From: Cnuella takakiae
GTDB taxonomy: Bacteria; Bacteroidota; Bacteroidia; Chitinophagales; Chitinophagaceae
NCBI RefSeq assembly: GCF_001953305.1
Contig: NZ_MTFE01000010.1
Span: 240,146-304,145 of the forward strand
DNA: 64,000 nt
Reading direction: 5' to 3'
A model generated the notes under the pieces. The model was not told the DNA's origin and did no database searches. It saw only the letters and a list, made by a program, of their open reading frames with translations. Position numbers and translations under genes: made by a program. Positions 1-64,000 of this stretch are shown piece by piece. Position 1 is the first letter of the stretch; each line of letters begins with the position of its first letter.

Positions 1-1358
1 GGATCTGTATTACTATTATCATTACCCAATTGGCCGGATGTTACAACCCAGCCAGTAGCAGGCGTAACACTCCATACCGATTTGCTGGGAACACAATTAG
101 ACCCATTGATATAATTGCCGATAGTACCACTATTAGAAAAGGGTACATCCAACCCGGTACATACACTATCCTTAGGCGTGCTGATTACCGGTTGTGGACG
201 TTCGGAAACATAAATGGGTACTACGGTTGCAGAGGAAGACTGACAAGGGTTAGAAGCGATGATTGTAGCCGAAAAAGAATTGTTGAACACCGGGTTCGAC
301 CCGCTATTGGTATTACAAGAGGCCCTGTTGAAGGTATGCGTTACATCGGCCGGTGCAGGATGCGTGTAATTTATATCAGGTGTTCCATCATTGAAGTTAA
401 CCTTATAGGAAGTACCCGGTGCATTGGCGCTGGTACTGGAGATTGGAAAGGTAAGCGTACTACCAGTGCAGATGGTGGTATTGCCCGGATTACCCAAACC
501 CACTGCAGGGTTACTACCTACAAACACAGCATACTCAGCGCTGGCTACACAACCATTCTGACCAGTTACCTCAAACTTTAAATCCTTTGTACCCAGATTG
601 TACGAGTGGGTTTGAATGCCAAAGCTGCTGCCGGTAAAGTCAGGCGTGTTATCGCCCCAAACAATTTTATAACTCGTATTGGCGGTAGTAGACTGGTTGG
701 AAAAATTAAACAAATAAGAATTGACACCCGTGCACTGCTTGAAGTACGTTTTATTATCATAAGAGCTGGCACCCCCTGAGCCTTCCAAATCTGTTGAAGG
801 CACCTGCTTCACTACAACCGTTTTTACCTCCTCATCCGTGCAGCCATCCGCATTGGTAACCGTCAAACGCACGGTAAAATTTTGGTTGTTATTGCCAATC
901 ACATTATTGATAAAGCGGTGGGTGGGACTTGCCAAGGTACTGGTATTGGTTGCCCCAGCGGCATCGCCAAAGTTCCAGGCATAACTAAGCCCTGTGCCGG
1001 TAGATGTATTGGTAAAAGCAACCGCAGTATTGGCACACAAATTATTTGCGAAACTGAAGTCGGCTACCGGCACGGAGCTTTCTGCCAATACAAAAGCCGG
1101 AGAAGTTGTGGGTGTGCCCCCTAGTGTTTCTATTACCTCGTAAGAACCAGAAGCAGTAGCTGTGTATGTACTGGCAGTAGCAGTGGGAATCTCAGCACCA
1201 TCTTTTTTCCACTTATAGGTAGCCCCGGCTACCGGGTTTTGTACCCGCAGGGTAGTTGTTCCGCTGGCGCCACAAAGTGGGCCAGAAGCAACAATGGTTT
1301 GGCTGTACAGGGTTACGGACAGGATAAGGGTCAGGATCAGGCCCAGGGTCTTTTTCAT
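1..1358 (-). CDS. PKD/Ig-like domain secreted surface protein, N-terminal part (runs off left edge)
   Basis: The minus strand is open from an ATG at 1358 to the window edge, giving 452 codons with no stop, so only the N-terminal part is present. Residues 1-20 (MKKTLGLILTLILSVTLYSQ) form a clear signal peptide. An Ig-like segment follows (residues 21-90, with YKWKKDGAEIPTA), then PKD-type domains recognised by YAWNFGDAAG near 126-135 and repeated short motifs such as W/NFNDGTPDINYTH. This architecture is typical of large Bacteroidota adhesins or gliding-associated proteins exported by the type IX system; the C-terminal sorting domain would lie outside the window. The specific ligand cannot be told. 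Recognition as a PKD surface protein is secure; any role is inference. Confidence 0.82.
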   Translation of the reverse strand, partial: MKKTLGLILTLILSVTLYSQTIVASGPLCGASGTTTLRVQNPVAGATYKWKKDGAEIPTATASTYTATASGSYEVIETLGGTPTTSPAFVLAESSVPVADFSFANNLCANTAVAFTNTSTGTGLSYAWNFGDAAGATNTSTLASPTHRFINNVIGNNNQNFTVRLTVTNADGCTDEEVKTVVVKQVPSTDLEGSGGASSYDNKTYFKQCTGVNSYLFNFSNQSTTANTSYKIVWGDNTPDFTGSSFGIQTHSYNLGTKDLKFEVTGQNGCVASAEYAVFVGSNPAVGLGNPGNTTICTGSTLTFPISSTSANAPGTSYKVNFNDGTPDINYTHPAPADVTHTFNRASCNTNSGSNPVFNNSFSATIIASNPCQSSSATVVPIYVSERPQPVISTPKDSVCTGLDVPFSNSGTIGNYINGSNCVPSKSVWSVTPATGWVVTSGQLGNDNSNTD

Positions 1359-1713
1359 CAATAGCAGTTAGTAAGAAAAGGAGAACAGACAGCAAGATAT
1401 TACCGGAAAGGGATATAAACTGATCAGTATAAAAATAAGACAGGGCAAAAAATACAAATGCGTATTTATACTTACAACCGTATTGCTATAAACTTAAAGA
1501 CGGCAAAGTTGCTGAAGGAAATGCTGTATACGCTGTACCTATATCAATTACCTGTTCCAAACAGGACATAGCATTTCAGCCGCTGTTGCTTTTGCAGCAT
1601 TGGCTACGGTGCGCTGGCCCGCCAACGGCTTTGGTCCAGGCTCACTCCAGCCTTATTGGTAATCCATGGCAACTGGCCGGCCGGAACACCATGAACGGGA
1701 GAAGAAAGCAGGT
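1359..1713. other. Intergenic, no gene seen
   Basis: This 355 bp spacer holds the upstream region of the PKD protein (minus strand) on its left and the downstream end of the permease gene on its right. It is AT-rich near 1400-1500. I see no convincing gene, RNA or strong terminator hairpin. Confidence 0.5.
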
Positions 1714-2799
1714 TTACTGCTCCTTTTTCCGGTAAACGATGGCTTCGATCCTTGCGGGAAGGGCGGCATCGGCAGGCAGCCGGTTTTCATAAAAATTCTC
1801 GTAATAAGCCTTGATGATGGCAGTGAGTGGGGTGGCCAGCAGGATACCGGCAAATCCAAAGGCTGCACCCATGGCCAGCACCATGAACAGGATGGGTACC
1901 GGGTGGATGTTCATGGTATTGGCGCGGAGTGGCGGCATCACGAAATCGGCCATAATCTCGTCCATGGCAATATAGAAAACAGCCACCCAGATGGCGGTGG
2001 TATTGCTGATGGAAAGGGCCACCAGCGTGGGCGGCACTGCCATGATATAAAAGCCCAGCCTGGGAACGAGTACGGCAAAGATGGCCACGGCACCCCATAC
2101 CCACGCTCCGGGTACCCCAAGCAGGGAAAGCACCAATACGCTGGCAATGGCTACGATAAAACCGCCGATCAGGTTGGACTTAAACCAGCCCGACAACATC
2201 ACTGCGGCCTCCTTGAAGGCCTTTTGCGCGGGGTCGCGTTTGTTGGGGTGAAAGAAAGAAAAGTACAGGGCGGCAAGTGGCCTGGGGTTGGCCACGGCGT
2301 ACACCACCATGCTGATGACAATGATGATGAGCAGTACCCCATTGAGCACGGAGAGCGAGATATTCCCGATCCGCATCAGGGCCTGCGCCAGGGAAGGCAA
2401 CCCGCTCCCGGCAGCAGCGGGGCTGCCCGGCCCCGGCTGCTCCATACCGGGAATCACCTTGAGCCAGCCGGCAAGCCTTTCCTGGACGGTGGCCGCATAC
2501 TGGGGCCCATTTTTGACCAACACTTGCAGCTGCTGTGCAATGATGGGCACCACGATCCAGGCAATAATACCCAGAACCAGCAAGATAGCTACGAACACCG
2601 CCAGCACCGCCCAGCCGCGTTTCCATCCCCTTTGTTCCAGCCTGCCCACCGGGTGGTTGATGATCACCGCCAACACCAGCGCCACCAGCAAGAGCAGGAT
2701 GGCGGAATAGACCTGCAACAGCAACCACAGGAAGACCATGGTGGCTGCAGCAAACAGGATGCTCCGGGTAAGGGTTTGGTAAAGGGCTTTGGAATCCAT
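1714..2799 (-). CDS. AI-2E family transporter (PerM/DUF20-type permease)
   Basis: A 361-residue polytopic membrane protein of the AI-2E/PerM superfamily. The order is typical: two N-terminal membrane segments (about 12-47), a third near 63-88, a soluble periplasmic-type stretch (about 89-150, here with a PGPGSPAAAG linker), then a C-terminal membrane block containing the GAWVWGAVAIFAVLVPRLG segment and an HPVPILFMVLAMGAAFG-like stretch matching the family's conserved GI..A.P..A motif near the end. Length matches the family. Known members export or take up varied substrates (autoinducer-2, sodium in some), so the substrate here is unknown. The gene is monocistronic and follows a candidate promoter at 2903-2912. 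The start at 2799 (MDSKALYQ) gives the expected short cytoplasmic N-terminus. Confidence 0.88.
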   Translation of the reverse strand: MDSKALYQTLTRSILFAAATMVFLWLLLQVYSAILLLLVALVLAVIINHPVGRLEQRGWKRGWAVLAVFVAILLVLGIIAWIVVPIIAQQLQVLVKNGPQYAATVQERLAGWLKVIPGMEQPGPGSPAAAGSGLPSLAQALMRIGNISLSVLNGVLLIIIVISMVVYAVANPRPLAALYFSFFHPNKRDPAQKAFKEAAVMLSGWFKSNLIGGFIVAIASVLVLSLLGVPGAWVWGAVAIFAVLVPRLGFYIMAVPPTLVALSISNTTAIWVAVFYIAMDEIMADFVMPPLRANTMNIHPVPILFMVLAMGAAFGFAGILLATPLTAIIKAYYENFYENRLPADAALPARIEAIVYRKKEQ

Positions 2800-2902
2800 G
2801 GAAAAGCGGGTTTAAGGGGCTGATTAAATGTAGGCAATTGCTCACAGGGACACAGGTTACAAATGGACCACGGCTATATAGTGTGCGTCCTACCTGGCCT
2901 TT

Positions 2903-2912
2903 GGCAAAGACA
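2903..2912 (-). promoter_or_regulatory. Candidate Bacteroidota -7 element of the AI-2E permease
   Basis: On the minus strand the sequence TGTCTTTGCC lies 104 bases before the permease start. It resembles the Bacteroidota -7 consensus TAnnTTTG, with one mismatch, and the identical ten bases occur 12 bases before the KptA start at 57850. The recurrence supports a promoter role; no clear -33 element was seen. Confidence 0.35.
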
Positions 2913-3023
2913 AAACGAACCTTTACCTTCGGAAGACATTCCCACATAAGCATAGTCAATTGTAATGAGTAACAGGCTTGTACCTGAACAGGTCCTCTAT
3001 GTACTTATCTAAAACATTTGACT

Positions 3024-3552
3024 ATGCCTGGCTTCCCTAAAATTTACGATGACCTTGGTGGCTTTTGGATGCTTGAGGAAAAACTCCGCAACCAGTGGCG
3101 CAAAACCATCTACCCTGTGCTGGAGGTAAACGACCACCCCATCACCGACCACAGCCGGTAGCTTCAACCTGCAACAGCTGCTCCTTTCACGGAAAAAACC
3201 AGGACGGTATGAGCTCATAACCCCAGATAGGGGCTATAACCGCTATAAGGACCAACAGCCCCAACCTGTCCAGGTAAGCCACCATCCCACCCATATCAGC
3301 TGGCACCTGACCTCACCCGGGCTTGAACGGATCTATCACTTTGATAAGGAGCAATATGGCAATACCGCAGAACAGCTGAAAAAGGAGTTGCGAGGCATCA
3401 TCAGGCAGTATCATGCGTCTATTAAAGACGGAGCAATAATCATTCAATCATCCTTTCACGTTAAACACTATCCATTCATTCAGGATTTGGCCAAAAAATA
3501 TCGCATCTATGACTACGAATTCAATTTTGACGGCGGAGCTGAAATACTATAA
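3024..3552 (+). pseudogene. Unknown protein gene broken by one frameshift
   Basis: An ATG at 3024 opens a frame (MPGFPKIYDDLGGFW...) that stops at 3159-3161 after 45 codons. From about 3130 the next frame is open and continues with convincing coding content (SFNLQQLLLSRKKPGRYELI ... IIIQSSFHVKHYPF) to a TAA at 3550-3552. Joined across a single-base shift between 3130 and 3159, the two halves make a protein of about 175 residues. I do not recognise the family. The stop lies one base before the next ATG (3554), so the two genes form a pair. It could be a decayed gene or a one-base sequence error. Confidence 0.5.
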
Positions 3553-3553
3553 A

Positions 3554-3997
3554 ATGCTCACCCCCGAGTGCCACTGGCGGCAATACCACACCCGGGAGCT
3601 CGCGCAGATAGAACTCTTTGCCGATGGCATTCCCCTGATAGATTACAGCATACGCAATGTGTACCTGCTGCGGCTGCAGAGGGCGTTGGAAGAAGACGGT
3701 GAATATGAGATCTTTTGCTGCTCCTGTGGTACAGCCCATTGCGGGGCGCTCCCGGATGCTTTTGTACTCATCCGCCACGAAGGTGACCGACTCCACTGGA
3801 CCCATACCGGTGATCTGCCTAAAGCCCGTTACACCTTTGTAACCGAACAAGTGCGTGCTGAAGTGGCGCGGTTGGAAAAGGAACTCTATGCATGGTTTGC
3901 AGCCACGCCAGACCTGCAAGAGCCGCGGTCACAAGAGGTGCTGATGAGCCCGGAGGAGGTGTACCTAGATTGGAAGAGGAGAACTTTACATCTGTAA
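3554..3997 (+). CDS. Hypothetical protein, 147 residues
   Basis: The reading frame extends upstream to an ATG at 3509, but that start lies inside the preceding gene; the ATG at 3554 (MLTPECHWRQYHTRELAQ) sits one base after the upstream stop and is preferred. The protein is soluble, rich in aromatic residues and contains a Cys/His cluster, CCSCGTAHCG, near residue 55, which could bind metal, although this is not a recognised motif. The tail has a helical segment (VRAEVARLEKELYAWF). I do not recognise the family. Its tight spacing with the frameshifted gene upstream suggests co-transcription, possibly as an effector/partner pair; this is inference. Confidence 0.6.
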   Translation: MLTPECHWRQYHTRELAQIELFADGIPLIDYSIRNVYLLRLQRALEEDGEYEIFCCSCGTAHCGALPDAFVLIRHEGDRLHWTHTGDLPKARYTFVTEQVRAEVARLEKELYAWFAATPDLQEPRSQEVLMSPEEVYLDWKRRTLHL

Positions 3998-4097
3998 AGA
4001 ACCTAACTATTCTTATTAGAACTTTCAGCGATCAACAACGAACGTGGGATTAACTGCTCGTTAGATCAACAAGCTAAATTTCCTACGATTTTAAAGT

Positions 4098-4304
4098 TTA
4101 AGACCCTCCCAAGTTCATCTGGCCGATAATATTATTGACCTCTTTTTCAGTAGAGCGGAGCTTGTCTTGGCAATACCCAATTAAGAACGAGGCTCTTTTA
4201 ACCTTTTCCGCAAGCACATCAACCGACACAGATTCAGCTTCGATTTCATGAGCAAGCTGCTTTAATTCCTGATAGGCTTTCTCATAAGTTAAACTCGTTT
4301 CCAT
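4098..4304 (-). CDS. xseB: Exodeoxyribonuclease VII small subunit
   Basis: A 68-residue protein with the XseB pattern: an N-terminal YEKAYQELKQLAHEIE segment and VDVLAEKVKRASFLIGYCQDKL, forming the helical hairpin through which several small subunits bind each large subunit. The length is usual for the family. The start codon lies 23 bases inside the xseA end, which implies translational coupling. Together with XseA it forms the ExoVII nuclease that degrades single-stranded DNA from both ends without nucleotide cofactors. It is the last gene of the long minus-strand island; no clear terminator hairpin follows. Confidence 0.9.
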   Translation of the reverse strand: METSLTYEKAYQELKQLAHEIEAESVSVDVLAEKVKRASFLIGYCQDKLRSTEKEVNNIIGQMNLGGS

Positions 4305-5733
4305 TTACTTCTTTCTTGGTTTTGGTATTGGCGATAATTTCAGCACTCGCCATACGGATTTTGATTTCAGTACCAAGGGGCACGTTTCCGGCATTGGCAA
4401 CAATCTGATCCTTATGGTAGATTATGGCAAATCCTTTGTTCAAAATGTTGAGGGGACTCATTAAGCGACAAACAGAGTCGAAATGCCCTAAGTACCCTCG
4501 CTGGTTGATAAATAATTTCCGGATATTAACCTTTAGGTTATCTCCGATGTTTTTTAGATCCCCATTTTTACCTGCTACGATGATTTTGGGTTGGCTGATA
4601 AATTGGTTGCTAAGGTGAATCAAGTCACTTCGGCGATGCAGCAACATTTCTTTTGATTTATTCACCACAATCTGGTTAAAACGGGTATGCGCTTCTTTCT
4701 GCCGGGCAATCACGTCCTTTGCTTTATTTACTACAATTGCATTAAAGCTGTTCATAGCTCTGTTGTTGGCAGCAAGCATAGCCTGGGCTTTAATCAAGAT
4801 GTTGTTCCGAAAAGCAAGCATTGCTTCTTCAAAGTGGCGGTTATGAGCAATGATGAACTCGGCAGCCTTTGTAGGTGTCTTGGTGCTTGTTTTAGCTAGC
4901 AGATCAGCAATTGTTTCGTCTTTTTGGTGGCCAATACCAGTGATTACAGGAAAAGGCAATTTCGCCACACGGCGGCATAATTCAAATTGGTCAAAAACCA
5001 GGAAATCTGTTTGAGCGCCGCCGCCCCTGATGATGATCACTGCGTCATAAGCTACCTGTGCACCTACAATTTCATCAAGTTTGCTGCATATCTCTATCCC
5101 GCTAGCTTCCCCCTGTACCGGTGTAAAATATCGATCAATAGTGAAGCGGTATCCAAATGTATTAGCGTCTAGGGTGTGCTGAAAGTCTTGGTAGCCGGCT
5201 GAGGAACTAGAGGTAACAACGGCTAACCGTTGTAGAACAGCATTGTACGGTAAGCTTTTATTTGAAGTGATGTATTCATTGCCTACTTTTTTGATATAGC
5301 CCGTACACTCTGCCAAAAGGCGTCTAAGGGTTTCCTGCCGCTGTTGTTCGAGCACCCCAATGGTGTATTCCGGGCTGATATCGACAATGGTAAGCTTTAG
5401 GCCATAAGCAGATTGGTAATTGACGCTAACCTTGACCATCACATTGATGCCGTCCTTGAACTTTTGTCCTGTAATGCGCTCAAATTCCTTGATCCGACTG
5501 GAACCAGCTTTCCAGGCCACTGCTGAAATCTTAGCCACGATATCATTTGAGCCTTCTTTCTTCTCCACCAGCGCCAAATACCGATGATCCTTTGCAGGGT
5601 AATGTTTGTGATCCGTAACATCAGCCACCACCCAAAAATGCTTCCCATCGAAATACTTCTGAAACATTCGCTCAATACTTCCGGTGAGTTCGGATAGTTT
5701 AAGCGCTTTTGTTTGCACTGCTGTTACCGTCAA
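4282..5733 (-). CDS. xseA: Exodeoxyribonuclease VII large subunit
   Basis: A 483-residue XseA. Residues 10-115 form the N-terminal OB-fold (WVVADVTDHKHYPAKDHRYLALVE). The central catalytic domain carries the family's DAVIIIRGGGAQTDFLVFDQ motif near 230, then PVITGIGHQKDETIADLLA near 270 and the T-K-TPTKAAEFII motif. A long coiled coil (about 300-400) that would carry the small subunit follows, then the conserved LNKGFAIIYHKDQIVAN C-terminus. It starts 11 bases after the stop of the HDR-motif gene, on the same strand and in the same AT-rich DNA. This copy therefore seems to be part of the defence island rather than a housekeeping locus. A second chromosomal xseA elsewhere would support that. 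Confidence 0.92.
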   Translation of the reverse strand: MTVTAVQTKALKLSELTGSIERMFQKYFDGKHFWVVADVTDHKHYPAKDHRYLALVEKKEGSNDIVAKISAVAWKAGSSRIKEFERITGQKFKDGINVMVKVSVNYQSAYGLKLTIVDISPEYTIGVLEQQRQETLRRLLAECTGYIKKVGNEYITSNKSLPYNAVLQRLAVVTSSSSAGYQDFQHTLDANTFGYRFTIDRYFTPVQGEASGIEICSKLDEIVGAQVAYDAVIIIRGGGAQTDFLVFDQFELCRRVAKLPFPVITGIGHQKDETIADLLAKTSTKTPTKAAEFIIAHNRHFEEAMLAFRNNILIKAQAMLAANNRAMNSFNAIVVNKAKDVIARQKEAHTRFNQIVVNKSKEMLLHRRSDLIHLSNQFISQPKIIVAGKNGDLKNIGDNLKVNIRKLFINQRGYLGHFDSVCRLMSPLNILNKGFAIIYHKDQIVANAGNVPLGTEIKIRMASAEIIANTKTKKEVNGNEFNL

Positions 5734-5744
5734 AACCTATTAAA

Positions 5745-6776
5745 TTAATTGAGCAAATAGTTTAGGCTATGGTACATATTGATTGCCAATGCCTTTCTAA
5801 TGAATTCAAGCCTTTTCGTAAATTGACTAAAGTAAAGACCTATTGGTCGGATTGTCCATTCAGTGTTTGTGTCATATTTCCCTTTGAAGCTATGGCCACA
5901 GCTAATCCAATAAGCATTAGAAAGAATGTTACGGTCATGCATCTTCTGAACTGCATTTGCTACAATTTCTACATGGATAACCCCGTTGCTTTTTTTGTAA
6001 ACAAGCTTAGCGACATGGCAGAGCCTGCTAAAGTTCAAATGATACCTATTGATTACCTCCCTATTAGCTTTCGCCCCCTTTTTCAACTCAAAAGCTTCTT
6101 GGTCCTGAACCATCACTAAAATGTGAAGAGGTATCTTTCTAAGGTCAGGCTTGTGAAGTTTTACTAAGAATTCTGTTAGAAACTCTTCACCTTCTGTATG
6201 CAAGTAAGGGTCTTCAATAATAATTGAGTGAGCCGCGGGTAATGGACCCATCAAATTACCCAAGTTCACTGATTGAAGTGCCCCCTCATTATTTACACAT
6301 TCAATCGTATTTATCGCGAAGGAACTAATGGAGCGATTGAACTTAAAAGAACGGGGAATAGTTATAATCCCAGTTTGATTAGCAACACGTATCGCTTCTC
6401 GCTCATTTTGATCAACCAATAAGTAAGTAGGCAACACTTGACCTGAAAGTAAACTCCATTGCGTTGGATCTTTTACAATCTCAATCGTATTCTGACATGA
6501 CTTTAATTTATTGTTTGACGAAAGAACCTGAATATTTAAAGCAGTTTCTTGGTTTATTCCCAAAGGCAAATCACTCCCATAATGCAGCGCATGAAGAACT
6601 TGACAAATAGTTTGGTCATCTAGATCGAGGTAAACACTCGACCGCTTGAAGATCAATTCATATAAAAATGACAAATTGGCCCGTTGAGCAACATTCAAGA
6701 AAGGCTTTTTTGTCTCCTGAACAAAAGCATCAAAAAAGCCTAATTCCATAAATAAAATCGGCTGAGCAGATGCCAT
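5745..6776 (-). CDS. HDR-motif partner of DUF3696 ATPase (pair A), PLD-like candidate
   Basis: A 343-residue protein of no named family that I recognise. It can be aligned by eye with the product at 27986-28960: both have an acidic stretch followed by a D-P-Y-L-x-T-E signature (IIEDPYLHTEGEEF at 186-199), then a long mixed alpha/beta segment and near the end an HDR motif (MHDRNILSNAYWISCGHSF, 279-297). H-D-R followed about ten residues later by a G-rich/S-rich turn resembles one half of a phospholipase D-like HKD site, so a nuclease or phosphodiesterase role is possible but unproven. It begins one base after the ATPase stop, and xseA follows 11 bases later. The DNA is markedly AT-rich. Confidence 0.7.
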   Translation of the reverse strand: MASAQPILFMELGFFDAFVQETKKPFLNVAQRANLSFLYELIFKRSSVYLDLDDQTICQVLHALHYGSDLPLGINQETALNIQVLSSNNKLKSCQNTIEIVKDPTQWSLLSGQVLPTYLLVDQNEREAIRVANQTGIITIPRSFKFNRSISSFAINTIECVNNEGALQSVNLGNLMGPLPAAHSIIIEDPYLHTEGEEFLTEFLVKLHKPDLRKIPLHILVMVQDQEAFELKKGAKANREVINRYHLNFSRLCHVAKLVYKKSNGVIHVEIVANAVQKMHDRNILSNAYWISCGHSFKGKYDTNTEWTIRPIGLYFSQFTKRLEFIRKALAINMYHSLNYLLN

Positions 6777-6777
6777 A

Positions 6778-8841
6778 TTAATTTTTGCTGCTTTTATTAA
6801 ACTGGTAGAGAGAAATAGTTAATCTTGATGACTCATCAAAAAAACCATATCCAAAATTTCTTGTAAGGCTACCATCTTCTTCAATTTCAATTGAATAAAC
6901 TTGAGACTCTCCTTCTGGCACCTCATCAGGTGGATAGAAGTAATAAATTTGAGTGTCGCTAGGTTCTAACTCCGATGCATTATCTATTGTTAGCACTTGA
7001 AGCCTCCTAATCAGGTATTCACTATGTGTTTCTACCAAGAGTTTGCAACCAAGTTTTTGTACAATAAGGAAAAGCATATCAGCTAGTTTGGATTGTAATG
7101 CTGGATGCAGGTTGGTTTCTGGCTCCTCCAGAACGATCATTGTATTGAAAGTATCCTTAACATTTCTGCTAGCTGCATTTTGAACTCTATCATATTCAAA
7201 TGCAATCCGGAGTAATGTTGGAATTAACTGTCCTACACCATGACCATAGTCAGCCAAATTACGTTCAACACCATTTTTTCTAAGAATAACACCTACAGCA
7301 TCTCCGTCTTTATTTATAGACAAGTTCAATGTATCGGCAATAGCCATTTGCTGTAACACATCTCCAACAAACCCTGTCATACTTTCCAAGCGATCCTTAG
7401 AAGATTCTAATAGAGATTTTAGAACTTGTGAAAAATAATTTTGTTTGTCGGAAACTGAAAATGAACGCATCGGAACTGCGTTACGAAATGGAGGAATGAA
7501 AATTACCTGAGAAATATCTTGCACGATTGTGCTTAAATTCTCTTGAAGAGATTCCAAGATTATTTTTTCAACAAATATATTAAGATTAGATTCTAAAGAA
7601 TTCTGCTTTATGTAATCCTCTGCCTCTCTAGGTGAGAGTAATTTAGGAAAGTTTACTTCAAGGGCTGCAATATTTTTCCGTTCAACATAGGTACGGAAAT
7701 TACAAGCTGACAATCCTAACATTTTCCGTAGCTGGTCCGCACTTTTCATCGGATTAGTAGCCAAGAGTAACTTTTGACAAAATATTTCCGTAAGGTCTTC
7801 AGTAAGGCTGTGCTCATCATGAGCTTTGCTAACAAAATCAGTAGATAGATAATCAGACAAGTAATCTAAATCTTGTCGCTGCAATTGTTCTACTTGATGT
7901 TTCTGTTCATCAATTACCTGAAAATTCTTCTTGGAAATTGAAGGAGGATAATCGGCTTTGAATTTCCAATCATAAATCAACAGTGGCAAATCATGATGAT
8001 TAATAAAGCGTAATTCATTTATAAAGGATGACCTTATAAATTTTTTATTATTAAATATTTTCTTAGTTAGGAAAACTGAACGTAGAAAACTAAAATCCTT
8101 TTTTTGATCCTGTGAGAGAATATTTATGAAATCAGCCATAGAAGGCTGCTGACTTCTATCTAAATTATTATCTGAATCCTTACAAGTAAGGAAATATTCA
8201 ATTAACTCATCAACGCGGTACTCCAAACCAAAATAAGTACCTGTTTCCTCTTCTACTTCCCAGTCATTTAGATCAAAAAAATTTTCAATTACCTTTCCTT
8301 CTATTTCCCTATCGAACATTGAAAGTCTATCCAAAAAATCTACATTATACCTTTTCACACATTCCCATAAATATGCTACATCGACATTTACATTACCATT
8401 GCTAATGCATACTACTTCCCGACTCGTAATCTGCTCGAAAATTCGAACCTTACTCAACCTGCCGCCCTTTCGTAGGGTCTGATCATTCACAAAAGATATT
8501 TCGAAAACAAAGTCCTCCAAAACACTTTTGAAATGAAAGGGAAATGCAAAGGTGATCACTCCTGCGCCTTTTTGTTGATCATTCAACCAATTATCAAAAT
8601 GGCTAAGGTTTAGTTGATCATTAACCTTTAATTTGCAAAAAGCAGCAAAAGGATTTTCAATATCTCTTTCACCATTCTTACGAAAATCTTCAAAGCTGTT
8701 TTGCAACAAAAAAATGGCTTTGAGAACAGAACTCTTTCCACTACTATTTGCACCTATTAAAAGAGTTATCGGAGCTAATTTGAAATTATAGGCACCATTA
8801 AAAACTCTAAAATTTTCAATCCCAATACTATCAAAACTCAT
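6778..8841 (-). CDS. AAA ATPase with DUF3696 C-terminus (pair A, OLD/RecF-like)
   Basis: A 687-residue SMC/RecF-like ATPase. It opens with IENFRVFNGAYNFKLAPIT and a Walker A motif GANSSGKS at 30-37. A long insert follows, then an ABC-type signature region (DYGHGVGQLIP, about 570), Walker B (MIVLEEPETNLHPALQ) and the sensor/H-loop VETHSEYLIRRLQ. The C-terminus has the DUF3696 pattern, IYYFYPPDEVPEGESQV ... GSLTRNFGYGFFDE. No TOPRIM domain is visible, so nuclease activity, if any, would come from the partner encoded one base downstream. Related ATPases act in phage defence modules such as PARIS and Septu. It is a diverged paralogue of the product at 28975-30894. Confidence 0.85.
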   Translation of the reverse strand: MSFDSIGIENFRVFNGAYNFKLAPITLLIGANSSGKSSVLKAIFLLQNSFEDFRKNGERDIENPFAAFCKLKVNDQLNLSHFDNWLNDQQKGAGVITFAFPFHFKSVLEDFVFEISFVNDQTLRKGGRLSKVRIFEQITSREVVCISNGNVNVDVAYLWECVKRYNVDFLDRLSMFDREIEGKVIENFFDLNDWEVEEETGTYFGLEYRVDELIEYFLTCKDSDNNLDRSQQPSMADFINILSQDQKKDFSFLRSVFLTKKIFNNKKFIRSSFINELRFINHHDLPLLIYDWKFKADYPPSISKKNFQVIDEQKHQVEQLQRQDLDYLSDYLSTDFVSKAHDEHSLTEDLTEIFCQKLLLATNPMKSADQLRKMLGLSACNFRTYVERKNIAALEVNFPKLLSPREAEDYIKQNSLESNLNIFVEKIILESLQENLSTIVQDISQVIFIPPFRNAVPMRSFSVSDKQNYFSQVLKSLLESSKDRLESMTGFVGDVLQQMAIADTLNLSINKDGDAVGVILRKNGVERNLADYGHGVGQLIPTLLRIAFEYDRVQNAASRNVKDTFNTMIVLEEPETNLHPALQSKLADMLFLIVQKLGCKLLVETHSEYLIRRLQVLTIDNASELEPSDTQIYYFYPPDEVPEGESQVYSIEIEEDGSLTRNFGYGFFDESSRLTISLYQFNKSSKN

Positions 8842-8851
8842 AAAAACTTGA

Positions 8852-10219
8852 TTAAAATATATTTAGATCTTCCCTTGTTCGTGTCACTGCTGTATACAGC
8901 CACTTATTATCCTTCACGCCAAAAGTATTCACATACACCTTTTCCCATTCACCACCTTGTGCCTTATGACAGGTAATAGCATAGCCGTATGCCAGGCACA
9001 AGGCACCCACATATCGGTCATCTTCAATATTACCTGACTCGCTGAAGATTTTATTCTTTTTGAATCGTTCTCCACGCAGTTTATTCTCAGCTTCTGACAT
9101 CAACTCAGGCTTTTTTGAAAGCAGTATATCAACCATCATATAGTCTTCTATCAACTGCTCCTCGCCAGAAATCGATTTTGCCCTGATACAAATGGGTAAA
9201 AAATGAATACCTGCGACATTTTCCACCCTTGAAGTATCAACCGCTTCTACCACTACGTGGTCGCCATTGTACAACATATGCTCACCCCTGCGCCAATTGG
9301 AAGTTACCATCAATAGGTCGCCTTTTTGGAGATAAGGTGCGTTTGCACCATAGAGAATCTTACGTACTTCGTCATTGAAGAATTTATTACTTCCGTGATA
9401 ATGCCCGATCGTTATGGCAGCATCCGGATTGCCCGCATCATAATTTTTTGCATAATCCCTGGCAGCATCCCAGGTATTCTTATGACGGGTGCCTTCATTT
9501 ACTTGTTGTAAAGCGCCCCCTTTATCTATTGCTTCCCTGATCCTGGTAGCTGTTTTGATAATATAGCTACCGTCTTCTACGCGTTTTACTTCTGTAAGAT
9601 TGTACAAGTTTCCACTCCAGTTGAACTTGCGGATCAAATAGGTGGAATCAAGAGCTAATGAAGTCGATTCACCTATTGGAGGCAACTGGTTTTTATCCCC
9701 TAGAAAGATAATCTTGTTCTTTTTATTCCCATCTTTTACAAAAGCAGCTAAATGATTTAACAAGGAGTCATCTGACTGAAAAAGTGAATCTTTCTGCTTA
9801 GGAGGTAAAGCCGGAATCATTGAGGCCTCATCAACAATGAAGATGGTGAAAGCTACACTCCTGTTTGGCTTTGGTGTCCACTTTACAACTGCAGTTTCTT
9901 TATCGCTTTCCGGTGAATAAATCAATGAGTGAATAGTACTTGAAACGGTTTTCGCCTTCCGGCCTAAAATTCTGGCTGCCCTTCCGGTAGGTGCCACAAT
10001 GCTGTATTTTACCTTTCGGTCATTTAAGTAACCTATAAGCGCAGAACTAATAGACGACTTACCCGTACCAGCCGCACCACTTAGGATTAAAAAATCATCG
10101 GTATTATCTTCTTGCACAAATTGCTCCATAGCAATGAGGGCATCCTTCTGCTCTTTGGTTGGGGTATGAAAGTGAAGAAAGCTGAGTATGTCGTTGGTAG
10201 TGGTTGCGCTTGCCATCAA
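8852..10219 (-). CDS. RecD-like SF1 DNA helicase (UvrD_C_2 type)
   Basis: A 455-residue SF1 helicase of the RecD/Pif1-like class. Walker A is GAAGTGKS at 48-55, motif Ia follows (YSIVAPTGRAARIL), motif II is FIVDEASMIP, motif III is KIIFLGDKNQLPPIG, and the C-terminal motifs are LAYGYAITCHKAQGGEWEKVYV and WLYTAVTRTREDL, a classic UvrD_C_2 end. It lacks the N-terminal domain of full RecD2 and no RecB/RecC partners are nearby. It lies 10 bases upstream of the DUF3696 ATPase (pair A), so the three genes, with xseAB, form one unit of ATPase, HDR protein, helicase and single-strand exonuclease. The start at 10219 gives MMASATTTNDILSFL. Confidence 0.88.
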   Translation of the reverse strand: MMASATTTNDILSFLHFHTPTKEQKDALIAMEQFVQEDNTDDFLILSGAAGTGKSSISSALIGYLNDRKVKYSIVAPTGRAARILGRKAKTVSSTIHSLIYSPESDKETAVVKWTPKPNRSVAFTIFIVDEASMIPALPPKQKDSLFQSDDSLLNHLAAFVKDGNKKNKIIFLGDKNQLPPIGESTSLALDSTYLIRKFNWSGNLYNLTEVKRVEDGSYIIKTATRIREAIDKGGALQQVNEGTRHKNTWDAARDYAKNYDAGNPDAAITIGHYHGSNKFFNDEVRKILYGANAPYLQKGDLLMVTSNWRRGEHMLYNGDHVVVEAVDTSRVENVAGIHFLPICIRAKSISGEEQLIEDYMMVDILLSKKPELMSEAENKLRGERFKKNKIFSESGNIEDDRYVGALCLAYGYAITCHKAQGGEWEKVYVNTFGVKDNKWLYTAVTRTREDLNIF

Positions 10220-10281
10220 GTATTTATTGATGTAAATGATTGTTTCCTTTTGCCCTTTGCGTTGTATGCTTTTTCAAAATT

Positions 10282-10320
10282 GCAGGCAACCCGTGCAGCC
10301 TATCTGCGCAAGTTGCCTGC
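10282..10320 (-). terminator. Hairpin after hsdR
   Basis: A perfect 9-base inverted repeat, GCAGGCAAC / GTTGCCTGC, with a 21-base loop that itself contains short complementarity (TGCGCA). It lies in the 136 bp gap between hsdR and the helicase gene. On the minus strand it is followed by AATTTTGAAAAAG, a weak T-rich tract. It could terminate or attenuate transcription between the restriction operon and the helicase/ATPase genes. Confidence 0.4.
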
Positions 10321-10355
10321 AAGTAAATTATTTTATTATAAAAACAGGTATGTAG

Positions 10356-13300
10356 CTACCCGCCTACTATTCTTCTCATAGCCTGCAACATCGCCTGCCT
10401 GAAGCTTTCGTCCTGTGCAAACAACCGGTACAAATCCAGATCGGTGCGGCGCTGTTTATTGATGGCATCTGCCACAATTTTGCTAAAGGCCAGTTCGCGG
10501 TTCTGTACATCAGGGTTATTCACGTACTGAGACTGGAAATTGGGGTGCTCCTGTACATGACGGGCCAGGGCTACAAACTTTACACGCTGTTCCTCAGGGG
10601 TGGCATCCCATCCCGTAAACCACCGTTCATTAAAACTGCGCACAATGATATCCAGTGGATCTTCCTCGGCATCGCCACCATGTGCACCCCGAGGGTTGGG
10701 GTTGGCAGGGTCCAGTTCCGCTTCAGCAGGGTCCAGCACAATGCTGTGCCCCAGTTTGGTGCGTTCCAATCCGTAGGTAGAGAGATCCACGGAATCGAGC
10801 AATTCGTCAATAGCACCGGCAACGGGATCGGTAATCAACAGGTGGGGAATCAAAAACTTAAGAAACCAGAACAGCTTTTCCCAACGTACTACTTCATAGG
10901 GCAAGAGTGCCGCCATCTGGCCATACACTTTTACAAAGTGCTTCGCCTTGATCTTGAAATCAGCCTTTTCGTTGTCCTCCAGTTCCAATTCGTTATTGAA
11001 GCGTTCTGCTGCAGTTTGAATAATTGGACTTAGCTCCTGCGCATCCACACCGGCAAAATAACCGGCTACAAATTCCTCCACTTCGCTCCACTCGTACACA
11101 CCCACTAATTCCAGTTGCCCCATCAACTCGTGCAGTACGTTTACGTCTGTAGCGCGGCTAAGTGTAGTGGCTGTGTAGAAATCATCAAATGCTGTCTTTA
11201 TATCCTCCACTTCGTTGAAGAAGTCGAGCACAAACAGGTCTTCGGTCTTTTTACCCAGCCAGGGTGCCGACCTGTTGAGGCGGGAAAGCGCCTGAACTGC
11301 AAGCACACCTTGAAGCTTTTTATCCACGTACATAGCGGTAAGCTTGGGCTGATCAAAGCCAGTAAGGAACTTGTTGGCTACTACCAGCAAACGGTATTCA
11401 TCCGTGTCAAACTGGTCTTTGATATCAGCTGAGGAGAAGCCGTTCAGGCTTTCCTCGGTGTACTCCTGCCCCTTTACCAGCTTTTTGCCGGAAAAGGCAA
11501 TAACGATCTTAAAAGGATTGCTCTTTTCCGCCAGAAGCTTTTTGATGGCGAAATAATACTGGATGGCCGATTCAATACTTTGGGTGACTACCATTCCTTT
11601 TGCCTTTCCCTTTAGCTTTTTGGGCGCTACCACATGACTCAGAAAATGTTCCAGCATGATCTCAGCTTTGGTGGCAATGGTCTGCTCATGGCGCTCAACA
11701 AAGGCTTTGAGCTTTTTCTGTGCCCTTACCGTATCAAATAGTGGGTTATCCTCAATAGACTTCTCAATCTCATAATAACTCCGATAGGTGGTGTAGTTGG
11801 CGAGCACATCCAGGATAAAGCCTTCCTCAATAGCCTGTTTCATGGAGTACAAGTGGAAGGGTTTGAAGCTGCCATCTGCTTGCGCCTCACCAAACTTTTC
11901 CAACGTGGTGGGTTTAGGGGTGGCGGTAAAAGCAAAATAAGAAGCATTACCCCGCATCTTCCGGCTACGCATGGCTTCCAGGATCAGGTCCTGGGCGTCG
12001 CGTTCGTCTTCATCCTCCTCTCGCTTGCCCATTGCCCGGTTCATATTGTCTGCGGCGCTTCCACTTTGTGAACTATGTGCCTCATCAATGATTACTGCAA
12101 AACGTTTGTCGCTGAGATCGGCAATGCCTGATACAATATGTGGGAACTTTTGAATGGTGGTGATGATGATCTTTTTTCCACTTTCCAGTGCGGCTTTTAA
12201 CTCACCCGAAGTGGTAGCATGGGCTACAATATTTCGCACCTGAGCAAACTCCCGAATATTGTCTTTAAGCTGGCGATCCAGTACCCGGCGGTCGGTAACT
12301 ACAATTACCGAATCAAACAGCGGCTCTGTGAGTCCTTTGCTGCCCGGGATGCTATCGGTGCTGGGATACAATTCAATAAGGCGATAAGCCGCCCAGGTAA
12401 TGGAATTACTCTTACCCGAGCCCGCCGAATGCTGGATGAGGTAGGTTTGACCAACGCCTTTTTGCGCAGCATCGCCAATCAAACGGCGTACTACATCCAA
12501 CTGGTGGTAACGGGGAAACAGCAGATTGCGTTTGGCAAGCGGATCGGCAGGCTTGCCCTCCAAGGTTACAAAATGCTCAATGATCTCGCCCAGGCTATAG
12601 CGCGTAAGCACTTCCTTCCACAAGTAAGCGGTTCTATGGCCACTATCATTTGGCGGATTGCCCGCACCTTCCTTATGTCCTTTATTGAAAGGCAGAAACA
12701 CAGTAGCGCTGCCTGCCAGCTTTGTGGTCATCCACACTTCTTCGGTGTCGGCGGCAAAATGAACCAGGCAGCGGCCAAACTGCAGTAGCGGCTGGGCAGC
12801 ATCACGACCTGTTTTGTATTGGTGTATGCCGTTCACCCGTGCGGTTTGTCCTGTCCAGGCATTTTTGAGTTCGGAGGTAATGATGGGAAGGCCATTGATA
12901 AAAATGACGAGGTCTATTTCTTCGCCGGGCTTAAGGGTGTTGTAGCGCACCTGGCGGGTTACCGAAAATTCATTCTGCTCAAAACGGGCCCACACTTCGG
13001 CGCTGCTGCTGGCAAGGGGCACGGAGTAGAATAGCGTAAAATGTGCATCGGCAACATCCAACCCTTTACGGAGCACATACAGAGTGCCGTAGCGTTGGAT
13101 CATTTTGTCCAGCCTGTGTAGCAGGGTTTTGCGCCAGTCGGCTTGCACCTTCAGCTTATCCAGCTCCTTGCCTTGGGTAGTTTCCAGAAAATGCCAGAGG
13201 CGGCGGGTGTCGATTGCCAGTTGTGCATCAAAATCCTGCGGTTCGCCCAGATAAAACTTACTACCCGACCGGTACGGTACAGCGGCTTCGGCAACGTCGG

Positions 13301-13418
13301 TGGTTACACCCAAGTCTTTGAGCTTTTCGAGGCTGGTGCCAGTTAAGGCTACTTCAATAGCGGCTTCAAGGGCCTGTTCGTTTGTTTGGCTATGGGTTGC
13401 GGTACGTTGCATGTACAT
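10356..13418 (-). CDS. hsdR: Type I restriction enzyme R subunit
   Basis: A 1,020-residue HsdR. The N-terminal PD-(D/E)xK nuclease is visible as EIDLVIFINGLPIITSELK (D169, E183, K185). The SF2 motor follows with Walker A SAGSGKS at 331-337, DEAH at 445-448, motif III in ASYFAFTATPKP and motif VI in QALSRLNRSAP. A helical C-terminal domain that docks to the methylase completes a normal length. The start codon overlaps the stop of the upstream DUF262 gene (TAATG), so it is translationally coupled. Together with HsdM and HsdS it would cut unmodified DNA with ATP-driven translocation. It is the last gene of the operon, followed by the hairpin at 10282-10320. Confidence 0.95.
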   Translation of the reverse strand: MYMQRTATHSQTNEQALEAAIEVALTGTSLEKLKDLGVTTDVAEAAVPYRSGSKFYLGEPQDFDAQLAIDTRRLWHFLETTQGKELDKLKVQADWRKTLLHRLDKMIQRYGTLYVLRKGLDVADAHFTLFYSVPLASSSAEVWARFEQNEFSVTRQVRYNTLKPGEEIDLVIFINGLPIITSELKNAWTGQTARVNGIHQYKTGRDAAQPLLQFGRCLVHFAADTEEVWMTTKLAGSATVFLPFNKGHKEGAGNPPNDSGHRTAYLWKEVLTRYSLGEIIEHFVTLEGKPADPLAKRNLLFPRYHQLDVVRRLIGDAAQKGVGQTYLIQHSAGSGKSNSITWAAYRLIELYPSTDSIPGSKGLTEPLFDSVIVVTDRRVLDRQLKDNIREFAQVRNIVAHATTSGELKAALESGKKIIITTIQKFPHIVSGIADLSDKRFAVIIDEAHSSQSGSAADNMNRAMGKREEDEDERDAQDLILEAMRSRKMRGNASYFAFTATPKPTTLEKFGEAQADGSFKPFHLYSMKQAIEEGFILDVLANYTTYRSYYEIEKSIEDNPLFDTVRAQKKLKAFVERHEQTIATKAEIMLEHFLSHVVAPKKLKGKAKGMVVTQSIESAIQYYFAIKKLLAEKSNPFKIVIAFSGKKLVKGQEYTEESLNGFSSADIKDQFDTDEYRLLVVANKFLTGFDQPKLTAMYVDKKLQGVLAVQALSRLNRSAPWLGKKTEDLFVLDFFNEVEDIKTAFDDFYTATTLSRATDVNVLHELMGQLELVGVYEWSEVEEFVAGYFAGVDAQELSPIIQTAAERFNNELELEDNEKADFKIKAKHFVKVYGQMAALLPYEVVRWEKLFWFLKFLIPHLLITDPVAGAIDELLDSVDLSTYGLERTKLGHSIVLDPAEAELDPANPNPRGAHGGDAEEDPLDIIVRSFNERWFTGWDATPEEQRVKFVALARHVQEHPNFQSQYVNNPDVQNRELAFSKIVADAINKQRRTDLDLYRLFAQDESFRQAMLQAMRRIVGG

Positions 13419-15337
13419 TAGTTTTGGTAATGGGTCACTAGATATTTGATCATTTCATCCTGGTGGCTTTCAATATCAGCCGCTAGCCAGGTCTTGCCTT
13501 TGAATATATAATATGACTTCAAGGTGTCGTAAGTTAAAAGCTTGTTTTTGAACTCTTGCTGTTTCACATTCACCTCCTTATTGCTGTATTCCGAGTTTTG
13601 GGAAACATTGAGCAACACTAAGTTGCCGAAGCTATGCAATAAATTATCCTCAATTTTTGATGGGGTGTTCGGCTGCTGCGGGTAGATATGTTCTACTGAG
13701 TTCCGGGAAGTAATACGATACGATTGAAACTTGCCATCATTGGGATTTGCCCAACGCTTCCACAACACATACTCCAGCTTTTGAAACCAATAGTGCTGAA
13801 AGCTCGTGCCCTTGGATTCGTTCAAATAGGTCTGAAAATCAAAATCAGCTTCCAAATCAGCAGTAAGCAGGAGAAAGGACGCATCCTTGTCTGGAAGATT
13901 TTTACACAAGGAAAGCTGGTTGTCGATGCGCTCCAGCGCAGACAGCACTTCTGGACCATTAGCTTCCAGGTTGTCTTCTTTTTTGCTAAGCAAAAAGCCT
14001 AAAAAAGGCGTCAGCCAGAACTGTCGCAGGTAATCGCCGGTGAAATACAAAACGCTTTGCAGCATCAGGGATGCCGCGGAAACATAGTTGGTGCGAGTGT
14101 AATACGATTCGGTATTTCTGTTGATGTTTACTAGCTCCAGGTGTTCCGATTTTTGATCCAGGTCAGAAATCCATTTAATTACATACTTGTCAAAAACAAA
14201 ACGAACATCCCAAAGGCGGTAAAAAAAGCGTTTGATTTCAGCGGGATCATTCCGGTTAGCCATGGCTGAAAATACCTCTATGAGCCTATTGGCGTGGAAG
14301 GTTCCAGAAAAGTCGGATTTCCCTTCCAGGTGCAGGTGTAACCGGTACGTATGGAGCAACAACTGGCTAAAGCTCATAATAGACCGGCAATATATCTCTT
14401 CACTGGTTTGTACTTCAGCACCTGTCTTTGTTGGTTGGTAAACCTTTGTATTGTTGTTTAGAATGTTATCCAGGGAGAACTGATCATCGTTGGTGGCAAC
14501 TTCCGTTCCTGCTTTGTACCAGAAAACAGCCGGATCAAAGACCTTATATTTAGAAAGGTTGATGGCAGCCCAATTAGATTCGGGAAACACAGAACGGGCA
14601 TTCCGCTCAAAGAAGTTGTTCATGTTCTGGCAGGCTTCCCAAATCTTGCTGTACAACACTTTCTCCTGGCCAATGATCTTCAGCAGGCTTGCTTTTACGA
14701 TATCCGACTGCTCTAATTGAACACCTGAACTATTGATGGTGGAAAACAGTTTGTTCAGGTTGGTATGTTCCGGCGTTTCGTTTTTTACAAAGCAGATCTT
14801 TTGATAGATATAGCTTCCAAAAGCCGGTAAGTCGGTGCGGTCCATTTGTTGGATAAGATTTTCAATGGTTGCCAAACCTTCGGCAACATTGCTTAGGTAA
14901 GGCAACTGCTCAATCTCATGGCTGCTTATTGCTAAACCGCCCTGATCATGACCCAGCAATTGTCCCAAGTAGCGGGCTACTTCCGTCCTGATCTCAAATC
15001 CTAACCTAAGCTGCTTTTTAACGTCTTCCAGGAAAAAGGACAACTTGCTGTTGATGCCCATCTTCTTAAACACATAGGCAATCATCCAAAGGGTAGTAAA
15101 CCTTTGCTGGCCATCAATTAGGTCCAGCTCTTGACCATTCCTTTTGGTTAGGATGGTACCTACAAAATAGGGTTCAGTAGATGCAGTTTTGAACGACTTA
15201 TAAAAGTCGGAAAGCAGTTTGCTGATTTCTTCCTGTCCCCAAACATAGGGGCGTTGGTAAGAAGGTATTTTAAAGTTGAGCCCTTCCAGTGCGGAGAGGT
15301 TGGCCATTTCGGTTCCAAACATCAGGGTATCAGCCAT
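13418..15337 (-). CDS. DUF262 + DUF1524 (HNH-like) protein, GmrSD/RloF-like
   Basis: A 639-residue protein with a DUF262 domain at the N-terminus, shown by IPSYQRPYVWGQEEISKLL and the LDLIDGQQRFTTLWMI box (about 75-92), and a DUF1524-type HNH nuclease near the C-terminus, shown by RNSVEHIYPQQ and HSFGNLVLLNVSQNSEYSNK. DUF262 is a ParB/Srx-fold NTPase domain; with DUF1524 it forms the type IV enzyme GmrSD, which uses NTP to cut modified phage DNA. RloF proteins in some type I loci are also of this group. The start overlaps the previous DUF262 gene by 8 bases and the stop overlaps hsdR. It may add an attack on modified DNA to the type I system; that is inference. Confidence 0.85.
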   Translation of the reverse strand: MADTLMFGTEMANLSALEGLNFKIPSYQRPYVWGQEEISKLLSDFYKSFKTASTEPYFVGTILTKRNGQELDLIDGQQRFTTLWMIAYVFKKMGINSKLSFFLEDVKKQLRLGFEIRTEVARYLGQLLGHDQGGLAISSHEIEQLPYLSNVAEGLATIENLIQQMDRTDLPAFGSYIYQKICFVKNETPEHTNLNKLFSTINSSGVQLEQSDIVKASLLKIIGQEKVLYSKIWEACQNMNNFFERNARSVFPESNWAAINLSKYKVFDPAVFWYKAGTEVATNDDQFSLDNILNNNTKVYQPTKTGAEVQTSEEIYCRSIMSFSQLLLHTYRLHLHLEGKSDFSGTFHANRLIEVFSAMANRNDPAEIKRFFYRLWDVRFVFDKYVIKWISDLDQKSEHLELVNINRNTESYYTRTNYVSAASLMLQSVLYFTGDYLRQFWLTPFLGFLLSKKEDNLEANGPEVLSALERIDNQLSLCKNLPDKDASFLLLTADLEADFDFQTYLNESKGTSFQHYWFQKLEYVLWKRWANPNDGKFQSYRITSRNSVEHIYPQQPNTPSKIEDNLLHSFGNLVLLNVSQNSEYSNKEVNVKQQEFKNKLLTYDTLKSYYIFKGKTWLAADIESHQDEMIKYLVTHYQN

Positions 15338-16847
15338 GTTTGTTTTGTTTTAGAAGAGTGTAAATGCCGCTTACCAGCGCCTTGTCAAAAAGGTTGTTCG
15401 TACACATTTCTTTTGCCGAACTAAAAGTGTCAATGCCTTGAAGGTGGAAGTACCGGGTAACGGATTGTACATGTTTTGCTTTCGATTGGCCTTCTTCCGT
15501 ATTGGCGGTGTCGAAGCCATAGCGAAACTGCTTTAGTTCATCCAGCACTTCGTTGATGGTATAGGCATAAAGGATCTTATCTACGATCATTTGTGCCCTT
15601 GCAAACGCAAAAATGGAATCTTCCCTTACATTTCGGGCCATCGACACCCTTAACGAGTAAACGTAACGATACAGCCATAAGCCAGCTTCAAACAGCCTTT
15701 CAAAGCCGAAGCGGCTGACATAAGCGGTGAGCAGTATTTCATACAGCTCTTTTAGGAAAACGGTACCATCCCTGCCGTGCAGCAGCTGATTCCTGAACAA
15801 AATGAATGGATCGGGAAGCCGGTGGTCGGAGCTGCTTTGGAACAGGATATCGTGCAACTCCAGGTACTCCTGTATATAGTCCAAAAAGTTGTTGCCATCA
15901 TACAAGGGTTGCCTGATGTGCCGGAAAGGGCTTTCATTCATTTGGAAAGCATGGTGTCCCTGCTTTTGCACCAGTGCATAGTAAAACGAAAGATCCTCTG
16001 CCTGATGCACCGTGCGTTCGGTGAATTCATCAATGATGGTTTCCTTAATGCTTCGCTCATCGCGGTACAGCGGGAAAGCCTGCCAGCTTTTGAAGTTCCA
16101 ATAGCGGACCTTGATCAGATTTTTGATGCAATGCTCTATCTTTTGCGGGGGCCAGTGTTCCCACCTGCGAGCCTGGTAAGCGATGGTCTTGTTGCTGTCA
16201 ATAGCCCGAAGGTGGTGCGCCTTGGCAATATCCGGTCCGCTCAGGCGTACGCCTCCTGTATTCTGTGTTTCGAAAAAGGTATAGGCAAGGTCTTCGCTTT
16301 GGGTAACGATCAAGGTGACATTGATTTGTGCCAGGCAAACAATATCCTCGAAATGAATGTCTGCAAAGGCAGGCACCTCCCCATTGGCAATAGCCTTTAA
16401 GTAGCTGTGCACATGCCGGATGTTTTCAATCGATTCCGGCAAATGGTAAGCAATGTTTGCGTTTACCTTATAGCGTAAAAAAGAATTCAGGATCAGCAGG
16501 GTAGTAAGTCTTTGCTGCCCGTCAATGATGTGTAGCTTGTCGCCATCCTGGTGCAGAATAATGCTGCCCAGGTAATAAAGCGGTCGCTCCGCAACAGGAA
16601 GCTTTGCATGTTCCGCCAGGTCGTTCAACAGTTTGTTTACCTGCCGTTCTTTCCATACATAGGGCCGTTGGTATTCCGGGATGCTGATATGACCGGTGAT
16701 GGATTTGCTTGGTAAGGGCTTTTGTTGCACCAACAATAAATCTTCGAGCGTGCAGCTGACTACTTCTACCGGTTCGTTGGTAAATTTTGATGTTTGTTGG
16801 TTATTGATTGTTGCGGCATCCAATGCTAGACTAGCCAGTATGCTCAT
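15330..16847 (-). CDS. DUF262 protein without visible HNH domain
   Basis: A 505-residue second DUF262 protein. It has SIPEYQRPYVWKERQVNKLL at about 53-72 and the LHIIDGQQRLTTLLIL box near 107-122, preceded by YYLGSIILHQDG. The C-terminal half is helical and lacks the HxxP and N-N-L motifs of DUF1524, so it looks like a GmrS-like sensor half beside the complete neighbour. Its TGA lies within the ATGGCTGA that starts the downstream DUF262 gene, so the two are translationally coupled and probably form a complex. The ATG at 16847 lies 17 bases after the hsdS stop, and an alternative start near residue 49 would also leave the domain complete. Confidence 0.8.
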   Translation of the reverse strand: MSILASLALDAATINNQQTSKFTNEPVEVVSCTLEDLLLVQQKPLPSKSITGHISIPEYQRPYVWKERQVNKLLNDLAEHAKLPVAERPLYYLGSIILHQDGDKLHIIDGQQRLTTLLILNSFLRYKVNANIAYHLPESIENIRHVHSYLKAIANGEVPAFADIHFEDIVCLAQINVTLIVTQSEDLAYTFFETQNTGGVRLSGPDIAKAHHLRAIDSNKTIAYQARRWEHWPPQKIEHCIKNLIKVRYWNFKSWQAFPLYRDERSIKETIIDEFTERTVHQAEDLSFYYALVQKQGHHAFQMNESPFRHIRQPLYDGNNFLDYIQEYLELHDILFQSSSDHRLPDPFILFRNQLLHGRDGTVFLKELYEILLTAYVSRFGFERLFEAGLWLYRYVYSLRVSMARNVREDSIFAFARAQMIVDKILYAYTINEVLDELKQFRYGFDTANTEEGQSKAKHVQSVTRYFHLQGIDTFSSAKEMCTNNLFDKALVSGIYTLLKQNKHG

Positions 16848-16864
16848 AAGCAGTTGTTTGGTAT

Positions 16865-18193
16865 TTAGCTCACTTTGATTTTGCCGGTTACAGCGGCGTT
16901 GATTAACGTTGCTTTGTACTCCCTAAATTTTTCTATTTGTTGATTTTGCAACTCAATAAGCTTACTAAACTTTTCTTTTTCTTTTTGTAATTTTTCTACA
17001 ATCTCTAGTTGCTCATTAATTGGAGGCAATACTAACTTTACTTTTTTCAAATCTCCAATACCAACATTGCCTTGAGTATTTGTATTTATTTGATTCCGGA
17101 TATCTATTGCAAAAGCATCAGATTTAATGTAATAAAATAAATACAATCCCAACAGTTTACTTGGGTTTGGTTTGATTGTTACGCAGGAATAGGAAACGAC
17201 AAATTCAAAATCAATGTTTATATAAGAAGCAGTTCCGATTGTGGCGTAACGAGCTAAAATAACGTCGCCCATTGAACTCTTAATCTTCTTTGAAAGATTT
17301 AAATAGTCTCTTCGGCTTACTTTCTTACAGCTTTCAAAGTTAATATCACTTGCAAATTCTTCTAAGTCACCGGTCATAATATACGGCACGCCACTTTCTC
17401 TAGTTGGAGGCATATAGTGATCGACATCAGCTACAGCGTTGAATGCATAGTTCATTATTAAAATCTCCCAATGCTCCGGTATCTCTCCAATCCATTCCAC
17501 CCCGCTGTCCTTCATCCGTACATCCGGGTTGAGGCCACGGGTAACGGCTTTGTGGATAAGGATTTGCCGGCGCTCCTGCAACAGTTCAATCAGTTTTTCC
17601 TTTTGCACAATGGCTTTGTCGACCTGGGCGGTTTTGCGGTCAAGGAAAGCGGCAATGGCGGTTTGCTCTTCGATGGGTGGGAGAGATAATAACAGTTCAC
17701 CAAAATCACTATATCTGAAATCGGTTGACCTTTCACGAATTCCTTTTGCTAATGACTCGATAAAGCCATTTTTAGCTAAGCTTCTCAGGAAGTAAGCGTA
17801 GTAATATGGATCGACTTTCCCTTCTTCACGTGGAGTACATGCTGCATAAACCGGTGTTGACTTTCCATCTGAATCAGAAACACCTATTGCACCAGCGAAA
17901 GCATCCATTGCATGAATAACTAAGTCTCCCTTTCTAATTCCTTGGTAACCATGCTCCTTTAAGGCATTAGTAAAACCGTCAGTTTTTCTGTTTATCCTCA
18001 ATGTAACTTGTCCATCACGAAAGCAGGTTACTATGTCATCATCAGGTCTTACTGGTCGTTCTTGTTTTACAAATAGCCATTTGCCTCTTTGAACCTGCCA
18101 GTGCATAGGAATTTCTCCCAGCCACTCAACCCCTGTTTCTTTATAAGCAGGATACTTTTCAACCCGAACTTTTTTCATTACCGCTTCCATCAT
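16865..18193 (-). CDS. hsdS: Type I restriction-modification S subunit
   Basis: A 442-residue HsdS with the usual two half-repeats. Each target recognition domain begins with a matching motif (TGVEWLGEIPMHWQ near 20-33 and SGVEWIGEIPEHWE near 233-246). Each is followed by a conserved helix: LPPIEEQTAIAAFLDRKTAQ in the middle and LPPINEQLEIVEKLQ with a coiled coil at the end. The ATGATG start overlaps the hsdM stop. The DNA of the recognition domains, 16980-17460 and 17690-18080, is AT-richer than the conserved helices, as expected of exchanged specificity segments. The target sequence cannot be read from the protein. Confidence 0.93.
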   Translation of the reverse strand: MMEAVMKKVRVEKYPAYKETGVEWLGEIPMHWQVQRGKWLFVKQERPVRPDDDIVTCFRDGQVTLRINRKTDGFTNALKEHGYQGIRKGDLVIHAMDAFAGAIGVSDSDGKSTPVYAACTPREEGKVDPYYYAYFLRSLAKNGFIESLAKGIRERSTDFRYSDFGELLLSLPPIEEQTAIAAFLDRKTAQVDKAIVQKEKLIELLQERRQILIHKAVTRGLNPDVRMKDSGVEWIGEIPEHWEILIMNYAFNAVADVDHYMPPTRESGVPYIMTGDLEEFASDINFESCKKVSRRDYLNLSKKIKSSMGDVILARYATIGTASYINIDFEFVVSYSCVTIKPNPSKLLGLYLFYYIKSDAFAIDIRNQINTNTQGNVGIGDLKKVKLVLPPINEQLEIVEKLQKEKEKFSKLIELQNQQIEKFREYKATLINAAVTGKIKVS

Positions 18194-20557
18194 CCCAGGT
18201 TTAAAATGTCGTGAATCAATCCATCGCTTTCCCGCTCTAGTTGCAAGATTTCTTCGGTCACCAGCTCAATATCCCGCAGGGGTTTGTGGCGGTAGAAGTA
18301 TTTGTTGAAGGAGATCTCGTAACCAATCTTCACCGCTTCCATATTGATCCAGGCTTCGGACACATGGGGCCTTACTTCTTTTAGGAAATAGTGATAAATG
18401 TTGTCTTTCAGCGGCACGTTCTCCGTATCGCGGAGGTCGGCCTCTGTTTCGTATTGCAGGTACTCGCCTCTTTTAGCAGTGGGATAGTAGCCATAATCGG
18501 GCAACTGCTCTTCGGTACAGCCCAGCAGGAGGAGCAAATCCGTCAGCTTTTCGCCGGTGAGCTTAACGGTGCCGCGGATCACTTTCTCGGCGGCTGCATC
18601 ATACCAGCTTACGGCATTGAGGATAGCGTTCTTCTCGGAAGCACCCAGCTTAAGACTCATAGCTTTTAGTTCCATGTCCACCAGGGCTGCAAACGCGTTG
18701 AAATCATTGTATTCGTCCTGCCCGATGCGCTCCATCAGCAGGTTAGCCGTTTGCAACAGGCCTAGGCCTTTTTGCCAGGTATCAGGGCTTGTCAGCGCTT
18801 TAGTTTGCTTGGCATTCAGGTTCAGCTCCTGCTTTTCGCACCAGTCGGCAATGGCTTTTGCATGTTGGCCCAAGCTCGTATACAGGTCTTCGCCCCACTC
18901 GCTCCAGGCCCATTGCATAGGTTCACGCAGGCCCCGGTCGAAGCGCAGTGTTTCGATGCGTGCGGCCGAGAACTGTGCCTTCAGGCGTTTGGGTCGTTCG
19001 ATGGTTACCTTGTAGTAGCCAAAGTCTGAATTATCGAAGATCTTGGAAGCAATGCCTTCGTCTTCGCCAGTGGCGTCGGCCACCTTTTTTTCCACCGCTT
19101 CCATTTCGCGGTACACCCGTACAATCTCACGGATATCTTCGGGGCTGAACTCGCAGTTTTTATTACCCAGGTTCTTGCGCAGCTTGCGATAGAGCTGGCC
19201 GGCATCAATGATCTGCACCTTGCCCTTGCGGTGTGCAGGCTTGTTATTGGAAAGGAGCCAGATATAAGTGGTGATACCTGTGTTGTAAAACAGGTTGTTG
19301 GGCAACTGGATGATGGCTTCCAGCCAGTCGTTTTCGATGATGTAGCGGCGGATATTGCTTTCGCCGCTGCCCGCATCGCCGGTAAACAGGCTGGAGCCGT
19401 TGTGTACCGAGGCTATGCGGCTACCCAACGGCGAAAAGCGCAGTGGCTTCATCTTGTTCACCATCTCCATCAGGAAAAGTAGCTGCCCATCGGAGGTACG
19501 GGGTATAGCGTCGGCTTCTTCAATAGTACCCCAGTAATCGGGCAACTGTATGCGAAAGCGAGGATCAATTACGTCTTTGCCATCCTTGATATTCTTTACC
19601 TCGCTGCTCCAGCTTTTGCCATAAGGCGGGTTGGAAAGCATAAAGTCGAAATGCTTACCGGCAAATTCATCACTACTGAGGGTAGAACCGTTCTTGATGT
19701 TCTCCGGGTCATTACCCTTGATCATCATATCGCTCTTACAGATGGCGTAGGTTTCGTCGTTGATCTCCTTGCCAAAAAGGTACACATCGCCAGTAGCGCG
19801 GATGCCGCCTTCAGGATCTTTGATAAAGTTCTGCGCCTCCGTAAGCATACCACCCGATCCGCAGGCGGGATCATAGATGGTCATTACCGGAGGCAGCACA
19901 TCCTGCACGGGCTCAAACACGATGTGGGTCATCAGGTCAATCACCTCACGGGGGGGTGAAGTGTTCCCCTGCCTCCTCGTTGTTTTCTTCGTTGAACTTC
20001 CGGATCAGCTCTTCAAACACATAACCCATACCCAGGTTGGAGAGGGCAGGCAGCTTGCGGCCGTCGGGATCAGTCTTTTCAAAAGGAGTTAGGTTGATAG
20101 CTGGCGAGGTAAACTTCTCCAGCACATTCAGCAGCACGTCTTTGACAGCCATGTGGCGAACCTGCTCGCGCAGCTTGAACTTCTCAATGATCTCCTGCAC
20201 ATTGGCGCTAAAGCCATTGAGGTAAGCATTGAAGTTAGCCTCCAGTATTTGCCGGTTGTTGGTAGCGGTATCTTTCAGGCGCTGCAGGGTCCACTCGCTG
20301 GTATTGTAAAACACAAACCCAGAGGCATCGCGCAGGCCGGCTTCATCCAGTTCTTTCAAGTTGGCATCTTCCTTCTGGAAGCGCAGTTCTTCCATCACGG
20401 CTTCCTTGGAGGGCTCCAACAAGGCATCGAGGCGGCGCAGCACCACCATGGGCAGGATCACATCGCGGTACTTACCGCGTACATATATATCGCGCAGGCA
20501 GTCGTCGGCAATGGACCATATAAAGGAAACGAGGCGGTTGTGAACGGAGTGGTTCAT
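18190..20557 (-). pseudogene. hsdM: Type I restriction-modification M subunit, frameshifted at a C7 tract
   Basis: Two adjacent frames together encode one HsdM. The first, 20557-19946 (203 residues), has the helical N-terminal domain (FIWSIADDCLRDIYVRGKY) and ends in NNEEAGEHFTPP followed by TGA. The second, open to 18190, carries the N6-adenine methylase domain with motif I DPACGSGGML and motif IV SNPPYG, and the C-terminal helical part. The family consensus at the junction is GEHFTPREV; six C bases on the coding strand would give exactly this, but seven are present (G7 on the plus strand, 19950-19956). The gene is otherwise intact, so it may be phase-variable, newly broken, or the extra base may be a sequencing error. 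It starts 46 bases after the receiver-protein gene. Confidence 0.88.
19950..19956 (-). repeat. Homopolymer tract (C7 on coding strand) at the hsdM frameshift
   Basis: Seven consecutive G on the plus strand sit exactly at the FTPREV codons of hsdM. Removing one base restores the 2,367-base frame. Such tracts are prone to slipped-strand mispairing and also to base-calling error. Confidence 0.8.
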
Positions 20558-20603
20558 AATGATAAAAGGAATTTAATGCGTAGGTTTTGCTTCAAGAATG
20601 ATT

Positions 20604-21533
20604 TTAAGTGGAAGCTATATTCTGGACAAGCTGCCTAAACCACAAGAGCTGTTCAAGTAATGCAAACTTAAGCGCTTCCAATGTGTAACGGGAGTTTTGG
20701 TAAACCCTATCCGGGCTGTAATGGATTAAATTACCCGTAATCCAGTAAATACTAGTAGAGAGATTATCCAAATCTGATCCCTGGTAATCAAATTCTTTGT
20801 CCGTAAATTCTTTCCCATCATCAGCGGGCCGTCTTCCTGAAAGCCATTTTTTGGCGGCATTAAAGTCCAACATTCCGTTTCCGGTGCGAAAGAATTTGTC
20901 AGGCAAGATATTGGAAGAAAGCCGATTTAAGCTTTTGTAGATCGCCTCTTGTATCGCCCTTATCTGGGTAGCTTGTTCTTTGATTAAAGAAACACTAATG
21001 GGATCAAACTCTGCACACAACACTGAAACCAGCATCGATTCTACTTCTTTATCCAGGTACCCTTTCTTAAATAGCTCAAAGATTTCAGTATGCTGTTGCC
21101 TTGCGAGGTATTCATCGGATTTTGTAATCCTATCAACAATATATTGGAATAGCCTACTTTGATCGGTTACTTTCTCAAACACATCCAGTTTGCCGATATG
21201 CCTCGTCACCTTTTTATTGTCAGCAAAACCGGTGTTCAAACAAAAAGGTATTGGCTTATCACGCTTGGTGTTGATCTCATTTAATCCAAGCAGGGCGTTA
21301 CCTACAAAGTCAAAATCAACCGCCGTATCTTCTTCATCTACTAGACATAAAGCATCAAGGATGATAAAGTCTACTGAAGCATTATCGGCTATCTCTTCTA
21401 ATGCTGATTGCAAGTTGGCATAGTGCAACAAACTAATGTTGTACTCAGCGGCAGCGCCAGCTAATTCTGTCGCATAGTCTATATCATCGTCGATAATGAT
21501 CGTATTAATAACAAGATCATTTTTCATAAGCAT
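20604..21533 (-). CDS. Receiver-domain protein with helical output domain
   Basis: A 309-residue protein with an N-terminal response-regulator receiver fold. The acidic pair is in IIIDDDIDY (D15-D17), the phospho-acceptor is D60 in FIILDAL, the switch Thr is T101 in CLNTG and the conserved Lys is K121 in VFEKV, so the site appears complete. Residues about 135-309 have no DNA-binding helix-turn-helix I can recognise; they are mainly helical, with a late segment YWITGNLIHY ... LLEQLLWFRQLVQ. The start (ATG at 21533 or 21527) overlaps the end of the methylase-kinase fusion by 11-17 bases, so this is its obvious cognate partner. It precedes hsdM by 46 bases. Output through protein contact rather than DNA binding is inference. 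Confidence 0.75.
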   Translation of the reverse strand: MLMKNDLVINTIIIDDDIDYATELAGAAAEYNISLLHYANLQSALEEIADNASVDFIILDALCLVDEEDTAVDFDFVGNALLGLNEINTKRDKPIPFCLNTGFADNKKVTRHIGKLDVFEKVTDQSRLFQYIVDRITKSDEYLARQQHTEIFELFKKGYLDKEVESMLVSVLCAEFDPISVSLIKEQATQIRAIQEAIYKSLNRLSSNILPDKFFRTGNGMLDFNAAKKWLSGRRPADDGKEFTDKEFDYQGSDLDNLSTSIYWITGNLIHYSPDRVYQNSRYTLEALKFALLEQLLWFRQLVQNIAST

Positions 21534-24336
21534 TCAGTTTAAATGAAAAACGCATATTGAATTCACCTACCTCTTTGGATATATCTTCAACCGCAAGGAA
21601 AGCCCCTCCCATTGCCTTCAATGCCTTGTCAATAAATGCTCCTCCTATACCCATCCCACCCTTTGCTGCATTACTGGTGAATCCTTTTGCAATAAACTTC
21701 TCGGTAGTAAGCTCCTTAGTAGCTATACCATTGTTTTCGATAAAGACAAACACTTCCATAGGATCATTCCTATGATTGGTAATCCCGAATATCCTGATCA
21801 TGGATTTATGAGATGGTTTTCCTTGAAAGCCATGCACAAATGCATTGTCAAAAAAATTCTCAAAAACGCTTTGCAACAAGTGCTTATCTACCCATACCCT
21901 CGGAGCATTACGATTACCTTCAAACGCCTGTATATTTAAAGTGAACTTATCAGCATAATCAGGACCAACTTCCTTTTCTAAAAACTCCCACAAATCAATT
22001 AATTCCATTTGCAATGCCTCTTTCTTGATTTTTGTAAAATCATAAGTACGGCGTAAAATTTCGTCTACTCGTTTTACACTTTGGTTGATCCGGGAAATAG
22101 TATTTACAAGATTAAAATGCTGATACTGATCTTCACTTTGTCCAGGCAATATTCTATATGCTAAATCGGTAAGCTTTACGGGCTCTGAAGACTCATCTTT
22201 CCGCTTTAAGTACTGCTCTAACCGAAGCACCGCCGACTGGATGCTACCTAATGGTCCTTTTACTTTATGCTTCAACTCACCAATAAGCATCGATGCTTCG
22301 TCCCGGTTAGTCAGACTTTCATTCAGAAGAATTTCATCAACCAGTTTTTTTTGCTGATGCAATGGCACCCACATCACTTTGAGCGAAAAAAAGTCCTCCA
22401 AACGAAAATTCCTTTTGGCTGCCCGGTTCCTAATCCGATTGAGTTGATCAGTAAAATAGGGCCGTGTAAGCTGATAGGCCAGGAAGTGAGGTAACATTTT
22501 ATCAACATTGGGTTGCAGCCCAATTACCGGATTGCTTATCAATGCGGGGTCTGGTCCATTATAAACAGTAGGCTTTAACAATGCTCCTTCCGTAGTGATC
22601 AGGATTGTTCCGGCAGGAACCAGATAAGGCTCCAGCTCCCTACAGAGGGCAGCATACTTCGCAGGAGGCTTACTTCCTATCACACCCTCCACCTGAAGGT
22701 CGCTTGCATTAAATAAAGGTATAGCCCCCTTATCTGTAACTGTTGGCCGATGCGCTTTACTGGGCCTGTAAACCCTTATTCGGTTTGCAGTTTCTTTTTT
22801 CTGAACAGGAACAGACAGCATATCGCCAACGGTTCTGTAACCCTCTTCTTCGGTGTAAACCGGGGCGTTCAAAACGGCCACATCCAATGTGTATCCAACG
22901 GCCTTTACCTTAGCCAGGTTAATGGTATTGCCATGTTGACGCCATTGCTCCAGATGATATTGAGCTCCGATTACGGAAATCATCTTTTCAAAACCTTCCA
23001 GGGTTTCTTCACGGCCATCATAAGTAAAAACTTCTTGGCGCGCTGTTCTCATCCTCGATCTGTTGAGAATAACTAAAACTGTACGCACCTGCGAATAAGG
23101 CGCAAAGGCACCTTGTGGCAGGTGAACAATTGCATCGACAAGGTTTTCCGAAATCAAACGTTTCCGAAGCGCTACATACTTATGAGCGTTTGAAGTGATC
23201 AATAGGTCCGGCAAAATCAAGCAGGCTTTTCCATCTGGCTTGATATGCGCTAAGGCCATCTCGATGATCAACCAATAGTAATCATTTCCGAAACCCGCAA
23301 AATGATAAGAATGAGCTCGCTTTATGATACTACCCAAAAAGGGGGGATTAGAGATAAACCAATCGCTAAACCATCCCTGCTCTGCCCAGTCACAAAATGC
23401 ATCTTTCCTTGCGACCAACACATTACGAAAGCCACAGACTGCAAAATTGTATTTTGAAACAAGCACTGCATCCGGGTCAATATCTCCCACGACGGTTTGA
23501 AAATCTTTGTTGTTACCTGCTCTAAGTATTTGAGCAAGAAGCGTACTTTTTCCAGTAAACGGATCAAAAACCACTTCATTGTCCTTTATCTGGACAAGTG
23601 CTTGAGCAAGCTTTATAACAATAGCTGGGGTTGACCCTAGATTTTTAAACCTTCGCTTCCAAAAAAATTCGTTGGTAAGATTTAGAAAGAAATCTCTGAA
23701 ATCCTCCTCATCAATATTAGCAATCGAGTACCGACTGAAATAATCGCTAGTTTGGTTTTCATACCCTTCTTCACTTAATTCTTCATGTCGAAGATTGATT
23801 ACATAAATTGGTGAAAGCGTTGAATGATATAAAAGTTCAAAAATAGTATTCTTCACATGGTGTTCAATCCCCTGAAATGCTTTGATAGCGGTATCAAACA
23901 AACCATAGAAGCGTTGTGATTGTCCTAACTGGATCAGTTGGTCCACAAATCTTTGCTCTTTTGCTTCAAGGCTATCCTGGTGAAAATATCCAAGGATGCT
24001 TACATCTCCATATTTTAAGGTGATTGCAAATGCGGGTAATAATACTTCAATCAAATGGTCTGAACCCAATCTGCTTTGCCGCAACAGATCCGCAATTTTG
24101 TTCAAACCATTCTTAAGATTTTCAAAAGCTAAACTCATTAACTCAACCTTTCCATCAGGAAGTACCCGGAACAACTCAGGATGTTTAGACACCCTTGTTC
24201 GAACCTGAGATACAGCTACCAGTTCATTATCCCTGCGCTTGTAAAGGTTGTATTCATGGAGTTTGTCAGCGATCTCCTGCGGAGTAGCCGGGCCAAAATT
24301 TACCAGAATATGTTTGATAGCTTCGTGAAGTGTCAT
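21517..24336 (-). CDS. HARE-HTH / N6-adenine methylase / specificity-like / histidine kinase fusion
   Basis: Domains, numbered from an alternative upstream ATG at 24432; subtract 32 for the preferred start at 24336 (MTLHEAIKHILVNFG). HARE-HTH lies at 33-95. An N6 methylase follows with motif I VVFDPFTGKSTLLAQ (288-301) and motif IV SNPPFLG (361-367). A single HsdS/type IIG-like target recognition region spans about 530-705, ending in LEDFFSLKVMWVPLHQQ. A histidine kinase module follows: H-box GELKHKVKGPLGSIQS with H722, N-box ENFFDNAFVHGF (858-869), G1 ENNGI and G2 GGMGIGGAFID (925-935). The fusion is therefore a self-contained modifying enzyme joined to a phosphotransfer and ATP-binding module. 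The receiver gene overlaps its 3' end and the type I operon follows. The G1 box differs from the usual DxGxG. Whether all activities remain is unknown. I know of no named system with this domain order. Confidence 0.85.
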   Translation of the reverse strand: MTLHEAIKHILVNFGPATPQEIADKLHEYNLYKRRDNELVAVSQVRTRVSKHPELFRVLPDGKVELMSLAFENLKNGLNKIADLLRQSRLGSDHLIEVLLPAFAITLKYGDVSILGYFHQDSLEAKEQRFVDQLIQLGQSQRFYGLFDTAIKAFQGIEHHVKNTIFELLYHSTLSPIYVINLRHEELSEEGYENQTSDYFSRYSIANIDEEDFRDFFLNLTNEFFWKRRFKNLGSTPAIVIKLAQALVQIKDNEVVFDPFTGKSTLLAQILRAGNNKDFQTVVGDIDPDAVLVSKYNFAVCGFRNVLVARKDAFCDWAEQGWFSDWFISNPPFLGSIIKRAHSYHFAGFGNDYYWLIIEMALAHIKPDGKACLILPDLLITSNAHKYVALRKRLISENLVDAIVHLPQGAFAPYSQVRTVLVILNRSRMRTARQEVFTYDGREETLEGFEKMISVIGAQYHLEQWRQHGNTINLAKVKAVGYTLDVAVLNAPVYTEEEGYRTVGDMLSVPVQKKETANRIRVYRPSKAHRPTVTDKGAIPLFNASDLQVEGVIGSKPPAKYAALCRELEPYLVPAGTILITTEGALLKPTVYNGPDPALISNPVIGLQPNVDKMLPHFLAYQLTRPYFTDQLNRIRNRAAKRNFRLEDFFSLKVMWVPLHQQKKLVDEILLNESLTNRDEASMLIGELKHKVKGPLGSIQSAVLRLEQYLKRKDESSEPVKLTDLAYRILPGQSEDQYQHFNLVNTISRINQSVKRVDEILRRTYDFTKIKKEALQMELIDLWEFLEKEVGPDYADKFTLNIQAFEGNRNAPRVWVDKHLLQSVFENFFDNAFVHGFQGKPSHKSMIRIFGITNHRNDPMEVFVFIENNGIATKELTTEKFIAKGFTSNAAKGGMGIGGAFIDKALKAMGGAFLAVEDISKEVGEFNMRFSFKLNAYEK

Positions 24337-24555
24337 AGTTGAGTGGAACAAAAGTTCATCATGCCGGTGCAACCTATTTGCACAACTACATGCAATTACC
24401 AAATTTTCGTCTTGATAAATATCGGATCCCAACCCTTAAGTTGAGCGGCGCTATTACCTTAACGCCTGGCCCATAACTGAATAACAAAGACATAAAATAC
24501 ATGCATCACAGGCTTCCGAACCGATTGATGACTCCTTAACTACAAAACTAAAAAA

Positions 24556-24572
24556 GCCGGGTTTTCCCCGGC
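24556..24572 (-). terminator. Rho-independent terminator after the helicase gene
   Basis: A GCCGGG / CCCGGC stem with a 5-base loop, flanked by A5 on the left (T5 on the minus strand) and by a T-rich run on the right. It lies 46 bases after the stop of the methyltransferase-helicase gene and would also act in the plus direction. It separates the upstream gene set (27-31 kb) from the restriction operon. Confidence 0.75.
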
Positions 24573-24617
24573 ACTTTTGTTTTTTTATGTTTTGATGCCC
24601 TATGATTTAAAAACCCG

Positions 24618-27098
24618 CTATCCCTCATGGATCAGAGGGGAAGACACAACCTGTTTATAAGTGGTAAACAGGTTTTCAGACTGTGCATCCCAACAAATAA
24701 GCCGGTCAGGCCTGAGCAGCCCCAGCAGGGGTTTAAAATACGCTTTTGCGTTCTGACTAATAGCAACAACCAGCATACAGTTGGTTCGGGTGGCAATTGT
24801 GTACACAAACTCCTTTACTTCATCCTCATATTCAACTTCCGCCTGCAGGCTCCAAACTACCAGTTCTTTCTCCAACCCCTTTAATCGTAAAATGGTTGTT
24901 GTCTCAACCGGTATGCCAGCCCTCCTGATTTCGCGGCAGAGGCCATCATCTTTTTCCATGATGGTAACCTGGTTGATATCAAAAGGTAAATATGCTGCCC
25001 TAATGGCAATGATCTTTTGTGCCAGTTCGGTGTCGTTGGCCCCACCAACAATGATGGGACGGGCTCCCGGCGGAGCCCCTTTATAAGGGGTGATTTCTGC
25101 TGTCACTTCCCGGTCCAAAGAACTTGCAGCAATAGCTTCCGATAAAGGGTAGATGGCCTCGCATATCCGGAAAGGTAGCCGGTAGGAACCATTCAAACGG
25201 TAATAGACCCTTCGGGCCATGGCTTTGTCTCTGGGTATGGAACCAGACTGGCCAATATGCACTGCCTGCGCCAGGTCGCCGGCAAGCACCAGCCGGTCAA
25301 CGTTTTTCAGCATCATACCCATCAGCTTATAATCGGTAGGGGTACAATCCTGAAATTCATCCACAAAAACATAATCGAAAGGTGCCGGGAGCCGGCGGCT
25401 TTCCAGTTCGTTGAACAACATCTGCCTGCGGGCAAGATAAGACTGTCCAGCCTGAGGATCGGCATGCATCCATTTGCCGTATTTGTGTAAAGCGGTAAAA
25501 ACGGCCTTTCGCCTGGGGCCGCGGTTCAAACTGATTCTACGCCCCCTGCCCTTCCGTTCCACTCCCTGATAGTTGTCTTCACCCAATACCAGTTTGCATT
25601 GCAACCCATAAATCACCCGGTGGTATTCTTCCAGCAAAAAATCCGGGTTGAGAATTTCATTCCATTTGTCAGCTGCTATGCCCTGTTCTTTTTTTGTTTC
25701 CAGAACAAATCTTTCCAGGGCTTGCCGGTGGGTGTTCTCGTTGAACGGTTTGAATTGGATGCTGCCTACGTACTTACCCAGCATCTCGAAATGAACAAAC
25801 CGGATCTGAATGCTAAATTCAGCACCCGTAGTCAAATCCCCCGTACCATCGTTAACGCCATTTACCACTTTGTTGTATTGTTGCCTCACAGACTTTCCCT
25901 TGGCTTCAAGAAGGTCAGTCAACCAGGCACGCAGTTGCTTGATCAACGATTTATTAAACGTTGTTACCAATATATTCAAAGGTCCTGTCCACTTGTGCTT
26001 TTCCAGCACATTGATGATCTTTTCGGTAACGACAATACTTTTGCCACAACCGGCAGGGCCTGTTATGATGGAAGGCTGCTCTTCATATCGTGCTGCCCTG
26101 ATCTGGTCATCGTTTAACTGCACTTCGCGGCGTACACGCAGAGGAGGATTGAACAAATCCAATACCTCTGGTAAGGAGCGCATATTGAAGCTTAAACCAG
26201 ACTGCTGTTTTTCCAGGCCAAGCGCATTGAAACTGCCATCTGCCCAGGAAACGGCGCTTTTAGATGCCTTTAGCCTGTATTTCTCTACAAGGCGCATCCT
26301 GTATGCCGACACAACTGGCAAGGCACCCTGAAAGACAGACTCGTCACTGGAAGCAACGATCATGTTGAAGCCGCGCTGCCGCATTTTTGCAGAAAGTGAG
26401 CTCATCATGTTCCGCTTTCTTTCTTGTGCAGAAGTAAGCATCAGAATTTTAGAAGGCTCAAATGATTTTATCAATTCATCGAAGTTGGATTGCAGGTAGG
26501 ATTCATTTTCCGACGAATCGAACAGGTAGCTGGCACATACCCATGGATTGGTGATGCTGAACTCGCCTCTGTTTGTCCAGGAATAAACATGGTATTCTAC
26601 CAAAAGATCGCGTAGTTCGGGATAATGTTTTATGGCTGCCGGCCAGAGGTAAGAGCGTAAATACGAAAGCATAAAAGGGCTGACGTCCACATTGATGATC
26701 CGCATCAGTGGCATACGTTTCCCCGCTCTTTTGAAAGCCACTGCGGCAAGGCCAAAACAAAACTGAACGCATCCAGTACCTGCTCCAAGGTCAAACACTT
26801 CAACCGGCTGACTGGCCGCGCAGGCTTCAGTTACTTTATCACAGAAATGAGACAGAAATACATTCATCCGCCTGGCCTGGTACCAAAGCGAGTAAGCAAG
26901 GGGTGTAGTGTACCGGTCGTAGCATAAATCAGTATTCTGTACCAGATTGTAAGCTTCCTGTTGGGCTATGCTTAGATCATAACCAAAGTTTGGATTTCGC
27001 TCATTGGCAGCAACAAATGCCTGAGCAGCTTCCAGGATAATTTGTTCAATGGTTGGTTGTTGGTTTCGGAACCACTGGGTGAGTTGGGTTCGGTTCAT
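24618..27098 (-). CDS. Methyltransferase-like domain fused to SF1 (UvrD-like) helicase
   Basis: An 826-residue fusion. The N-terminal third has a Rossmann methyltransferase signature, EVFDLGAGTGCVQF (motif I at 103-109), followed by an acidic strand end in RIINVDVSPFML and a class I-like layout to about residue 280. No NPPY-type motif is evident, although SITNPW (181-186) lies near that position. The second part is an SF1 helicase: Walker A GPAGCGKS (347-354), motif Ia LVTTFNKSLIKQLR, Walker B VFVDEFQD (577-584), motif III LVLAGDLAQAVH and a late TTTILRLKGLEKELVVW. Motif VI is less canonical (YTIATRTNCMLVV). The substrate of the methyltransferase-like part is unknown. The radical SAM gene lies 6 bases upstream and a terminator follows. 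Confidence 0.8.
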   Translation of the reverse strand: MNRTQLTQWFRNQQPTIEQIILEAAQAFVAANERNPNFGYDLSIAQQEAYNLVQNTDLCYDRYTTPLAYSLWYQARRMNVFLSHFCDKVTEACAASQPVEVFDLGAGTGCVQFCFGLAAVAFKRAGKRMPLMRIINVDVSPFMLSYLRSYLWPAAIKHYPELRDLLVEYHVYSWTNRGEFSITNPWVCASYLFDSSENESYLQSNFDELIKSFEPSKILMLTSAQERKRNMMSSLSAKMRQRGFNMIVASSDESVFQGALPVVSAYRMRLVEKYRLKASKSAVSWADGSFNALGLEKQQSGLSFNMRSLPEVLDLFNPPLRVRREVQLNDDQIRAARYEEQPSIITGPAGCGKSIVVTEKIINVLEKHKWTGPLNILVTTFNKSLIKQLRAWLTDLLEAKGKSVRQQYNKVVNGVNDGTGDLTTGAEFSIQIRFVHFEMLGKYVGSIQFKPFNENTHRQALERFVLETKKEQGIAADKWNEILNPDFLLEEYHRVIYGLQCKLVLGEDNYQGVERKGRGRRISLNRGPRRKAVFTALHKYGKWMHADPQAGQSYLARRQMLFNELESRRLPAPFDYVFVDEFQDCTPTDYKLMGMMLKNVDRLVLAGDLAQAVHIGQSGSIPRDKAMARRVYYRLNGSYRLPFRICEAIYPLSEAIAASSLDREVTAEITPYKGAPPGARPIIVGGANDTELAQKIIAIRAAYLPFDINQVTIMEKDDGLCREIRRAGIPVETTTILRLKGLEKELVVWSLQAEVEYEDEVKEFVYTIATRTNCMLVVAISQNAKAYFKPLLGLLRPDRLICWDAQSENLFTTYKQVVSSPLIHEG

Positions 27099-27104
27099 AT
27101 GCAG

Positions 27105-27956
27105 TTAAATTGGTTGAAAGCCTTCTTTCCCTATTCCAAGATCGGGTATATAGCTTTTGATGATGCCTTCCACTTCGCTATACCGTTCAGCAGTCCAGCC
27201 ATACTTTCGTACCAACTGTTTTGCTTCTTCGCGAGTGCCGGCTGTGAACCGGCCTCTGTCGGGGTGGAAAGGCTGGATGATAAACTTGCTGATTCCGGTA
27301 TCCAGAAGCGATTGGGCAAAAGCATGAGGCTCTTCTACCGGTAGCAATGGTGTCATGGTGATACATGCCTGCACACCCGCTGCGGCAACTTCCTTGATGG
27401 CGGCCAGCCTTGCTTTGTTACCAGGGCATAGCGGCTCAAAAACTTTGCGTACCTCTTCGCTATCGGTGGTGATGGTCATGTTGACCTGCAGGTGCTGAAA
27501 TTGTTGCAACAAATCGATATCACGGGTAACAATAGGGCTCCGAGTTTGAATGACCAGCCGGGGCTGATGGTAGTGAAGCAACTCCTTAAGTAATTCCCTG
27601 GTCAGTTCAATTTTTCGCTCGATGGGTTGATACGGGTCCGTTACGGAACTCATATACACCGTTTTTCCCGTAATTGGCTTGGAACGGTACTTTTTCAACA
27701 GTGCCAACGCATTGGCTTTTACATCCACCCAATACCCCCAGTTTTCCTGAGCAACTGTATCTCTGGCAAAAAATGCCGCATAGCAATACGTACAGCCAAA
27801 AGCACAACCAGAATAAGGATTAAGGCTATAATCATAATCGGCCATAAAACCACTGGTCTTGTTGAGTATCGTACCTACCTCCTTGTACTGGATTCGGGAA
27901 TGCCCTAGCTGGTTGAGTTTTGGCGGCTGTTGCTCAGAGAAAAGATCGGCCTGCAT
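27105..27956 (-). CDS. SPL-family radical SAM protein
   Basis: A 283-residue radical SAM protein with the CxxxCxxC cluster CAFGCTYC (C51, C55, C58) after DYSLNPYSG, as in spore photoproduct lyase-like (SplB-type) small radical SAM proteins widely found in bacteria. The barrel follows, with VYMSSVTDPYQPIERK, LVIQTRSPIVTRDID and VNMTITTDSEEVRKVFEP matching that family. It would bind a 4Fe-4S cluster and cleave SAM; the substrate is unknown, and DNA repair is only one possibility. It lies 29 bases downstream of the HDR-motif gene and 6 bases before the methyltransferase-helicase, so it belongs to the same transcript. Confidence 0.88.
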   Translation of the reverse strand: MQADLFSEQQPPKLNQLGHSRIQYKEVGTILNKTSGFMADYDYSLNPYSGCAFGCTYCYAAFFARDTVAQENWGYWVDVKANALALLKKYRSKPITGKTVYMSSVTDPYQPIERKIELTRELLKELLHYHQPRLVIQTRSPIVTRDIDLLQQFQHLQVNMTITTDSEEVRKVFEPLCPGNKARLAAIKEVAAAGVQACITMTPLLPVEEPHAFAQSLLDTGISKFIIQPFHPDRGRFTAGTREEAKQLVRKYGWTAERYSEVEGIIKSYIPDLGIGKEGFQPI

Positions 27957-27985
27957 GTTTATAGCTGGGTTATAAAGAAAGGAAA

Positions 27986-28960
27986 TTACGCAAACAAAGG
28001 ATTACTTGTTTGCGCCAACTCGCTTTGCTTGATCCAATTGTTAAACCTTTCCAGTTTATTCTTGATCGCTTTATAACCAAAAGTACCTTCAACCCCATTG
28101 TGTGAAAGCCGTTTATAAGGCGATACTGCTACCCAATAACTATCCTTGGTAGCCTCACCATTCCTACCAATGGCATCCAGGCCCGAGCCGGAATAGATCA
28201 TTACGTTATTCGTGATGATCAGCCGGTCGTGAAAGTCAGGTCTATTGGCGGTATGAAACTCGACAACAGCATGGGGCAAAATCCGGGTGACAGCCTGCCT
28301 GATCTTATCTACTCGCGACTTAATCATTGACAGCGGGATTTCATTAAGGCTCCCACCCCTTGACCGTCCAATAAGGGTTAAGTAATAGGGGCACTTTTGC
28401 TGCCGAGGCACCACACTGTCAACCATCTTCATACAGGCTTCAACGGCATTTTCAGTAAACAAATAGGGATCAGCAATTACCATGGCATTGTGTGGCTGGA
28501 GCAGCTCTTCCAAAAACTGCCAGGTGGTTTTATCCCGGCCTACCAGGTCCTGAACCCGATCCTGAAACATACGACCAGCTTCGGGTTTAGGCCCAAAGCA
28601 ATAAAACCCCGTTTGCCTGCACAACTGGCTGAGTTTCTCACCAGAATAAGTTGCAGAAAGGAAATACAGGCTTTGTGGCTGCCGTGCAAAAAAGGCTTGC
28701 TCGTTGCTCCTCATTTCCGCAAAAGCCTGCGGATTGGCATTGATCCGCAAGTTTTTCACCAGGTGACGAAAGTACGGGTTATCCATTTGCGCATCGATCT
28801 GCACTTTGGGCACATCGGTTTGAATGGTCACGCCATTGAGCACTAGGTCGCGGAGGTGCAAAAAACCGATAGCGCGACTGTCGGAACCCAATTCAGATAG
28901 CAGGGGCTCACGAGCCATATGCAACAGGAAGTCGAAGCTGCAATAAGCGGGAATTGACAT
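27986..28960 (-). CDS. HDR-motif partner of DUF3696 ATPase (pair B), PLD-like candidate
   Basis: A 324-residue protein paralogous to the product at 5745-6776. The shared signature is an acidic D-P-Y-L-x-T-E (AMVIADPYLFTENAVEA, 159-175). A basic/glycine segment follows (LIGRSRGGSLNE) and then an HDR motif with a following glycine turn: FHDRLIITNNVMIYSGSGLDAIG (243-265, shown here as key residues H244, D245, R246 and SGSG at 257-260). The H-D-R ... S-G-S-G layout resembles one active-site half of phospholipase D-like nucleases. It begins 14 bases after the ATPase stop and precedes the radical SAM gene. I know no named family; a nuclease partner is the working idea. Confidence 0.7.
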   Translation of the reverse strand: MSIPAYCSFDFLLHMAREPLLSELGSDSRAIGFLHLRDLVLNGVTIQTDVPKVQIDAQMDNPYFRHLVKNLRINANPQAFAEMRSNEQAFFARQPQSLYFLSATYSGEKLSQLCRQTGFYCFGPKPEAGRMFQDRVQDLVGRDKTTWQFLEELLQPHNAMVIADPYLFTENAVEACMKMVDSVVPRQQKCPYYLTLIGRSRGGSLNEIPLSMIKSRVDKIRQAVTRILPHAVVEFHTANRPDFHDRLIITNNVMIYSGSGLDAIGRNGEATKDSYWVAVSPYKRLSHNGVEGTFGYKAIKNKLERFNNWIKQSELAQTSNPLFA

Positions 28961-28974
28961 ACTGGCGCCTCCTT

Positions 28975-30894
28975 TTAGTTATTGCTTGCCTGCGTACGGT
29001 TCCAAATGCTGATGGCAATACGGTCGGCTTCATCGAAAAAACCGGTACCGAAATCATCGCTCAGTTTGCCATTATCATCAATGGTAATCTCCTTTATCTG
29101 CGGCTCCCCGGGCGGTATGTTTTCGGGATCGTAGAAGTAATAGATATTCACTGCTTCGGGTCCAATCACCTGCATGGCGGTCCAGTACTGGAGCTTGCGC
29201 ACCAGGTACTCGCTATGGGTTTCTACAATAAATTGAATGTTGAACTTGTGTGCGGCGTCAATTAACAAATCTGCGAATTTGGATTGTAGGGCCGGGTGAA
29301 GATTGGCCTCTGGCTCTTCAATACAAACAACAGAATTTCCAAACATGACGATACCATTTTCCCAATTATCTGCTTTCTTTTTGGCTGTCAGACAAATGTT
29401 CAACAAAATGGGCAAAAGCTGACTAACACCAAAACCGAGATCAGCCAAATTGATCTTTTTGCCTTTACGGTGTATAAATATTGCTTTAGTAAGACCAGAG
29501 TTGCCAATCTCCAGACTAATCCGATCACCCAATCCGAATTTCTGAGTCCAGTATTCCAAAAAGTCTTGAATTACTTTTACATCAACCGCTTCTGCTTCGA
29601 TAAATGCTTCGATCAGCTCATGTAGCGAATGACTATCGTTTTCCTGAGCAAAGTACCTACGTTGTGCACCGCGGGTTGATCCCATAAAATTAATACTGAG
29701 CTGTTGCTCCAGTTTACTAAACCCGTTGAGAATATTCTTGATGAAGTACTTCTGCAACAACCAATTACCGTAATAGGTAAGATCTTTTGATAAGTGTCCG
29801 CTCAAATCTTTCTCCTCTCTGCCAAGTTCAGCTCTTAGCTTTTCAAATATGGCAGACATAATGGTTCCTTCTAAACCATGCTCTGAACCATCTCTGAACA
29901 TCCATACTGAAGTATCAGGAATTCTGTGCTTCGGCACAATCAAACTGGTTCCTTGTAAAACAGTAACGAGCATCTCATGCTCTGCCTGCTTAATTTGAGA
30001 TAATGTTGCTTCATCAAGACTATGCAGGCGATTTAAGGAATTAGCAGTAAAAGGGCCATATTTTATACCCGGTCCTTTAGGGTAATATTGGAAGATCAAC
30101 CCCTCGCTTAAACCAAGCTCAGCTTCACTAAGCTTATTTTTAGACAGTTCTTGTAAGTTCAATTTTCTCAATGAACTATTATCATAAAAGGGATATCGGA
30201 ACGATGGCATTATTTCATCGTACAAATCGGCGGAACTCGCAAAAAGAGTAAAACTTCCGGCGTCTTCCTGTCCGACCAATTCATTAGCGTGCCTTATTCC
30301 TTGTTCAGTTTCAATCCGTTCCAAATCCTTGGATAGCTGATCTTTGACCAGTTGTAGATTTAGTTTGATACAATGAACATAACTTGAACTCATCCTCTTT
30401 CGTTCTTCATCTTCCAAAGAATGCCATTCATCCTTGAACTTAGTACTTGCTTCTTCAACATCAAAGGGTCGGAATGATACATGAACCAAGGTTTCCTGCT
30501 GCTGCTCTTTTTGTCGAAAGATGTGAAAACAAACCAGTTTTCCATCACGTTGCAACCCCGTTGGCTCCTGCTCATAAGCAAGTTCGAGCTGGTAATCCCC
30601 TTCGAGGTAATCAAGATGAAACGGAAATGTAAAATACATAACTCTGTCGCGTTCTGAATGTTCATCATTTAAGACGCTAGAAAAATCACCAAGTGCTGAT
30701 GTATCTCCAAATGTTAACACACCTAACTCCGGATGCCTTTTGATGCTGTTCCGCAGCAACATCAATGCCCTAATCAAACTACTCTTCCCCGCACTATTGG
30801 TACCCGTAAGTATAGTAATTGGCTTGAAATTAAAAGACTGCTCGGCGGCAAAGACACGAAAGTTGGCTGCAGAAAACGAATGAAGGTGAGGCAT
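28975..30894 (-). CDS. AAA ATPase with DUF3696 C-terminus (pair B)
   Basis: A 639-residue RecF/OLD-like ATPase. The N-terminus reads FSAANFRVFAAEQSFNFKPI, then Walker A GTNSAGKSS near 30-38. The signature region is LADLGFGVSQLLPILLNI, Walker B is VVCIEEPEANLHPALQ, and the following loop is FIVETHSEYLVRKLQYW. The DUF3696 end is visible as IYYFYDPENIPPGEPQ ... GKLSDDFGTGFFDEADRIAIS. No TOPRIM domain is seen. It is the first gene of the minus-strand island after the divergent WYL regulator, and is a diverged paralogue of the 687-residue ATPase 20 kb away. Confidence 0.86.
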   Translation of the reverse strand: MPHLHSFSAANFRVFAAEQSFNFKPITILTGTNSAGKSSLIRALMLLRNSIKRHPELGVLTFGDTSALGDFSSVLNDEHSERDRVMYFTFPFHLDYLEGDYQLELAYEQEPTGLQRDGKLVCFHIFRQKEQQQETLVHVSFRPFDVEEASTKFKDEWHSLEDEERKRMSSSYVHCIKLNLQLVKDQLSKDLERIETEQGIRHANELVGQEDAGSFTLFASSADLYDEIMPSFRYPFYDNSSLRKLNLQELSKNKLSEAELGLSEGLIFQYYPKGPGIKYGPFTANSLNRLHSLDEATLSQIKQAEHEMLVTVLQGTSLIVPKHRIPDTSVWMFRDGSEHGLEGTIMSAIFEKLRAELGREEKDLSGHLSKDLTYYGNWLLQKYFIKNILNGFSKLEQQLSINFMGSTRGAQRRYFAQENDSHSLHELIEAFIEAEAVDVKVIQDFLEYWTQKFGLGDRISLEIGNSGLTKAIFIHRKGKKINLADLGFGVSQLLPILLNICLTAKKKADNWENGIVMFGNSVVCIEEPEANLHPALQSKFADLLIDAAHKFNIQFIVETHSEYLVRKLQYWTAMQVIGPEAVNIYYFYDPENIPPGEPQIKEITIDDNGKLSDDFGTGFFDEADRIAISIWNRTQASNN

Positions 30895-31318
30895 ATATTT
30901 TCAGTTAGCTGGTAAGAGGATTGGTTTGAATGTTGCGTAGAAACCTAATTGAATCTGGCCGAAACAAAGTATCTGGCAAGTAGTTTTAGAACGAATAATT
31001 TATTGCAACACGAAACAAGGCAAAACTATTCATTAACTATCGAATATTTACTACATAGGTGTTTTCTTTATCCACTGCTCTGCTACTGGCTTATGGTAGC
31101 AATTTAGAATGGGTGGCAAAACAAAACGGACCAGACATATTGTTTTATATAAATGCGAATGAAACCTTCGCTAACAAACGCTACCAACGCACCCATGCAT
31201 TCCTGCATAAACAGGTTTTTATGCTTGCGGCTTTTTCCTGGTCAGGGCAAAGATGAAGGCCAGCAATGCAATGTATTTGCACTTATTTTGCTCTATTACT
31301 ACCAGCCCATAAACGCCC
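30895..31318. promoter_or_regulatory. Divergent promoter region between the island and its WYL regulator
   Basis: A 424 bp AT-rich spacer between two divergent starts (30894 minus, 31319 plus). It must contain the promoters of both the island and the regulator, and probably the operator of the WYL protein. Several short TTTTGC-type stretches resemble Bacteroidota -7 elements but I cannot choose between them. A plus-strand frame at 31059-31256 looks spurious. Confidence 0.5.
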
Positions 31319-32317
31319 ATGCCTAAAAACAAGAACTTCCAGCTTCGTATCGAGATACTGGACGAATTGCTTTCCAGCAAAAGAAAAAGATCCATTGCCG
31401 AACTACTCGATACACTGAACAACCGGTTGGAGGCAAGCGGCAATACCGCCATCGGCAAAAGGTCGCTGTACGACGACCTGAATTATCTTGAAAATGAGAA
31501 AGGCGCACCCATCAAGCGGGCAACCAAGGCTGATCCGCTGATTTACTATACAGAACCCTTTTCCATTAAGAATATACCGGTACCGGAAGAAGATGTCGCT
31601 TATTTAAGGCAGGCAATCGAAATTCTGAAAAAGGCTACCGACCTCAACATCATCAACGATATTGAGAACATAGTGGTGAAATTGGAAAATAAAGTACACA
31701 CCAATATTCCCAATAGTACAACAATGATTGCTTTTGAAGAGCACACAAAGGCACTGGGACAGGAGCACCTTGATGACCTGTTCACCGCCATTAGGGAGCG
31801 TTGTGCCTTGAAGGTGATTTACAAACCGTTTAAAAAAGAAGCAAGGGACTGGATCATACATCCCTATATGCTGAAAGAGTACCGGAACCGGTGGTTCCTG
31901 TTGTGCCGGTACGAAGGAGCCGACCACCTGATGACCCTCGCCCTTGACCGGATTCAAAAAATTAGCAACTGTAGGAATGAGTTTATTGATAATGTCTTGT
32001 TCGACCCAGACACTTACTTCAACAACCTAATTGGTGTTACGCTACCTGAAGCCTCTGCACCGGAAACCATTAAAATTGCGGTAAGCGAAGAATCTGCGGA
32101 TTATATTATCACCAAACCGCTGCACAAGAGCCAGCGTGTGATATCAGCAGCTGGCGACCCGATGATTATTAAAGTTGAACTTTTTGTCAATTTTGAATTG
32201 AAGTCTTACCTGCTAAGCTATGGGCCCAGAATAAGGGTATTAGCTCCTGCACACCTTAGGGAGGAAATGGCAGCTCTTTACAATGAAGGGGCAGCTCATT
32301 ACCAAATTGCACTTTAG
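31319..32317 (+). CDS. WYL-domain transcriptional regulator
   Basis: A 332-residue regulator with an N-terminal winged-helix (residues 7-80: IEILDELLSSKRKRSIAELL, KRSLYDDLNYLENEKGAP) and a WYL domain (about 155-225). The latter is seen in ALKVIYKPFKKEARDWIIHP, YRNRWFLLCRYE and LDRIQKI. A WCX-type C-terminal domain follows. WYL proteins such as CapW and BrxR repress defence loci and release on binding a ligand, often nucleic acid. Divergent placement directly beside the ATPase gene fits control of the island. The ATG at 31319 is the natural start. I infer the regulated target from position only. Confidence 0.9.
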   Translation: MPKNKNFQLRIEILDELLSSKRKRSIAELLDTLNNRLEASGNTAIGKRSLYDDLNYLENEKGAPIKRATKADPLIYYTEPFSIKNIPVPEEDVAYLRQAIEILKKATDLNIINDIENIVVKLENKVHTNIPNSTTMIAFEEHTKALGQEHLDDLFTAIRERCALKVIYKPFKKEARDWIIHPYMLKEYRNRWFLLCRYEGADHLMTLALDRIQKISNCRNEFIDNVLFDPDTYFNNLIGVTLPEASAPETIKIAVSEESADYIITKPLHKSQRVISAAGDPMIIKVELFVNFELKSYLLSYGPRIRVLAPAHLREEMAALYNEGAAHYQIAL

Positions 32318-33132
32318 GCACCCCAGATTAAACCGTTTATTAAAATCTTCCGCTCAAGATGATAGCTGCGGTAAGCAGCAGGAAGGCTTTGAAGTTTTCA
32401 GCCTTTTACTGATACTCAGAAGTACAACTTATGAAGTTGGAAAGCCACGAAAAGAAACGCTTTTCATTACATCTTCTTAGGTATGCCTTTAGCTTTCTAC
32501 TAATAGAAAGGATCTTTTGATCCGAGTGTAAGATGGTCTTGGTCTCCTTTCCCAAAGGCCCATGGTGTGTCCCTTGGTCCAGGGCAAAACAGCTGTGGAT
32601 GTAAAATATTTCTTTCTCCCGGATATCCTAACCAAAAAGAGGATGGCTGCGGACTTTACGGTTCAGCCTTTTGAAAAAGCTCATGTCAGCCTACGTCTGA
32701 AAATTACTAAAACATTTTTTATATGAAGGGTAATTAGCATCAGGTATTGAGCGCCAGTGTGCTTGGTTTTCAATACACACTATGGCTTCAAAGGTGCGTT
32801 TCAGATTAACGGAACGGCAGTCTGGATTGAGCTTAGGTCAATATTGCTTCGTCGCTATTGGTTCAAATAAGCTCCAATTATCTTTCAAGGGTTTTTGCTT
32901 TAAGATATAGCGTTTCCCCACCCGCCCCAAATTTCTAATAAAACCAACCCTTTTTAAAAGGTACACCCTAACAATTCACAAGTTCTTTTACCTACTTGCT
33001 TGAAAGAAAACTATTTACAATTTTATCCGGTATTGATTGGTAAATTTTGAAATACTAATTTGAAAATATTTAGTGCGACCGGCCACGCACTCCACTGTTG
33101 GCCCTTTCTTTCACACCCTAAATCCACTTCTT
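32318..33132. other. Intergenic, no gene recognised; possible island boundary
   Basis: An 815 bp stretch with only short frames. It contains a small perfect hairpin, GGATC-TTTT-GATCC (32510-32523). Short blocks (for example 32590-32700 and 32770-32830) read like decayed coding sequence, but stops in all frames prevent a call. This is where composition changes from the AT-rich island to the GC-rich remainder. Confidence 0.4.
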
Positions 33133-33249
33133 ATGGCAAAGACAAAGCAGGTGTACATCAGCGCCAAAACAGGAAGGTTCGTGAAAGCTTCCTACGCTGC
33201 CCAACACCCCAGCACCACCGTAAGACTAACGGTGCCAACCGGCAGGTAA
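33133..33249 (+). CDS. Small protein, YISxKTGxFV family, 38 residues
   Basis: An ATG at 33133 encodes MAKTKQVYISAKTGRFVKA, continuing to AAQHPSTTVRLTVPTGR and TAA. Short Bacteroidota proteins of about 40-60 residues share the pattern YISxKTGRFVxxxYAxxHPxTT, which makes this small frame credible. A strong terminator follows 20 bases downstream at 33269, as expected for a real monocistronic gene. The function is unknown. Confidence 0.65.
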   Translation: MAKTKQVYISAKTGRFVKASYAAQHPSTTVRLTVPTGR

Positions 33250-33268
33250 CTGCCCACTACTTTTGAAG

Positions 33269-33302
33269 CAACCCCGCCTTTCCAGGTGGGGTTGTTTTGT
33301 TT
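33269..33302 (+). terminator. Rho-independent terminator of the small protein gene
   Basis: CAACCCCGCC / GGTGGGGTTG-type stem (33269-33294) with a short loop, then TTTTGTTTG. It lies directly after the 38-residue gene. Confidence 0.8.
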
Positions 33303-33676
33303 GGGGCCAGCACCACCATTGGGTGCTCCTTAGGGCTAAGTGGGAACAAGGTGGGCGTATACTGGGGGCGGAGTGGGGGAAGGGTGGGGACTGAGTGGGA
33401 GCAGGAACGGTTAGGGGTTGGGAGTTTGGGGTTTGGAGTTATGGGTTTGGGGTTAGTAGGGGCGATTGTCAAAAGCGGCACAAAAGGGTGTTTCCGGCAA
33501 ATGCGGCACAAACGGCACAAACGGCACAAACGGTATAAACGGCACGCCCTATTGACGGAGCGGGGGGCAGCATGTTAAACTTGTATTGTCAACGGCCCCG
33601 TAGCCCCACCCGCTGGTGCACAAGTGGAGTTGGATTGGCTCGATGGCCTTTTCCAAACCTTTTAAAACTTAAACAG
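33303..33676. repeat. G-rich low-complexity DNA plus CGGCACAAA tandem repeat
   Basis: From 33340 to 33470 the plus strand is built of GGGTTTGG/GGGAGT-like words. At 33504-33545 the 9-base unit CGGCACAAA is repeated almost five times with one variant copy (CGGTATAAA). The word GGAGTTATGGGTTTGG (33435-33450) recurs in reverse orientation at 62164-62179. No gene is supported here; a plus-strand frame extending from 33572 into the next gene is better started at 33677. Confidence 0.6.
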
Positions 33677-34435
33677 ATGGCAAAGCAATTTGGCTTTATG
33701 CAGGTGGAAGGCACCATCGGTGATGTGACCTTCTACAAATCGAAAGATGGTTTCCGTATCCGCACCCGGGGTGGTGTGAGCCGCGAACGCATCCTCAACA
33801 GCCCGGCCTACGAGCGCACCCGTGAAAACATCTCTGAATTTGGCCGGGCAGCCAAGGCGGGCAAAACCCTCCGCATGGCATTTGCAACGCCCCTGAAGAT
33901 GATCACCGACGGCCGCATGGTAAGCCGCCTTTCCCGCGAGATGTACCGGGTGATCCAGAGCGATGCCAACAGCACCCGCGGCCAGCGCAATGTGCTAGAC
34001 GGCGAAACGGAGTTGCTCAAGGGATTTGACTTCAACGAGGGCAGCAACCTCGCCACCACCCTCACAGCGCCCTTCACGGCAGCCATCAACCGGGAAAGCG
34101 GCAAGGCCAGTATCAACATACCGGCATTCATCCCGGCCACGGCCATCAAGGCACCGGTGAGCAGTACCCACTTCAGGCTGGCACTGGGTGCGGCGGAGAT
34201 CAATTTTGAAGGAGGCGCATATACCGCAGGACAGGCATTCTCCGGCATACTCCCCATTGGTATGGCTGCCACAACGCCCATTACCCTGGAGCACAACCTG
34301 CCTTCCGATAGCACCCACCCGCTCTTCCTGGCCTTTGGCATACAGTTCTTCCAGGAAACCAACGGCGATTACTACCCGCTGAAAGACAGCAGTTACAATG
34401 CGCTGTCACTGGTGCAGGTGGATGGTGGTGCCTAA
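33677..34435 (+). CDS. Conserved Bacteroidota hypothetical protein, 252 residues
   Basis: Starts at MAKQFGFMQVEGTIGDVTFY; the frame runs 35 codons further upstream but that part has no coding character. The N-terminal half is basic (YKSKDGFRIRTRGGVSRERI, then ERTRENISEFGRAAKAG). The C-terminal half is a hydrophobic beta-rich domain ending in GIQFFQETNGDYYPLKD. I recall this sequence type as a common unnamed Bacteroidota family (xGxIGDxTFYKSKDGxxVRxKGGVS) near DUF5675 and small membrane proteins. That is the case here too. The function is unknown; a structural or phage-derived origin is possible. Confidence 0.75.
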   Translation: MAKQFGFMQVEGTIGDVTFYKSKDGFRIRTRGGVSRERILNSPAYERTRENISEFGRAAKAGKTLRMAFATPLKMITDGRMVSRLSREMYRVIQSDANSTRGQRNVLDGETELLKGFDFNEGSNLATTLTAPFTAAINRESGKASINIPAFIPATAIKAPVSSTHFRLALGAAEINFEGGAYTAGQAFSGILPIGMAATTPITLEHNLPSDSTHPLFLAFGIQFFQETNGDYYPLKDSSYNALSLVQVDGGA

Positions 34436-34442
34436 TGCAAAC

Positions 34443-34541
34443 GGAACCATGGAGGTGTTGCACGCAAAGACGCAAAGGAGCAACGGCGCAAAGATTTGTT
34501 TAGCTGTGTACCGCTGTGTCGGATAGTGTCTCCGTGGTTCC
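34443..34541. repeat. Inverted-repeat element, CCACGGAGACA family (copy 1)
   Basis: The left arm GGAACCATGGAGG (34443) and right arm TGTCTCCGTGGTTCC (34527-34541) are imperfect inverted copies. They enclose GCAAAGACGCAAAGGAGC-type sequence. The element begins 8 bases after the upstream stop. Related elements are at 59503-59583 and 63013-63367. Confidence 0.6.
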
Positions 34542-34571
34542 TATTTCTTTCCCCTTTAAAAGCTAAGAACG

Positions 34572-35006
34572 ATGGAACTATTACTGACCCGCAGCATGGA
34601 CGCCTGGGGCTGCAATGGCGAGTTGCTGCACGAAGAACAAAGGCTATGCTATACCCTGGAGCTGCCTTTCCAGCCTGGCGGTAAAAGGCTGACACCGGTA
34701 GCAGAAGGCCGCTACCCGCTGGCCCGCAGGTATAGCCCGCGTTTTGGGCACCACCTACAGGTAAAGTCGGTACCCGGCCGCAGCCTGCTCTGTATCCATG
34801 CCCTCCAACAAGACCCTTTGGCACTTGCAGGGGGCATTGCCCCGGTGGCTGCCCTTTCGGAAGCAGGCAGCCGCACACAAAGCAGCCAGGCCATGGAAGG
34901 CCTCAACCAGCTGGTATATCCCGCCCTTGAAAAAGAACCCGTTTTCCTCACCATTAAAAACAAGAACCATGAACCTGATCCAACGCATACAGGCGCCCAC
35001 GCCTAA
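34572..35006 (+). CDS. DUF5675 family protein
   Basis: A 144-residue protein with the DUF5675 layout. A TxGELL-like opening (DAWGCNGELLHEEQRLCYTLELPF) is followed by RLTPVAEGRYPLARRYSPRFG, then the strand VPGRSLLCIHAL, where the family usually has a GxxIHxGN motif, here partly replaced (IHALQQDPLALAGG). Family function is unknown; members occur in phages and Bacteroidota gene sets, often near lysis or T4-like genes. The end overlaps the next gene by 38 bases. The Glu/His residues of the family are only partly present, so it may be a diverged member. Confidence 0.7.
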   Translation: MELLLTRSMDAWGCNGELLHEEQRLCYTLELPFQPGGKRLTPVAEGRYPLARRYSPRFGHHLQVKSVPGRSLLCIHALQQDPLALAGGIAPVAALSEAGSRTQSSQAMEGLNQLVYPALEKEPVFLTIKNKNHEPDPTHTGAHA

Positions 35007-35382
35007 AGCCTATAAGCAAGTACGCAATACCGGTATGGGGCTGGCTGCTATTGGTGCCGCCATCCTGGGCGCACCGGTGGCCCTGCCCGCCCTGGTGGTA
35101 AAAGCGGCAGGCTACCTGGCCGTTGCGGGCAGCGTTGCCTCGGCCATCAGCCAAACCGTTACCTACGAAAAGCCACAAAAAAGGAGGTGCGCCATGGAGC
35201 CAAACGCGTATCCAAACCCAAGTCCTAAACTGGGTGCATTGGGCGGCACCCTGCTGGTGATTGCGCTTCATATCACCCGCGAGGAACTGTTGAAAACCGT
35301 AGTACTCGCCGCAATAGGCGCTACGGTGAGCTTCGCGGTCTCCTTCCTGTTACAACGCTTGCTGCGTAAAAAGAAGCGGTAA
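34969..35382 (+). CDS. Small two-part membrane protein, 137 residues
   Basis: The preferred start is MNLIQRIQAPTPKAYKQVRN at 34969; the longer frame from 34798 lies in another frame of the DUF5675 gene and is not used. The first part has a glycine/alanine-rich membrane segment (about 21-66). The second part, after residue 76 (MEPNAYPNPSPKLG), has two hydrophobic stretches and ends in LLQRLLRKKKR. A strong AAGGAGG sequence lies just before the internal ATG at 35194, so a second, 62-residue protein could be made from there. Similar small membrane proteins follow DUF5675 genes in Bacteroidota; holin-like function is a guess. Confidence 0.65.
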   Translation: MNLIQRIQAPTPKAYKQVRNTGMGLAAIGAAILGAPVALPALVVKAAGYLAVAGSVASAISQTVTYEKPQKRRCAMEPNAYPNPSPKLGALGGTLLVIALHITREELLKTVVLAAIGATVSFAVSFLLQRLLRKKKR

Positions 35383-35386
35383 AGCA

Positions 35387-35415
35387 AAGAGCGGCCCACG
35401 GGGGCCGCTCTTCTT
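35387..35415 (+). terminator. Rho-independent terminator
   Basis: Eleven-base stem AAGAGCGGCCC / GGGCCGCTCTT with a 4-base loop, followed by CTTTTGT, directly after the small membrane protein gene. Confidence 0.85.
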
Positions 35416-35587
35416 TTGTGGGACTGACTGCAAACTCCTGTCCTTAGTGTTGCAGGTTAAGGAGGTATTTCCAAACCCACAACGAAGGTGGTAACCGTCA
35501 CCTGCAATTTGCAGGGGACAATACCGCCAAACCAATGGCTAAAAGCCAGCGGCCTTTTAGCAGCCCTCAAATAATCATCGAGCACCA

Positions 35588-35788
35588 CTACTCCAAAAAT
35601 GGTATAATCAGGTCTTCCGGTATGCCCGTGTACCGGCAAAACTCCTCCACGGTAACAAAGGCATTACCATGCTTATTGTAGCGGGTGCGAATGGCTGCCA
35701 GCATCTTGCGGCTACCCCGCTCACTGCGGCCTGTAACTTTCATGATGTCCTTGGGATAAATTACCGGACGGTGTACTGTTGGTTTCAT
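35588..35788 (-). CDS. Small helix-turn-helix-like protein, 66 residues
   Basis: A short basic protein, RPVIYPKDIMKVTGRSERGS, then RKMLAAIRTRYNKHGNAFVTVEEF and CRYTGIPEDLI. Short Bacteroidota proteins with the pattern YPKDIxxITGRSxRxAxxLLxxIR and EFCxYTG are frequent and look like excisionase/MerR-type DNA-binding proteins. The length and charge are typical. The function is not established. Confidence 0.65.
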   Translation of the reverse strand: MKPTVHRPVIYPKDIMKVTGRSERGSRKMLAAIRTRYNKHGNAFVTVEEFCRYTGIPEDLIIPFLE

Positions 35789-36400
35789 AGACTGGTTTTG
35801 GTGTGGGTGAGTGTTGGGTATATGGAAAAAACAATAGGCTGTGTGATATACAGGAACTTTATAAGAAGAGGCTTATACTGGCGGGGATAGCACAACCAGG
35901 TGGAGCAGGGGAAAATAAACAGTTAGGAGAAGAGCTGTTGGCAAACAGCTATGAGTATATGCATTGCCTTTAACAGCATGAAAGAATAGCTGTAACAGTA
36001 AAGCAATGTATGGGCAATGCAGACAGGAGTGATGCGCTCTTGTCCTCATAAGCAAACAATCGTTGGTTTTCGGTAACCTTAAATTACAAACCCAACCATA
36101 TTCTTGCAAGGGCCTGCATCAACATGTGCAAACTGTGGATAAACTGGCACTTATATACATCATACATTAGGCTTACCACTATGGGTAACCGCATTTGTCC
36201 AGGTAGCATTTGTTCCTGATATGAAAAGAGCACTAAAGTTTGTCCTTTCCATTGCCATTGAAAAAGCAAGATTGCCTGCCCTACAAGCTTGCAGACCTTT
36301 TCTCCCCTCCCCTTCACATCCTTCCTTTGTACCAACAAACAACAACGCCGTCAACGGCCGCAACCAAAACCAACTTCCCTCACCAATCAACCAAACAGTT
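35789..36400. other. Intergenic, no gene recognised
   Basis: A 612 bp spacer. Short frames on the minus strand (35873-36109, 36084-36338) have no coding character. CTTCCTTTGTACC near 36324-36336 resembles a Bacteroidota -7 element (TAnnTTTG) and could serve the VWA gene at 36401. A similar CTTCTTTGTACC precedes the catalase gene at 60592. Confidence 0.4.
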
Positions 36401-37036
36401 ATGACCCAAAAAACCTTTTACCACATCATCCTCGACCAGAGCGGCTCCATGCAGGATTGCATCGGCCAAACCATCAGTGGCTTTAATGAGCAGGTACAGA
36501 TGATCCGCTCCCTGCAGTTGCGTTATCCCGAGCAGGAACTGCTGTTGGGCCTTACCCGTTTCAACCACGAGGTGTTGCCTTCCTATTTTGCGCAGCCCGC
36601 GCAAATGGTTGCACCGCTGGATACCCGTACCTATCAACCTGATGGCACAACAGCGCTCTATGATGCCATTGGCCAAACCATCCAACAGCTACAAGGCCAT
36701 ATGAACGCAGAGTCGGGTAAAAGCGATACAAAGACCGTGGTGGTGATCCTTACCGATGGACATGAAAATGCTTCCCGCGAGTACAGCTTTCCGCTGATCC
36801 GGAAGATGATTGCCGAACTGGAAGCAACCGGTAAATGGACCTTCAGCTACCTGGGTGCTACCCTGGATGCCGAGCAGGTGGCGGCATCGCTGAACATCCG
36901 CCAGGAAAATAGTATGTACTTCGATAAAGCCGATACAAAGAAAACCTATGCCAGCATCGGCAGGTCGTTGAACAACTTTTTGCGTAAGCGAAAAGAGGGC
37001 GGAGATACCAGTACCTTCCTGGATAAAGACCTGTAA
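36401..37036 (+). CDS. VWA domain protein
   Basis: A 211-residue single VWA domain. The MIDAS motif is complete: DQSGSM at 12-17 (DxSxS), T at QPDGTTALYDAIG (about 88-100) and D in VVILTDGHENASREY. The start at 36401 (MTQKTFYHIILDQSGSM) fits; the upstream extension of the frame has no coding character. No signal peptide is seen, so it is cytoplasmic. VWA proteins bind partners through a metal ion and often work with MoxR ATPases; a MoxR gene lies 1.8 kb downstream on the same strand. The partner is unknown. Confidence 0.88.
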   Translation: MTQKTFYHIILDQSGSMQDCIGQTISGFNEQVQMIRSLQLRYPEQELLLGLTRFNHEVLPSYFAQPAQMVAPLDTRTYQPDGTTALYDAIGQTIQQLQGHMNAESGKSDTKTVVVILTDGHENASREYSFPLIRKMIAELEATGKWTFSYLGATLDAEQVAASLNIRQENSMYFDKADTKKTYASIGRSLNNFLRKRKEGGDTSTFLDKDL

Positions 37037-37136
37037 GGGGGGAAGGGAGTTTCACGCAGTGGATGCGGAGGGCGCAGTGGGCGGTATAGATGGATGAAGG
37101 ATCTTCCAGTGCTTTACTGGATCAACTACGGTTAAA

Positions 37137-37179
37137 CATGCGGCGTTGCTTTGTGATAACATCTATGCAACGCCGCATG
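37137..37179 (+). terminator. Hairpin after the VWA gene
   Basis: Perfect 13-base inverted repeat CATGCGGCGTTGC / GCAACGCCGCATG with a 17-base loop, 100 bases after the VWA stop. There is no strong T tract, so it may be a REP-like element instead. Confidence 0.45.
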
Positions 37180-37278
37180 CATCCTGCTGTCCTTTTTCTT
37201 CTTGTACATCATGAACAGAAAACGAGTGCATAAATACCAACCGCTGCATTAATTTGTATCTTGCCACAACCAAAACAT

Positions 37279-38412
37279 ATGACCATACACCTGATTCGTA
37301 CGGCCGGCGCAGATACCAGGATATTCGACGAAGTCCTCCACTTTTTACAGTCCTTTGAAGGGCCGGTACAGTTTACCGGCAACACTGCACTTGTATGGGA
37401 AAAACCCAGGTATACCAACAAGCGGGTGGATGAAGAAAGTTTTTTCCACCAGGAAAGGGTTTTGTGCAGCATGGCATGTTTCGACACACCTGAAATACCT
37501 GTTTTCAGGAAAGAATGCAGTTGGAAGGAATTGTTCGAAAAATGTGCGCAATACCGGAACACTTTCCCGGTAGCGGAAACCGACCTGGTACTGCTACTTA
37601 CTGATATCGCTAATGAGTTCAACTGGTTCTGTGCCCTCGATCCCGGCTTCCCTTACAATGGTTTTGTACACACCGGCGAGTGGGCCCATTATCTCAAGGC
37701 GTCTGAAGTATTCCCCGTGGCTTACCTGGTGGCAGGCCTCATTTTGCAGCAACATATGTTTGAAAACATGGCCCAACTGCAGGCCGCCGTACACCAGCAG
37801 CCTGTTGGTTGTATCAATGATTTCTGCGGGCATAAAAAAGAGATCACGCTCAAGATGCGCACCGCCGATGTATGCCCGGAGTGTATGCAAAAACTGCAGG
37901 GCAAACTGGAACCAAGGGCTATTGCACAGGTGCTGGATATTTTTGAAGGCGTACGCAAACGCCTGCTCTTTAACCAGCCCTTCCGGCAGGCAGTTTCGCC
38001 GAGCAGGCTGGTGGTGAATACCGCGGGTCGCATCCTCCTCCCCGATTATGGCAACCTGGAGATAAAGCTGACGCCGCTGGAGAAAACCCTATACCTTTTT
38101 TTCCTCAACCATCCCGAGGGTGTGCTGCTCCCCGACCTGGTAGACCACCGGGCTGAGCTGCGTAAACTATATGGCCGCTTTTCCAACAGCGGGCTGCTGG
38201 CCGAAGTGCACAATGGTGTGGAAGGACTGGTGGATGTCACCTCCAACTCGGCCAGCGAAAAGATCTCGCGGATCAAGGCGGCCTTTACCAAAGCCCTGGG
38301 TGCCGACCTGGCGGCGCAGTATATCATCAAAGGCGAAAAGGCGAAACCCAAATCCATCGCCCTGGACAGAAGCCTGGTGATCATACAGGGCAACCCTGTT
38401 GCCTACGACTAA
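37279..38412 (+). CDS. Hypothetical protein with CxxC-type zinc site, 377 residues
   Basis: The start chosen is MTIHLIRTAGADTRIF; an ATG 18 bases upstream is also in frame. The protein is soluble. A paired-cysteine site is visible (CINDFCGHKKE and VCPECMQKL, near residues 177-205), which suggests a structural zinc. The C-terminal third has ordered helices (LTPLEKTLYLFFLNHPEGVL, then SRIKAAFTKALG) that resemble a winged-helix DNA-binding or dimerisation fold. I recognise no named family. It lies between a VWA gene and the MoxR operon, which may be functional context. Confidence 0.75.
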   Translation: MTIHLIRTAGADTRIFDEVLHFLQSFEGPVQFTGNTALVWEKPRYTNKRVDEESFFHQERVLCSMACFDTPEIPVFRKECSWKELFEKCAQYRNTFPVAETDLVLLLTDIANEFNWFCALDPGFPYNGFVHTGEWAHYLKASEVFPVAYLVAGLILQQHMFENMAQLQAAVHQQPVGCINDFCGHKKEITLKMRTADVCPECMQKLQGKLEPRAIAQVLDIFEGVRKRLLFNQPFRQAVSPSRLVVNTAGRILLPDYGNLEIKLTPLEKTLYLFFLNHPEGVLLPDLVDHRAELRKLYGRFSNSGLLAEVHNGVEGLVDVTSNSASEKISRIKAAFTKALGADLAAQYIIKGEKAKPKSIALDRSLVIIQGNPVAYD

Positions 38413-38822
38413 AGCCTGCGAACCCTTTCAATCCATGCGTATACAATAAACCTTACCATAAAAGGTTACCCTGCTGCCAAGGCTGCTGTTCGGGTCCCGG
38501 CTACACACAAAGTTTTCCGCCTTGCAGCCCCTGCAGAAGTAAGGGTGCACCCTCTAGGAATCATAACGCAACTCCAGGTACATTTTTTTAAACCATAACA
38601 ATATCGGTTCCTCATCACCGTTATAAAATCACAAAGCATCAGGAGTTCCCTTTTTCAAAGGGATGCCAACCGGGCCGCAGGCTAACGGTGGACCAGTATG
38701 CGGGCCGCAGGGTCAAAAGCTTGAACGCTTACCTTTTCGTTTCCCCTTCTTCCTGTTGCTTCATTTTTTAACCAACGCGGCTGCCTGTATCCATGCAGGG
38801 GCTGCGCAAAAACTGAAGCGCT
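38413..38822. other. Intergenic, no gene recognised
   Basis: A 410 bp spacer. It contains CCCTTTTTCAAAGGG (near 38648) and a direct repeat GGGCCGCAGG about 30 bases apart (38672 and 38702). No coding sequence is supported. Confidence 0.4.
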
Positions 38823-40253
38823 ATGCAGCAATCCTTCCTGCGCCCCCTGGGCGTGTATGGCTTCGACGCCATCGAGCCGCTGATCCTTGCGGCACTCCTT
38901 TCCGAAGACCCCATCCTGCTCATCGGCAAGGCGGGCACGGGCAAGACCTTTTTGCTCAACAGCCTTTCCGAAGCCCTGAGTCTCGAACACCGGCACTACA
39001 ATGCCAGCCTTATTTCCTTCGACGACCTGGTGGGTTTTCCCTACCCTGCCACCGATGGTAAAAGCATCGATTTCATTCCCACGCCGGCTACGGTATGGCA
39101 GGCCGAAAGCATCCTCATCGACGAGCTGAGCCGCTGCCGCCCCGAGGTGCAGAACAAGTTCTTTTCGCTGGTACACGAACGAAAGGTACAGGGCCTTGGC
39201 CTGCCCCGCCTGCGCTACCGCTGGGCGGCCATGAACCCCTTTGCGCTGGAAAACGATACCGAAGAAAATTACGAAGGCTCGCAGCCACTCGACCCCGCAC
39301 TTGCCGACCGCTTTTCTTTTATCCTGGAAGTCCCCGACTGGAGCGAACTGTCGGCCGCCGACCAATTGCTGGTGCTCCAGCCTGGTGGCGAGGGGCTGGT
39401 GAATGGTTCCAGCGAACCCCTAATCCAGTGGATCGCCCGTTGCAGGCAACAGTTCGAGGCACAGCTGCAGCAACCACCGGCACAACTGCTGACCTATGCC
39501 CGCCAGTGCGCCACCCTGATGGGTGCCGCAGGTTTGCGCCTGTCGCCACGCAGGGCACGCCTGCTGGCCCGCAACCTGGTGGCAGTAGGTTGTGTGGATG
39601 CCCGAAATGAACAGGGCAGGAGGCTAACCCAAAAAGCCTTATACCTGCTGGCCCTCCGCTGGAGCCTGCCCCATCGTGCCTGGAGAAGCATCATCCCAGA
39701 CCATGTCATTGAATCGGTACATGCCGAAGCCTGGCGCCTCAGCGGCTGTTGCGATCCCCGGGAGCAATGGGTATCGGACCTGCTGGCACAGCCCTCCCTT
39801 GAAAAGCGGGTGCAGTTGCTGCTGTCCGATGTACCAGATAAGGATACCCGCAGCACGGCCCTCTTCCAGTGCCTGCACCGCGAGCCCCTGTGGCGTAAGG
39901 CCATTATTGCCTTCAGTACCTATCCCTGCTTCGAAAGTGCCGGCCTGCTGCATGAGGATGCCCTCAACGAACTGCAGTGCCTGGCAGCACCCCTGCTGGT
40001 GGTGGATGGCGAACTGACCTGGACGGAATACCAGGGTCAGCACAAGACCCAGCACCCCAAGTGGTCGGCATGTGTAACCTATATGGCTACCCTCGGGGAG
40101 CATACAAAGCGGAGAAACCGCGCCCGCCAGCTCTTTGTGTACCTGCTCACCCAAAAGTCCGAATTCCCCGAGCCCGAGGTAGTGGAGCAAGAACTGGAGG
40201 CCTGCTTCCGCATGGCGGCCCGCAAAGCAAGGGAGGTAAGCCATGGCGCCTGA
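38823..40253 (+). CDS. MoxR-type AAA ATPase
   Basis: A 476-residue AAA+ protein of the MoxR class. Walker A is GKAGTGKT (35-42), and a MoxR-like SFDDLVGFPYPATDG loop follows. Walker B is ILIDELSR (97-104) and sensor 1 is RYRWAAMNPF. The arginine finger region is LDPALADRFSF. The C-terminal lid (about 190-300) leads into an extra helical domain of about 170 residues beyond the usual MoxR length. MoxR ATPases remodel partners through VWA proteins; here the partner is encoded two genes downstream. The start overlaps nothing. The gene is followed by a hypothetical gene with an 11-base overlap. Confidence 0.88.
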   Translation: MQQSFLRPLGVYGFDAIEPLILAALLSEDPILLIGKAGTGKTFLLNSLSEALSLEHRHYNASLISFDDLVGFPYPATDGKSIDFIPTPATVWQAESILIDELSRCRPEVQNKFFSLVHERKVQGLGLPRLRYRWAAMNPFALENDTEENYEGSQPLDPALADRFSFILEVPDWSELSAADQLLVLQPGGEGLVNGSSEPLIQWIARCRQQFEAQLQQPPAQLLTYARQCATLMGAAGLRLSPRRARLLARNLVAVGCVDARNEQGRRLTQKALYLLALRWSLPHRAWRSIIPDHVIESVHAEAWRLSGCCDPREQWVSDLLAQPSLEKRVQLLLSDVPDKDTRSTALFQCLHREPLWRKAIIAFSTYPCFESAGLLHEDALNELQCLAAPLLVVDGELTWTEYQGQHKTQHPKWSACVTYMATLGEHTKRRNRARQLFVYLLTQKSEFPEPEVVEQELEACFRMAARKAREVSHGA

Positions 40254-40698
40254 GCTGCGGGACAGCACCGGCGATAAGTGGCTCCACAATATGGGCGCAC
40301 CCATGAGCCGCCAGTGCAACCAGCGGGTGAGGGCCGACTATTTCATGAGCGGCAACAGTGGCTGGAGCACGGGCTATTTCGGCATGAAGATTCCCGGGGG
40401 CACCGACCTGCAATCCTGGCTGGAAGGAGAGCTCAAAAAAGCGGGATACAAGAGTTGGGAGGACGCCGATGCGCATCTGCCAAGGTCGCACGAACGGGCC
40501 CTTGTTTATGACCGTACGGATGGCGGGAAGGCTGAAGCGCTGTCGCCGGAAATGAATGTGCACTGCGCCCTGGTGCTGGGCCGCTGCAGCCAGCATTTTT
40601 ACCAACCCGATGGACCACTGATCCTCACCCGAAAAAGGCTGCAGCGCCAGGTAAGGCTGTTGACCATCCAAACCAATGACTACTATGAACTGGACTGA
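40243..40698 (+). CDS. Hypothetical protein between MoxR and VWA-metallopeptidase genes
   Basis: A 151-residue soluble protein, MAPELRDSTGDKWLHNMG ... LVYDRTDGGKAEALSPEM ... YYELD, with no family I can name. It overlaps the MoxR gene by 11 bases and the metallopeptidase gene by 14, so the three are translationally coupled and probably form one complex. In MoxR/VWA conflict systems a third small component often accompanies the pair; this may be the adaptor. That is inference. Confidence 0.7.
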   Translation: MAPELRDSTGDKWLHNMGAPMSRQCNQRVRADYFMSGNSGWSTGYFGMKIPGGTDLQSWLEGELKKAGYKSWEDADAHLPRSHERALVYDRTDGGKAEALSPEMNVHCALVLGRCSQHFYQPDGPLILTRKRLQRQVRLLTIQTNDYYELD

Positions 40699-41974
40699 AC
40701 AAGCAATCCGCCACCTCGTGGCCGAATTGGCCGACGACAACCCGCTGGCCTGCAGGGCCCTGTTCCGCATCACCGATATCCTGTTTACAGAAGCCGTACC
40801 CACGCTGGCCGTAAGCCTGTCGGCAAAACCAGTACTGCAGATTAACCTTGCCTTTCTTTGCCAGCATGCCCAAACGGAGGCCGAGGTAAAGGCCGTACTG
40901 CTGCACGAGTTCCTCCATGTATTGCTGGGCCATACCGAGAAGTTCAGCTACAACACGCCCCTGCTCAATATTGCCCTCGACGCCATCATCAATGCCATCA
41001 TCCACCGCACCTGCGGCCCTCAGTGGTCGGGCTTCTTCGCAAGGTTGTATCCCTGGAAAGGCATGAGCAAGCTGTTGCGCCCGGCGCCGGATGAGTTCCT
41101 GTGGTCACGCGAATACTGGGAAAAGATACAGGACCGGGTATACGCCGGAAAGGTGGGTGCCGACGACCTGCACGAGCTGCTGCAGCACCTGCATACCAGC
41201 AAGGAGGATGGGAGCGCGATCCCACTGCTGGTAGGCAACCACGAAGCACAGGAGTTGTCGGAAGCAGGTAGCCAACTGCTTGATGGCATCATAAAACAGA
41301 TGGATGGCACCCGCATCTGGCGCAAGCCCCGCCAGTTTGGCCACGGTAAAGACCCCGACCAGGAAGAACTGATGGCAAAGGAATGGGCCGCCGCAAAGTG
41401 GCGTGCCGCCACCCAACGCCTGCTGCGCCGCTGCCTTATTGCCGACAATAAGGGCCGGAAGGAAAGTCACCCGCACGATGTGTATCTGCCCCTGCCTACC
41501 CCATCCGACAGGCGCGCTTTTCTGCGCATGGGCTGGAGCCCTGTGCTGCCCTTTGCGCGCCACAGGTTGCAGGTAGCCCGTCCCCAGGCAAGGGCCAATG
41601 TTTACCTAGATGTGAGCGGTTCGATGCACGCCGAGCTGGAGGCACTGGTGGGACTGCTCCACCACTTCCATAAAGAGCTGCGCCGCCCGCTATGGGTGTT
41701 TTCAAACGATGTGTACCCCGCCAGTTTCCGTAATGGCAAACTCCGGTACGAGAGTACCGGTGGTACCAGCATCGGCTGCGTGTTCGACCAACTGCGGAAA
41801 CAACCTGTGCGCAAGGCGCTGATCGTTACCGATGGTTACGTGGAAAGCATCACACCCGAAATGCTCGTAGGGATCGATAAAAACCAGGTGCAGGTACTGG
41901 TAAGTGCCGACGGCGATGCTTCGGCGTTCGAGGATAACGGACTGCCTTTTTATAAGCTGCCCCTGCTTGACTGA
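40685..41974 (+). CDS. DUF2201-type putative metallopeptidase with VWA-like domain
   Basis: A 429-residue protein. The N-terminal domain carries the zinc-peptidase motif HEFLHVLLGH (residues 74-83), matching the DUF2201 N-terminal family. The C-terminal domain is VWA-like, with the MIDAS start YLDVSGSMHAE near 308-318 and ALIVTDGYVESI. This arrangement is the usual partner of MoxR ATPases in RavA/ViaA-like systems. It starts within the preceding gene (ATG at 40685). The peptidase motif looks intact. Target unknown. A candidate SAM synthetase gene lies 105 bases downstream. Confidence 0.85.
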   Translation: MNWTEQAIRHLVAELADDNPLACRALFRITDILFTEAVPTLAVSLSAKPVLQINLAFLCQHAQTEAEVKAVLLHEFLHVLLGHTEKFSYNTPLLNIALDAIINAIIHRTCGPQWSGFFARLYPWKGMSKLLRPAPDEFLWSREYWEKIQDRVYAGKVGADDLHELLQHLHTSKEDGSAIPLLVGNHEAQELSEAGSQLLDGIIKQMDGTRIWRKPRQFGHGKDPDQEELMAKEWAAAKWRAATQRLLRRCLIADNKGRKESHPHDVYLPLPTPSDRRAFLRMGWSPVLPFARHRLQVARPQARANVYLDVSGSMHAELEALVGLLHHFHKELRRPLWVFSNDVYPASFRNGKLRYESTGGTSIGCVFDQLRKQPVRKALIVTDGYVESITPEMLVGIDKNQVQVLVSADGDASAFEDNGLPFYKLPLLD

Positions 41975-42078
41975 AGGCTGGCCTGTTTGCTTCCAGGCTT
42001 ATGCGATTTCAATTTTCAAACTCGCTGCTTAGGACACCCTTGCTGCATAGGCGCCTTAGTGGCTACATAAAACCTTAC

Positions 42079-43193
42079 ATGAAACGATATTCCGAGACCG
42101 TGCTCAACGGGCACCCCGATAAATTCTGCGACCTGCTCGCCGACTGTATTGTGCGCGAGGTATACCGCAACGACCCCGAAGGCTATGCCCAGGTGGAGGC
42201 TTCGGTTTGGAGCCACCAGCTTTTTCTGACCGGAGCCATTGCCACCCGCAACCGGGCCGCCATCGATGTGCGGCAACTGCTGGTTGAACTGGGTGAAACC
42301 ATCGGCTATACTGCCACCAACCACATTGATGCCAGCCGTTACCAGGTGCACGACCATATCTGCCGGCTTAACGCAGACCCTCTGCAATGGACCCGTCACT
42401 GCAACGACCAGAGCATCATCACTGGCTATGCAGGCTACGATGGGTTTACTAACTGGCTGCCGCCCGAACATTATGGTGCCTGGTATTTCCGGGCTGCCCT
42501 GGTGAGGGCCCTAAGTCCCGGCAGCGAACTTGCGGGCCATGGACCGGATGGCAAAGTCTTGCTGGTGCTGGATGAAGATGCGCAAGGTTTTCGGCTACAT
42601 ACCCTGCTGGTGACCTTGCAACAGCATCCTTCGGCTGGTTACCTGGCCTTTACCGAGCAGGTGGCGGTATTCCTGTATGCTGCTTATGCGCAACTAGCAG
42701 CTAAAGATCCCCGGTGGTATGCAGCATGGAAAGACATCAGGGTACTGATCAATCCCAACGGCACATTTATAAGGGGCGGCAGCGATAGCGATAATGGCCA
42801 GACAGGCCGCAAGCTGGTGATGGATTATTACGGCCCGCGCATACCTATTGGCGGGGTGCTCTATATGGCAAGCACCTCTCCCACATCGACCGGATGGGTG
42901 CCCTTGCCGCCAGGGCCTATGCCCTGGAGTTGGTACAGGGGCGCGCCACCGAGGCCCGGGTACAATTGTGTTATGCTCCCGGTATCAACGAGCCGCTGGA
43001 TGTCAGCATTTGCTGCAACCGGAAGCTGCATGACGATCCCCGTGCCCGTTTTCAGGTGGATGCGATGCGATGGCAGGTTGCGGCCGGAGTGTTGGCATAC
43101 ACGATGGATGTGATCGGTAGTTTTTATGCAAACCAGCATTCAGCCATCCTTGCACCCCCGGCACCTGCACAAAAACCCACTCCTTCATCTTAG
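42079..43193 (+). pseudogene. metK: Divergent S-adenosylmethionine synthetase, frameshifted
   Basis: The frame from 42079 encodes a MetK-like N-terminus (ETVLNGHPDKFCDLLAD) with the ATP-loop GHPDK, then DQSIITGYAGYD and GGSDSDNGQTGRKLVMDYYG. At 42853-42856 the frame is lost: GGCGGGGTGC would read on as GGGALYGKHLSHIDR only if one more G were present in the G run. The correct frame continues to 43193 with MGALAARAYALELVQG ... DVIGSFYAN. The protein would be about 370 residues. It differs strongly from housekeeping MetK (no SEGHPDKVADQI), so it seems a second, specialised copy. A one-base deletion or a base-calling error explains the break. Confidence 0.8.
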
Positions 43194-43243
43194 GAAAAAC
43201 CCTAATTTCTTCAAAACAGATTAAATCGATACACAATATTTTG

Positions 43244-43279
43244 CCAGCCCTGCGTTTCTTGCACTAAACGCAGGGCTGG
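43244..43279 (+). terminator. Strong hairpin after metK
   Basis: Perfect 14-base stem CCAGCCCTGCGTTT / AAACGCAGGGCTGG with an 8-base loop. No T tract follows on the plus strand; it may be a terminator-like or REP-like element. Confidence 0.55.
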
Positions 43280-43420
43280 TACAGCCGGGCTGGAAGGGTT
43301 TCAACAACCCCGGCATTGGCGGGAGACCAGGCAGCCTGCGTTGTGGCAATCAAATTCCAAACATCGAGCCTGCGCCGAGCAGGTTCGCCTATAAAACCAA
43401 AAAGATCCTGGCCCTATATC

Positions 43421-44089
43421 ATGAACCGTCCTTACCAAAACAATACCCTCCGTTCCTGGCTGCTGCTGCCGGCACTGGTGGTGCTGGGCAGTGCCTTTAC
43501 CCCGCTTTCCACCCCGGCAACCGGCAACCGGCCAGCCGCTGCTACCCCTACCAAGGGCATTACGTCTGGCGGCTGTACCAGCTGCGCCTCCTTCTTCCCC
43601 GACGATGTGGCCACCCAGGCAAGGGCATACCGCTCGGAAGGTATCAACCCGCAAAAGACCGACAAGGGCATCAAACAGCTTTACCGGAGCGGCAAGCTGC
43701 AGCTGGTGGCGTCCAACAGCCAGTACAAGGTAAACAGGCTGTACCACTCGCAGCCCTACCTGCTGCCCGAAGGCAAGGCCTTCCTCAGCGAGCTGGCCAG
43801 CCGCTACAAGGCAGCCTGCAAGGCAGCCGGCGTTGGTTATGTAAAATTTACCATCTCCAGCCTTACCCGCTCCAGGCAGTCGGTAGCATCGCTGATGGAA
43901 GAAAACGACAACAGCATTGCCAACAGCGCCCACCTCAAGGGCAAGACCTTCGATGTGTCGTATGCCGCTTTTGGACGCAGCCGCAAACAACTCAAGCTCT
44001 TTGTAGCGGAGTTAAAGGAAATGCGGTCGGAAGGGCTTTGTTATGTGAAGTATGAACGGAATGGCTGTTTGCATATTACGGTGCGTTGA
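43421..44089 (+). CDS. DUF5715-type secreted protein
   Basis: The start at 43421 (MNRPYQNNTLRSWLLLPALV) gives a signal peptide of about 26 residues; the frame upstream to 43316 has no coding character. A Ser/Pro/Thr-rich linker follows and then a Cys pair (GGCTSCASFF). The C-terminal half carries KFTISSLTRSRQSVASLM ... SAHLKGKTFDVSY, the pattern of DUF5715/M15-like peptidase folds with a His-Asp pair (HLKGKTFDVSY). The product is 222 residues. It could cut cell-wall peptides in the periplasm; a catalytic role is not shown. Confidence 0.75.
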   Translation: MNRPYQNNTLRSWLLLPALVVLGSAFTPLSTPATGNRPAAATPTKGITSGGCTSCASFFPDDVATQARAYRSEGINPQKTDKGIKQLYRSGKLQLVASNSQYKVNRLYHSQPYLLPEGKAFLSELASRYKAACKAAGVGYVKFTISSLTRSRQSVASLMEENDNSIANSAHLKGKTFDVSYAAFGRSRKQLKLFVAELKEMRSEGLCYVKYERNGCLHITVR

Positions 44090-44223
44090 GGATGCCGGGG
44101 GCAGATAGCTGCAAGCTTTAAGCTACAAGCTGCAAGCAATTAGCTACAAGTGGAGCTTACAAAAGGAAAATTCCGGGCGCAAACCAAAAGCGTATTAGGT
44201 ATCAGCCACAACAGAAAGGCTTT

Positions 44224-46002
44224 TCAACCTGAAATACCCAGTTTCTTCAGTCTTGAACCAATAGCACCTGGCTGCCGGCCGAAATGCCGGGCGATTTCTC
44301 CTATCTTTTTACCTTGGGTGTACAATCGCTTCAGTTCGGAATCCAGCATGGGTGTCCAGGGTTCGTAAGCATTCGGAAATTGTTTGCGGATTTCCGCAAA
44401 GGGCTTGTTCTTAGTTGGTGTATGCGGTTTTTCCAAATCCAACAATGGTTTCGGTTCGGCAAGCTGCGAGTTGGGAAGGACTACAATATTAGGTAATGCC
44501 GGAAAGTGCCTGGGGAGCAGCTTTTCAGGGATGCGCAACAGTCCCCGGGTGCGGGTAAGGGCTACATACAGCAGGTTTATCTCTTCATTGATGCGGATAG
44601 ATGGCTCGCCGCTGACAACCGCTTTGGCTACACCGGCTTCGGTGATAAAATCTTCCGCCAGCTGCACGGCATCGTACTCCAGCCCTTTGCACCGGTGTAC
44701 GGTGGAGAAGACCATAACGGCATTTCTCCTTTCCCCATCGGCCACCTGCTTGCGTTTGAGTTCGGCGATCAGGTCAACGATCTCATTACCATATTCCTGT
44801 ACCAGCTTCACCATCATCCCCAGTTCCACATCTTCGGTTTGGCGGATATAAGCCTCCAGGTCGGTTAGGGTGCGCATGGTTCGCAGCAGCGGATTGCGGA
44901 TAGCGCGTAAACGGCCATTATACAGGTGCAGCACATCGTACAGCGATGCGCCTTCACTGGCATAAGTGTAGGAGTTGATATTGCCTTCAAAATACAAGCG
45001 GGCCACCTCGGGGTGTTCCCTGATATAACGGATGGCACGGAGCAGGAGCCCCAGGTTGGTGCGGGCAAGGGTGGCTTTACAAACCGGAGCCACGGCCATT
45101 CCCCGGCCTTCGATGGTTACGGGAGCACAGGGCTGCACCATATTTTTCCAGACCAATACCCAACGGGCCAGCTTTGCTATGGCCGGCGGAAAACGAAAGG
45201 AAACCGTCAAGTGGTAAGGTGTAAAACCGGGCAGGTCGAGGGCATTAACGGCATAGCGCCAGCTATAGATCTGCTGGTGCCTGTCGCCTACCATAACCTT
45301 GGTGGCCCGCTGCCGTAAAAACACATCCAGCATGGCCGCCGAGGCATCCTGTGCTTCATCAAAAAGGATATAGCCGTAGGAAGACAACAGCGGCTTTGAT
45401 AACTGGTATTTCTTAAGGTAAAAATCGTGGGTCACCGCTATCCTGCCTTCCTCCATCAACTGCCACAGGCGGCGGGTGCCGCCAAGGATATAGGGAAACA
45501 GGTTTTGTACAAAAGCCTGGGCTTGCGCATCTTTCACCGTATCGGCATAGTGGAGGCTTTCCACCGTGTCGGCTTTGCTGTTGCAGAAATAACTAAAGTA
45601 GCGGTTGATATGGTTGGCCAGCACCATGGCACCATGTTGCTGGCCATGACTGGAGAGTGAAAGCAATCCGGCTATTTCCGCAACGGTATACCCGCACTCC
45701 CGCACCTTGTATTTGCCACCGGCCACTACCGCTTTAAAGGCCAGGGAATGGGCCGTTTCCACCTGTACCCCAGTAAGGCCATGGGCGGCAAACTTCTGGT
45801 GTGCTTCCATGCGTACCGAACGGTTAAAGGCCAGGTACAAGATACGGGAACCCACCGGCCGGGTAGCGGCATAATGGATCAGGGTGGTGGTTTTGCCAGA
45901 ACCCGCAACGGCATTGATCTGGATATTCCCATTTGCGGAAAGGATGGCATTTTGTTCAGGTGTCAGGAGTAACTTGGAGGAAGAAAGAACAGCTTGTTCC
46001 AT
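44224..46002 (-). CDS. UvrD/Rep-like SF1 helicase with extra C-terminal domain
   Basis: The start is set at MEQAVLSSSKLLLTPEQ (46002), giving 592 residues; ATGs at 46014 and 46056 extend it. The Q-motif LTPEQNAIL and Walker A AGSGKTT (33-39) are at the N-terminus. Motif II is ILFDEAQDASAAML, motif III is VMVGDRHQQIYSWRY, motif V is STVHRCKGLEYDAV and motif VI is LLYVALTRTRGLLRI. The C-terminal tail is unusual: after a proline-rich linker it ends in KKIGEIARHFGRQPGAIGSRLKKL, which resembles a helix-turn-helix/homeodomain-type DNA-binding element. Likely role: DNA unwinding in repair. It is transcribed away from the MoxR cluster. Confidence 0.9.
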   Translation of the reverse strand: MEQAVLSSSKLLLTPEQNAILSANGNIQINAVAGSGKTTTLIHYAATRPVGSRILYLAFNRSVRMEAHQKFAAHGLTGVQVETAHSLAFKAVVAGGKYKVRECGYTVAEIAGLLSLSSHGQQHGAMVLANHINRYFSYFCNSKADTVESLHYADTVKDAQAQAFVQNLFPYILGGTRRLWQLMEEGRIAVTHDFYLKKYQLSKPLLSSYGYILFDEAQDASAAMLDVFLRQRATKVMVGDRHQQIYSWRYAVNALDLPGFTPYHLTVSFRFPPAIAKLARWVLVWKNMVQPCAPVTIEGRGMAVAPVCKATLARTNLGLLLRAIRYIREHPEVARLYFEGNINSYTYASEGASLYDVLHLYNGRLRAIRNPLLRTMRTLTDLEAYIRQTEDVELGMMVKLVQEYGNEIVDLIAELKRKQVADGERRNAVMVFSTVHRCKGLEYDAVQLAEDFITEAGVAKAVVSGEPSIRINEEINLLYVALTRTRGLLRIPEKLLPRHFPALPNIVVLPNSQLAEPKPLLDLEKPHTPTKNKPFAEIRKQFPNAYEPWTPMLDSELKRLYTQGKKIGEIARHFGRQPGAIGSRLKKLGISG

Positions 46003-46056
46003 AACCAAAGGCATTGTTGGGATGTAAGCAGGAAGGTTGCAAGAGCCAATTTTCAA

Positions 46057-46361
46057 GGGCAGGAGGCAGCGGGATGCGGCGGGCGGCAGGTGTAATTGCT
46101 AACTAATTTAGCAGCATAATTTCAGTATTGCAACAAGCGGGCTTATTGCTTAGCGTTAGAGCGCACAGATGCCCCTGAAAGCCCAGATTTATACTTGAAT
46201 GTGAAAGCCAGCTAGTTTTAACGGTGCATGGCTTATTGTACATAAACCATTTACAGGCTTTTTGGTGCAAAAAAATGCAGGTAGGACACCGTAAGGCAGG
46301 ATCAAATTCGTGTTATCGGTGCTATCTGTGAGCTATAACCCCATCAAAATATCCCATCACC
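46057..46361. promoter_or_regulatory. Divergent intergenic region
   Basis: About 300 bp between divergent genes, the helicase (minus) and a hypothetical gene (plus). AT-rich; no gene. Promoters for both directions must lie here but no single element stands out. Confidence 0.4.
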
Positions 46362-46835
46362 ATGTCCCTCCAGCGTTACCTCCAACAACTCCACGAGGAT
46401 ATTGCCCTTGCTACCCGGCGGCTGAACGGGGACTATGCGCACCTGCACCAGCATTTCCGGCAGTGGGTGAGCGAGGCGGAAGAGGAGGCAACGGCGCCGG
46501 TACGGGAGCTGGAAGACTGGACGGGCATCACCCTGGACATGCTGCCCCCCGAACAGATGCTGGACGATGCGGCGGTGCACGCGCTGCTGGAAGCCCTGAA
46601 GACCCTGCTGGACGCCTGCAACTGGGTAGCGGTATTGCAAACCACCGTGCCCGAAAGGGTGGAATACAGTGCCATCAGGGCGGCCTGGCGGCAAAGCATC
46701 CGCATCAAGCGCTGGCATATGGGCTTTTTTGCCTGGTGTGCACCCGGTACGCCGCAGGGCAGCTGTGCCCTGGGCGAACACTGCCAGTGCGCCTGGTATG
46801 AAGCCCTGCAGGCGCGTTTTACCGACCACCCCTAG
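46362..46835 (+). CDS. Hypothetical protein, Cys-rich tail, 157 residues
   Basis: MSLQRYLQQLHEDIALATRR begins a helical protein with acidic segments. The C-terminus has a cysteine cluster, WCAPGTPQGSCALGEHCQCAWY, that could hold a metal. I recognise no family. The gene is monocistronic and followed by a 450 bp spacer. Confidence 0.65.
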   Translation: MSLQRYLQQLHEDIALATRRLNGDYAHLHQHFRQWVSEAEEEATAPVRELEDWTGITLDMLPPEQMLDDAAVHALLEALKTLLDACNWVAVLQTTVPERVEYSAIRAAWRQSIRIKRWHMGFFAWCAPGTPQGSCALGEHCQCAWYEALQARFTDHP

Positions 46836-47288
46836 GATGGAGCGCCTGCCGCCCCATCACCATTACTGCCGTGGCAAGATTTTTATGCAGTTCAAAAGCT
46901 GCCTAAAGCAGCAGGGTATGGCAAAACACGGTTGGTGTGTACGGATGATTGTGGCAACCAGGCAACCAGCCCCTGCATCCATCCGTATGCACTTTTATGG
47001 GGTGTATGCAGGCGGTTGGGGTGGGTGCACCAACAACCTATGGGAATAGAAATAGCTGTTTAACCATTCTTTGGCCTATATTCGTGTTTAGCTCCCACCA
47101 GGAGCTATCTACTCCCGCTATCCACTCCTATTTAAAATCCCCCTTATTGCTTTAGCAGTTGCTTATTACAGGAGTAGCGATGCCTTGCCAGCCGAAGTCT
47201 ATTGTTTCCCTTTTTTCCTTTAATGAGTAAACCGCATTGTCCATCCAATTCCTATTGAAGACTGTCATTTAAAAAACTGGCATCTACA
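46836..47288. other. Intergenic, no gene recognised
   Basis: A 453 bp spacer upstream of the large T9SS cargo gene. A short frame at 46949-47155 has no coding character. The promoter of the cargo gene should lie in the AT-rich part at 47140-47280. Confidence 0.4.
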
Positions 47289-50200
47289 ATGCGGCATTTA
47301 TACCCTACCAGGTTTAAAACCAACCAACGAAACAACAAGCTTTTCCTGTATCTGCTCAACCACCGGCACCTGCCAGCTGTGTTTTCAACAGGGCGTACCG
47401 GCCTGTGCGCCCTCCTTTCTGTCCTGCTGCTGACGGCAGGATTGCTCGGCAGCCAAACCGCCGGGGCACAAACGGGTTTGCTAGCCACGCCCCAGGTAGT
47501 GTACGACAACGACGTGGCCGACGGCGTGCCTGGTATCCAACGCACGGTGGTGCTCCGCAACAATGGCACGGCAGCCCTTACCATCAATGCGGTAGCCCTT
47601 GGCGGCACCCATGCCAGCCAGTTCCTGCTCGGCACTCCCCCGGTCTTGCCCCACACCCTTGCAGCAGGCGATACTATGCGGGTACACCCCAGTTTTGCCC
47701 CCGCCACCGCCGGCCTGAAAACCGCCACCATCAATGTAAACCTGGCAAATGGCGGCAGCTTCCAGGTGCCCCTGCGCGGGCTGGGTGTTTCCACTGAGCC
47801 CTCCCTACAGGCCCTGCTCAACCTGCTGGAGATAGGCGTGAGCGTGGGTGACGACAATACCAGTACCAATATCATCCACAGCAATACCACCCAGCAAAAG
47901 GCGGCCATCCTGGGTGATGAGATTGCCATGCCCCTGTTTCAAAAAGCCGGCACCGGCCCGGTAACCATTGAGCCCCTTGCTGTTTTTGGGCCCACCAAGG
48001 CCGACCCCGTAGTAGGCATGGGCTGGTACAATGCAGGCAAACGTGCCGGTACCACCGAGCTGTTTACCGTTTCCAACAAGCCGGCCACCAATGCCGCCAC
48101 CGTACAGGTGCCCTATTCCGGAGCCAATAGTTTTGACCCCGGCAGTACCGCTTTTGGATTTTATTCGCGCTGGCCCAACTTCAGCAACAGGATGGTGTAC
48201 AGCGAAGACAGCCTCAACACCTTTACCGGGGCTATCCCCCACCATGTGCGGGTGTACCCCTATATCCGAAAGGGAGTGCGGGAAGCCAATGCCTACCTGG
48301 TGGCTTTTGAAGAACATATCACAGGTTTCGACTTCCAGGACCTGATATTCGTGGTGCGGAATGTACGCCCTGCCACCAACAGCAGCATCAATTTTGCCCT
48401 GACGCCCGTGGCCGATGCCTATGTAAACGGCGGCAGCACCGGCACCAATTACGGCCAGGACACCCTGGCTTATGTGCGCGGCGCTACCCAGGCCACCAAT
48501 ATCCGCCATACCCACCTGCGGTTCGCCCTCCACGAGGCTGCCGATATCAAAAGGGCGGTACTGCGTATTTATGGACGTAACCGCGGCATCACCAAGCAGG
48601 GCACGGTACGGATTGATGGTGTTGATAATTCCAGCTGGGTAGAACATGGCATCACCTTTAAGAATGCGCCGGTTTCGGGTTTTACCAAACTGGGTAATCA
48701 TACCGTGGTGGCCAAGGACCAGTACTACGACCTGGATGTTACCGCTTATGTGCAGGCACAGTTTGCCCGGGGCCGCGATGCCATCTTCGTAATGCGTGAT
48801 ACCACCACCCTCAACCAGCTCTTTGCTTTTTATACCAAAGAAAGGGGCTTGTTCCCGCCGCAGTTGCTGATCAACAGCACGGCTAGGGTGGTATCCAATG
48901 GCGCCCTGCTGGATGTAGAAAACCTGGACCGCTTCCCGGCCAATAACCGTTTTGTAACCTCGCGGCTCCAAAAGCCCTGGGCCCGTAAGGATAGCATCTA
49001 CAATGCTAACCACGATTTAGTACGGATGCGCCTCAACAACAAAGGCACCGGGCCGCTCACCATCAGGGGCCTGCAACTGTCGGCGCCCAAAAACTGGACT
49101 TATCTTACCCTGAAGGGAGCGGCCTTCGACACGACCGTTTTTCCCATTACCATCAACCCGGGCAGTTCGGTAGACCTGACCATGCGGTTTGTGGCCAGCG
49201 ATAGTCTTTCCACTGCCTTTACCAAACAGTATATCGATTCTATCTGGGTGGTAACCAATGATATCAAAGATCCGCGCAAACTTTTGTACCTGTATGGCCT
49301 GTGGCAAATAAGGGGCGAGGACAAGTATGAACCCGATGCGCAGCGCACCATTGATGCATTTGGCTTTCGCACCCGTGTGGGCTTTGGCAGCAAAGACCCT
49401 AACCTGGGCAATCCATCCAAGCCCAAGGGCGACGAAGTGATCTTTTCTTATTTCGTACGGGCCGATACCCTGCGCCCCGTGACGGTAAGGCAGATGTCGG
49501 CCTACCATGGCTGCTGTACGCAAACGGAAACTTTCCGTTGGTTTTTAAAAAGCAAAACACCAACATTCAACCCCCTGTTCAAGCATATCGGCCTGGATGC
49601 ACAATCGCTGCTGCCCCGTATAAGTACCAATGGCAGCCCAGCATATGGTGAGTTTTCCCCCAATGCGCCTTTTGGTATCAAGGTGGGTGGTAAAGACCAT
49701 TCCGATACCCTGATGAATCCGGGCCAGAAATTAGGCCTCCGGGTTTGGAAAGTTGTTGACCAGGATGGCTCAGTCATTCCCGACAGCTATATCATTGCCA
49801 ATGATTACCTGGGCACCACTTATACCAATTTCGATTACAACGATAACATGTATTATGTATCCAATGTACGCCCGGAACAGGCGCCATTGAGTTATGCCCT
49901 GCTGGAGGCCAGGCCTTCGGCGGTAGAGTTTGCCGAGTTGCCGGTACGCCAGCAGGACAGTTTTAAATTGAAGGTTAGCAACACCGGTAATACCTACCTC
50001 GGTGGGGGCACCGACCCCAGCAATACCATCAGCTCGCTGGTGATCACCGGCGAGAACAAAGGGGAGTTCGCCGCTGCCATGCCAATGAAAAAGACCCTTG
50101 CTCCCAAGGAGTCTACGGAAATCACCGTCACCTTCAGGCCGGTTAGCGAAGGGCTGAAGATTGCCGACCTGCTCATCTACTATACCAATGGCAAGTCGCC

Positions 50201-51608
50201 CTTACGGGTGCCCCTGTATGGCATTGCCAAAGATTCGGGCACTACCGTCAAACTGCACTACCGCATCAAGGGCGGCATGGACAAGGATACGGTTGTTGCC
50301 GGCAAAACCTGGTTATCGGACAAACCCTATGCTTTTGACAACCTGGAACCCTACCTCAATAAGAACGTAAAGGCCATTTCAGCAACCGATGAGGACGGCC
50401 TGTACTTCTGGGAACAGTCGTCGAATAAGGATAAAACACCTTTCCGTTACGAGATACCCCTTCCCGACAGCAGCAATTATGTTGTGCGGTTTCACTTTGC
50501 GGAGATCTACTGGGGTTCGCCGGGCAGCGGCCTGAATGGCGGCGCCGGCTCGCGGGTTATGAGTGTGCAGATGGAAGGAAAAACAGCCATTGCCAACCTG
50601 GATATTGTAAAAGAAGTGGGTCCCGCTGCAGCCCTGGTGCGTAATGTGCCGGTTAAAGTACAGGACGGCAAGCTGGATATCAGCTTCACCGCTTCGGTAA
50701 ACAGGCCCATGGTATCTGCCATTGAGGTGTACAGCTTTAAACGGGTATTACCGCCGGTGGTAGATACGGTGATCATGCCGCCACTGCCTGGTGATACAGC
50801 TATTGTAACACCGCCGCCCCCAACAGATACGGTAGTTGTAACACCCCCGCCACCGGTGGATACAGTTATCGTTACGCCCCCACCACCAACAGATACGGTG
50901 ATTGTTACACCACCCCCACCAACAGATACGGTGATCGTTACACCACCACCTCCGGTTGACACAGTGATCGTTACACCACCACCTCCGGTGGATACCGTGG
51001 TAGTAACTCCACCGCCACCGGTGGATACGGTAATCGTTACGCCTCCGCCGCCAGTTGATACCGTGATTGTAACACCTCCGCCGCCGGTAGATACGGTGAT
51101 TGTTACACCGCCGCCGCCGGTAGATACAGTTATAGTCACCCCACCTCCTCCCGTGGATACAGTTATTGTTACGCCGCCGCCACCTGTGGACACGGTAATT
51201 GTAACACCGCCACCGCCGGTAGATACAGTCGTCGTCACACCGCCGCCGCCAGTAGATACGGTTGTAGTCACACCACCGCCACCTGTGGACACGGTTGTGG
51301 TTACACCGCCACCACCGCCGGTTGATACGGTTACGGCACCCATAAGGGCAATATTGTCGCAGTTGTATCCCAACCCCAATAATGGCAGCTTTACGGTCAG
51401 CTTTGGGGTGGTGCGCAAACAAACGGTGGTATTCAGGGTTGTAGACGGCACGGGCCGACGGTATGGGGAGGAACGGTACAGCGCCCAAATTGGCAAGAAC
51501 ACCCGGCGGATAGAACGGCTGGGGATGCATTTAAAAGCAGGGGTGTACTACCTGGAACTGTACTATGAAGAACGGATCAAAGAGGTACTCAAGTTCATTG
51601 TGCTATAA
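47289..51608 (+). CDS. Large T9SS-exported protein: CBM96/DNRLRE-like, malectin, proline repeats
   Basis: A 1,439-residue secreted protein. A late signal peptide is seen at about 36-60 (LCALLSVLLLTAGLL ... QTAGAQ). Order: ASPM/HYDIN-like beta domain (65-165), DUF4114-like region (about 270-370, FGFYSRWPNFSNRM), DNRLRE/CBM96-type domain (about 375-530, DAYVNGGSTGTNYGQDT), more HYDIN-like domains including 560-690 and 880-975, a malectin domain (about 985-1160, YVVRFHFAEIYWGSPGSG), 16 copies of an 11-residue DTVIVTPPPPV repeat (1169-1347), and a type A T9SS sorting domain (1355-1439, LYPNPNNGSFTVSF ... LKAGVYYLELYY). Export, cleavage and anchoring by the type IX system are expected; malectin and CBM-like parts suggest carbohydrate binding. 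A strong terminator follows. Confidence 0.88.
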   Translation: MRHLYPTRFKTNQRNNKLFLYLLNHRHLPAVFSTGRTGLCALLSVLLLTAGLLGSQTAGAQTGLLATPQVVYDNDVADGVPGIQRTVVLRNNGTAALTINAVALGGTHASQFLLGTPPVLPHTLAAGDTMRVHPSFAPATAGLKTATINVNLANGGSFQVPLRGLGVSTEPSLQALLNLLEIGVSVGDDNTSTNIIHSNTTQQKAAILGDEIAMPLFQKAGTGPVTIEPLAVFGPTKADPVVGMGWYNAGKRAGTTELFTVSNKPATNAATVQVPYSGANSFDPGSTAFGFYSRWPNFSNRMVYSEDSLNTFTGAIPHHVRVYPYIRKGVREANAYLVAFEEHITGFDFQDLIFVVRNVRPATNSSINFALTPVADAYVNGGSTGTNYGQDTLAYVRGATQATNIRHTHLRFALHEAADIKRAVLRIYGRNRGITKQGTVRIDGVDNSSWVEHGITFKNAPVSGFTKLGNHTVVAKDQYYDLDVTAYVQAQFARGRDAIFVMRDTTTLNQLFAFYTKERGLFPPQLLINSTARVVSNGALLDVENLDRFPANNRFVTSRLQKPWARKDSIYNANHDLVRMRLNNKGTGPLTIRGLQLSAPKNWTYLTLKGAAFDTTVFPITINPGSSVDLTMRFVASDSLSTAFTKQYIDSIWVVTNDIKDPRKLLYLYGLWQIRGEDKYEPDAQRTIDAFGFRTRVGFGSKDPNLGNPSKPKGDEVIFSYFVRADTLRPVTVRQMSAYHGCCTQTETFRWFLKSKTPTFNPLFKHIGLDAQSLLPRISTNGSPAYGEFSPNAPFGIKVGGKDHSDTLMNPGQKLGLRVWKVVDQDGSVIPDSYIIANDYLGTTYTNFDYNDNMYYVSNVRPEQAPLSYALLEARPSAVEFAELPVRQQDSFKLKVSNTGNTYLGGGTDPSNTISSLVITGENKGEFAAAMPMKKTLAPKESTEITVTFRPVSEGLKIADLLIYYTNGKSPLRVPLYGIAKDSGTTVKLHYRIKGGMDKDTVVAGKTWLSDKPYAFDNLEPYLNKNVKAISATDEDGLYFWEQSSNKDKTPFRYEIPLPDSSNYVVRFHFAEIYWGSPGSGLNGGAGSRVMSVQMEGKTAIANLDIVKEVGPAAALVRNVPVKVQDGKLDISFTASVNRPMVSAIEVYSFKRVLPPVVDTVIMPPLPGDTAIVTPPPPTDTVVVTPPPPVDTVIVTPPPPTDTVIVTPPPPTDTVIVTPPPPVDTVIVTPPPPVDTVVVTPPPPVDTVIVTPPPPVDTVIVTPPPPVDTVIVTPPPPVDTVIVTPPPPVDTVIVTPPPPVDTVIVTPPPPVDTVVVTPPPPVDTVVVTPPPPVDTVVVTPPPPPVDTVTAPIRAILSQLYPNPNNGSFTVSFGVVRKQTVVFRVVDGTGRRYGEERYSAQIGKNTRRIERLGMHLKAGVYYLELYYEERIKEVLKFIVL
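50793..51328 (+). repeat. 33-bp tandem repeat coding for DTVIVTPPPPV units (16 copies)
   Basis: Sixteen 33-base units encode DT(V/A)(I/V)VTPPPP(V/T), the last with one extra proline. Adjacent copies differ almost only at third codon positions (GATACG, GACACA, GATACC), so the protein repeat is conserved while the DNA has diverged. The minus strand of this array is also open but is a shadow. Confidence 0.9.
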
Positions 51609-51620
51609 ACCATCATTTAA

Positions 51621-51662
51621 AAAAAGAACAGGGCAGCCAATTGGCTGCCCTGTTCTTTTTTA
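51621..51662 (+). terminator. Rho-independent terminator of the T9SS cargo gene
   Basis: AAAGAACAGGGCAGCCAA / TTGGCTGCCCTGTTCTTT perfect palindrome, with A and T tracts on each side, 13 bases after the stop. It is bidirectional. Confidence 0.9.
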
Positions 51663-51739
51663 TTGCTAACTGTTGCTGTTGCGCGGGTTATAGCCAGCAG
51701 GCAACACTGCCTGTGTAAACCCTATGCTGGCTGTTCGAC

Positions 51740-51777
51740 TCCGCTTTGGCAGGTGCAGCTGTACCTGCCAAAGCGGA
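51740..51777. repeat. Long hairpin between convergent genes
   Basis: Perfect 15-base inverted repeat TCCGCTTTGGCAGGT / ACCTGCCAAAGCGGA with an 8-base loop. It lies between the cargo gene (plus) and the histidine kinase gene (minus). It is a second terminator-like or REP-like element. Confidence 0.6.
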
Positions 51778-51887
51778 TAAAGGGCTTACACCCAATGACA
51801 GACCTCATTGTACCGGGAAGTGCAACAAAACAAGCCCGGAGGCAATAAGGTAAATGCCAACCCCCACCAATGGTTGCCTGCAGCCAA

Positions 51888-52703
51888 TCAGGCAGAGACA
51901 TCCACGACCGTATCAGGCAGGTTGATTTCCACCCGGGTGCCTGCTCCCGGCCGGCTATGCCAGCAAATATCGCCACCCAGCAGTTGCACCCGGTGTTTCA
52001 TGTTGAGCAGGCCCACACCACTGCGGGCGGGCCCACCGGGGTCGAAACCCCTGCCATTGTCGGCAATCACCAGCCGGAGCCCACCGGCTGCTGCCACGCT
52101 GATGGAAAGCGCCGTAGCCCCTGCGTGTTTGATGCAATTGTGCAGGGCTTCCTGTACCACCCGGAACAGCATTACCTGCGACTGGTTGTTGAGCGGTACC
52201 GAATCGATGTTGGATTCCACCCGGATGTCGAGGAGGCCGCCGGCATTGATGCGGGTGGCTTCGGAGCGGATATTGTCAATGAGGTCGAACTGGTGGAGCC
52301 ATTCCTGGTTGTGGAGCTTGGATAGTGCCCGCAGTTCCAGTATGGCCTTGGCCAGTGTGGTTTCGGCAGTATGGATGCTGTCGGGTACCTGGCCCAGTTC
52401 CCGCCCGGCAAGGGCCAGGAACATCTTGGTGCTGCTGAGCAGCTGCCCGATATTGTCGTGGAGTTCATCGCCAATTTTCCTTAGGGTATGTTCCTGGGTT
52501 TCCAATTGGGTTTTCAGCAGTTCGCGTTGAAAGCTGTTGCGCAGTTCCTGCTGCTCGGCCTGGTAACGGTGGCGGCGGCGCTGGTAAAAAACGATAAAGA
52601 GAATGATAAAAAATACGAGGATGGTAAAAATAACAGCGCCCCCGATGATCAGGAGCAGGATAAAGTTTTGCTGCAGGAGGTATGCTAGTGTGCCGTGCGC
52701 CAT
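51888..52703 (-). CDS. Sensor histidine kinase (HisKA_3 / NarX-DegS type)
   Basis: The start is set at MAHGTLAYLLQQNF (52703), overlapping the upstream 7TM gene by 19 bases; the frame is open further upstream to 52772. One membrane segment lies at 15-40. A coiled coil precedes the HisKA_3 box TLRKIGDELHDNIGQLLSS (phospho-acceptor H82). The HATPase_c part shows the N-box VVQEALHNCIKHAGA, G1 VIADNGRGFDPGG and G2 RSGVGLLNMKHR. No response regulator gene lies beside it. The sensing part is probably the 7TM protein encoded just upstream. Confidence 0.92.
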   Translation of the reverse strand: MAHGTLAYLLQQNFILLLIIGGAVIFTILVFFIILFIVFYQRRRHRYQAEQQELRNSFQRELLKTQLETQEHTLRKIGDELHDNIGQLLSSTKMFLALAGRELGQVPDSIHTAETTLAKAILELRALSKLHNQEWLHQFDLIDNIRSEATRINAGGLLDIRVESNIDSVPLNNQSQVMLFRVVQEALHNCIKHAGATALSISVAAAGGLRLVIADNGRGFDPGGPARSGVGLLNMKHRVQLLGGDICWHSRPGAGTRVEINLPDTVVDVSA

Positions 52704-53323
52704 TTGTTTACATACATGCCAACGGAAAAGATGAGGTACATGGAAGCATTGAGCAGGTGATGCATATTCCAAAGCGCTGCCAGCTGCGGATCGGAACGGT
52801 CGGTTACCTGTGGGTAAAATACAAAAAGGAAATAGGTAGTGGGCGCATAGAGGAGCAACCCCATTGAAAACCAGAAAATAGGCTCACCGGAAAGTGGCCC
52901 ATCTACATCGCCCCGGTATTTTTCGTAAAAAAAGAGCAGCACCAGCAGTACCTGGAACAGGCTGTTGAGGCATACCAGCTCGTGGCGGAAGTGGACCTGA
53001 ATTCCTTTTGGAATAACAATAATTACTGCAATGATCAATGCAATTATTGCCAGAGTAGCAATGGTGTTGCGCAAACGGTTATTTTGACAATTGATGTAAA
53101 ACAAAAATGCCCAGAATACGCCATCAATTAATGCATAACCATTGTAAAACATAATTTTTTCTTCCAAAGCAAATACTGCTGCCATTTGGGGTATCGTTGC
53201 CAACAGTAATAATCCCAAAAGGACCCTGGAATTCATATCCAGGGTCCTGAAACAAATTAGCCCGGTACAAACAGGAACCAGAACAGAATAAACAGAAAGT
53301 TTAAGAAGCAGTTGGCTCATCAT
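52685..53323 (-). CDS. 7TM-like membrane protein paired with the kinase
   Basis: A 212-residue protein with about seven hydrophobic segments (for example VYSVLVPVCTGLICF, RVLLGLLLLATIPQMAAVF, ATLAIIALIIAVIIV, LFQVLLVLLFFY and YLIFSVGMYVNKW). No enzymatic motif is seen. It is flanked by and overlaps a small gene upstream and the histidine kinase downstream, so it likely senses membrane or extracellular signals for that kinase. Similar 7TM + HisKA_3 gene pairs are common in Bacteroidota. Confidence 0.8.
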   Translation of the reverse strand: MMSQLLLKLSVYSVLVPVCTGLICFRTLDMNSRVLLGLLLLATIPQMAAVFALEEKIMFYNGYALIDGVFWAFLFYINCQNNRLRNTIATLAIIALIIAVIIVIPKGIQVHFRHELVCLNSLFQVLLVLLFFYEKYRGDVDGPLSGEPIFWFSMGLLLYAPTTYFLFVFYPQVTDRSDPQLAALWNMHHLLNASMYLIFSVGMYVNKWRTAH

Positions 53324-53756
53324 CGTCTGGGTTCACGCTAACGGTATCGCTAGCCAAATCAAATCCGGCAATACCCACAGCTGGATATGATGCTTTAGCC
53401 GGGTATTGCCCACCTCCTTTTGCTGCAGAAATTAAAAGGTTACTGACTTCTCTTTGCTCACTATTATAGTAGGAAGGCACCATTACCAAGCTGGGGCTAC
53501 CGGGTTGACTTCCCCCAGGCTTCGCAGCATAATAAATCCGCAGTGCATTTACCCCTTCTCCGCTTAACAGTTCTTCAACTAAGGCTTTGTCAAATACAAA
53601 GGACAATACACGGTCCTTTAAGTAGTTCTGCGGGTTAAGAGCAGTTATGTCTTTAACCTCTGTGTTAGCAGCTTGTTCATTTAAGGCCTGTAAAATGGAA
53701 ACGGCCGTTAGGATGTACTGAACAGCTTCTTCTTGCGTGATAAAATCTCCAGCCAT
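53301..53756 (-). CDS. Hypothetical protein, first gene of the kinase operon
   Basis: A 151-residue soluble protein, MAGDFITQEEAVQYILTAVS ... GVNALRIYYAAKPGG ... DPDDDEPTAS-like acidic end. The ALRIYYAAKPG segment and the QREVSNLLISAAKGGG segment look like one compact fold. No signal peptide. It overlaps the 7TM gene by 23 bases, so the three are one operon. I recognise no family. Confidence 0.65.
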   Translation of the reverse strand: MAGDFITQEEAVQYILTAVSILQALNEQAANTEVKDITALNPQNYLKDRVLSFVFDKALVEELLSGEGVNALRIYYAAKPGGSQPGSPSLVMVPSYYNSEQREVSNLLISAAKGGGQYPAKASYPAVGIAGFDLASDTVSVNPDDDEPTAS

Positions 53757-53981
53757 ATGTGTTAGTGTTTAGTGTGCACGGGCATGCATCCACAGGGTAA
53801 CACTACGATTCAGGTAGCCATTAGCATCCAAGGGAAAGGAAAGAAGATGGTTCAAAGTAGTAAGGAAAAAGTGCAGAAGCAAGCAAAAGGCAAACAGATA
53901 GTAAATTTTTTAACACTTGATCAAACGGCCCTTTTGGTTGTACCAGGGATTGGAGTTGCAAAAACTTTTTTTCCCGCCAAT

Positions 53982-54026
53982 AACCATAAAAACCCGCTTC
54001 CTGGCAGGAAGCGGGTTTTTATGGTT
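53982..54026. terminator. Near-perfect 45-base palindrome, bidirectional terminator
   Basis: Two 22-base arms, starting AACCATAAAAACCCGCTTCC and ending with its complement, are separated by one base. A and T tracts flank the GC core, so it would terminate in both directions. It lies between the kinase operon start (53756) and the end of the OmpA gene (54145), thus mainly serves the OmpA gene. A frame across it (53772-54092, plus) is spurious. Confidence 0.8.
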
Positions 54027-54144
54027 GTATTTGCTGCTTTGAAAGGGAAGTTGCCGGGAGCTGGGGAACATCCCCCGAACCCTAAACTATAGAGCTATTG
54101 CAGGTTTCCCCCTTTTACAAAGGGGAGGCGGAACACAAGCAGGA

Positions 54145-54978
54145 TCAATAAGGACCCGAAGCATCCTTGGGAGGTGCACCGTTGTTGTTGGCAGGTGCAT
54201 TGGCGCTTTTGCTGCCATGGGTACCGCCATCCTTATGGCCCTGCTGCTGGATGCCATTTGTGCCATCGGTGCTGCTCTTTAAGGCTTGGTCGGCGGTGCC
54301 ACCCGTGGTACCACCGGCACCACGGGCAACGATTTCTACCCGGCGGTTTTGCTGGCGGCCCTGCTCAGTAGCATTGGATGCCACGGGGCGGGCTTCACCA
54401 ACAGGGTGCAGGGAAATGCGGTTGGCCGCAATACCACCATTTTGTACCATCCAATCCCGCACGGCTGTAGCACGCTGCTGGGCCAATTGCTGGTTAGCGG
54501 CCGCACTGCCCTGGGCATCGGTATAGCCATAGATACGGATATCGCCACCATTGTAGCGCTGGCCAATGGATGTGGCCACACTACGCAGGCTGGCTTCGGC
54601 GGTGCTGCGCAAAGTAGCTTTGCCTGTTTCAAACAATACCTCTTCGCCAATGCCGTAAATGCCATAGCCATTATTGCCCCGCACATCTACGCCACCCTGC
54701 TGCAGTTCGCTGTACTGCAGGGCGGGTGCATTGAAATCTATTTCCTTCCAGTCGGCACCGGGGTTCATGGGTATGCCCTCTTTGAGGCCATCGCCCTTGG
54801 CAGCATTGTGGCCTTCGTTGTTGAGGTGCTGGTTGGCGGCAATGCCGGCCCGCTCGGGACTGGGGTTGCGGCTCATTAAAAGCGTGATGAGGGCAAGGGC
54901 TGCGCCTACAATCAGTACTACCGGTGTCATATTCCTGCGCTTGATAACATGCACATCGCCTGTGTGTTCGTGGATCAT
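54145..54978 (-). CDS. OmpA-family protein (inner-membrane anchored)
   Basis: A 277-residue protein: a short cytoplasmic start, a membrane segment (about 18-38), then an OmpA C-terminal-like domain (about 110-225). The latter carries GEEVLFETGKATLR, RYNGGDIRIYGYTDAQGSAAANQQLAQQRA and RISLHPVGEARPVA, ending in NRRVEIV. It should bind peptidoglycan in the periplasm. The last 50 residues are a low-complexity tail. It is a close paralogue of 56365-57093, which shares the HPVGEARPVASNATEQGRQQ stretch. Confidence 0.88.
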   Translation of the reverse strand: MIHEHTGDVHVIKRRNMTPVVLIVGAALALITLLMSRNPSPERAGIAANQHLNNEGHNAAKGDGLKEGIPMNPGADWKEIDFNAPALQYSELQQGGVDVRGNNGYGIYGIGEEVLFETGKATLRSTAEASLRSVATSIGQRYNGGDIRIYGYTDAQGSAAANQQLAQQRATAVRDWMVQNGGIAANRISLHPVGEARPVASNATEQGRQQNRRVEIVARGAGGTTGGTADQALKSSTDGTNGIQQQGHKDGGTHGSKSANAPANNNGAPPKDASGPY

Positions 54979-55139
54979 GATATTCTTCTTTAAAGATGTT
55001 TCAATCTGGTTTGCAATAAATGCGGAGTAAAACCATGCCGGTTTATTCCTGACTTGGGTAAGCTGATTGATTAGAATAGTGCGGTTTGCAGGGGATGAGA
55101 ATTGTTTCTATAGTTCCACAGCGGTTGGGAGATGGATGA

Positions 55140-55262
55140 TGGGCCATGGACGATGGAGGATGGACAACAGACGATAGACGATGGACGATAGACGATGGAC
55201 GATGGACAACAGACGACAGACAACTTACCAGACACATTGTTGTCCGTCGTCTGTCGTCTATC
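55140..55262. repeat. GACGATGG-type tandem repeat with inverted copy
   Basis: Roughly 8-base words (GACGATGG, GACGATAG, GACAACAG) are repeated about ten times to 55230, then an inverted counterpart (TGTCCGTCGTCTGTCGTC) follows. The 360 bp spacer between the OmpA gene start (54978) and 55338 has no gene. Confidence 0.65.
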
Positions 55263-55337
55263 TTTCTACTTCCAATTGTAACTGGCCTTTGAACCGCAAC
55301 CATCAAGCGGCATCATCAGCCCTTCATTCATCCCCAT

Positions 55338-55368
55338 AAAAAAAGCAGCCGGTATGGCTGCTTTTTTT
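55338..55368 (-). terminator. Rho-independent terminator of the PRC-barrel gene
   Basis: AAAAAAAGCAGCC / GGCTGCTTTTTTT stem with a 5-base loop, 16 bases after the stop on the minus strand. Confidence 0.85.
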
Positions 55369-55383
55369 ATCAATGGACGGCAA

Positions 55384-56289
55384 TTAAATCCTGCCCGTAT
55401 CATCATCTCTTCTCAGGCGGTCATTGCCTTCAATCTTGTCCACGTCCACCTCCGTATTGCGCAGGGTATCATGAATGGTTTCATCGCGTTCGGTAACTTC
55501 CTTGCTCAGCGAGATCTCTTCCACTACCCGGGCTTCTTTGTTTACCACGGGCACTTCGGCACGCTCGGTAAGCTCGATGTTTTCTTCGCGGATGTCGCTT
55601 TCGGTAGCAGCACGGTCAACAGGTACGCGTTCTACCTGCACATGTTCTTCACGCAGGTTCACGTGTTCTACGGCTTCCTCTTCCACGATCTGCGTGCGTA
55701 CCCTTACACCGCCTGTTTCCACTTCACGTTTACCTACTTCGAGGTCTTCGCGGATAACCGGAATGGCATCGCTATCGGTAGCCTGCCGGCGGTTGCGGTA
55801 CAGGTTGTCTTCGTTGTAATGATCGTGTTCGTAGAAATCGTTGCCGGTGGTGCCGCCAACGGGTACTGCAGATGTAGCAGCTGCAGCACCTGCCAGTCCC
55901 ATACCACCCACACCCGCAAATACATTGCGGATGCTGTGCTCGTGGTCGGCAGAGAAATTGTCTTCATCGTATGCAGGCAGCGAGTTTAGCTGCTCGGCGG
56001 TGATATTGGGGATGATCACATCATCGTCTTTTTCGTGCAGCTGGGCTACACCAATGGGGATCAGCACTTCTTTTTCTTCATCCAGACCCAGTTCATTATC
56101 GTCCAGTTCCACCACCATATAGCGCACCTTGCGCGATGTAGGATCAAACAAGAGTTCTTCTACTTCACCAATAGTGCGGCCGCTATTGTCTTTAACATCC
56201 CAGCCGCGGATATCGGTATAACCATCGCGTACTTCAAAATCGCTGCCCTTGAGTTTTTGGAGGCGGTTGCCTTCATTATGATTTGCCAT
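55384..56289 (-). CDS. PRC-barrel and DUF2382 (YsnF/AvaK) protein
   Basis: A 301-residue acidic protein. The N-terminal PRC-barrel (about 14-105) reads DFEVRDGYTDIRGWDVKDNS and MVVELDDNELGLDE; a glycine-rich linker follows; the C-terminal DUF2382 domain (about 180-290) reads IPVIREDLEVGKREVETGGV and VHVNLREEHVQVERVPV-like repeats. Such proteins are general-stress associated in many bacteria. It is between two OmpA paralogues, with the downstream terminator at 55338. A role in envelope stress response is inference. Confidence 0.88.
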   Translation of the reverse strand: MANHNEGNRLQKLKGSDFEVRDGYTDIRGWDVKDNSGRTIGEVEELLFDPTSRKVRYMVVELDDNELGLDEEKEVLIPIGVAQLHEKDDDVIIPNITAEQLNSLPAYDEDNFSADHEHSIRNVFAGVGGMGLAGAAAATSAVPVGGTTGNDFYEHDHYNEDNLYRNRRQATDSDAIPVIREDLEVGKREVETGGVRVRTQIVEEEAVEHVNLREEHVQVERVPVDRAATESDIREENIELTERAEVPVVNKEARVVEEISLSKEVTERDETIHDTLRNTEVDVDKIEGNDRLRRDDDTGRI

Positions 56290-56364
56290 GAGTTTTCGTG
56301 TTTGTTGTTAACAATGTTCAGCAATACTGCTGTTGTTGCAGTATTGTGTTTTCTTAAAAAAGCA

Positions 56365-57093
56365 TTACAGGTTGGGCTGTTCGCCGGTGCTGCTACCAGT
56401 GCCGGTGGCACCACCACTAGTACCTTCGGCGGCACCGCTGTTGCCGCCAGTACTACCTGCACCACCACGGGCCACAATTTCAACCCTGCGGTTTTGCTGA
56501 CGGCCCTGCTCGGTAGCATTGGATGCCACGGGACGGGCTTCACCTACGGGGTGCACCGATACATTGCCTTCGGTTACGCCTCCCTGTTGTACCAGCCAGT
56601 TGCGTACGGCTTCGGCACGCTGCTCGGCCAGCTCCTTGTTGTAACCGGCACTGCCCTGTGCATCGGTATAACCATAGATGCGGATATTGCCACCGCCATA
56701 CCGCTGGCCAATGGATGCTGCGATCTGCTTCAGGTTTTGCTCGGCGCCGGAGCGGATGGTTGCCTTGTCGGTATCGAAGAGGATGTCTTCACCAATACCA
56801 TAGATACCATACTGGTCGTTGCCACGCACTTCGATGTCGCTGTTGGTTACCTCGTTGTAGCGCACGGTAGGTGCGTTGAAGTCCACATCAGCCCAGCCAT
56901 CTGTGCCGGTACCCATTGCGGCATTGCCGCCGGCACTGGAAAGGGTATCGCTGGTTGCAGCGGCTGCTGTTTCGGGCTCGTCGGTACCGCGGTCGCGGAA
57001 CAGGAAAAACAACAGGGCAATCAGGCCCAGCCCCAGCAGGAGCCAGGGTAATAAGGAACTTTTCTTCTTGGGTTGCACTTCAATCTCTGCCAT
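56365..57093 (-). CDS. OmpA-family protein (paralogue)
   Basis: A 242-residue protein with a short N-terminus, a membrane segment (about 13-30, LLPWLLLGLGLIALLFFLF), and an OmpA-type domain: GEDILFDTDKATIRS, RYGGGNIRIYGYTDAQGSAG, VSVHPVGEARPVA and NRRVEIVARGG. A Gly/Thr/Ser-rich tail ends it. It lies 75 bases upstream of the PRC-barrel gene, so the two may share a transcript. The core is nearly the same as the product at 54145-54978, which suggests duplication within the cluster. Confidence 0.88.
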   Translation of the reverse strand: MAEIEVQPKKKSSLLPWLLLGLGLIALLFFLFRDRGTDEPETAAAATSDTLSSAGGNAAMGTGTDGWADVDFNAPTVRYNEVTNSDIEVRGNDQYGIYGIGEDILFDTDKATIRSGAEQNLKQIAASIGQRYGGGNIRIYGYTDAQGSAGYNKELAEQRAEAVRNWLVQQGGVTEGNVSVHPVGEARPVASNATEQGRQQNRRVEIVARGGAGSTGGNSGAAEGTSGGATGTGSSTGEQPNL

Positions 57094-57295
57094 AAATTAG
57101 GTTTAAGGGTGAATACTTTGTTGGCAGGGTTCTGTGTTCAAAATCATGCCGTCAATTAAATGACACCGAATTCAGGTATAAAATTCCCGGAGGTTTTTGC
57201 GTTCTCAATAGGCCGCAATAGCAGTACAAGCATTGATAGCTCCGTTGTTATCGTCCAATCTTTCCCTTTTTCATCCACCGTACTTATTGCGGCAT

Positions 57296-57850
57296 TTAGT
57301 GCGCAATGGGATGCAGGTAGACAGCTGGCACCCATTCGGTAAGCCATACCACGTTATCTGAACAGTAAAAAGCATAGCCATCAGCATACATGCGGGCAGC
57401 ATCTACCTGTACTACTACCGGTGCGCCATGCCGCCGGCCTACTGTAATGGCTGTTGCCTCATCGGTACTGAGGTGCACCTGGTGGCGGCTGCCTTTATGC
57501 AGTCCTTGTTGCAGTATGGCTTGCAGATTGGCAGCTGCTGTACCATGGTATAAAATGCGGGGCGGCTGCTGTGGTGCATAACCCAGGTTTACGGGTATGG
57601 AATGTCCCTGGCTGGCCCTGATGCGGCGGCCATCGGCACTGAATGCAAAGCGTTGTTTGTTGTTGGCGGCTACCACTTCGTGCAAAGACGGTTCATCAAT
57701 ATCAAAACCTTTTTGTTGCATGCGTTGCAGAAGTTGCGCAACATCGGTCCAGCCGCCATCATCGAGGGCGATGCCCAGCTCATCGGGCTTGTGGCGCAGC
57801 ACCAGGGAAAGGAACTTGCTGATGCGGGTGATTGCTGTTGCGGAAAGCAT
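57296..57850 (-). CDS. kptA: RNA 2'-phosphotransferase (Tpt1/KptA)
   Basis: A 184-residue protein of the KptA/Tpt1 family, which removes 2'-phosphate from spliced or repaired RNA with NAD. The winged N-terminus has ISKFLSLVLRHKPDELGI and DDGGWTDVAQLL; the catalytic part has RIRASQGHSIPVNLGY, LYHGTAAANL, GSRHQVHLSTDEATA and VWLTEWVPAVYL, which correspond to the family's R-H-R-R and NAD-binding positions. The length is normal. It has its own candidate promoter at 57862-57871. Confidence 0.93.
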   Translation of the reverse strand: MLSATAITRISKFLSLVLRHKPDELGIALDDGGWTDVAQLLQRMQQKGFDIDEPSLHEVVAANNKQRFAFSADGRRIRASQGHSIPVNLGYAPQQPPRILYHGTAAANLQAILQQGLHKGSRHQVHLSTDEATAITVGRRHGAPVVVQVDAARMYADGYAFYCSDNVVWLTEWVPAVYLHPIAH

Positions 57851-57861
57851 AGATGGTTATG

Positions 57862-57871
57862 GGCAAAGACA
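57862..57871 (-). promoter_or_regulatory. Candidate -7 element of kptA
   Basis: Minus strand TGTCTTTGCC, identical to the element before the AI-2E permease (2903-2912), 12 bases before the kptA ATG. The leader would be very short. Confidence 0.4.
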
Positions 57872-57950
57872 GTACCGGCAGTGGTTGTAGGATTTTTTTC
57901 GAGTGGATGATCAATGATGATTTTCAGCAGAGCCTGTAGGGCTCCAATCT

Positions 57951-58076
57951 AAATAGCCGCCGGTACAGCCGGCGGTTAAGAACGTATCAATCAAACGGAA
58001 CACACAACCTCATAGGGGTTGGGCATTTAATAACTGGCGCTAATTTCTTTTCCGCCGGTTGTACCGGCGGCTATTT
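57951..58076. repeat. Nested palindromic inverted repeat
   Basis: Two 25-base arms (57951-57975 and 58052-58076) are inverted copies with one mismatch. Each arm is itself a palindrome, CCGCCGGTACAGCCGGCGG-like. They enclose 76 bases. This looks like a REP/BIME-type element. The rest of the 57851-58346 spacer has no gene. Confidence 0.7.
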
Positions 58077-58346
58077 AAGTTCAAGCCCTGCGGGCGTGGA
58101 GGAAGCTATCAAAAAGGGCTAATTTATTGATGAAGACAATATAGAATGCATTCTTTGATGCTATGGCTTAAAGCCACTCTAATCATCAGGCATACTCCTG
58201 TTACGCTTCAACTTCAGCCCAAGGCCATCAAAAAATAAATACCGGATTGCGACTGGTAGCATATACAACAATGCCACCTTTTTGTATACACCAGTAAAGA
58301 AAGCGTACCCTCCTACCGCTGGTGCAGCATTTGATAAAGCCCCATT

Positions 58347-59498
58347 ATGCAATTATGGAAAAATAAACTCGTGCGGTTGGTCCGCCACATCGACAATGGT
58401 GCCGACGCGGTAAAGGACCTGCTGCGGCAAAGGCTGGGCACTACCGACCCGCTGCACATTGTGCCTTACCGCACCTATGGCACCGCACGGAAAATCTATG
58501 TAAAGGGCAGGGTGCTCGAAAACCGCAAGACTGCTTCAGGCACAAAAGAAGACAGCCTGCTGACTAACCTGCTCAATATGTACAAGCGCTTTGAAAGCGA
58601 CGAGGTGGCGGGCGCCACGGTAAGCATCGGTTTGCAGGGAAAGCAGCATAAAGTGGTTACCGACAGGGAAGGCTATTTTGTATTCGACCTCAACCCCGAC
58701 GAGCCGGTGCTGGCGGAAGCACTGTACCATACCCTGCCGCTGCAACTGGTGGCTGCACCCTACCCTTTTGAGGTGGTAACGGCCAACGCCGAGATCATGA
58801 TACCGCCTGCCGATGCGGAGTACGGCATTATCAGCGATATTGATGATACGGTAATCCGCACGGGGGCTACCAGCTTCTTGGCCATGGGCAAAACGGTGCT
58901 GCTGGCCAATGCCCGCACCCGCCTGCCCTACCCCGGTGTATCGGAGTTCTACAAGGCTCTGCAACTGGGCCGCAACGGCAAGCGCAACAATCCCTTCTTT
59001 TATGTGAGCAGTAGTCCCTGGAACTTATACGACCTGCTGGTGGACTTCCTCGACCACAACGAAATACCGGAGGGTCCGCTCCTGCTCCGCGATTTCGGCA
59101 TCCAAAGTGAATCTTTTACCAGCGGCGATTACCTGGGACATAAGTTCAAAGAGATCGCGCAGATACTGGATACCTACCCCCACCTCAACTTCGTGCTGGT
59201 GGGCGACAGTGGCGAGCAGGACCCGCCCATTTACCTGGAAGTGGTAAAGCATTATCCCGGCCGTATCCTAGCCATCTATATCCGCGATGTGGCCATACCG
59301 GAAAAGCACCGGATTGCACAGGATGTGGCGGCACAACTAAAGCCACTGGGTGTGGAGATGATCTTAACCGAGCACAGTGTGCAGGCAGCCGAACATGCCG
59401 CTGCCAGCGGGCTGATCTTTTCTGAAAAAATACCTGCTATTGAGCAGGATAAGCAGGAAGACGAAGGCGTGCAGGAGGGGAAAGATATCATGGCGTGA
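58347..59498 (+). CDS. App1-type phosphatidate phosphatase domain protein (DUF2183)
   Basis: A 383-residue protein. The DUF2183 domain (about 155-330) has the catalytic HAD-like motif SDIDDTVIRTGATS (D164xD166DT), then PFFYVSSSPWNLYDLL, PLLLRDFG, YLGHKFKEIAQIL and LVGDSGEQDPPIYLEV, all characteristic of App1 phosphatases. The N-terminal region (about 40-150) is a beta-domain with a KVVTDREGYFVFDL segment, as in the bacterial relatives. It would dephosphorylate phosphatidate or a related lipid. It is convergent with the hydrolase gene. Confidence 0.92.
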   Translation: MQLWKNKLVRLVRHIDNGADAVKDLLRQRLGTTDPLHIVPYRTYGTARKIYVKGRVLENRKTASGTKEDSLLTNLLNMYKRFESDEVAGATVSIGLQGKQHKVVTDREGYFVFDLNPDEPVLAEALYHTLPLQLVAAPYPFEVVTANAEIMIPPADAEYGIISDIDDTVIRTGATSFLAMGKTVLLANARTRLPYPGVSEFYKALQLGRNGKRNNPFFYVSSSPWNLYDLLVDFLDHNEIPEGPLLLRDFGIQSESFTSGDYLGHKFKEIAQILDTYPHLNFVLVGDSGEQDPPIYLEVVKHYPGRILAIYIRDVAIPEKHRIAQDVAAQLKPLGVEMILTEHSVQAAEHAAASGLIFSEKIPAIEQDKQEDEGVQEGKDIMA

Positions 59499-59502
59499 CT
59501 GG

Positions 59503-59583
59503 AACCACGGAGACAGTTATGACACAGAGGTTCACAGTAACATATCTCTGTGCTGCTCTGCGTCGCAAGTGTCTCTGTGGTTC
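59503..59583. repeat. Inverted-repeat element, CCACGGAGACA family (copy 2), between convergent genes
   Basis: Arms AACCACGGAGACA (59503) and GTGTCTCTGTGGTTC (to 59583) are inverted copies; inner CACAGAGG / CTCTGTG words also pair. It fills the spacer between two convergent genes (59498 and 59589) and probably acts as their shared terminator. Confidence 0.7.
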
Positions 59584-59588
59584 AGAAA

Positions 59589-60440
59589 TTAAGCCAGGTG
59601 CTCTTTGAAGAAATCAAGCGTACGCTGCCAGGCAAGTTTGGCGGCAGCCTCGTTGTAACGGGCAGCGGAAGTATCGTTATGGAAAGCATGCTGCGCACCT
59701 TCGTACAGGTATTGCTCGTAGCGCACACCTGCAGCCTTTAGTGCAGCTTCGTATTCGGCCATGCCGGCATTTACCCGTTCGTCCTGGCCGGCATAATGGA
59801 GCTGCACCGCCGACTTGATCTTTGCTACATCAGCTGCCGCGGGCTGCCTGCCATAGAAAGCAACAGCCGCTTTCAGTTCCGGAACATTCACTGCCAGGTT
59901 GTTGGCCATGGCGCCACCCCAGCAAAATCCTACGCATCCCAGCTTGCCGTTATAGTCCTTGCGGGAGGCAAGGTAGGCAGCTGCATTTTTAAAGTTTTGC
60001 AGGGCATCTTCGGGTTTGATATCGCCAAACCACTGGCGGGCCTCGTCCTCGTTGGCGGGTGTTTTACCCAGCGCCGATAAGGCATTGGGTGCAATGACCA
60101 GGTATCCGGCATTGGCAGCCCTGCGGGCCACATCCTCTATATGGGCATTAAGTCCCCTGTTTTCATGGATCACGATCACCGCCGGGTATTTGCCTTCTTT
60201 TTTGGGGCGGGCAATATAAGCGGTCATTTCGTTGGGCACACCGGGATACTTGATGTATTCGGTCACCAGGTTGTCTTGTTGGGTAACGGCTGCATGGGCA
60301 TAGTTGCCCTCCAGTTGGGGCAGTATGGCCATGGCTGCAGCGGTGCTGCCCACCAGCAGGGAAAGCCGCTTGAGAAAGTCCTGCCTGGTGAGTGGCTTAT
60401 GGGTGTATTCGTCGTAGAGGTTGATGATCTCCTGGTTCAT
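59589..60440 (-). CDS. Dienelactone hydrolase family protein
   Basis: A 283-residue alpha/beta hydrolase. An N-terminal hydrophobic segment (about 26-40, SLLVGSTAAAMAIL, preceded by LTRQDFLKRL) indicates export or anchoring. The dienelactone hydrolase core shows VIHENRGLNAHIEDV, the nucleophile elbow GFCWGG with Cys173, YAGQDERVNAG with the acid residue, and GAQHAFHND with the catalytic His. The Cys nucleophile is typical for the family. Substrate unknown. Confidence 0.92.
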   Translation of the reverse strand: MNQEIINLYDEYTHKPLTRQDFLKRLSLLVGSTAAAMAILPQLEGNYAHAAVTQQDNLVTEYIKYPGVPNEMTAYIARPKKEGKYPAVIVIHENRGLNAHIEDVARRAANAGYLVIAPNALSALGKTPANEDEARQWFGDIKPEDALQNFKNAAAYLASRKDYNGKLGCVGFCWGGAMANNLAVNVPELKAAVAFYGRQPAAADVAKIKSAVQLHYAGQDERVNAGMAEYEAALKAAGVRYEQYLYEGAQHAFHNDTSAARYNEAAAKLAWQRTLDFFKEHLA

Positions 60441-60591
60441 AAAACGGGTTTCGGATCAAGGTACGAAGCGGAAGGTTAGGGAAGGTTAAAGAGTTCGGCA
60501 TTGGGGCGCCTGCTTCTTTGTACCGCCATGCGGTGCCCGCAAATGGTATGATCTTTTCAACAAGCAAGGCTCACCCTAATAATCAAAGGCT

Positions 60592-61527
60592 ATGTTTTAC
60601 CACGTTCAATCACTCATCAACGAGATTGTTGCCGACGAACCCGATCCATCGGCAGCCAATGCCCTCCAGGAAGGCCTGGGCGGCCAGTTTGGCGAAATGC
60701 GCACCATGATGCAGTACCTCTTCCAGAGCTTCAACTTCAGGGGCAATGCAAAACCCTACCTCGACCTGATACAGGGTGTGGGCATCGAAGAGATCTCGCA
60801 TGTGGAACTGATCAGCAAAACCATTGCAACCCTGCTGGACGGCTCGCCGCGGTATACCGGCGACACACCGGGCAAAGGCGGCAAAGCTACCATGGAGATG
60901 GCCAAGGAGCAGCAGAACCCCCACCATTATATCGTGGGTGCGCAGGGTGCGCTGCCCGTGGATGCGGCAGGCAACCCCTGGCAGGGTTCCTATGTACACA
61001 GCCATGGCAACCTGGTGCTGGACCTGATGGACAACCTGGTACTGGAGGCCACCGGCAGGCTGCAAAAGAGCCGTATTTACCAGATGTCGGAAAATAAAAC
61101 CCTGCGGGCAACAGTGGCCTTCCTCATTGTACGCGATGAGGCCCACCAGGCGGCTTTTGCCAAGGCATTGGAAACGTTGGGCGTAAACTGGAGCAAGGCG
61201 CTGCCTGTTCCTAAATTCGACTCGTCGAAACTGCCTGAAGTAAAGAAACTGATGGATGCCGGCATCCACCGCGAGCAGTACCATTTCCGCCTCGATGGTT
61301 CCTCCATGGGCGCTATTTTCCAGGGCGCATCGCCCTTTAATGACGGCACCGAGCTGGTAACCCTTGCCGAGCCGGCTAATAGCTACCCCATTATGCCGGC
61401 ACCGGAAAGGCCTGAGGAATTTTCGCCCGGCCTTGACCCCGAGCTGAAAGCACTTGCCGATGCACTGGCGGAATTCAAGGAGGACTATACCAACCCGAAG
61501 AAAACATCGGTACACAAGCGAAAATAA
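60592..61527 (+). CDS. Manganese catalase
   Basis: A 311-residue ferritin-like catalase. MFYHVQSLINEIVADEPDPS, then GEMRTMMQYLFQSFNF, GIEEISHVELISKTIATLLDG (the E-x2-H metal ligands), and a second ligand helix VAFLIVRDEAHQAAFAKALE. The length and order match the Mn-catalase family. It decomposes hydrogen peroxide in the cytoplasm. CTTCTTTGTACC near 60513-60524 may be the promoter. A terminator follows. Confidence 0.94.
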   Translation: MFYHVQSLINEIVADEPDPSAANALQEGLGGQFGEMRTMMQYLFQSFNFRGNAKPYLDLIQGVGIEEISHVELISKTIATLLDGSPRYTGDTPGKGGKATMEMAKEQQNPHHYIVGAQGALPVDAAGNPWQGSYVHSHGNLVLDLMDNLVLEATGRLQKSRIYQMSENKTLRATVAFLIVRDEAHQAAFAKALETLGVNWSKALPVPKFDSSKLPEVKKLMDAGIHREQYHFRLDGSSMGAIFQGASPFNDGTELVTLAEPANSYPIMPAPERPEEFSPGLDPELKALADALAEFKEDYTNPKKTSVHKRK

Positions 61528-61532
61528 AAAGG

Positions 61533-61562
61533 AGCCCCTGCGATAAGCGGGGGCTTTGTTTT
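61533..61562 (+). terminator. Rho-independent terminator of the catalase gene
   Basis: AGCCCCTGC / GCGGGGGCT stem (61533-61541, 61547-61555) followed by TTGTTTTAG, directly after the stop. Confidence 0.85.
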
Positions 61563-61659
61563 AGTCAGGAGTTTATAGTTGAAAGTTCAAAGGCAGCAGC
61601 AGGTTGATGTGGTTTAGACAGGTTGTATTTAGGCTCAGGCGTTTTAGCAGGCTGTGACC

Positions 61660-61723
61660 AAACCGTTGAAACGGTTTTGTTTTGAAACGGTTAGCTGCGG
61701 CATCCCACGGTTGCAACCGTGGG
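61660..61723. repeat. Two palindromes, ACCGTTGAAACGGT and CCCACGGTTGCAACCGTGGG
   Basis: The first palindrome is AAACCGTT-GA-AACGGTTT (61660-61677). The second is a perfect 20-base palindrome at 61704-61723. CCCACGGTT...AACCGTGGG words are common dispersed repeats in Bacteroidota, probably REP elements. Confidence 0.65.
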
Positions 61724-61903
61724 CTAGATATGCTGATTGGAGGCTCTGTTGGTGAGGGTTTGTTATCTATGAATGCGTGCATACGGCCATTGGAGTATTA
61801 TATGCAGCCGGTTGCTGCAGACAGGCATCTCCATCTATCACCAGATGCTCCGAAGGTTGCAGGCGATCCGGGCCTATGCTGGGAGGAAAGGACCTCCAGG
61901 CAC

Positions 61904-61997
61904 TGTCATGCCGTCTCGCCTAAAGCGAGATCGGCATACCCACTAATAACGGAGTTTACAACAGCAGGTGGAGATCGCGACCTGCGTCGGGATGACA
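61904..61997. repeat. Inverted-repeat element, TGTCATGCCG / CGGGATGACA
   Basis: Imperfect 10-base outer arms (61904-61913, 61988-61997), with inner hairpins CTCGC-ctaaa-GCGAG and CAGGT..ACCTG. The short frame at 61682-62029 is not credible. Confidence 0.55.
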
Positions 61998-62094
61998 GAA
62001 TCAATATCAAAGAGACGCTTTCCAATTAAGGCACCAATGTATTGTTTGGCAAAACAGCTTCTGAAAACAAAACACCAGATATGGAACAGTAAAC

Positions 62095-62222
62095 CAGCAC
62101 ATTAATCCCCAACAAAAAACAAGAAACCAGAAACTAGAAACCCCCAACACCAAACCCCTAACTCCAAACCCATAACTCCTAACCCCAACAAAAAACTAAA
62201 AACCAAAAACTAAAAACCCTCC
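62095..62222. repeat. A/C-rich low-complexity repeat
   Basis: ACCCCTAACTCCAAACCC and AAAACTAAAAACC words are repeated. CCAAACCCATAACTCC (62164-62179) is the exact complement of 33435-33450. Confidence 0.6.
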
Positions 62223-62226
62223 CGCC

Positions 62227-62235
62227 TACCTTCGC
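62227..62235 (+). promoter_or_regulatory. Candidate -7 element of the MtfA-like gene
   Basis: TACCTTCGC matches TAnnTTTGC with one mismatch, 4 bases before the ATG at 62240. The transcript would be almost leaderless. Confidence 0.35.
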
Positions 62236-62239
62236 CTCC

Positions 62240-63016
62240 ATGATTACGGTGCTCCAGATTGTATTGGTTACCCTGATGCTGATGTTGCTGCTGTACCTGG
62301 TGTACCGCCCCAAGCGCGTCGTGTTCAGCGACCTGCCGGCCAACTACGAGGAAATGCTGGAAGATTATGTACGCTTTTATGCCCACCTGGATGCGGGTGA
62401 TAAGAAACATTTTGCGGAAAGGTTCCGCCGCTTCCTGGCATCGGTGCGCATTACCGGTGCCAACGCCGAAGTAGAAGACCTCGACCGCGTACTGATTGGC
62501 GCGGCAGCCATCATCCCTGTTTTTCACATACCCGACTGGGACTATATCAACCTCCGCGAGGTGCTGCTCTATCCCGGCAACTTCAACAACGATTACGAGC
62601 AGGAAGGCCGCAACCGCCTCTACAGCGGTATGGTGGGGAATGGCAGCCTGGAGCAGATGATGATCCTCAACAAGTGGGAACTGCGGCAGGGATTCATCAA
62701 TGGGCACAGTGACAGTAATACTGCCATTCACGAATTTGTACACCTGATCGACAAGATGGACGGCACTCTTGACGGCGTACCCGAACTGCTCTTATTGCGC
62801 CAGTATGTTCCGCAGTGGAAAGAGTTGCTGGAAGCGGAGATGCAGGCTATCCGCATGGGAATGTCTGACGTAAAAGCTTATGGTGCTACCAGCCCCGTGG
62901 AATGCTTTGCGGTGCTGTCAGAATACTTCTTTGAGCAACCGGAACGCTTCCGCGAACGGCATCCTGAGTTGGCGGAGTTGATGGAACGTATTTATGTACG
63001 CAGGCAGAATAGTTGA
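62240..63016 (+). CDS. MtfA-like zinc peptidase (M90)
   Basis: A 258-residue protein. Residues 1-22 form a membrane anchor. The peptidase part has FAERFRRFLASVRITG, VLIGAAAIIPVFHIPDWDYIN, and the zinc motif IHEFVHLIDKMDG (H164-E165-H168), then YGATSPVECFAVLSEYFFEQP with the third ligand region. Length and order match MtfA/M90. E. coli MtfA is a soluble regulator of the glucose transporter that acts on Mlc; Mlc itself is not indicated here, so the substrate is unknown. Confidence 0.9.
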   Translation: MITVLQIVLVTLMLMLLLYLVYRPKRVVFSDLPANYEEMLEDYVRFYAHLDAGDKKHFAERFRRFLASVRITGANAEVEDLDRVLIGAAAIIPVFHIPDWDYINLREVLLYPGNFNNDYEQEGRNRLYSGMVGNGSLEQMMILNKWELRQGFINGHSDSNTAIHEFVHLIDKMDGTLDGVPELLLLRQYVPQWKELLEAEMQAIRMGMSDVKAYGATSPVECFAVLSEYFFEQPERFRERHPELAELMERIYVRRQNS

Positions 63017-63367
63017 ACCACGGAAACAGGGAGTACAGGGAGGTACACGGAGGATGTGTAATGTGTGTACGGTGCAAACGTCATTGCGAGGCGCAAGTAG
63101 TCACTACCATTGTGGTAATCATGCTGCGCCGAAGCAATCTCCTGAACTGGCAGGGTCCAACAGCATGAATTTATAGTTGCTGTGTAATGTGGGGGTTGCT
63201 TCAGCGTAGTAAAACATCTTTTGTACACAAGTACCTGCTGGCGCCTTGCAATGAAGATGGGCAAGAGGCAGTTTGCAATAATGATGTTGATAAAGAGAAA
63301 ACAGATATAAGCAGTAACAATCATAAACAACCGTGTACCTCCGTGCCGCCCTGCCTCCGTGGTTCAA
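63013..63367. repeat. 355-base element bounded by TTGAACCACGG / CCGTGGTTCAA inverted repeats (copy 3)
   Basis: The arms begin TTGAACCACGGAAACAGG (63013) and end GCCTCCGTGGTTCAA (63367). It fills the spacer between two convergent genes, and the stop codons of both lie in the arms. Inside is CGTCATTGCGAGGCGC ... GCGCCGAAGCAATCTCC, another dispersed Bacteroidota palindromic repeat. Confidence 0.7.
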
Positions 63368-64000
63368 TACCGGTGTATATAAGTCATGATATCCGTTTCA
63401 AACTGTGCCACCGTCTCGTGGCGCACGCTGCCCACATAGGCCAGCTGGGACCGCAGCTGTTTGTTCTCTTTTAGCTTCTGAAAACGGCTGCGTTTGTATT
63501 GCACATCTCCGGTATGGATGAAGGCTTCAATGCGGGTGAGTTGCTCCTGCAAACTATCGGGGCGGGCAATGAACAGATAGGCGGCACGCGAGGCATTGGT
63601 ATTTTCCCAAACAATAAGTACCCGGCCTGTGCCGGTAATAAAGCGGTAGATATGACTTTCCTCCAGGCGGCTGCCGTACTGCTCCTGTATGGTAATGAGG
63701 CGGTATGCTTCCGACTGGTGGCGCGCCAATATTTTTAAGTAGTTGGGTCTTTCCTGTTGCTGTTGTTCCTTGCTTATCTCCGGTGCATCGCCACTTGCAG
63801 CACTGCGTTTACGTGGTGCCGTTAGTTTTTTGGCAATGGTTTTGGGTACGGTTGCAAAGCGGGTGATCTCGATGGCTTTTTCTATCAGGTCGTTGATCTC
63901 GGCCCAGGCAGGCGAAGCCGCTTTGTCGAGGCTTGAATCTTTAAATACCAGCTTGATGGGCTTGTTGTATTTGGCAACAAAATACTCCTGCTTGATGGCG
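63364..64000 (-). CDS. Hypothetical protein, C-terminal part (runs off right edge)
   Basis: The minus strand is open from the edge to a stop at 63364, giving at least 211 residues: AIKQEYFVAKYNKPIKLVF ... ILARHQSEAYRLITIQEQYG ... VLIVWENTNASRAAYLFIA ... DIMTYIHRY. A basic linker with Lys/Arg (TIAKKLTAPRKRSAA) precedes a mixed alpha/beta domain. The stop falls inside the inverted repeat at 63013-63367. I do not recognise the family, and the start is outside the window. Confidence 0.65.
   Translation of the reverse strand, partial: AIKQEYFVAKYNKPIKLVFKDSSLDKAASPAWAEINDLIEKAIEITRFATVPKTIAKKLTAPRKRSAASGDAPEISKEQQQQERPNYLKILARHQSEAYRLITIQEQYGSRLEESHIYRFITGTGRVLIVWENTNASRAAYLFIARPDSLQEQLTRIEAFIHTGDVQYKRSRFQKLKENKQLRSQLAYVGSVRHETVAQFETDIMTYIHRY

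What the first reader, a model, noticed from the sequence alone, without database searches (positions are those of the whole stretch)
20604..24432. DNA methylase fused to a histidine kinase, paired with a receiver protein at the head of a type I R-M operon
Seen: one continuous frame contains HARE-HTH, N6 methylase motifs (DPFTGKST, NPPF), an HsdS-like specificity region, an H-box (H722), and HATPase N/G boxes. The overlapping next gene has a complete receiver site (D15-D17, D60, T101, K121) and no recognised DNA-binding output. hsdM, hsdS, two DUF262 genes and hsdR follow in the same direction. Established: HARE-HTH domains accompany methylases and restriction genes; phosphorelays couple sensing to output. 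Inference: phosphorylation could connect DNA-methylation state or a phage signal to activity of the restriction complex. I know of no named system with this domain order.
Basis: partly seen in the sequence, partly recalled or inferred. Interest (0 to 1): 0.93.

Follow-up and report, generated by a model that had tools for sequence, protein, structure and literature searches.

The report
Methylase-fused histidine kinase for restriction
Some bacteria carry a sensor that looks like a worn-out DNA-methylating enzyme joined to a signalling kinase, paired with a partner protein and usually beside a DNA-cutting defence system, which suggests that such defences may be switched by a phosphate signal in response to DNA.

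Summary
The ORF joins an HsdM-like domain, one HsdS-type target-recognition domain (TRD) and a histidine kinase (DHp plus ATPase); the overlapping gene encodes a divergent receiver. It is not a one-off. I found 21 loci with the fusion (20 assignable to Bacteroidota), and in 21 of 21 the receiver gene follows directly. The phospho-acceptor His and the receiver Asp and Lys are invariant at about 20% identity. Kinase and receiver distances co-vary most strongly of the ten domain pairs compared (r=0.72).

No fusion keeps both methylase motifs (0 of 21; 11 of 17 neighbouring HsdMs do), so the methylase half is probably a non-catalytic DNA reader. Neighbours: type I R-M in 17 of 21 loci; McrBC, or an AAA/PLD-like/radical-SAM/UvrD cluster, in one each.

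Best reading: a two-component module whose sensor is a degenerate type I modification enzyme and whose output sets the adjacent restriction effector. The window's hsdM is frameshifted. My paper searches found no named system with this architecture.

The parts
21517..24336 (-). fusion gene (probable ATG start; the ORF listed runs from a TTG at 24432): HTH-like N-terminus, HsdM-like domain, HsdS-type TRD, DHp and ATPase of a histidine kinase
24184..24336 (-). HARE-HTH-like N-terminus (residues 33-83), below the Pfam cut-off
   Evidence: 17.4 of 25.9 bits; 4 of 19 members
22996..23631 (-). HsdM-like N6-methylase domain (residues 268-479); motif IV NPPF present, motif I altered (DPFTGKST)
22318..22770 (-). 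HsdS-type target-recognition region (residues 555-705)
22267..22269 (-). codon of H722, predicted phospho-acceptor His
   Evidence: invariant; aligned with the DHp His of PDB 2c2a/5uht
21580..21888 (-). HATPase_c domain (residues 849-951) with N box N863/H867, G1 N900/G902 and G2 G928/G930
20604..21533 (-). receiver gene (309 aa), 17-base overlap with the fusion; residues 1-140 receiver, 141-309 helical C-terminal domain of unknown family
21354..21356 (-). codon of D60, predicted phosphorylation site
   Evidence: invariant
19946..20557 (-). hsdM, 5' piece (HsdM_N)
18190..19944 (-). hsdM, 3' piece (N6_Mtase); frame changes at the seven-C tract 19950-19956
16865..18193 (-). hsdS
15330..16847 (-). 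DUF262/GmrSD_N protein with DUF7834
13418..15337 (-). GmrSD-like protein (GmrSD_N plus GmrSD_C)
10356..13418 (-). hsdR
24556..24572 (-). terminator-like hairpin upstream of the fusion
24618..30894 (-). upstream cluster UvrD-like helicase, radical SAM, PLD-like, AAA ATPase; in L182 a cluster of the same composition follows the fusion-receiver pair
31319..32317 (+). WYL-domain regulator, divergent from the cluster

Best explanation
The fusion and its neighbour are a two-component signalling module attached to restriction systems. The HsdM-like plus TRD half, no longer a competent methylase in most members, binds DNA (or something shaped like it). Binding changes the dimeric kinase half, which moves a phosphate from H722 to D60 of the receiver; the receiver's C-terminal domain then sets the activity or assembly of the adjacent restriction effector (type I R-M with GmrSD-like genes here, other effectors elsewhere). 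Shown: the domain make-up, the conserved pairing, the invariant His, Asp and Lys, the kinase-receiver covariation, the degenerate methylase motifs, the exchangeable neighbours. Inferred: DNA binding as input, phosphotransfer, dimer geometry (two protomers would resemble the two HsdM and two TRDs of a type I methylase), and restriction as output; the sign of control (activation or relief) is open.
For: Receiver gene directly after the fusion on the same strand in 21 of 21 loci, spacing -35 to +7 bases. H722 and kinase N/G-box residues N863, H867, N900, G902, G928, G930 invariant in 19 of 19, and in 20 of 20 in a set that adds L185 and L186 and leaves out L074; receiver D16, D60, K121 likewise. 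Profile match to whole DHp-ATPase kinases in the PDB (8e-15). Kinase-receiver distance correlation 0.72, highest of ten domain pairs, n=20, permutation p=0.0002; methylase or receiver domain against neighbouring HsdM 0.04 and 0.06, n=15, not significant. Reciprocal search: of 14 of 395 genomes with the receiver, 11 have the intact fusion upstream, 1 a fusion cut by a contig end, 1 a fusion broken by frameshifts. Methylase motifs I and IV together in 0 of 21 fusions and 11 of 17 neighbouring HsdMs. Effectors exchangeable: hsdM/hsdS in 17 of 21, McrBC in L032, AAA/PLD-like/radical SAM/UvrD in L182. WYL gene nearby in 15 of 21.
Against: No biochemistry or structure. The Asp of the kinase G1 box is Asn in 20 of 20 and the acidic residue after the phospho-His is present in 4 of 20, so the kinase departs from the commonest type. 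The receiver matches the Pfam receiver model in only 3 of 19. Kinase and receiver C-terminus do correlate weakly with HsdM (0.20, p=0.03; 0.24, p=0.013). One of 14 receiver relatives has no fusion on its 5.4-kb contig and lies among CRISPR genes. The window's fusion keeps motif IV NPPF, so this copy may not be wholly dead. Window hsdM is frameshifted. In L075 no restriction gene was recognised. Of the 80 best HsdM relatives 4 have the pair, so type I R-M does not need it.
Confidence: 0.6

Rival explanations
1. Guard (decoy): the degenerate methylase-TRD half imitates the restriction enzyme and is bound by phage anti-restriction proteins or DNA mimics; binding triggers the phosphorelay and a second effector such as the GmrSD-like genes.
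For: Degenerate catalysis with a TRD more alike among fusions (mean identity 0.265) than whole HsdS from the same 15 loci (0.194), as for a constant rather than a varying ligand; second-line nucleases in the locus; exchangeable effectors.
Against: No phage-protein ligand was tested. The TRD-HsdS comparison sets one domain against a whole two-TRD protein and is only indicative. Three loci keep a type I-like reader without a type I system next to it (L032, L182, L075).
Confidence: 0.13
2. Expression control: the relay sets transcription or translation of the operon, like CapK/CapS or WYL regulators, rather than enzyme activity.
For: WYL gene in 15 of 21 loci; one receiver carries SLFN_AlbA_2 and others an S1/CSD-like extension (alignment); [quoted passage not shown]
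Against: No DNA-binding output domain was recognised in the window's receiver. The pair sits inside the operon, before hsdM, not as a separate regulator.
Confidence: 0.15
3. No phosphorelay: the C-terminal part is a GHKL ATPase used as a conformational switch or clamp, and the receiver-like protein a structural partner.
For: G1 Asp to Asn in 20 of 20 and loss of the acid after His in 16 of 20; weak receiver scores.
Against: His, Asp and Lys invariant across partners at about 20% identity, and the strongest covariation is between kinase and receiver domains.
Confidence: 0.09
4. An active second methylase with a regulatory tail that alters the specificity of the type I enzyme.
For: Window copy keeps NPPF and a near-motif I; the TRD region resembles HsdS.
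Against: 0 of 21 have both motifs intact while 17 of 17 neighbouring HsdMs keep motif IV.
Confidence: 0.03

Closest known systems
CapK/CapS (DNA-damage-activated kinase and repressor beside immune operons; PMC13373217, abstract and passages seen)
   Same: A GHKL-type kinase and its substrate encoded beside exchangeable immune operons, some near R-M; DNA is the published signal.
   Different: CapK is HTH-STAS-GHKL and phosphorylates a Ser of a STAS-wHTH repressor. Here the input is HsdM-like plus TRD, there is a DHp His, and the partner is a receiver.
Type I R-M modification enzyme (HsdM + HsdS)
   Same: Domain homology: HsdM (PDB E=2.4e-54) and HsdS (about 1e-15).
   Different: M and one TRD in one chain with a kinase; methylase motifs degenerate; a true hsdM and hsdS lie alongside in 17 of 21 loci.
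Classical two-component systems (for example the kinase of PDB 2c2a/5uht)
   Same: DHp and ATPase domains, phospho-acceptor His, receiver D/D/K and T or S.
   Different: Cytosolic DNA-enzyme-like sensor; G1 Asp is Asn in 20 of 20; the receiver has an unfamiliar C-terminal domain.
MADS (methylation-associated defence system)
   Same: Best PADLOC hit of the fusion is mad2, 69.8 bits, over the methylase.
   Different: NCBIfam MAD2 30.1 bits against a cut-off of 720; kinase and receiver lie outside the match.
Predicted systems with HATPase and REC in DefensePredictor (PMC13092281, figure legend and passages only)
   Same: A figure of predicted, unvalidated defence systems includes HATPase and receiver domains.
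   Different: The figure is not held, so I cannot tell whether any is this architecture.

Membership tests
Two-component system | DHp phospho-acceptor His | tested here: met
   H722 in 19 of 19, 20 of 20; aligned with the DHp His of a solved kinase
Two-component system | ATPase N and G boxes | tested here: inconclusive
   N863, G902, G928, G930 invariant, HATPase_c in 18 of 19; but the canonical G1 Asp is Asn in 20 of 20
Two-component system | Receiver with acidic pair, phospho-Asp, T/S and Lys | tested here: met
   PDB response regulators as best hits, 2e-4
Two-component system | Kinase and receiver encoded together | tested here: met
   21 of 21 loci
Two-component system | DHp/ATPase/receiver folds | not testable with these tools
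Two-component system | His to Asp phosphotransfer | not testable with these tools
   needs biochemistry
Type I modification subunit (HsdM) as an active enzyme | SAM motif I and catalytic motif IV | tested here: not met
   both together in 0 of 21 fusions; 11 of 17 neighbouring HsdMs. Window: motif IV kept, motif I altered
HARE-HTH protein | PF05066 above cut-off | tested here: not met
   17.4 of 25.9 bits; own genome no match; 4 of 19 members match at E<=0.01
CapK/CapS | STAS-containing kinase and STAS-wHTH substrate | tested here: not met
   no STAS or wHTH family in Pfam scans of fusions or receivers
MADS | MAD2 above NCBIfam cut-off | tested here: not met
   30.1 of 720 bits
BREX/Pgl | PglX above NCBIfam cut-off | tested here: not met
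   18.4 of 500 bits

The most novel reading that the evidence does not exclude
A new class of signal transduction: a histidine kinase that reads DNA with a retired type I modification enzyme (dead HsdM plus TRD) and, through a dedicated receiver, licenses or triggers whichever restriction effector is encoded next door, so that one sensor serves type I R-M, McrBC and other nucleases.
Probability: 0.4. Interest if true: 0.92.

Novelty: new variant of a known kind. Interest (0 to 1): 0.8.

Why it matters
How type I restriction is held back from the host's own DNA and released on invaders is a long-standing question. A dedicated His-Asp relay wired to a methylase-shaped DNA reader would be a direct, testable control path. 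It would also give two-component signalling a DNA-reading sensor and show that restriction effectors can be exchanged under one sensor, alongside the recently published CapK/CapS regulators.

Tried and rejected
Chance or assembly artefact: rejected, since 21 loci share the architecture and pairing.

HARE-HTH as a defining part: rejected as a family feature (4 of 19).

Receiver C-terminus as a DUF4145/HEPN-like domain: suggested by R192, E196 and H271, but the profile comparison gave probability 0.2 with a three-sequence template, no better than the controls (0.1 to 0.5). Left open.

Same specificity as the neighbouring HsdS: not supported; fusion TRDs match HsdS proteins of several loci weakly and not preferentially their own.

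Mobile-element collections: with the window fusion, 88 plasmid records matched and none covered 80%. With the L092 fusion, 1761 plasmid records matched, 3 covering 80%, all Myroides odoratimimus (one of the three read). Three queries from other branches found no plasmid match. Phages: 23 records matched, none covering 80%; the best, an unverified faecal scaffold, holds fusion, receiver, hsdM and hsdS. The viral-contig scan with the window fusion found nothing. The scan with A8 found one contig, which by ORFs and scores is the Rufibacter locus L082 again and is not counted.

Other phyla: 0 of 393 genomes of the phylum of G731 (the Microbulbifer genome behind L158) at E<=1e-65; the tool warns that an empty answer without a known positive shows nothing.

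L074, 97% like L073, was kept in the counts of 21 and left out of the distance test. In the motif count one of four motif I matches (L077) lies in the kinase part and is a chance match.

Papers: searches (listings seen), with passages read. None described this fusion. The HARE-HTH paper PMC3272235 is not held, and subscription journals are mostly outside the library.

Names recalled, from no call: HK853 for PDB 2c2a, Ocr as an anti-restriction protein, the consensus forms of motifs I and IV and of the H, N and G boxes.
Full report
What is there. The minus-strand ORF 21517-24432 (971 aa from a TTG, probably 939 aa from the ATG at 24336) and the overlapping ORF 20604-21533 (309 aa) are as described. 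Single-protein Pfam scores are strong only for N6_Mtase; HATPase_c, Methylase_S and HARE-HTH are below their cut-offs and the receiver scores 12.4 bits. The case therefore rests on relatives.

Relatives. A protein search of 395 genomes of the window's phylum gave 48 genomes with matches, most to the methylase only. Contexts of the long matches showed the same pair of genes in five genomes. Profile searches found more. In the phylum sample 12 of 395 genomes, the window's own included, have a match that runs through the kinase; in the class sample 11 of 395 do. The named-genome scan with the HsdM alignment gave 80 loci, of which 4 carry the pair; three of those are genomes already seen (contig lengths agree) and one is Rufibacter roseus. 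By my reading, 64 of the 80 hold at least 4.5 kb upstream of the match. A Myroides odoratimimus plasmid (43 kb, typed as mobilizable) and an unverified faecal phage scaffold add two. In all 21 loci: window, L031-L034, L038, L071-L078, L082, L180-L183, L185, L186. The phylum is Bacteroidota by inference: G150, of the window's family, has the contig length of a Chitinophagaceae record. L186 has no assigned host.

Pairing. The receiver gene follows the fusion on the same strand in 21 of 21 loci, from 35 bases of overlap to 7 bases apart. Searching the other way, 14 of 395 genomes hold a receiver of this family at E<=1e-12: 11 lie beside intact fusions, one beside a fusion cut by the contig end, one beside a fusion broken in several frames, and one (L202) has no fusion on its 5.4-kb contig and sits before Cas6, RT-Cas1 and Cas2 genes.

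Signalling residues. H722, N863, H867, N900, G902, G928 and G930 are invariant in 19 of 19 fusions and in 20 of 20 in a second set; the receiver's D16, D60 and K121 likewise. The profile of the kinase part aligns with whole DHp-ATPase kinases of the PDB, H722 falling on the His of SHELRTPL. Against a standard kinase: the G1-box Asp is Asn in 20 of 20, and an acidic residue follows the His in only 4 of 20. Distances between kinase domains correlate with those between receiver domains (r=0.72, n=20, p=0.0002), the highest of ten domain pairs, above kinase-TRD (0.50) and kinase-methylase (0.49) within the same protein. Against the neighbouring HsdM (n=15) the values are methylase 0.04, TRD 0.14, kinase 0.20 (p=0.03), receiver 0.06 and receiver C-terminus 0.24 (p=0.013). 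Permutation tests of this kind do not remove shared ancestry; the contrast, not the p-value, is the point.

Fusions match HsdM over the methylase and HsdS over the TRD. With one pattern for each motif, 0 of 21 fusions carry both motif I and motif IV (3 carry motif I in the methylase, 5 carry motif IV), against 11 of 17 neighbouring HsdMs with both and 17 of 17 with motif IV. The window's copy keeps NPPF and has DPFTGKST, so it is the least certain. TRDs of the fusions are more alike (0.265) than whole HsdS proteins of the same 15 loci (0.194), and 167 of 190 TRD pairs match at E<=1e-3 against 68 of 105 HsdS pairs; this compares a domain with a whole protein and is indicative only.

Effectors. 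hsdM and hsdS lie within 16 kb in 17 of 21 loci, in 15 of them with hsdM downstream on the same strand soon after the receiver. L032 has an AAA_5 gene and McrC instead; L076 has an HsdR-like gene upstream; L182 has an AAA ATPase, a PLD-like protein, a radical SAM protein and a UvrD-like helicase, the composition of the cluster just upstream of the fusion in the window; L075 has none that I recognised. A WYL-domain gene is within 16 kb in 15 of 21. Receivers vary at the C-terminus: one has SLFN_AlbA_2, one an S1/CSD match. PADLOC has no model that covers the family: one of 19 receivers and one of 18 kinase parts match a candidate model weakly.

This strain. hsdM changes frame at a seven-C tract; in 79 intact occurrences of the same site among relatives the longest C run is six. 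Either the type I system is off or phase-variable here, or the assembly has an error. The same-genus genome in the sample has no fusion at the threshold used, in keeping with patchy gain.

Mechanism. The best-supported account is a relay from a DNA-reading sensor to a restriction effector. Shown are architecture, pairing, invariant residues, covariation, degenerate motifs and exchangeable effectors; inferred are the ligand, the phosphate transfer and the output. Rivals are a guard for anti-restriction proteins, expression control, a GHKL switch without phosphotransfer and an active second methylase.

Known systems. The nearest in logic is CapK/CapS, a kinase-substrate pair beside exchangeable immune operons activated by single-stranded DNA (PMC13373217; abstract and passages), which differs in every domain but the ATPase. 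DefensePredictor (PMC13092281; legend and passages) lists predicted systems with HATPase and receiver domains whose layout I could not see. The BREX survey (PMC12839542; passages) mentions Schlafen proteins with a minimal histidine kinase, not this fusion. Nine paper searches gave no description of it.

Limits. No structure model. Sampling is mostly one phylum; the single outside sample was empty.

Noticed in passing
19950-19956: hsdM changes frame at a seven-C tract; intact relatives have at most six C at this site (79 occurrences). Possible phase variation, decay or assembly error.
   Followed up: partly
L202:421-1311: A receiver of this family without a fusion, directly before Cas6, RT-Cas1 and Cas2 genes.
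   Followed up: partly
27986-30894 and 5745-8841: Two pairs of an AAA_15 ATPase with DUF3696 and a smaller protein (PLD-like in the upstream pair) flank the R-M operon; the two ATPases are related (202 bits; Pfam).
   Followed up: no
24618-27098: UvrD-like helicase with an N-terminal stretch weakly like a methyltransferase, next to a radical SAM gene; related genes recur in L182.
   Followed up: partly
4282-5733 and 8852-10219: Exonuclease VII large-subunit-like and PIF1/RecD-like helicase genes on the same strand downstream of hsdR.
   Followed up: no
L082: In Rufibacter roseus the module follows prophage-like genes, and the same stretch is in an IMG/VR contig (L184).
   Followed up: partly
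L185: WYL, fusion, receiver, hsdM and hsdS lie on a 43-kb Myroides odoratimimus plasmid typed as mobilizable; fusion and receiver are annotated as N-6 DNA methylase and hypothetical protein.
   Followed up: yes
L201: A copy of the fusion broken in several frames with its receiver gene intact.
   Followed up: no
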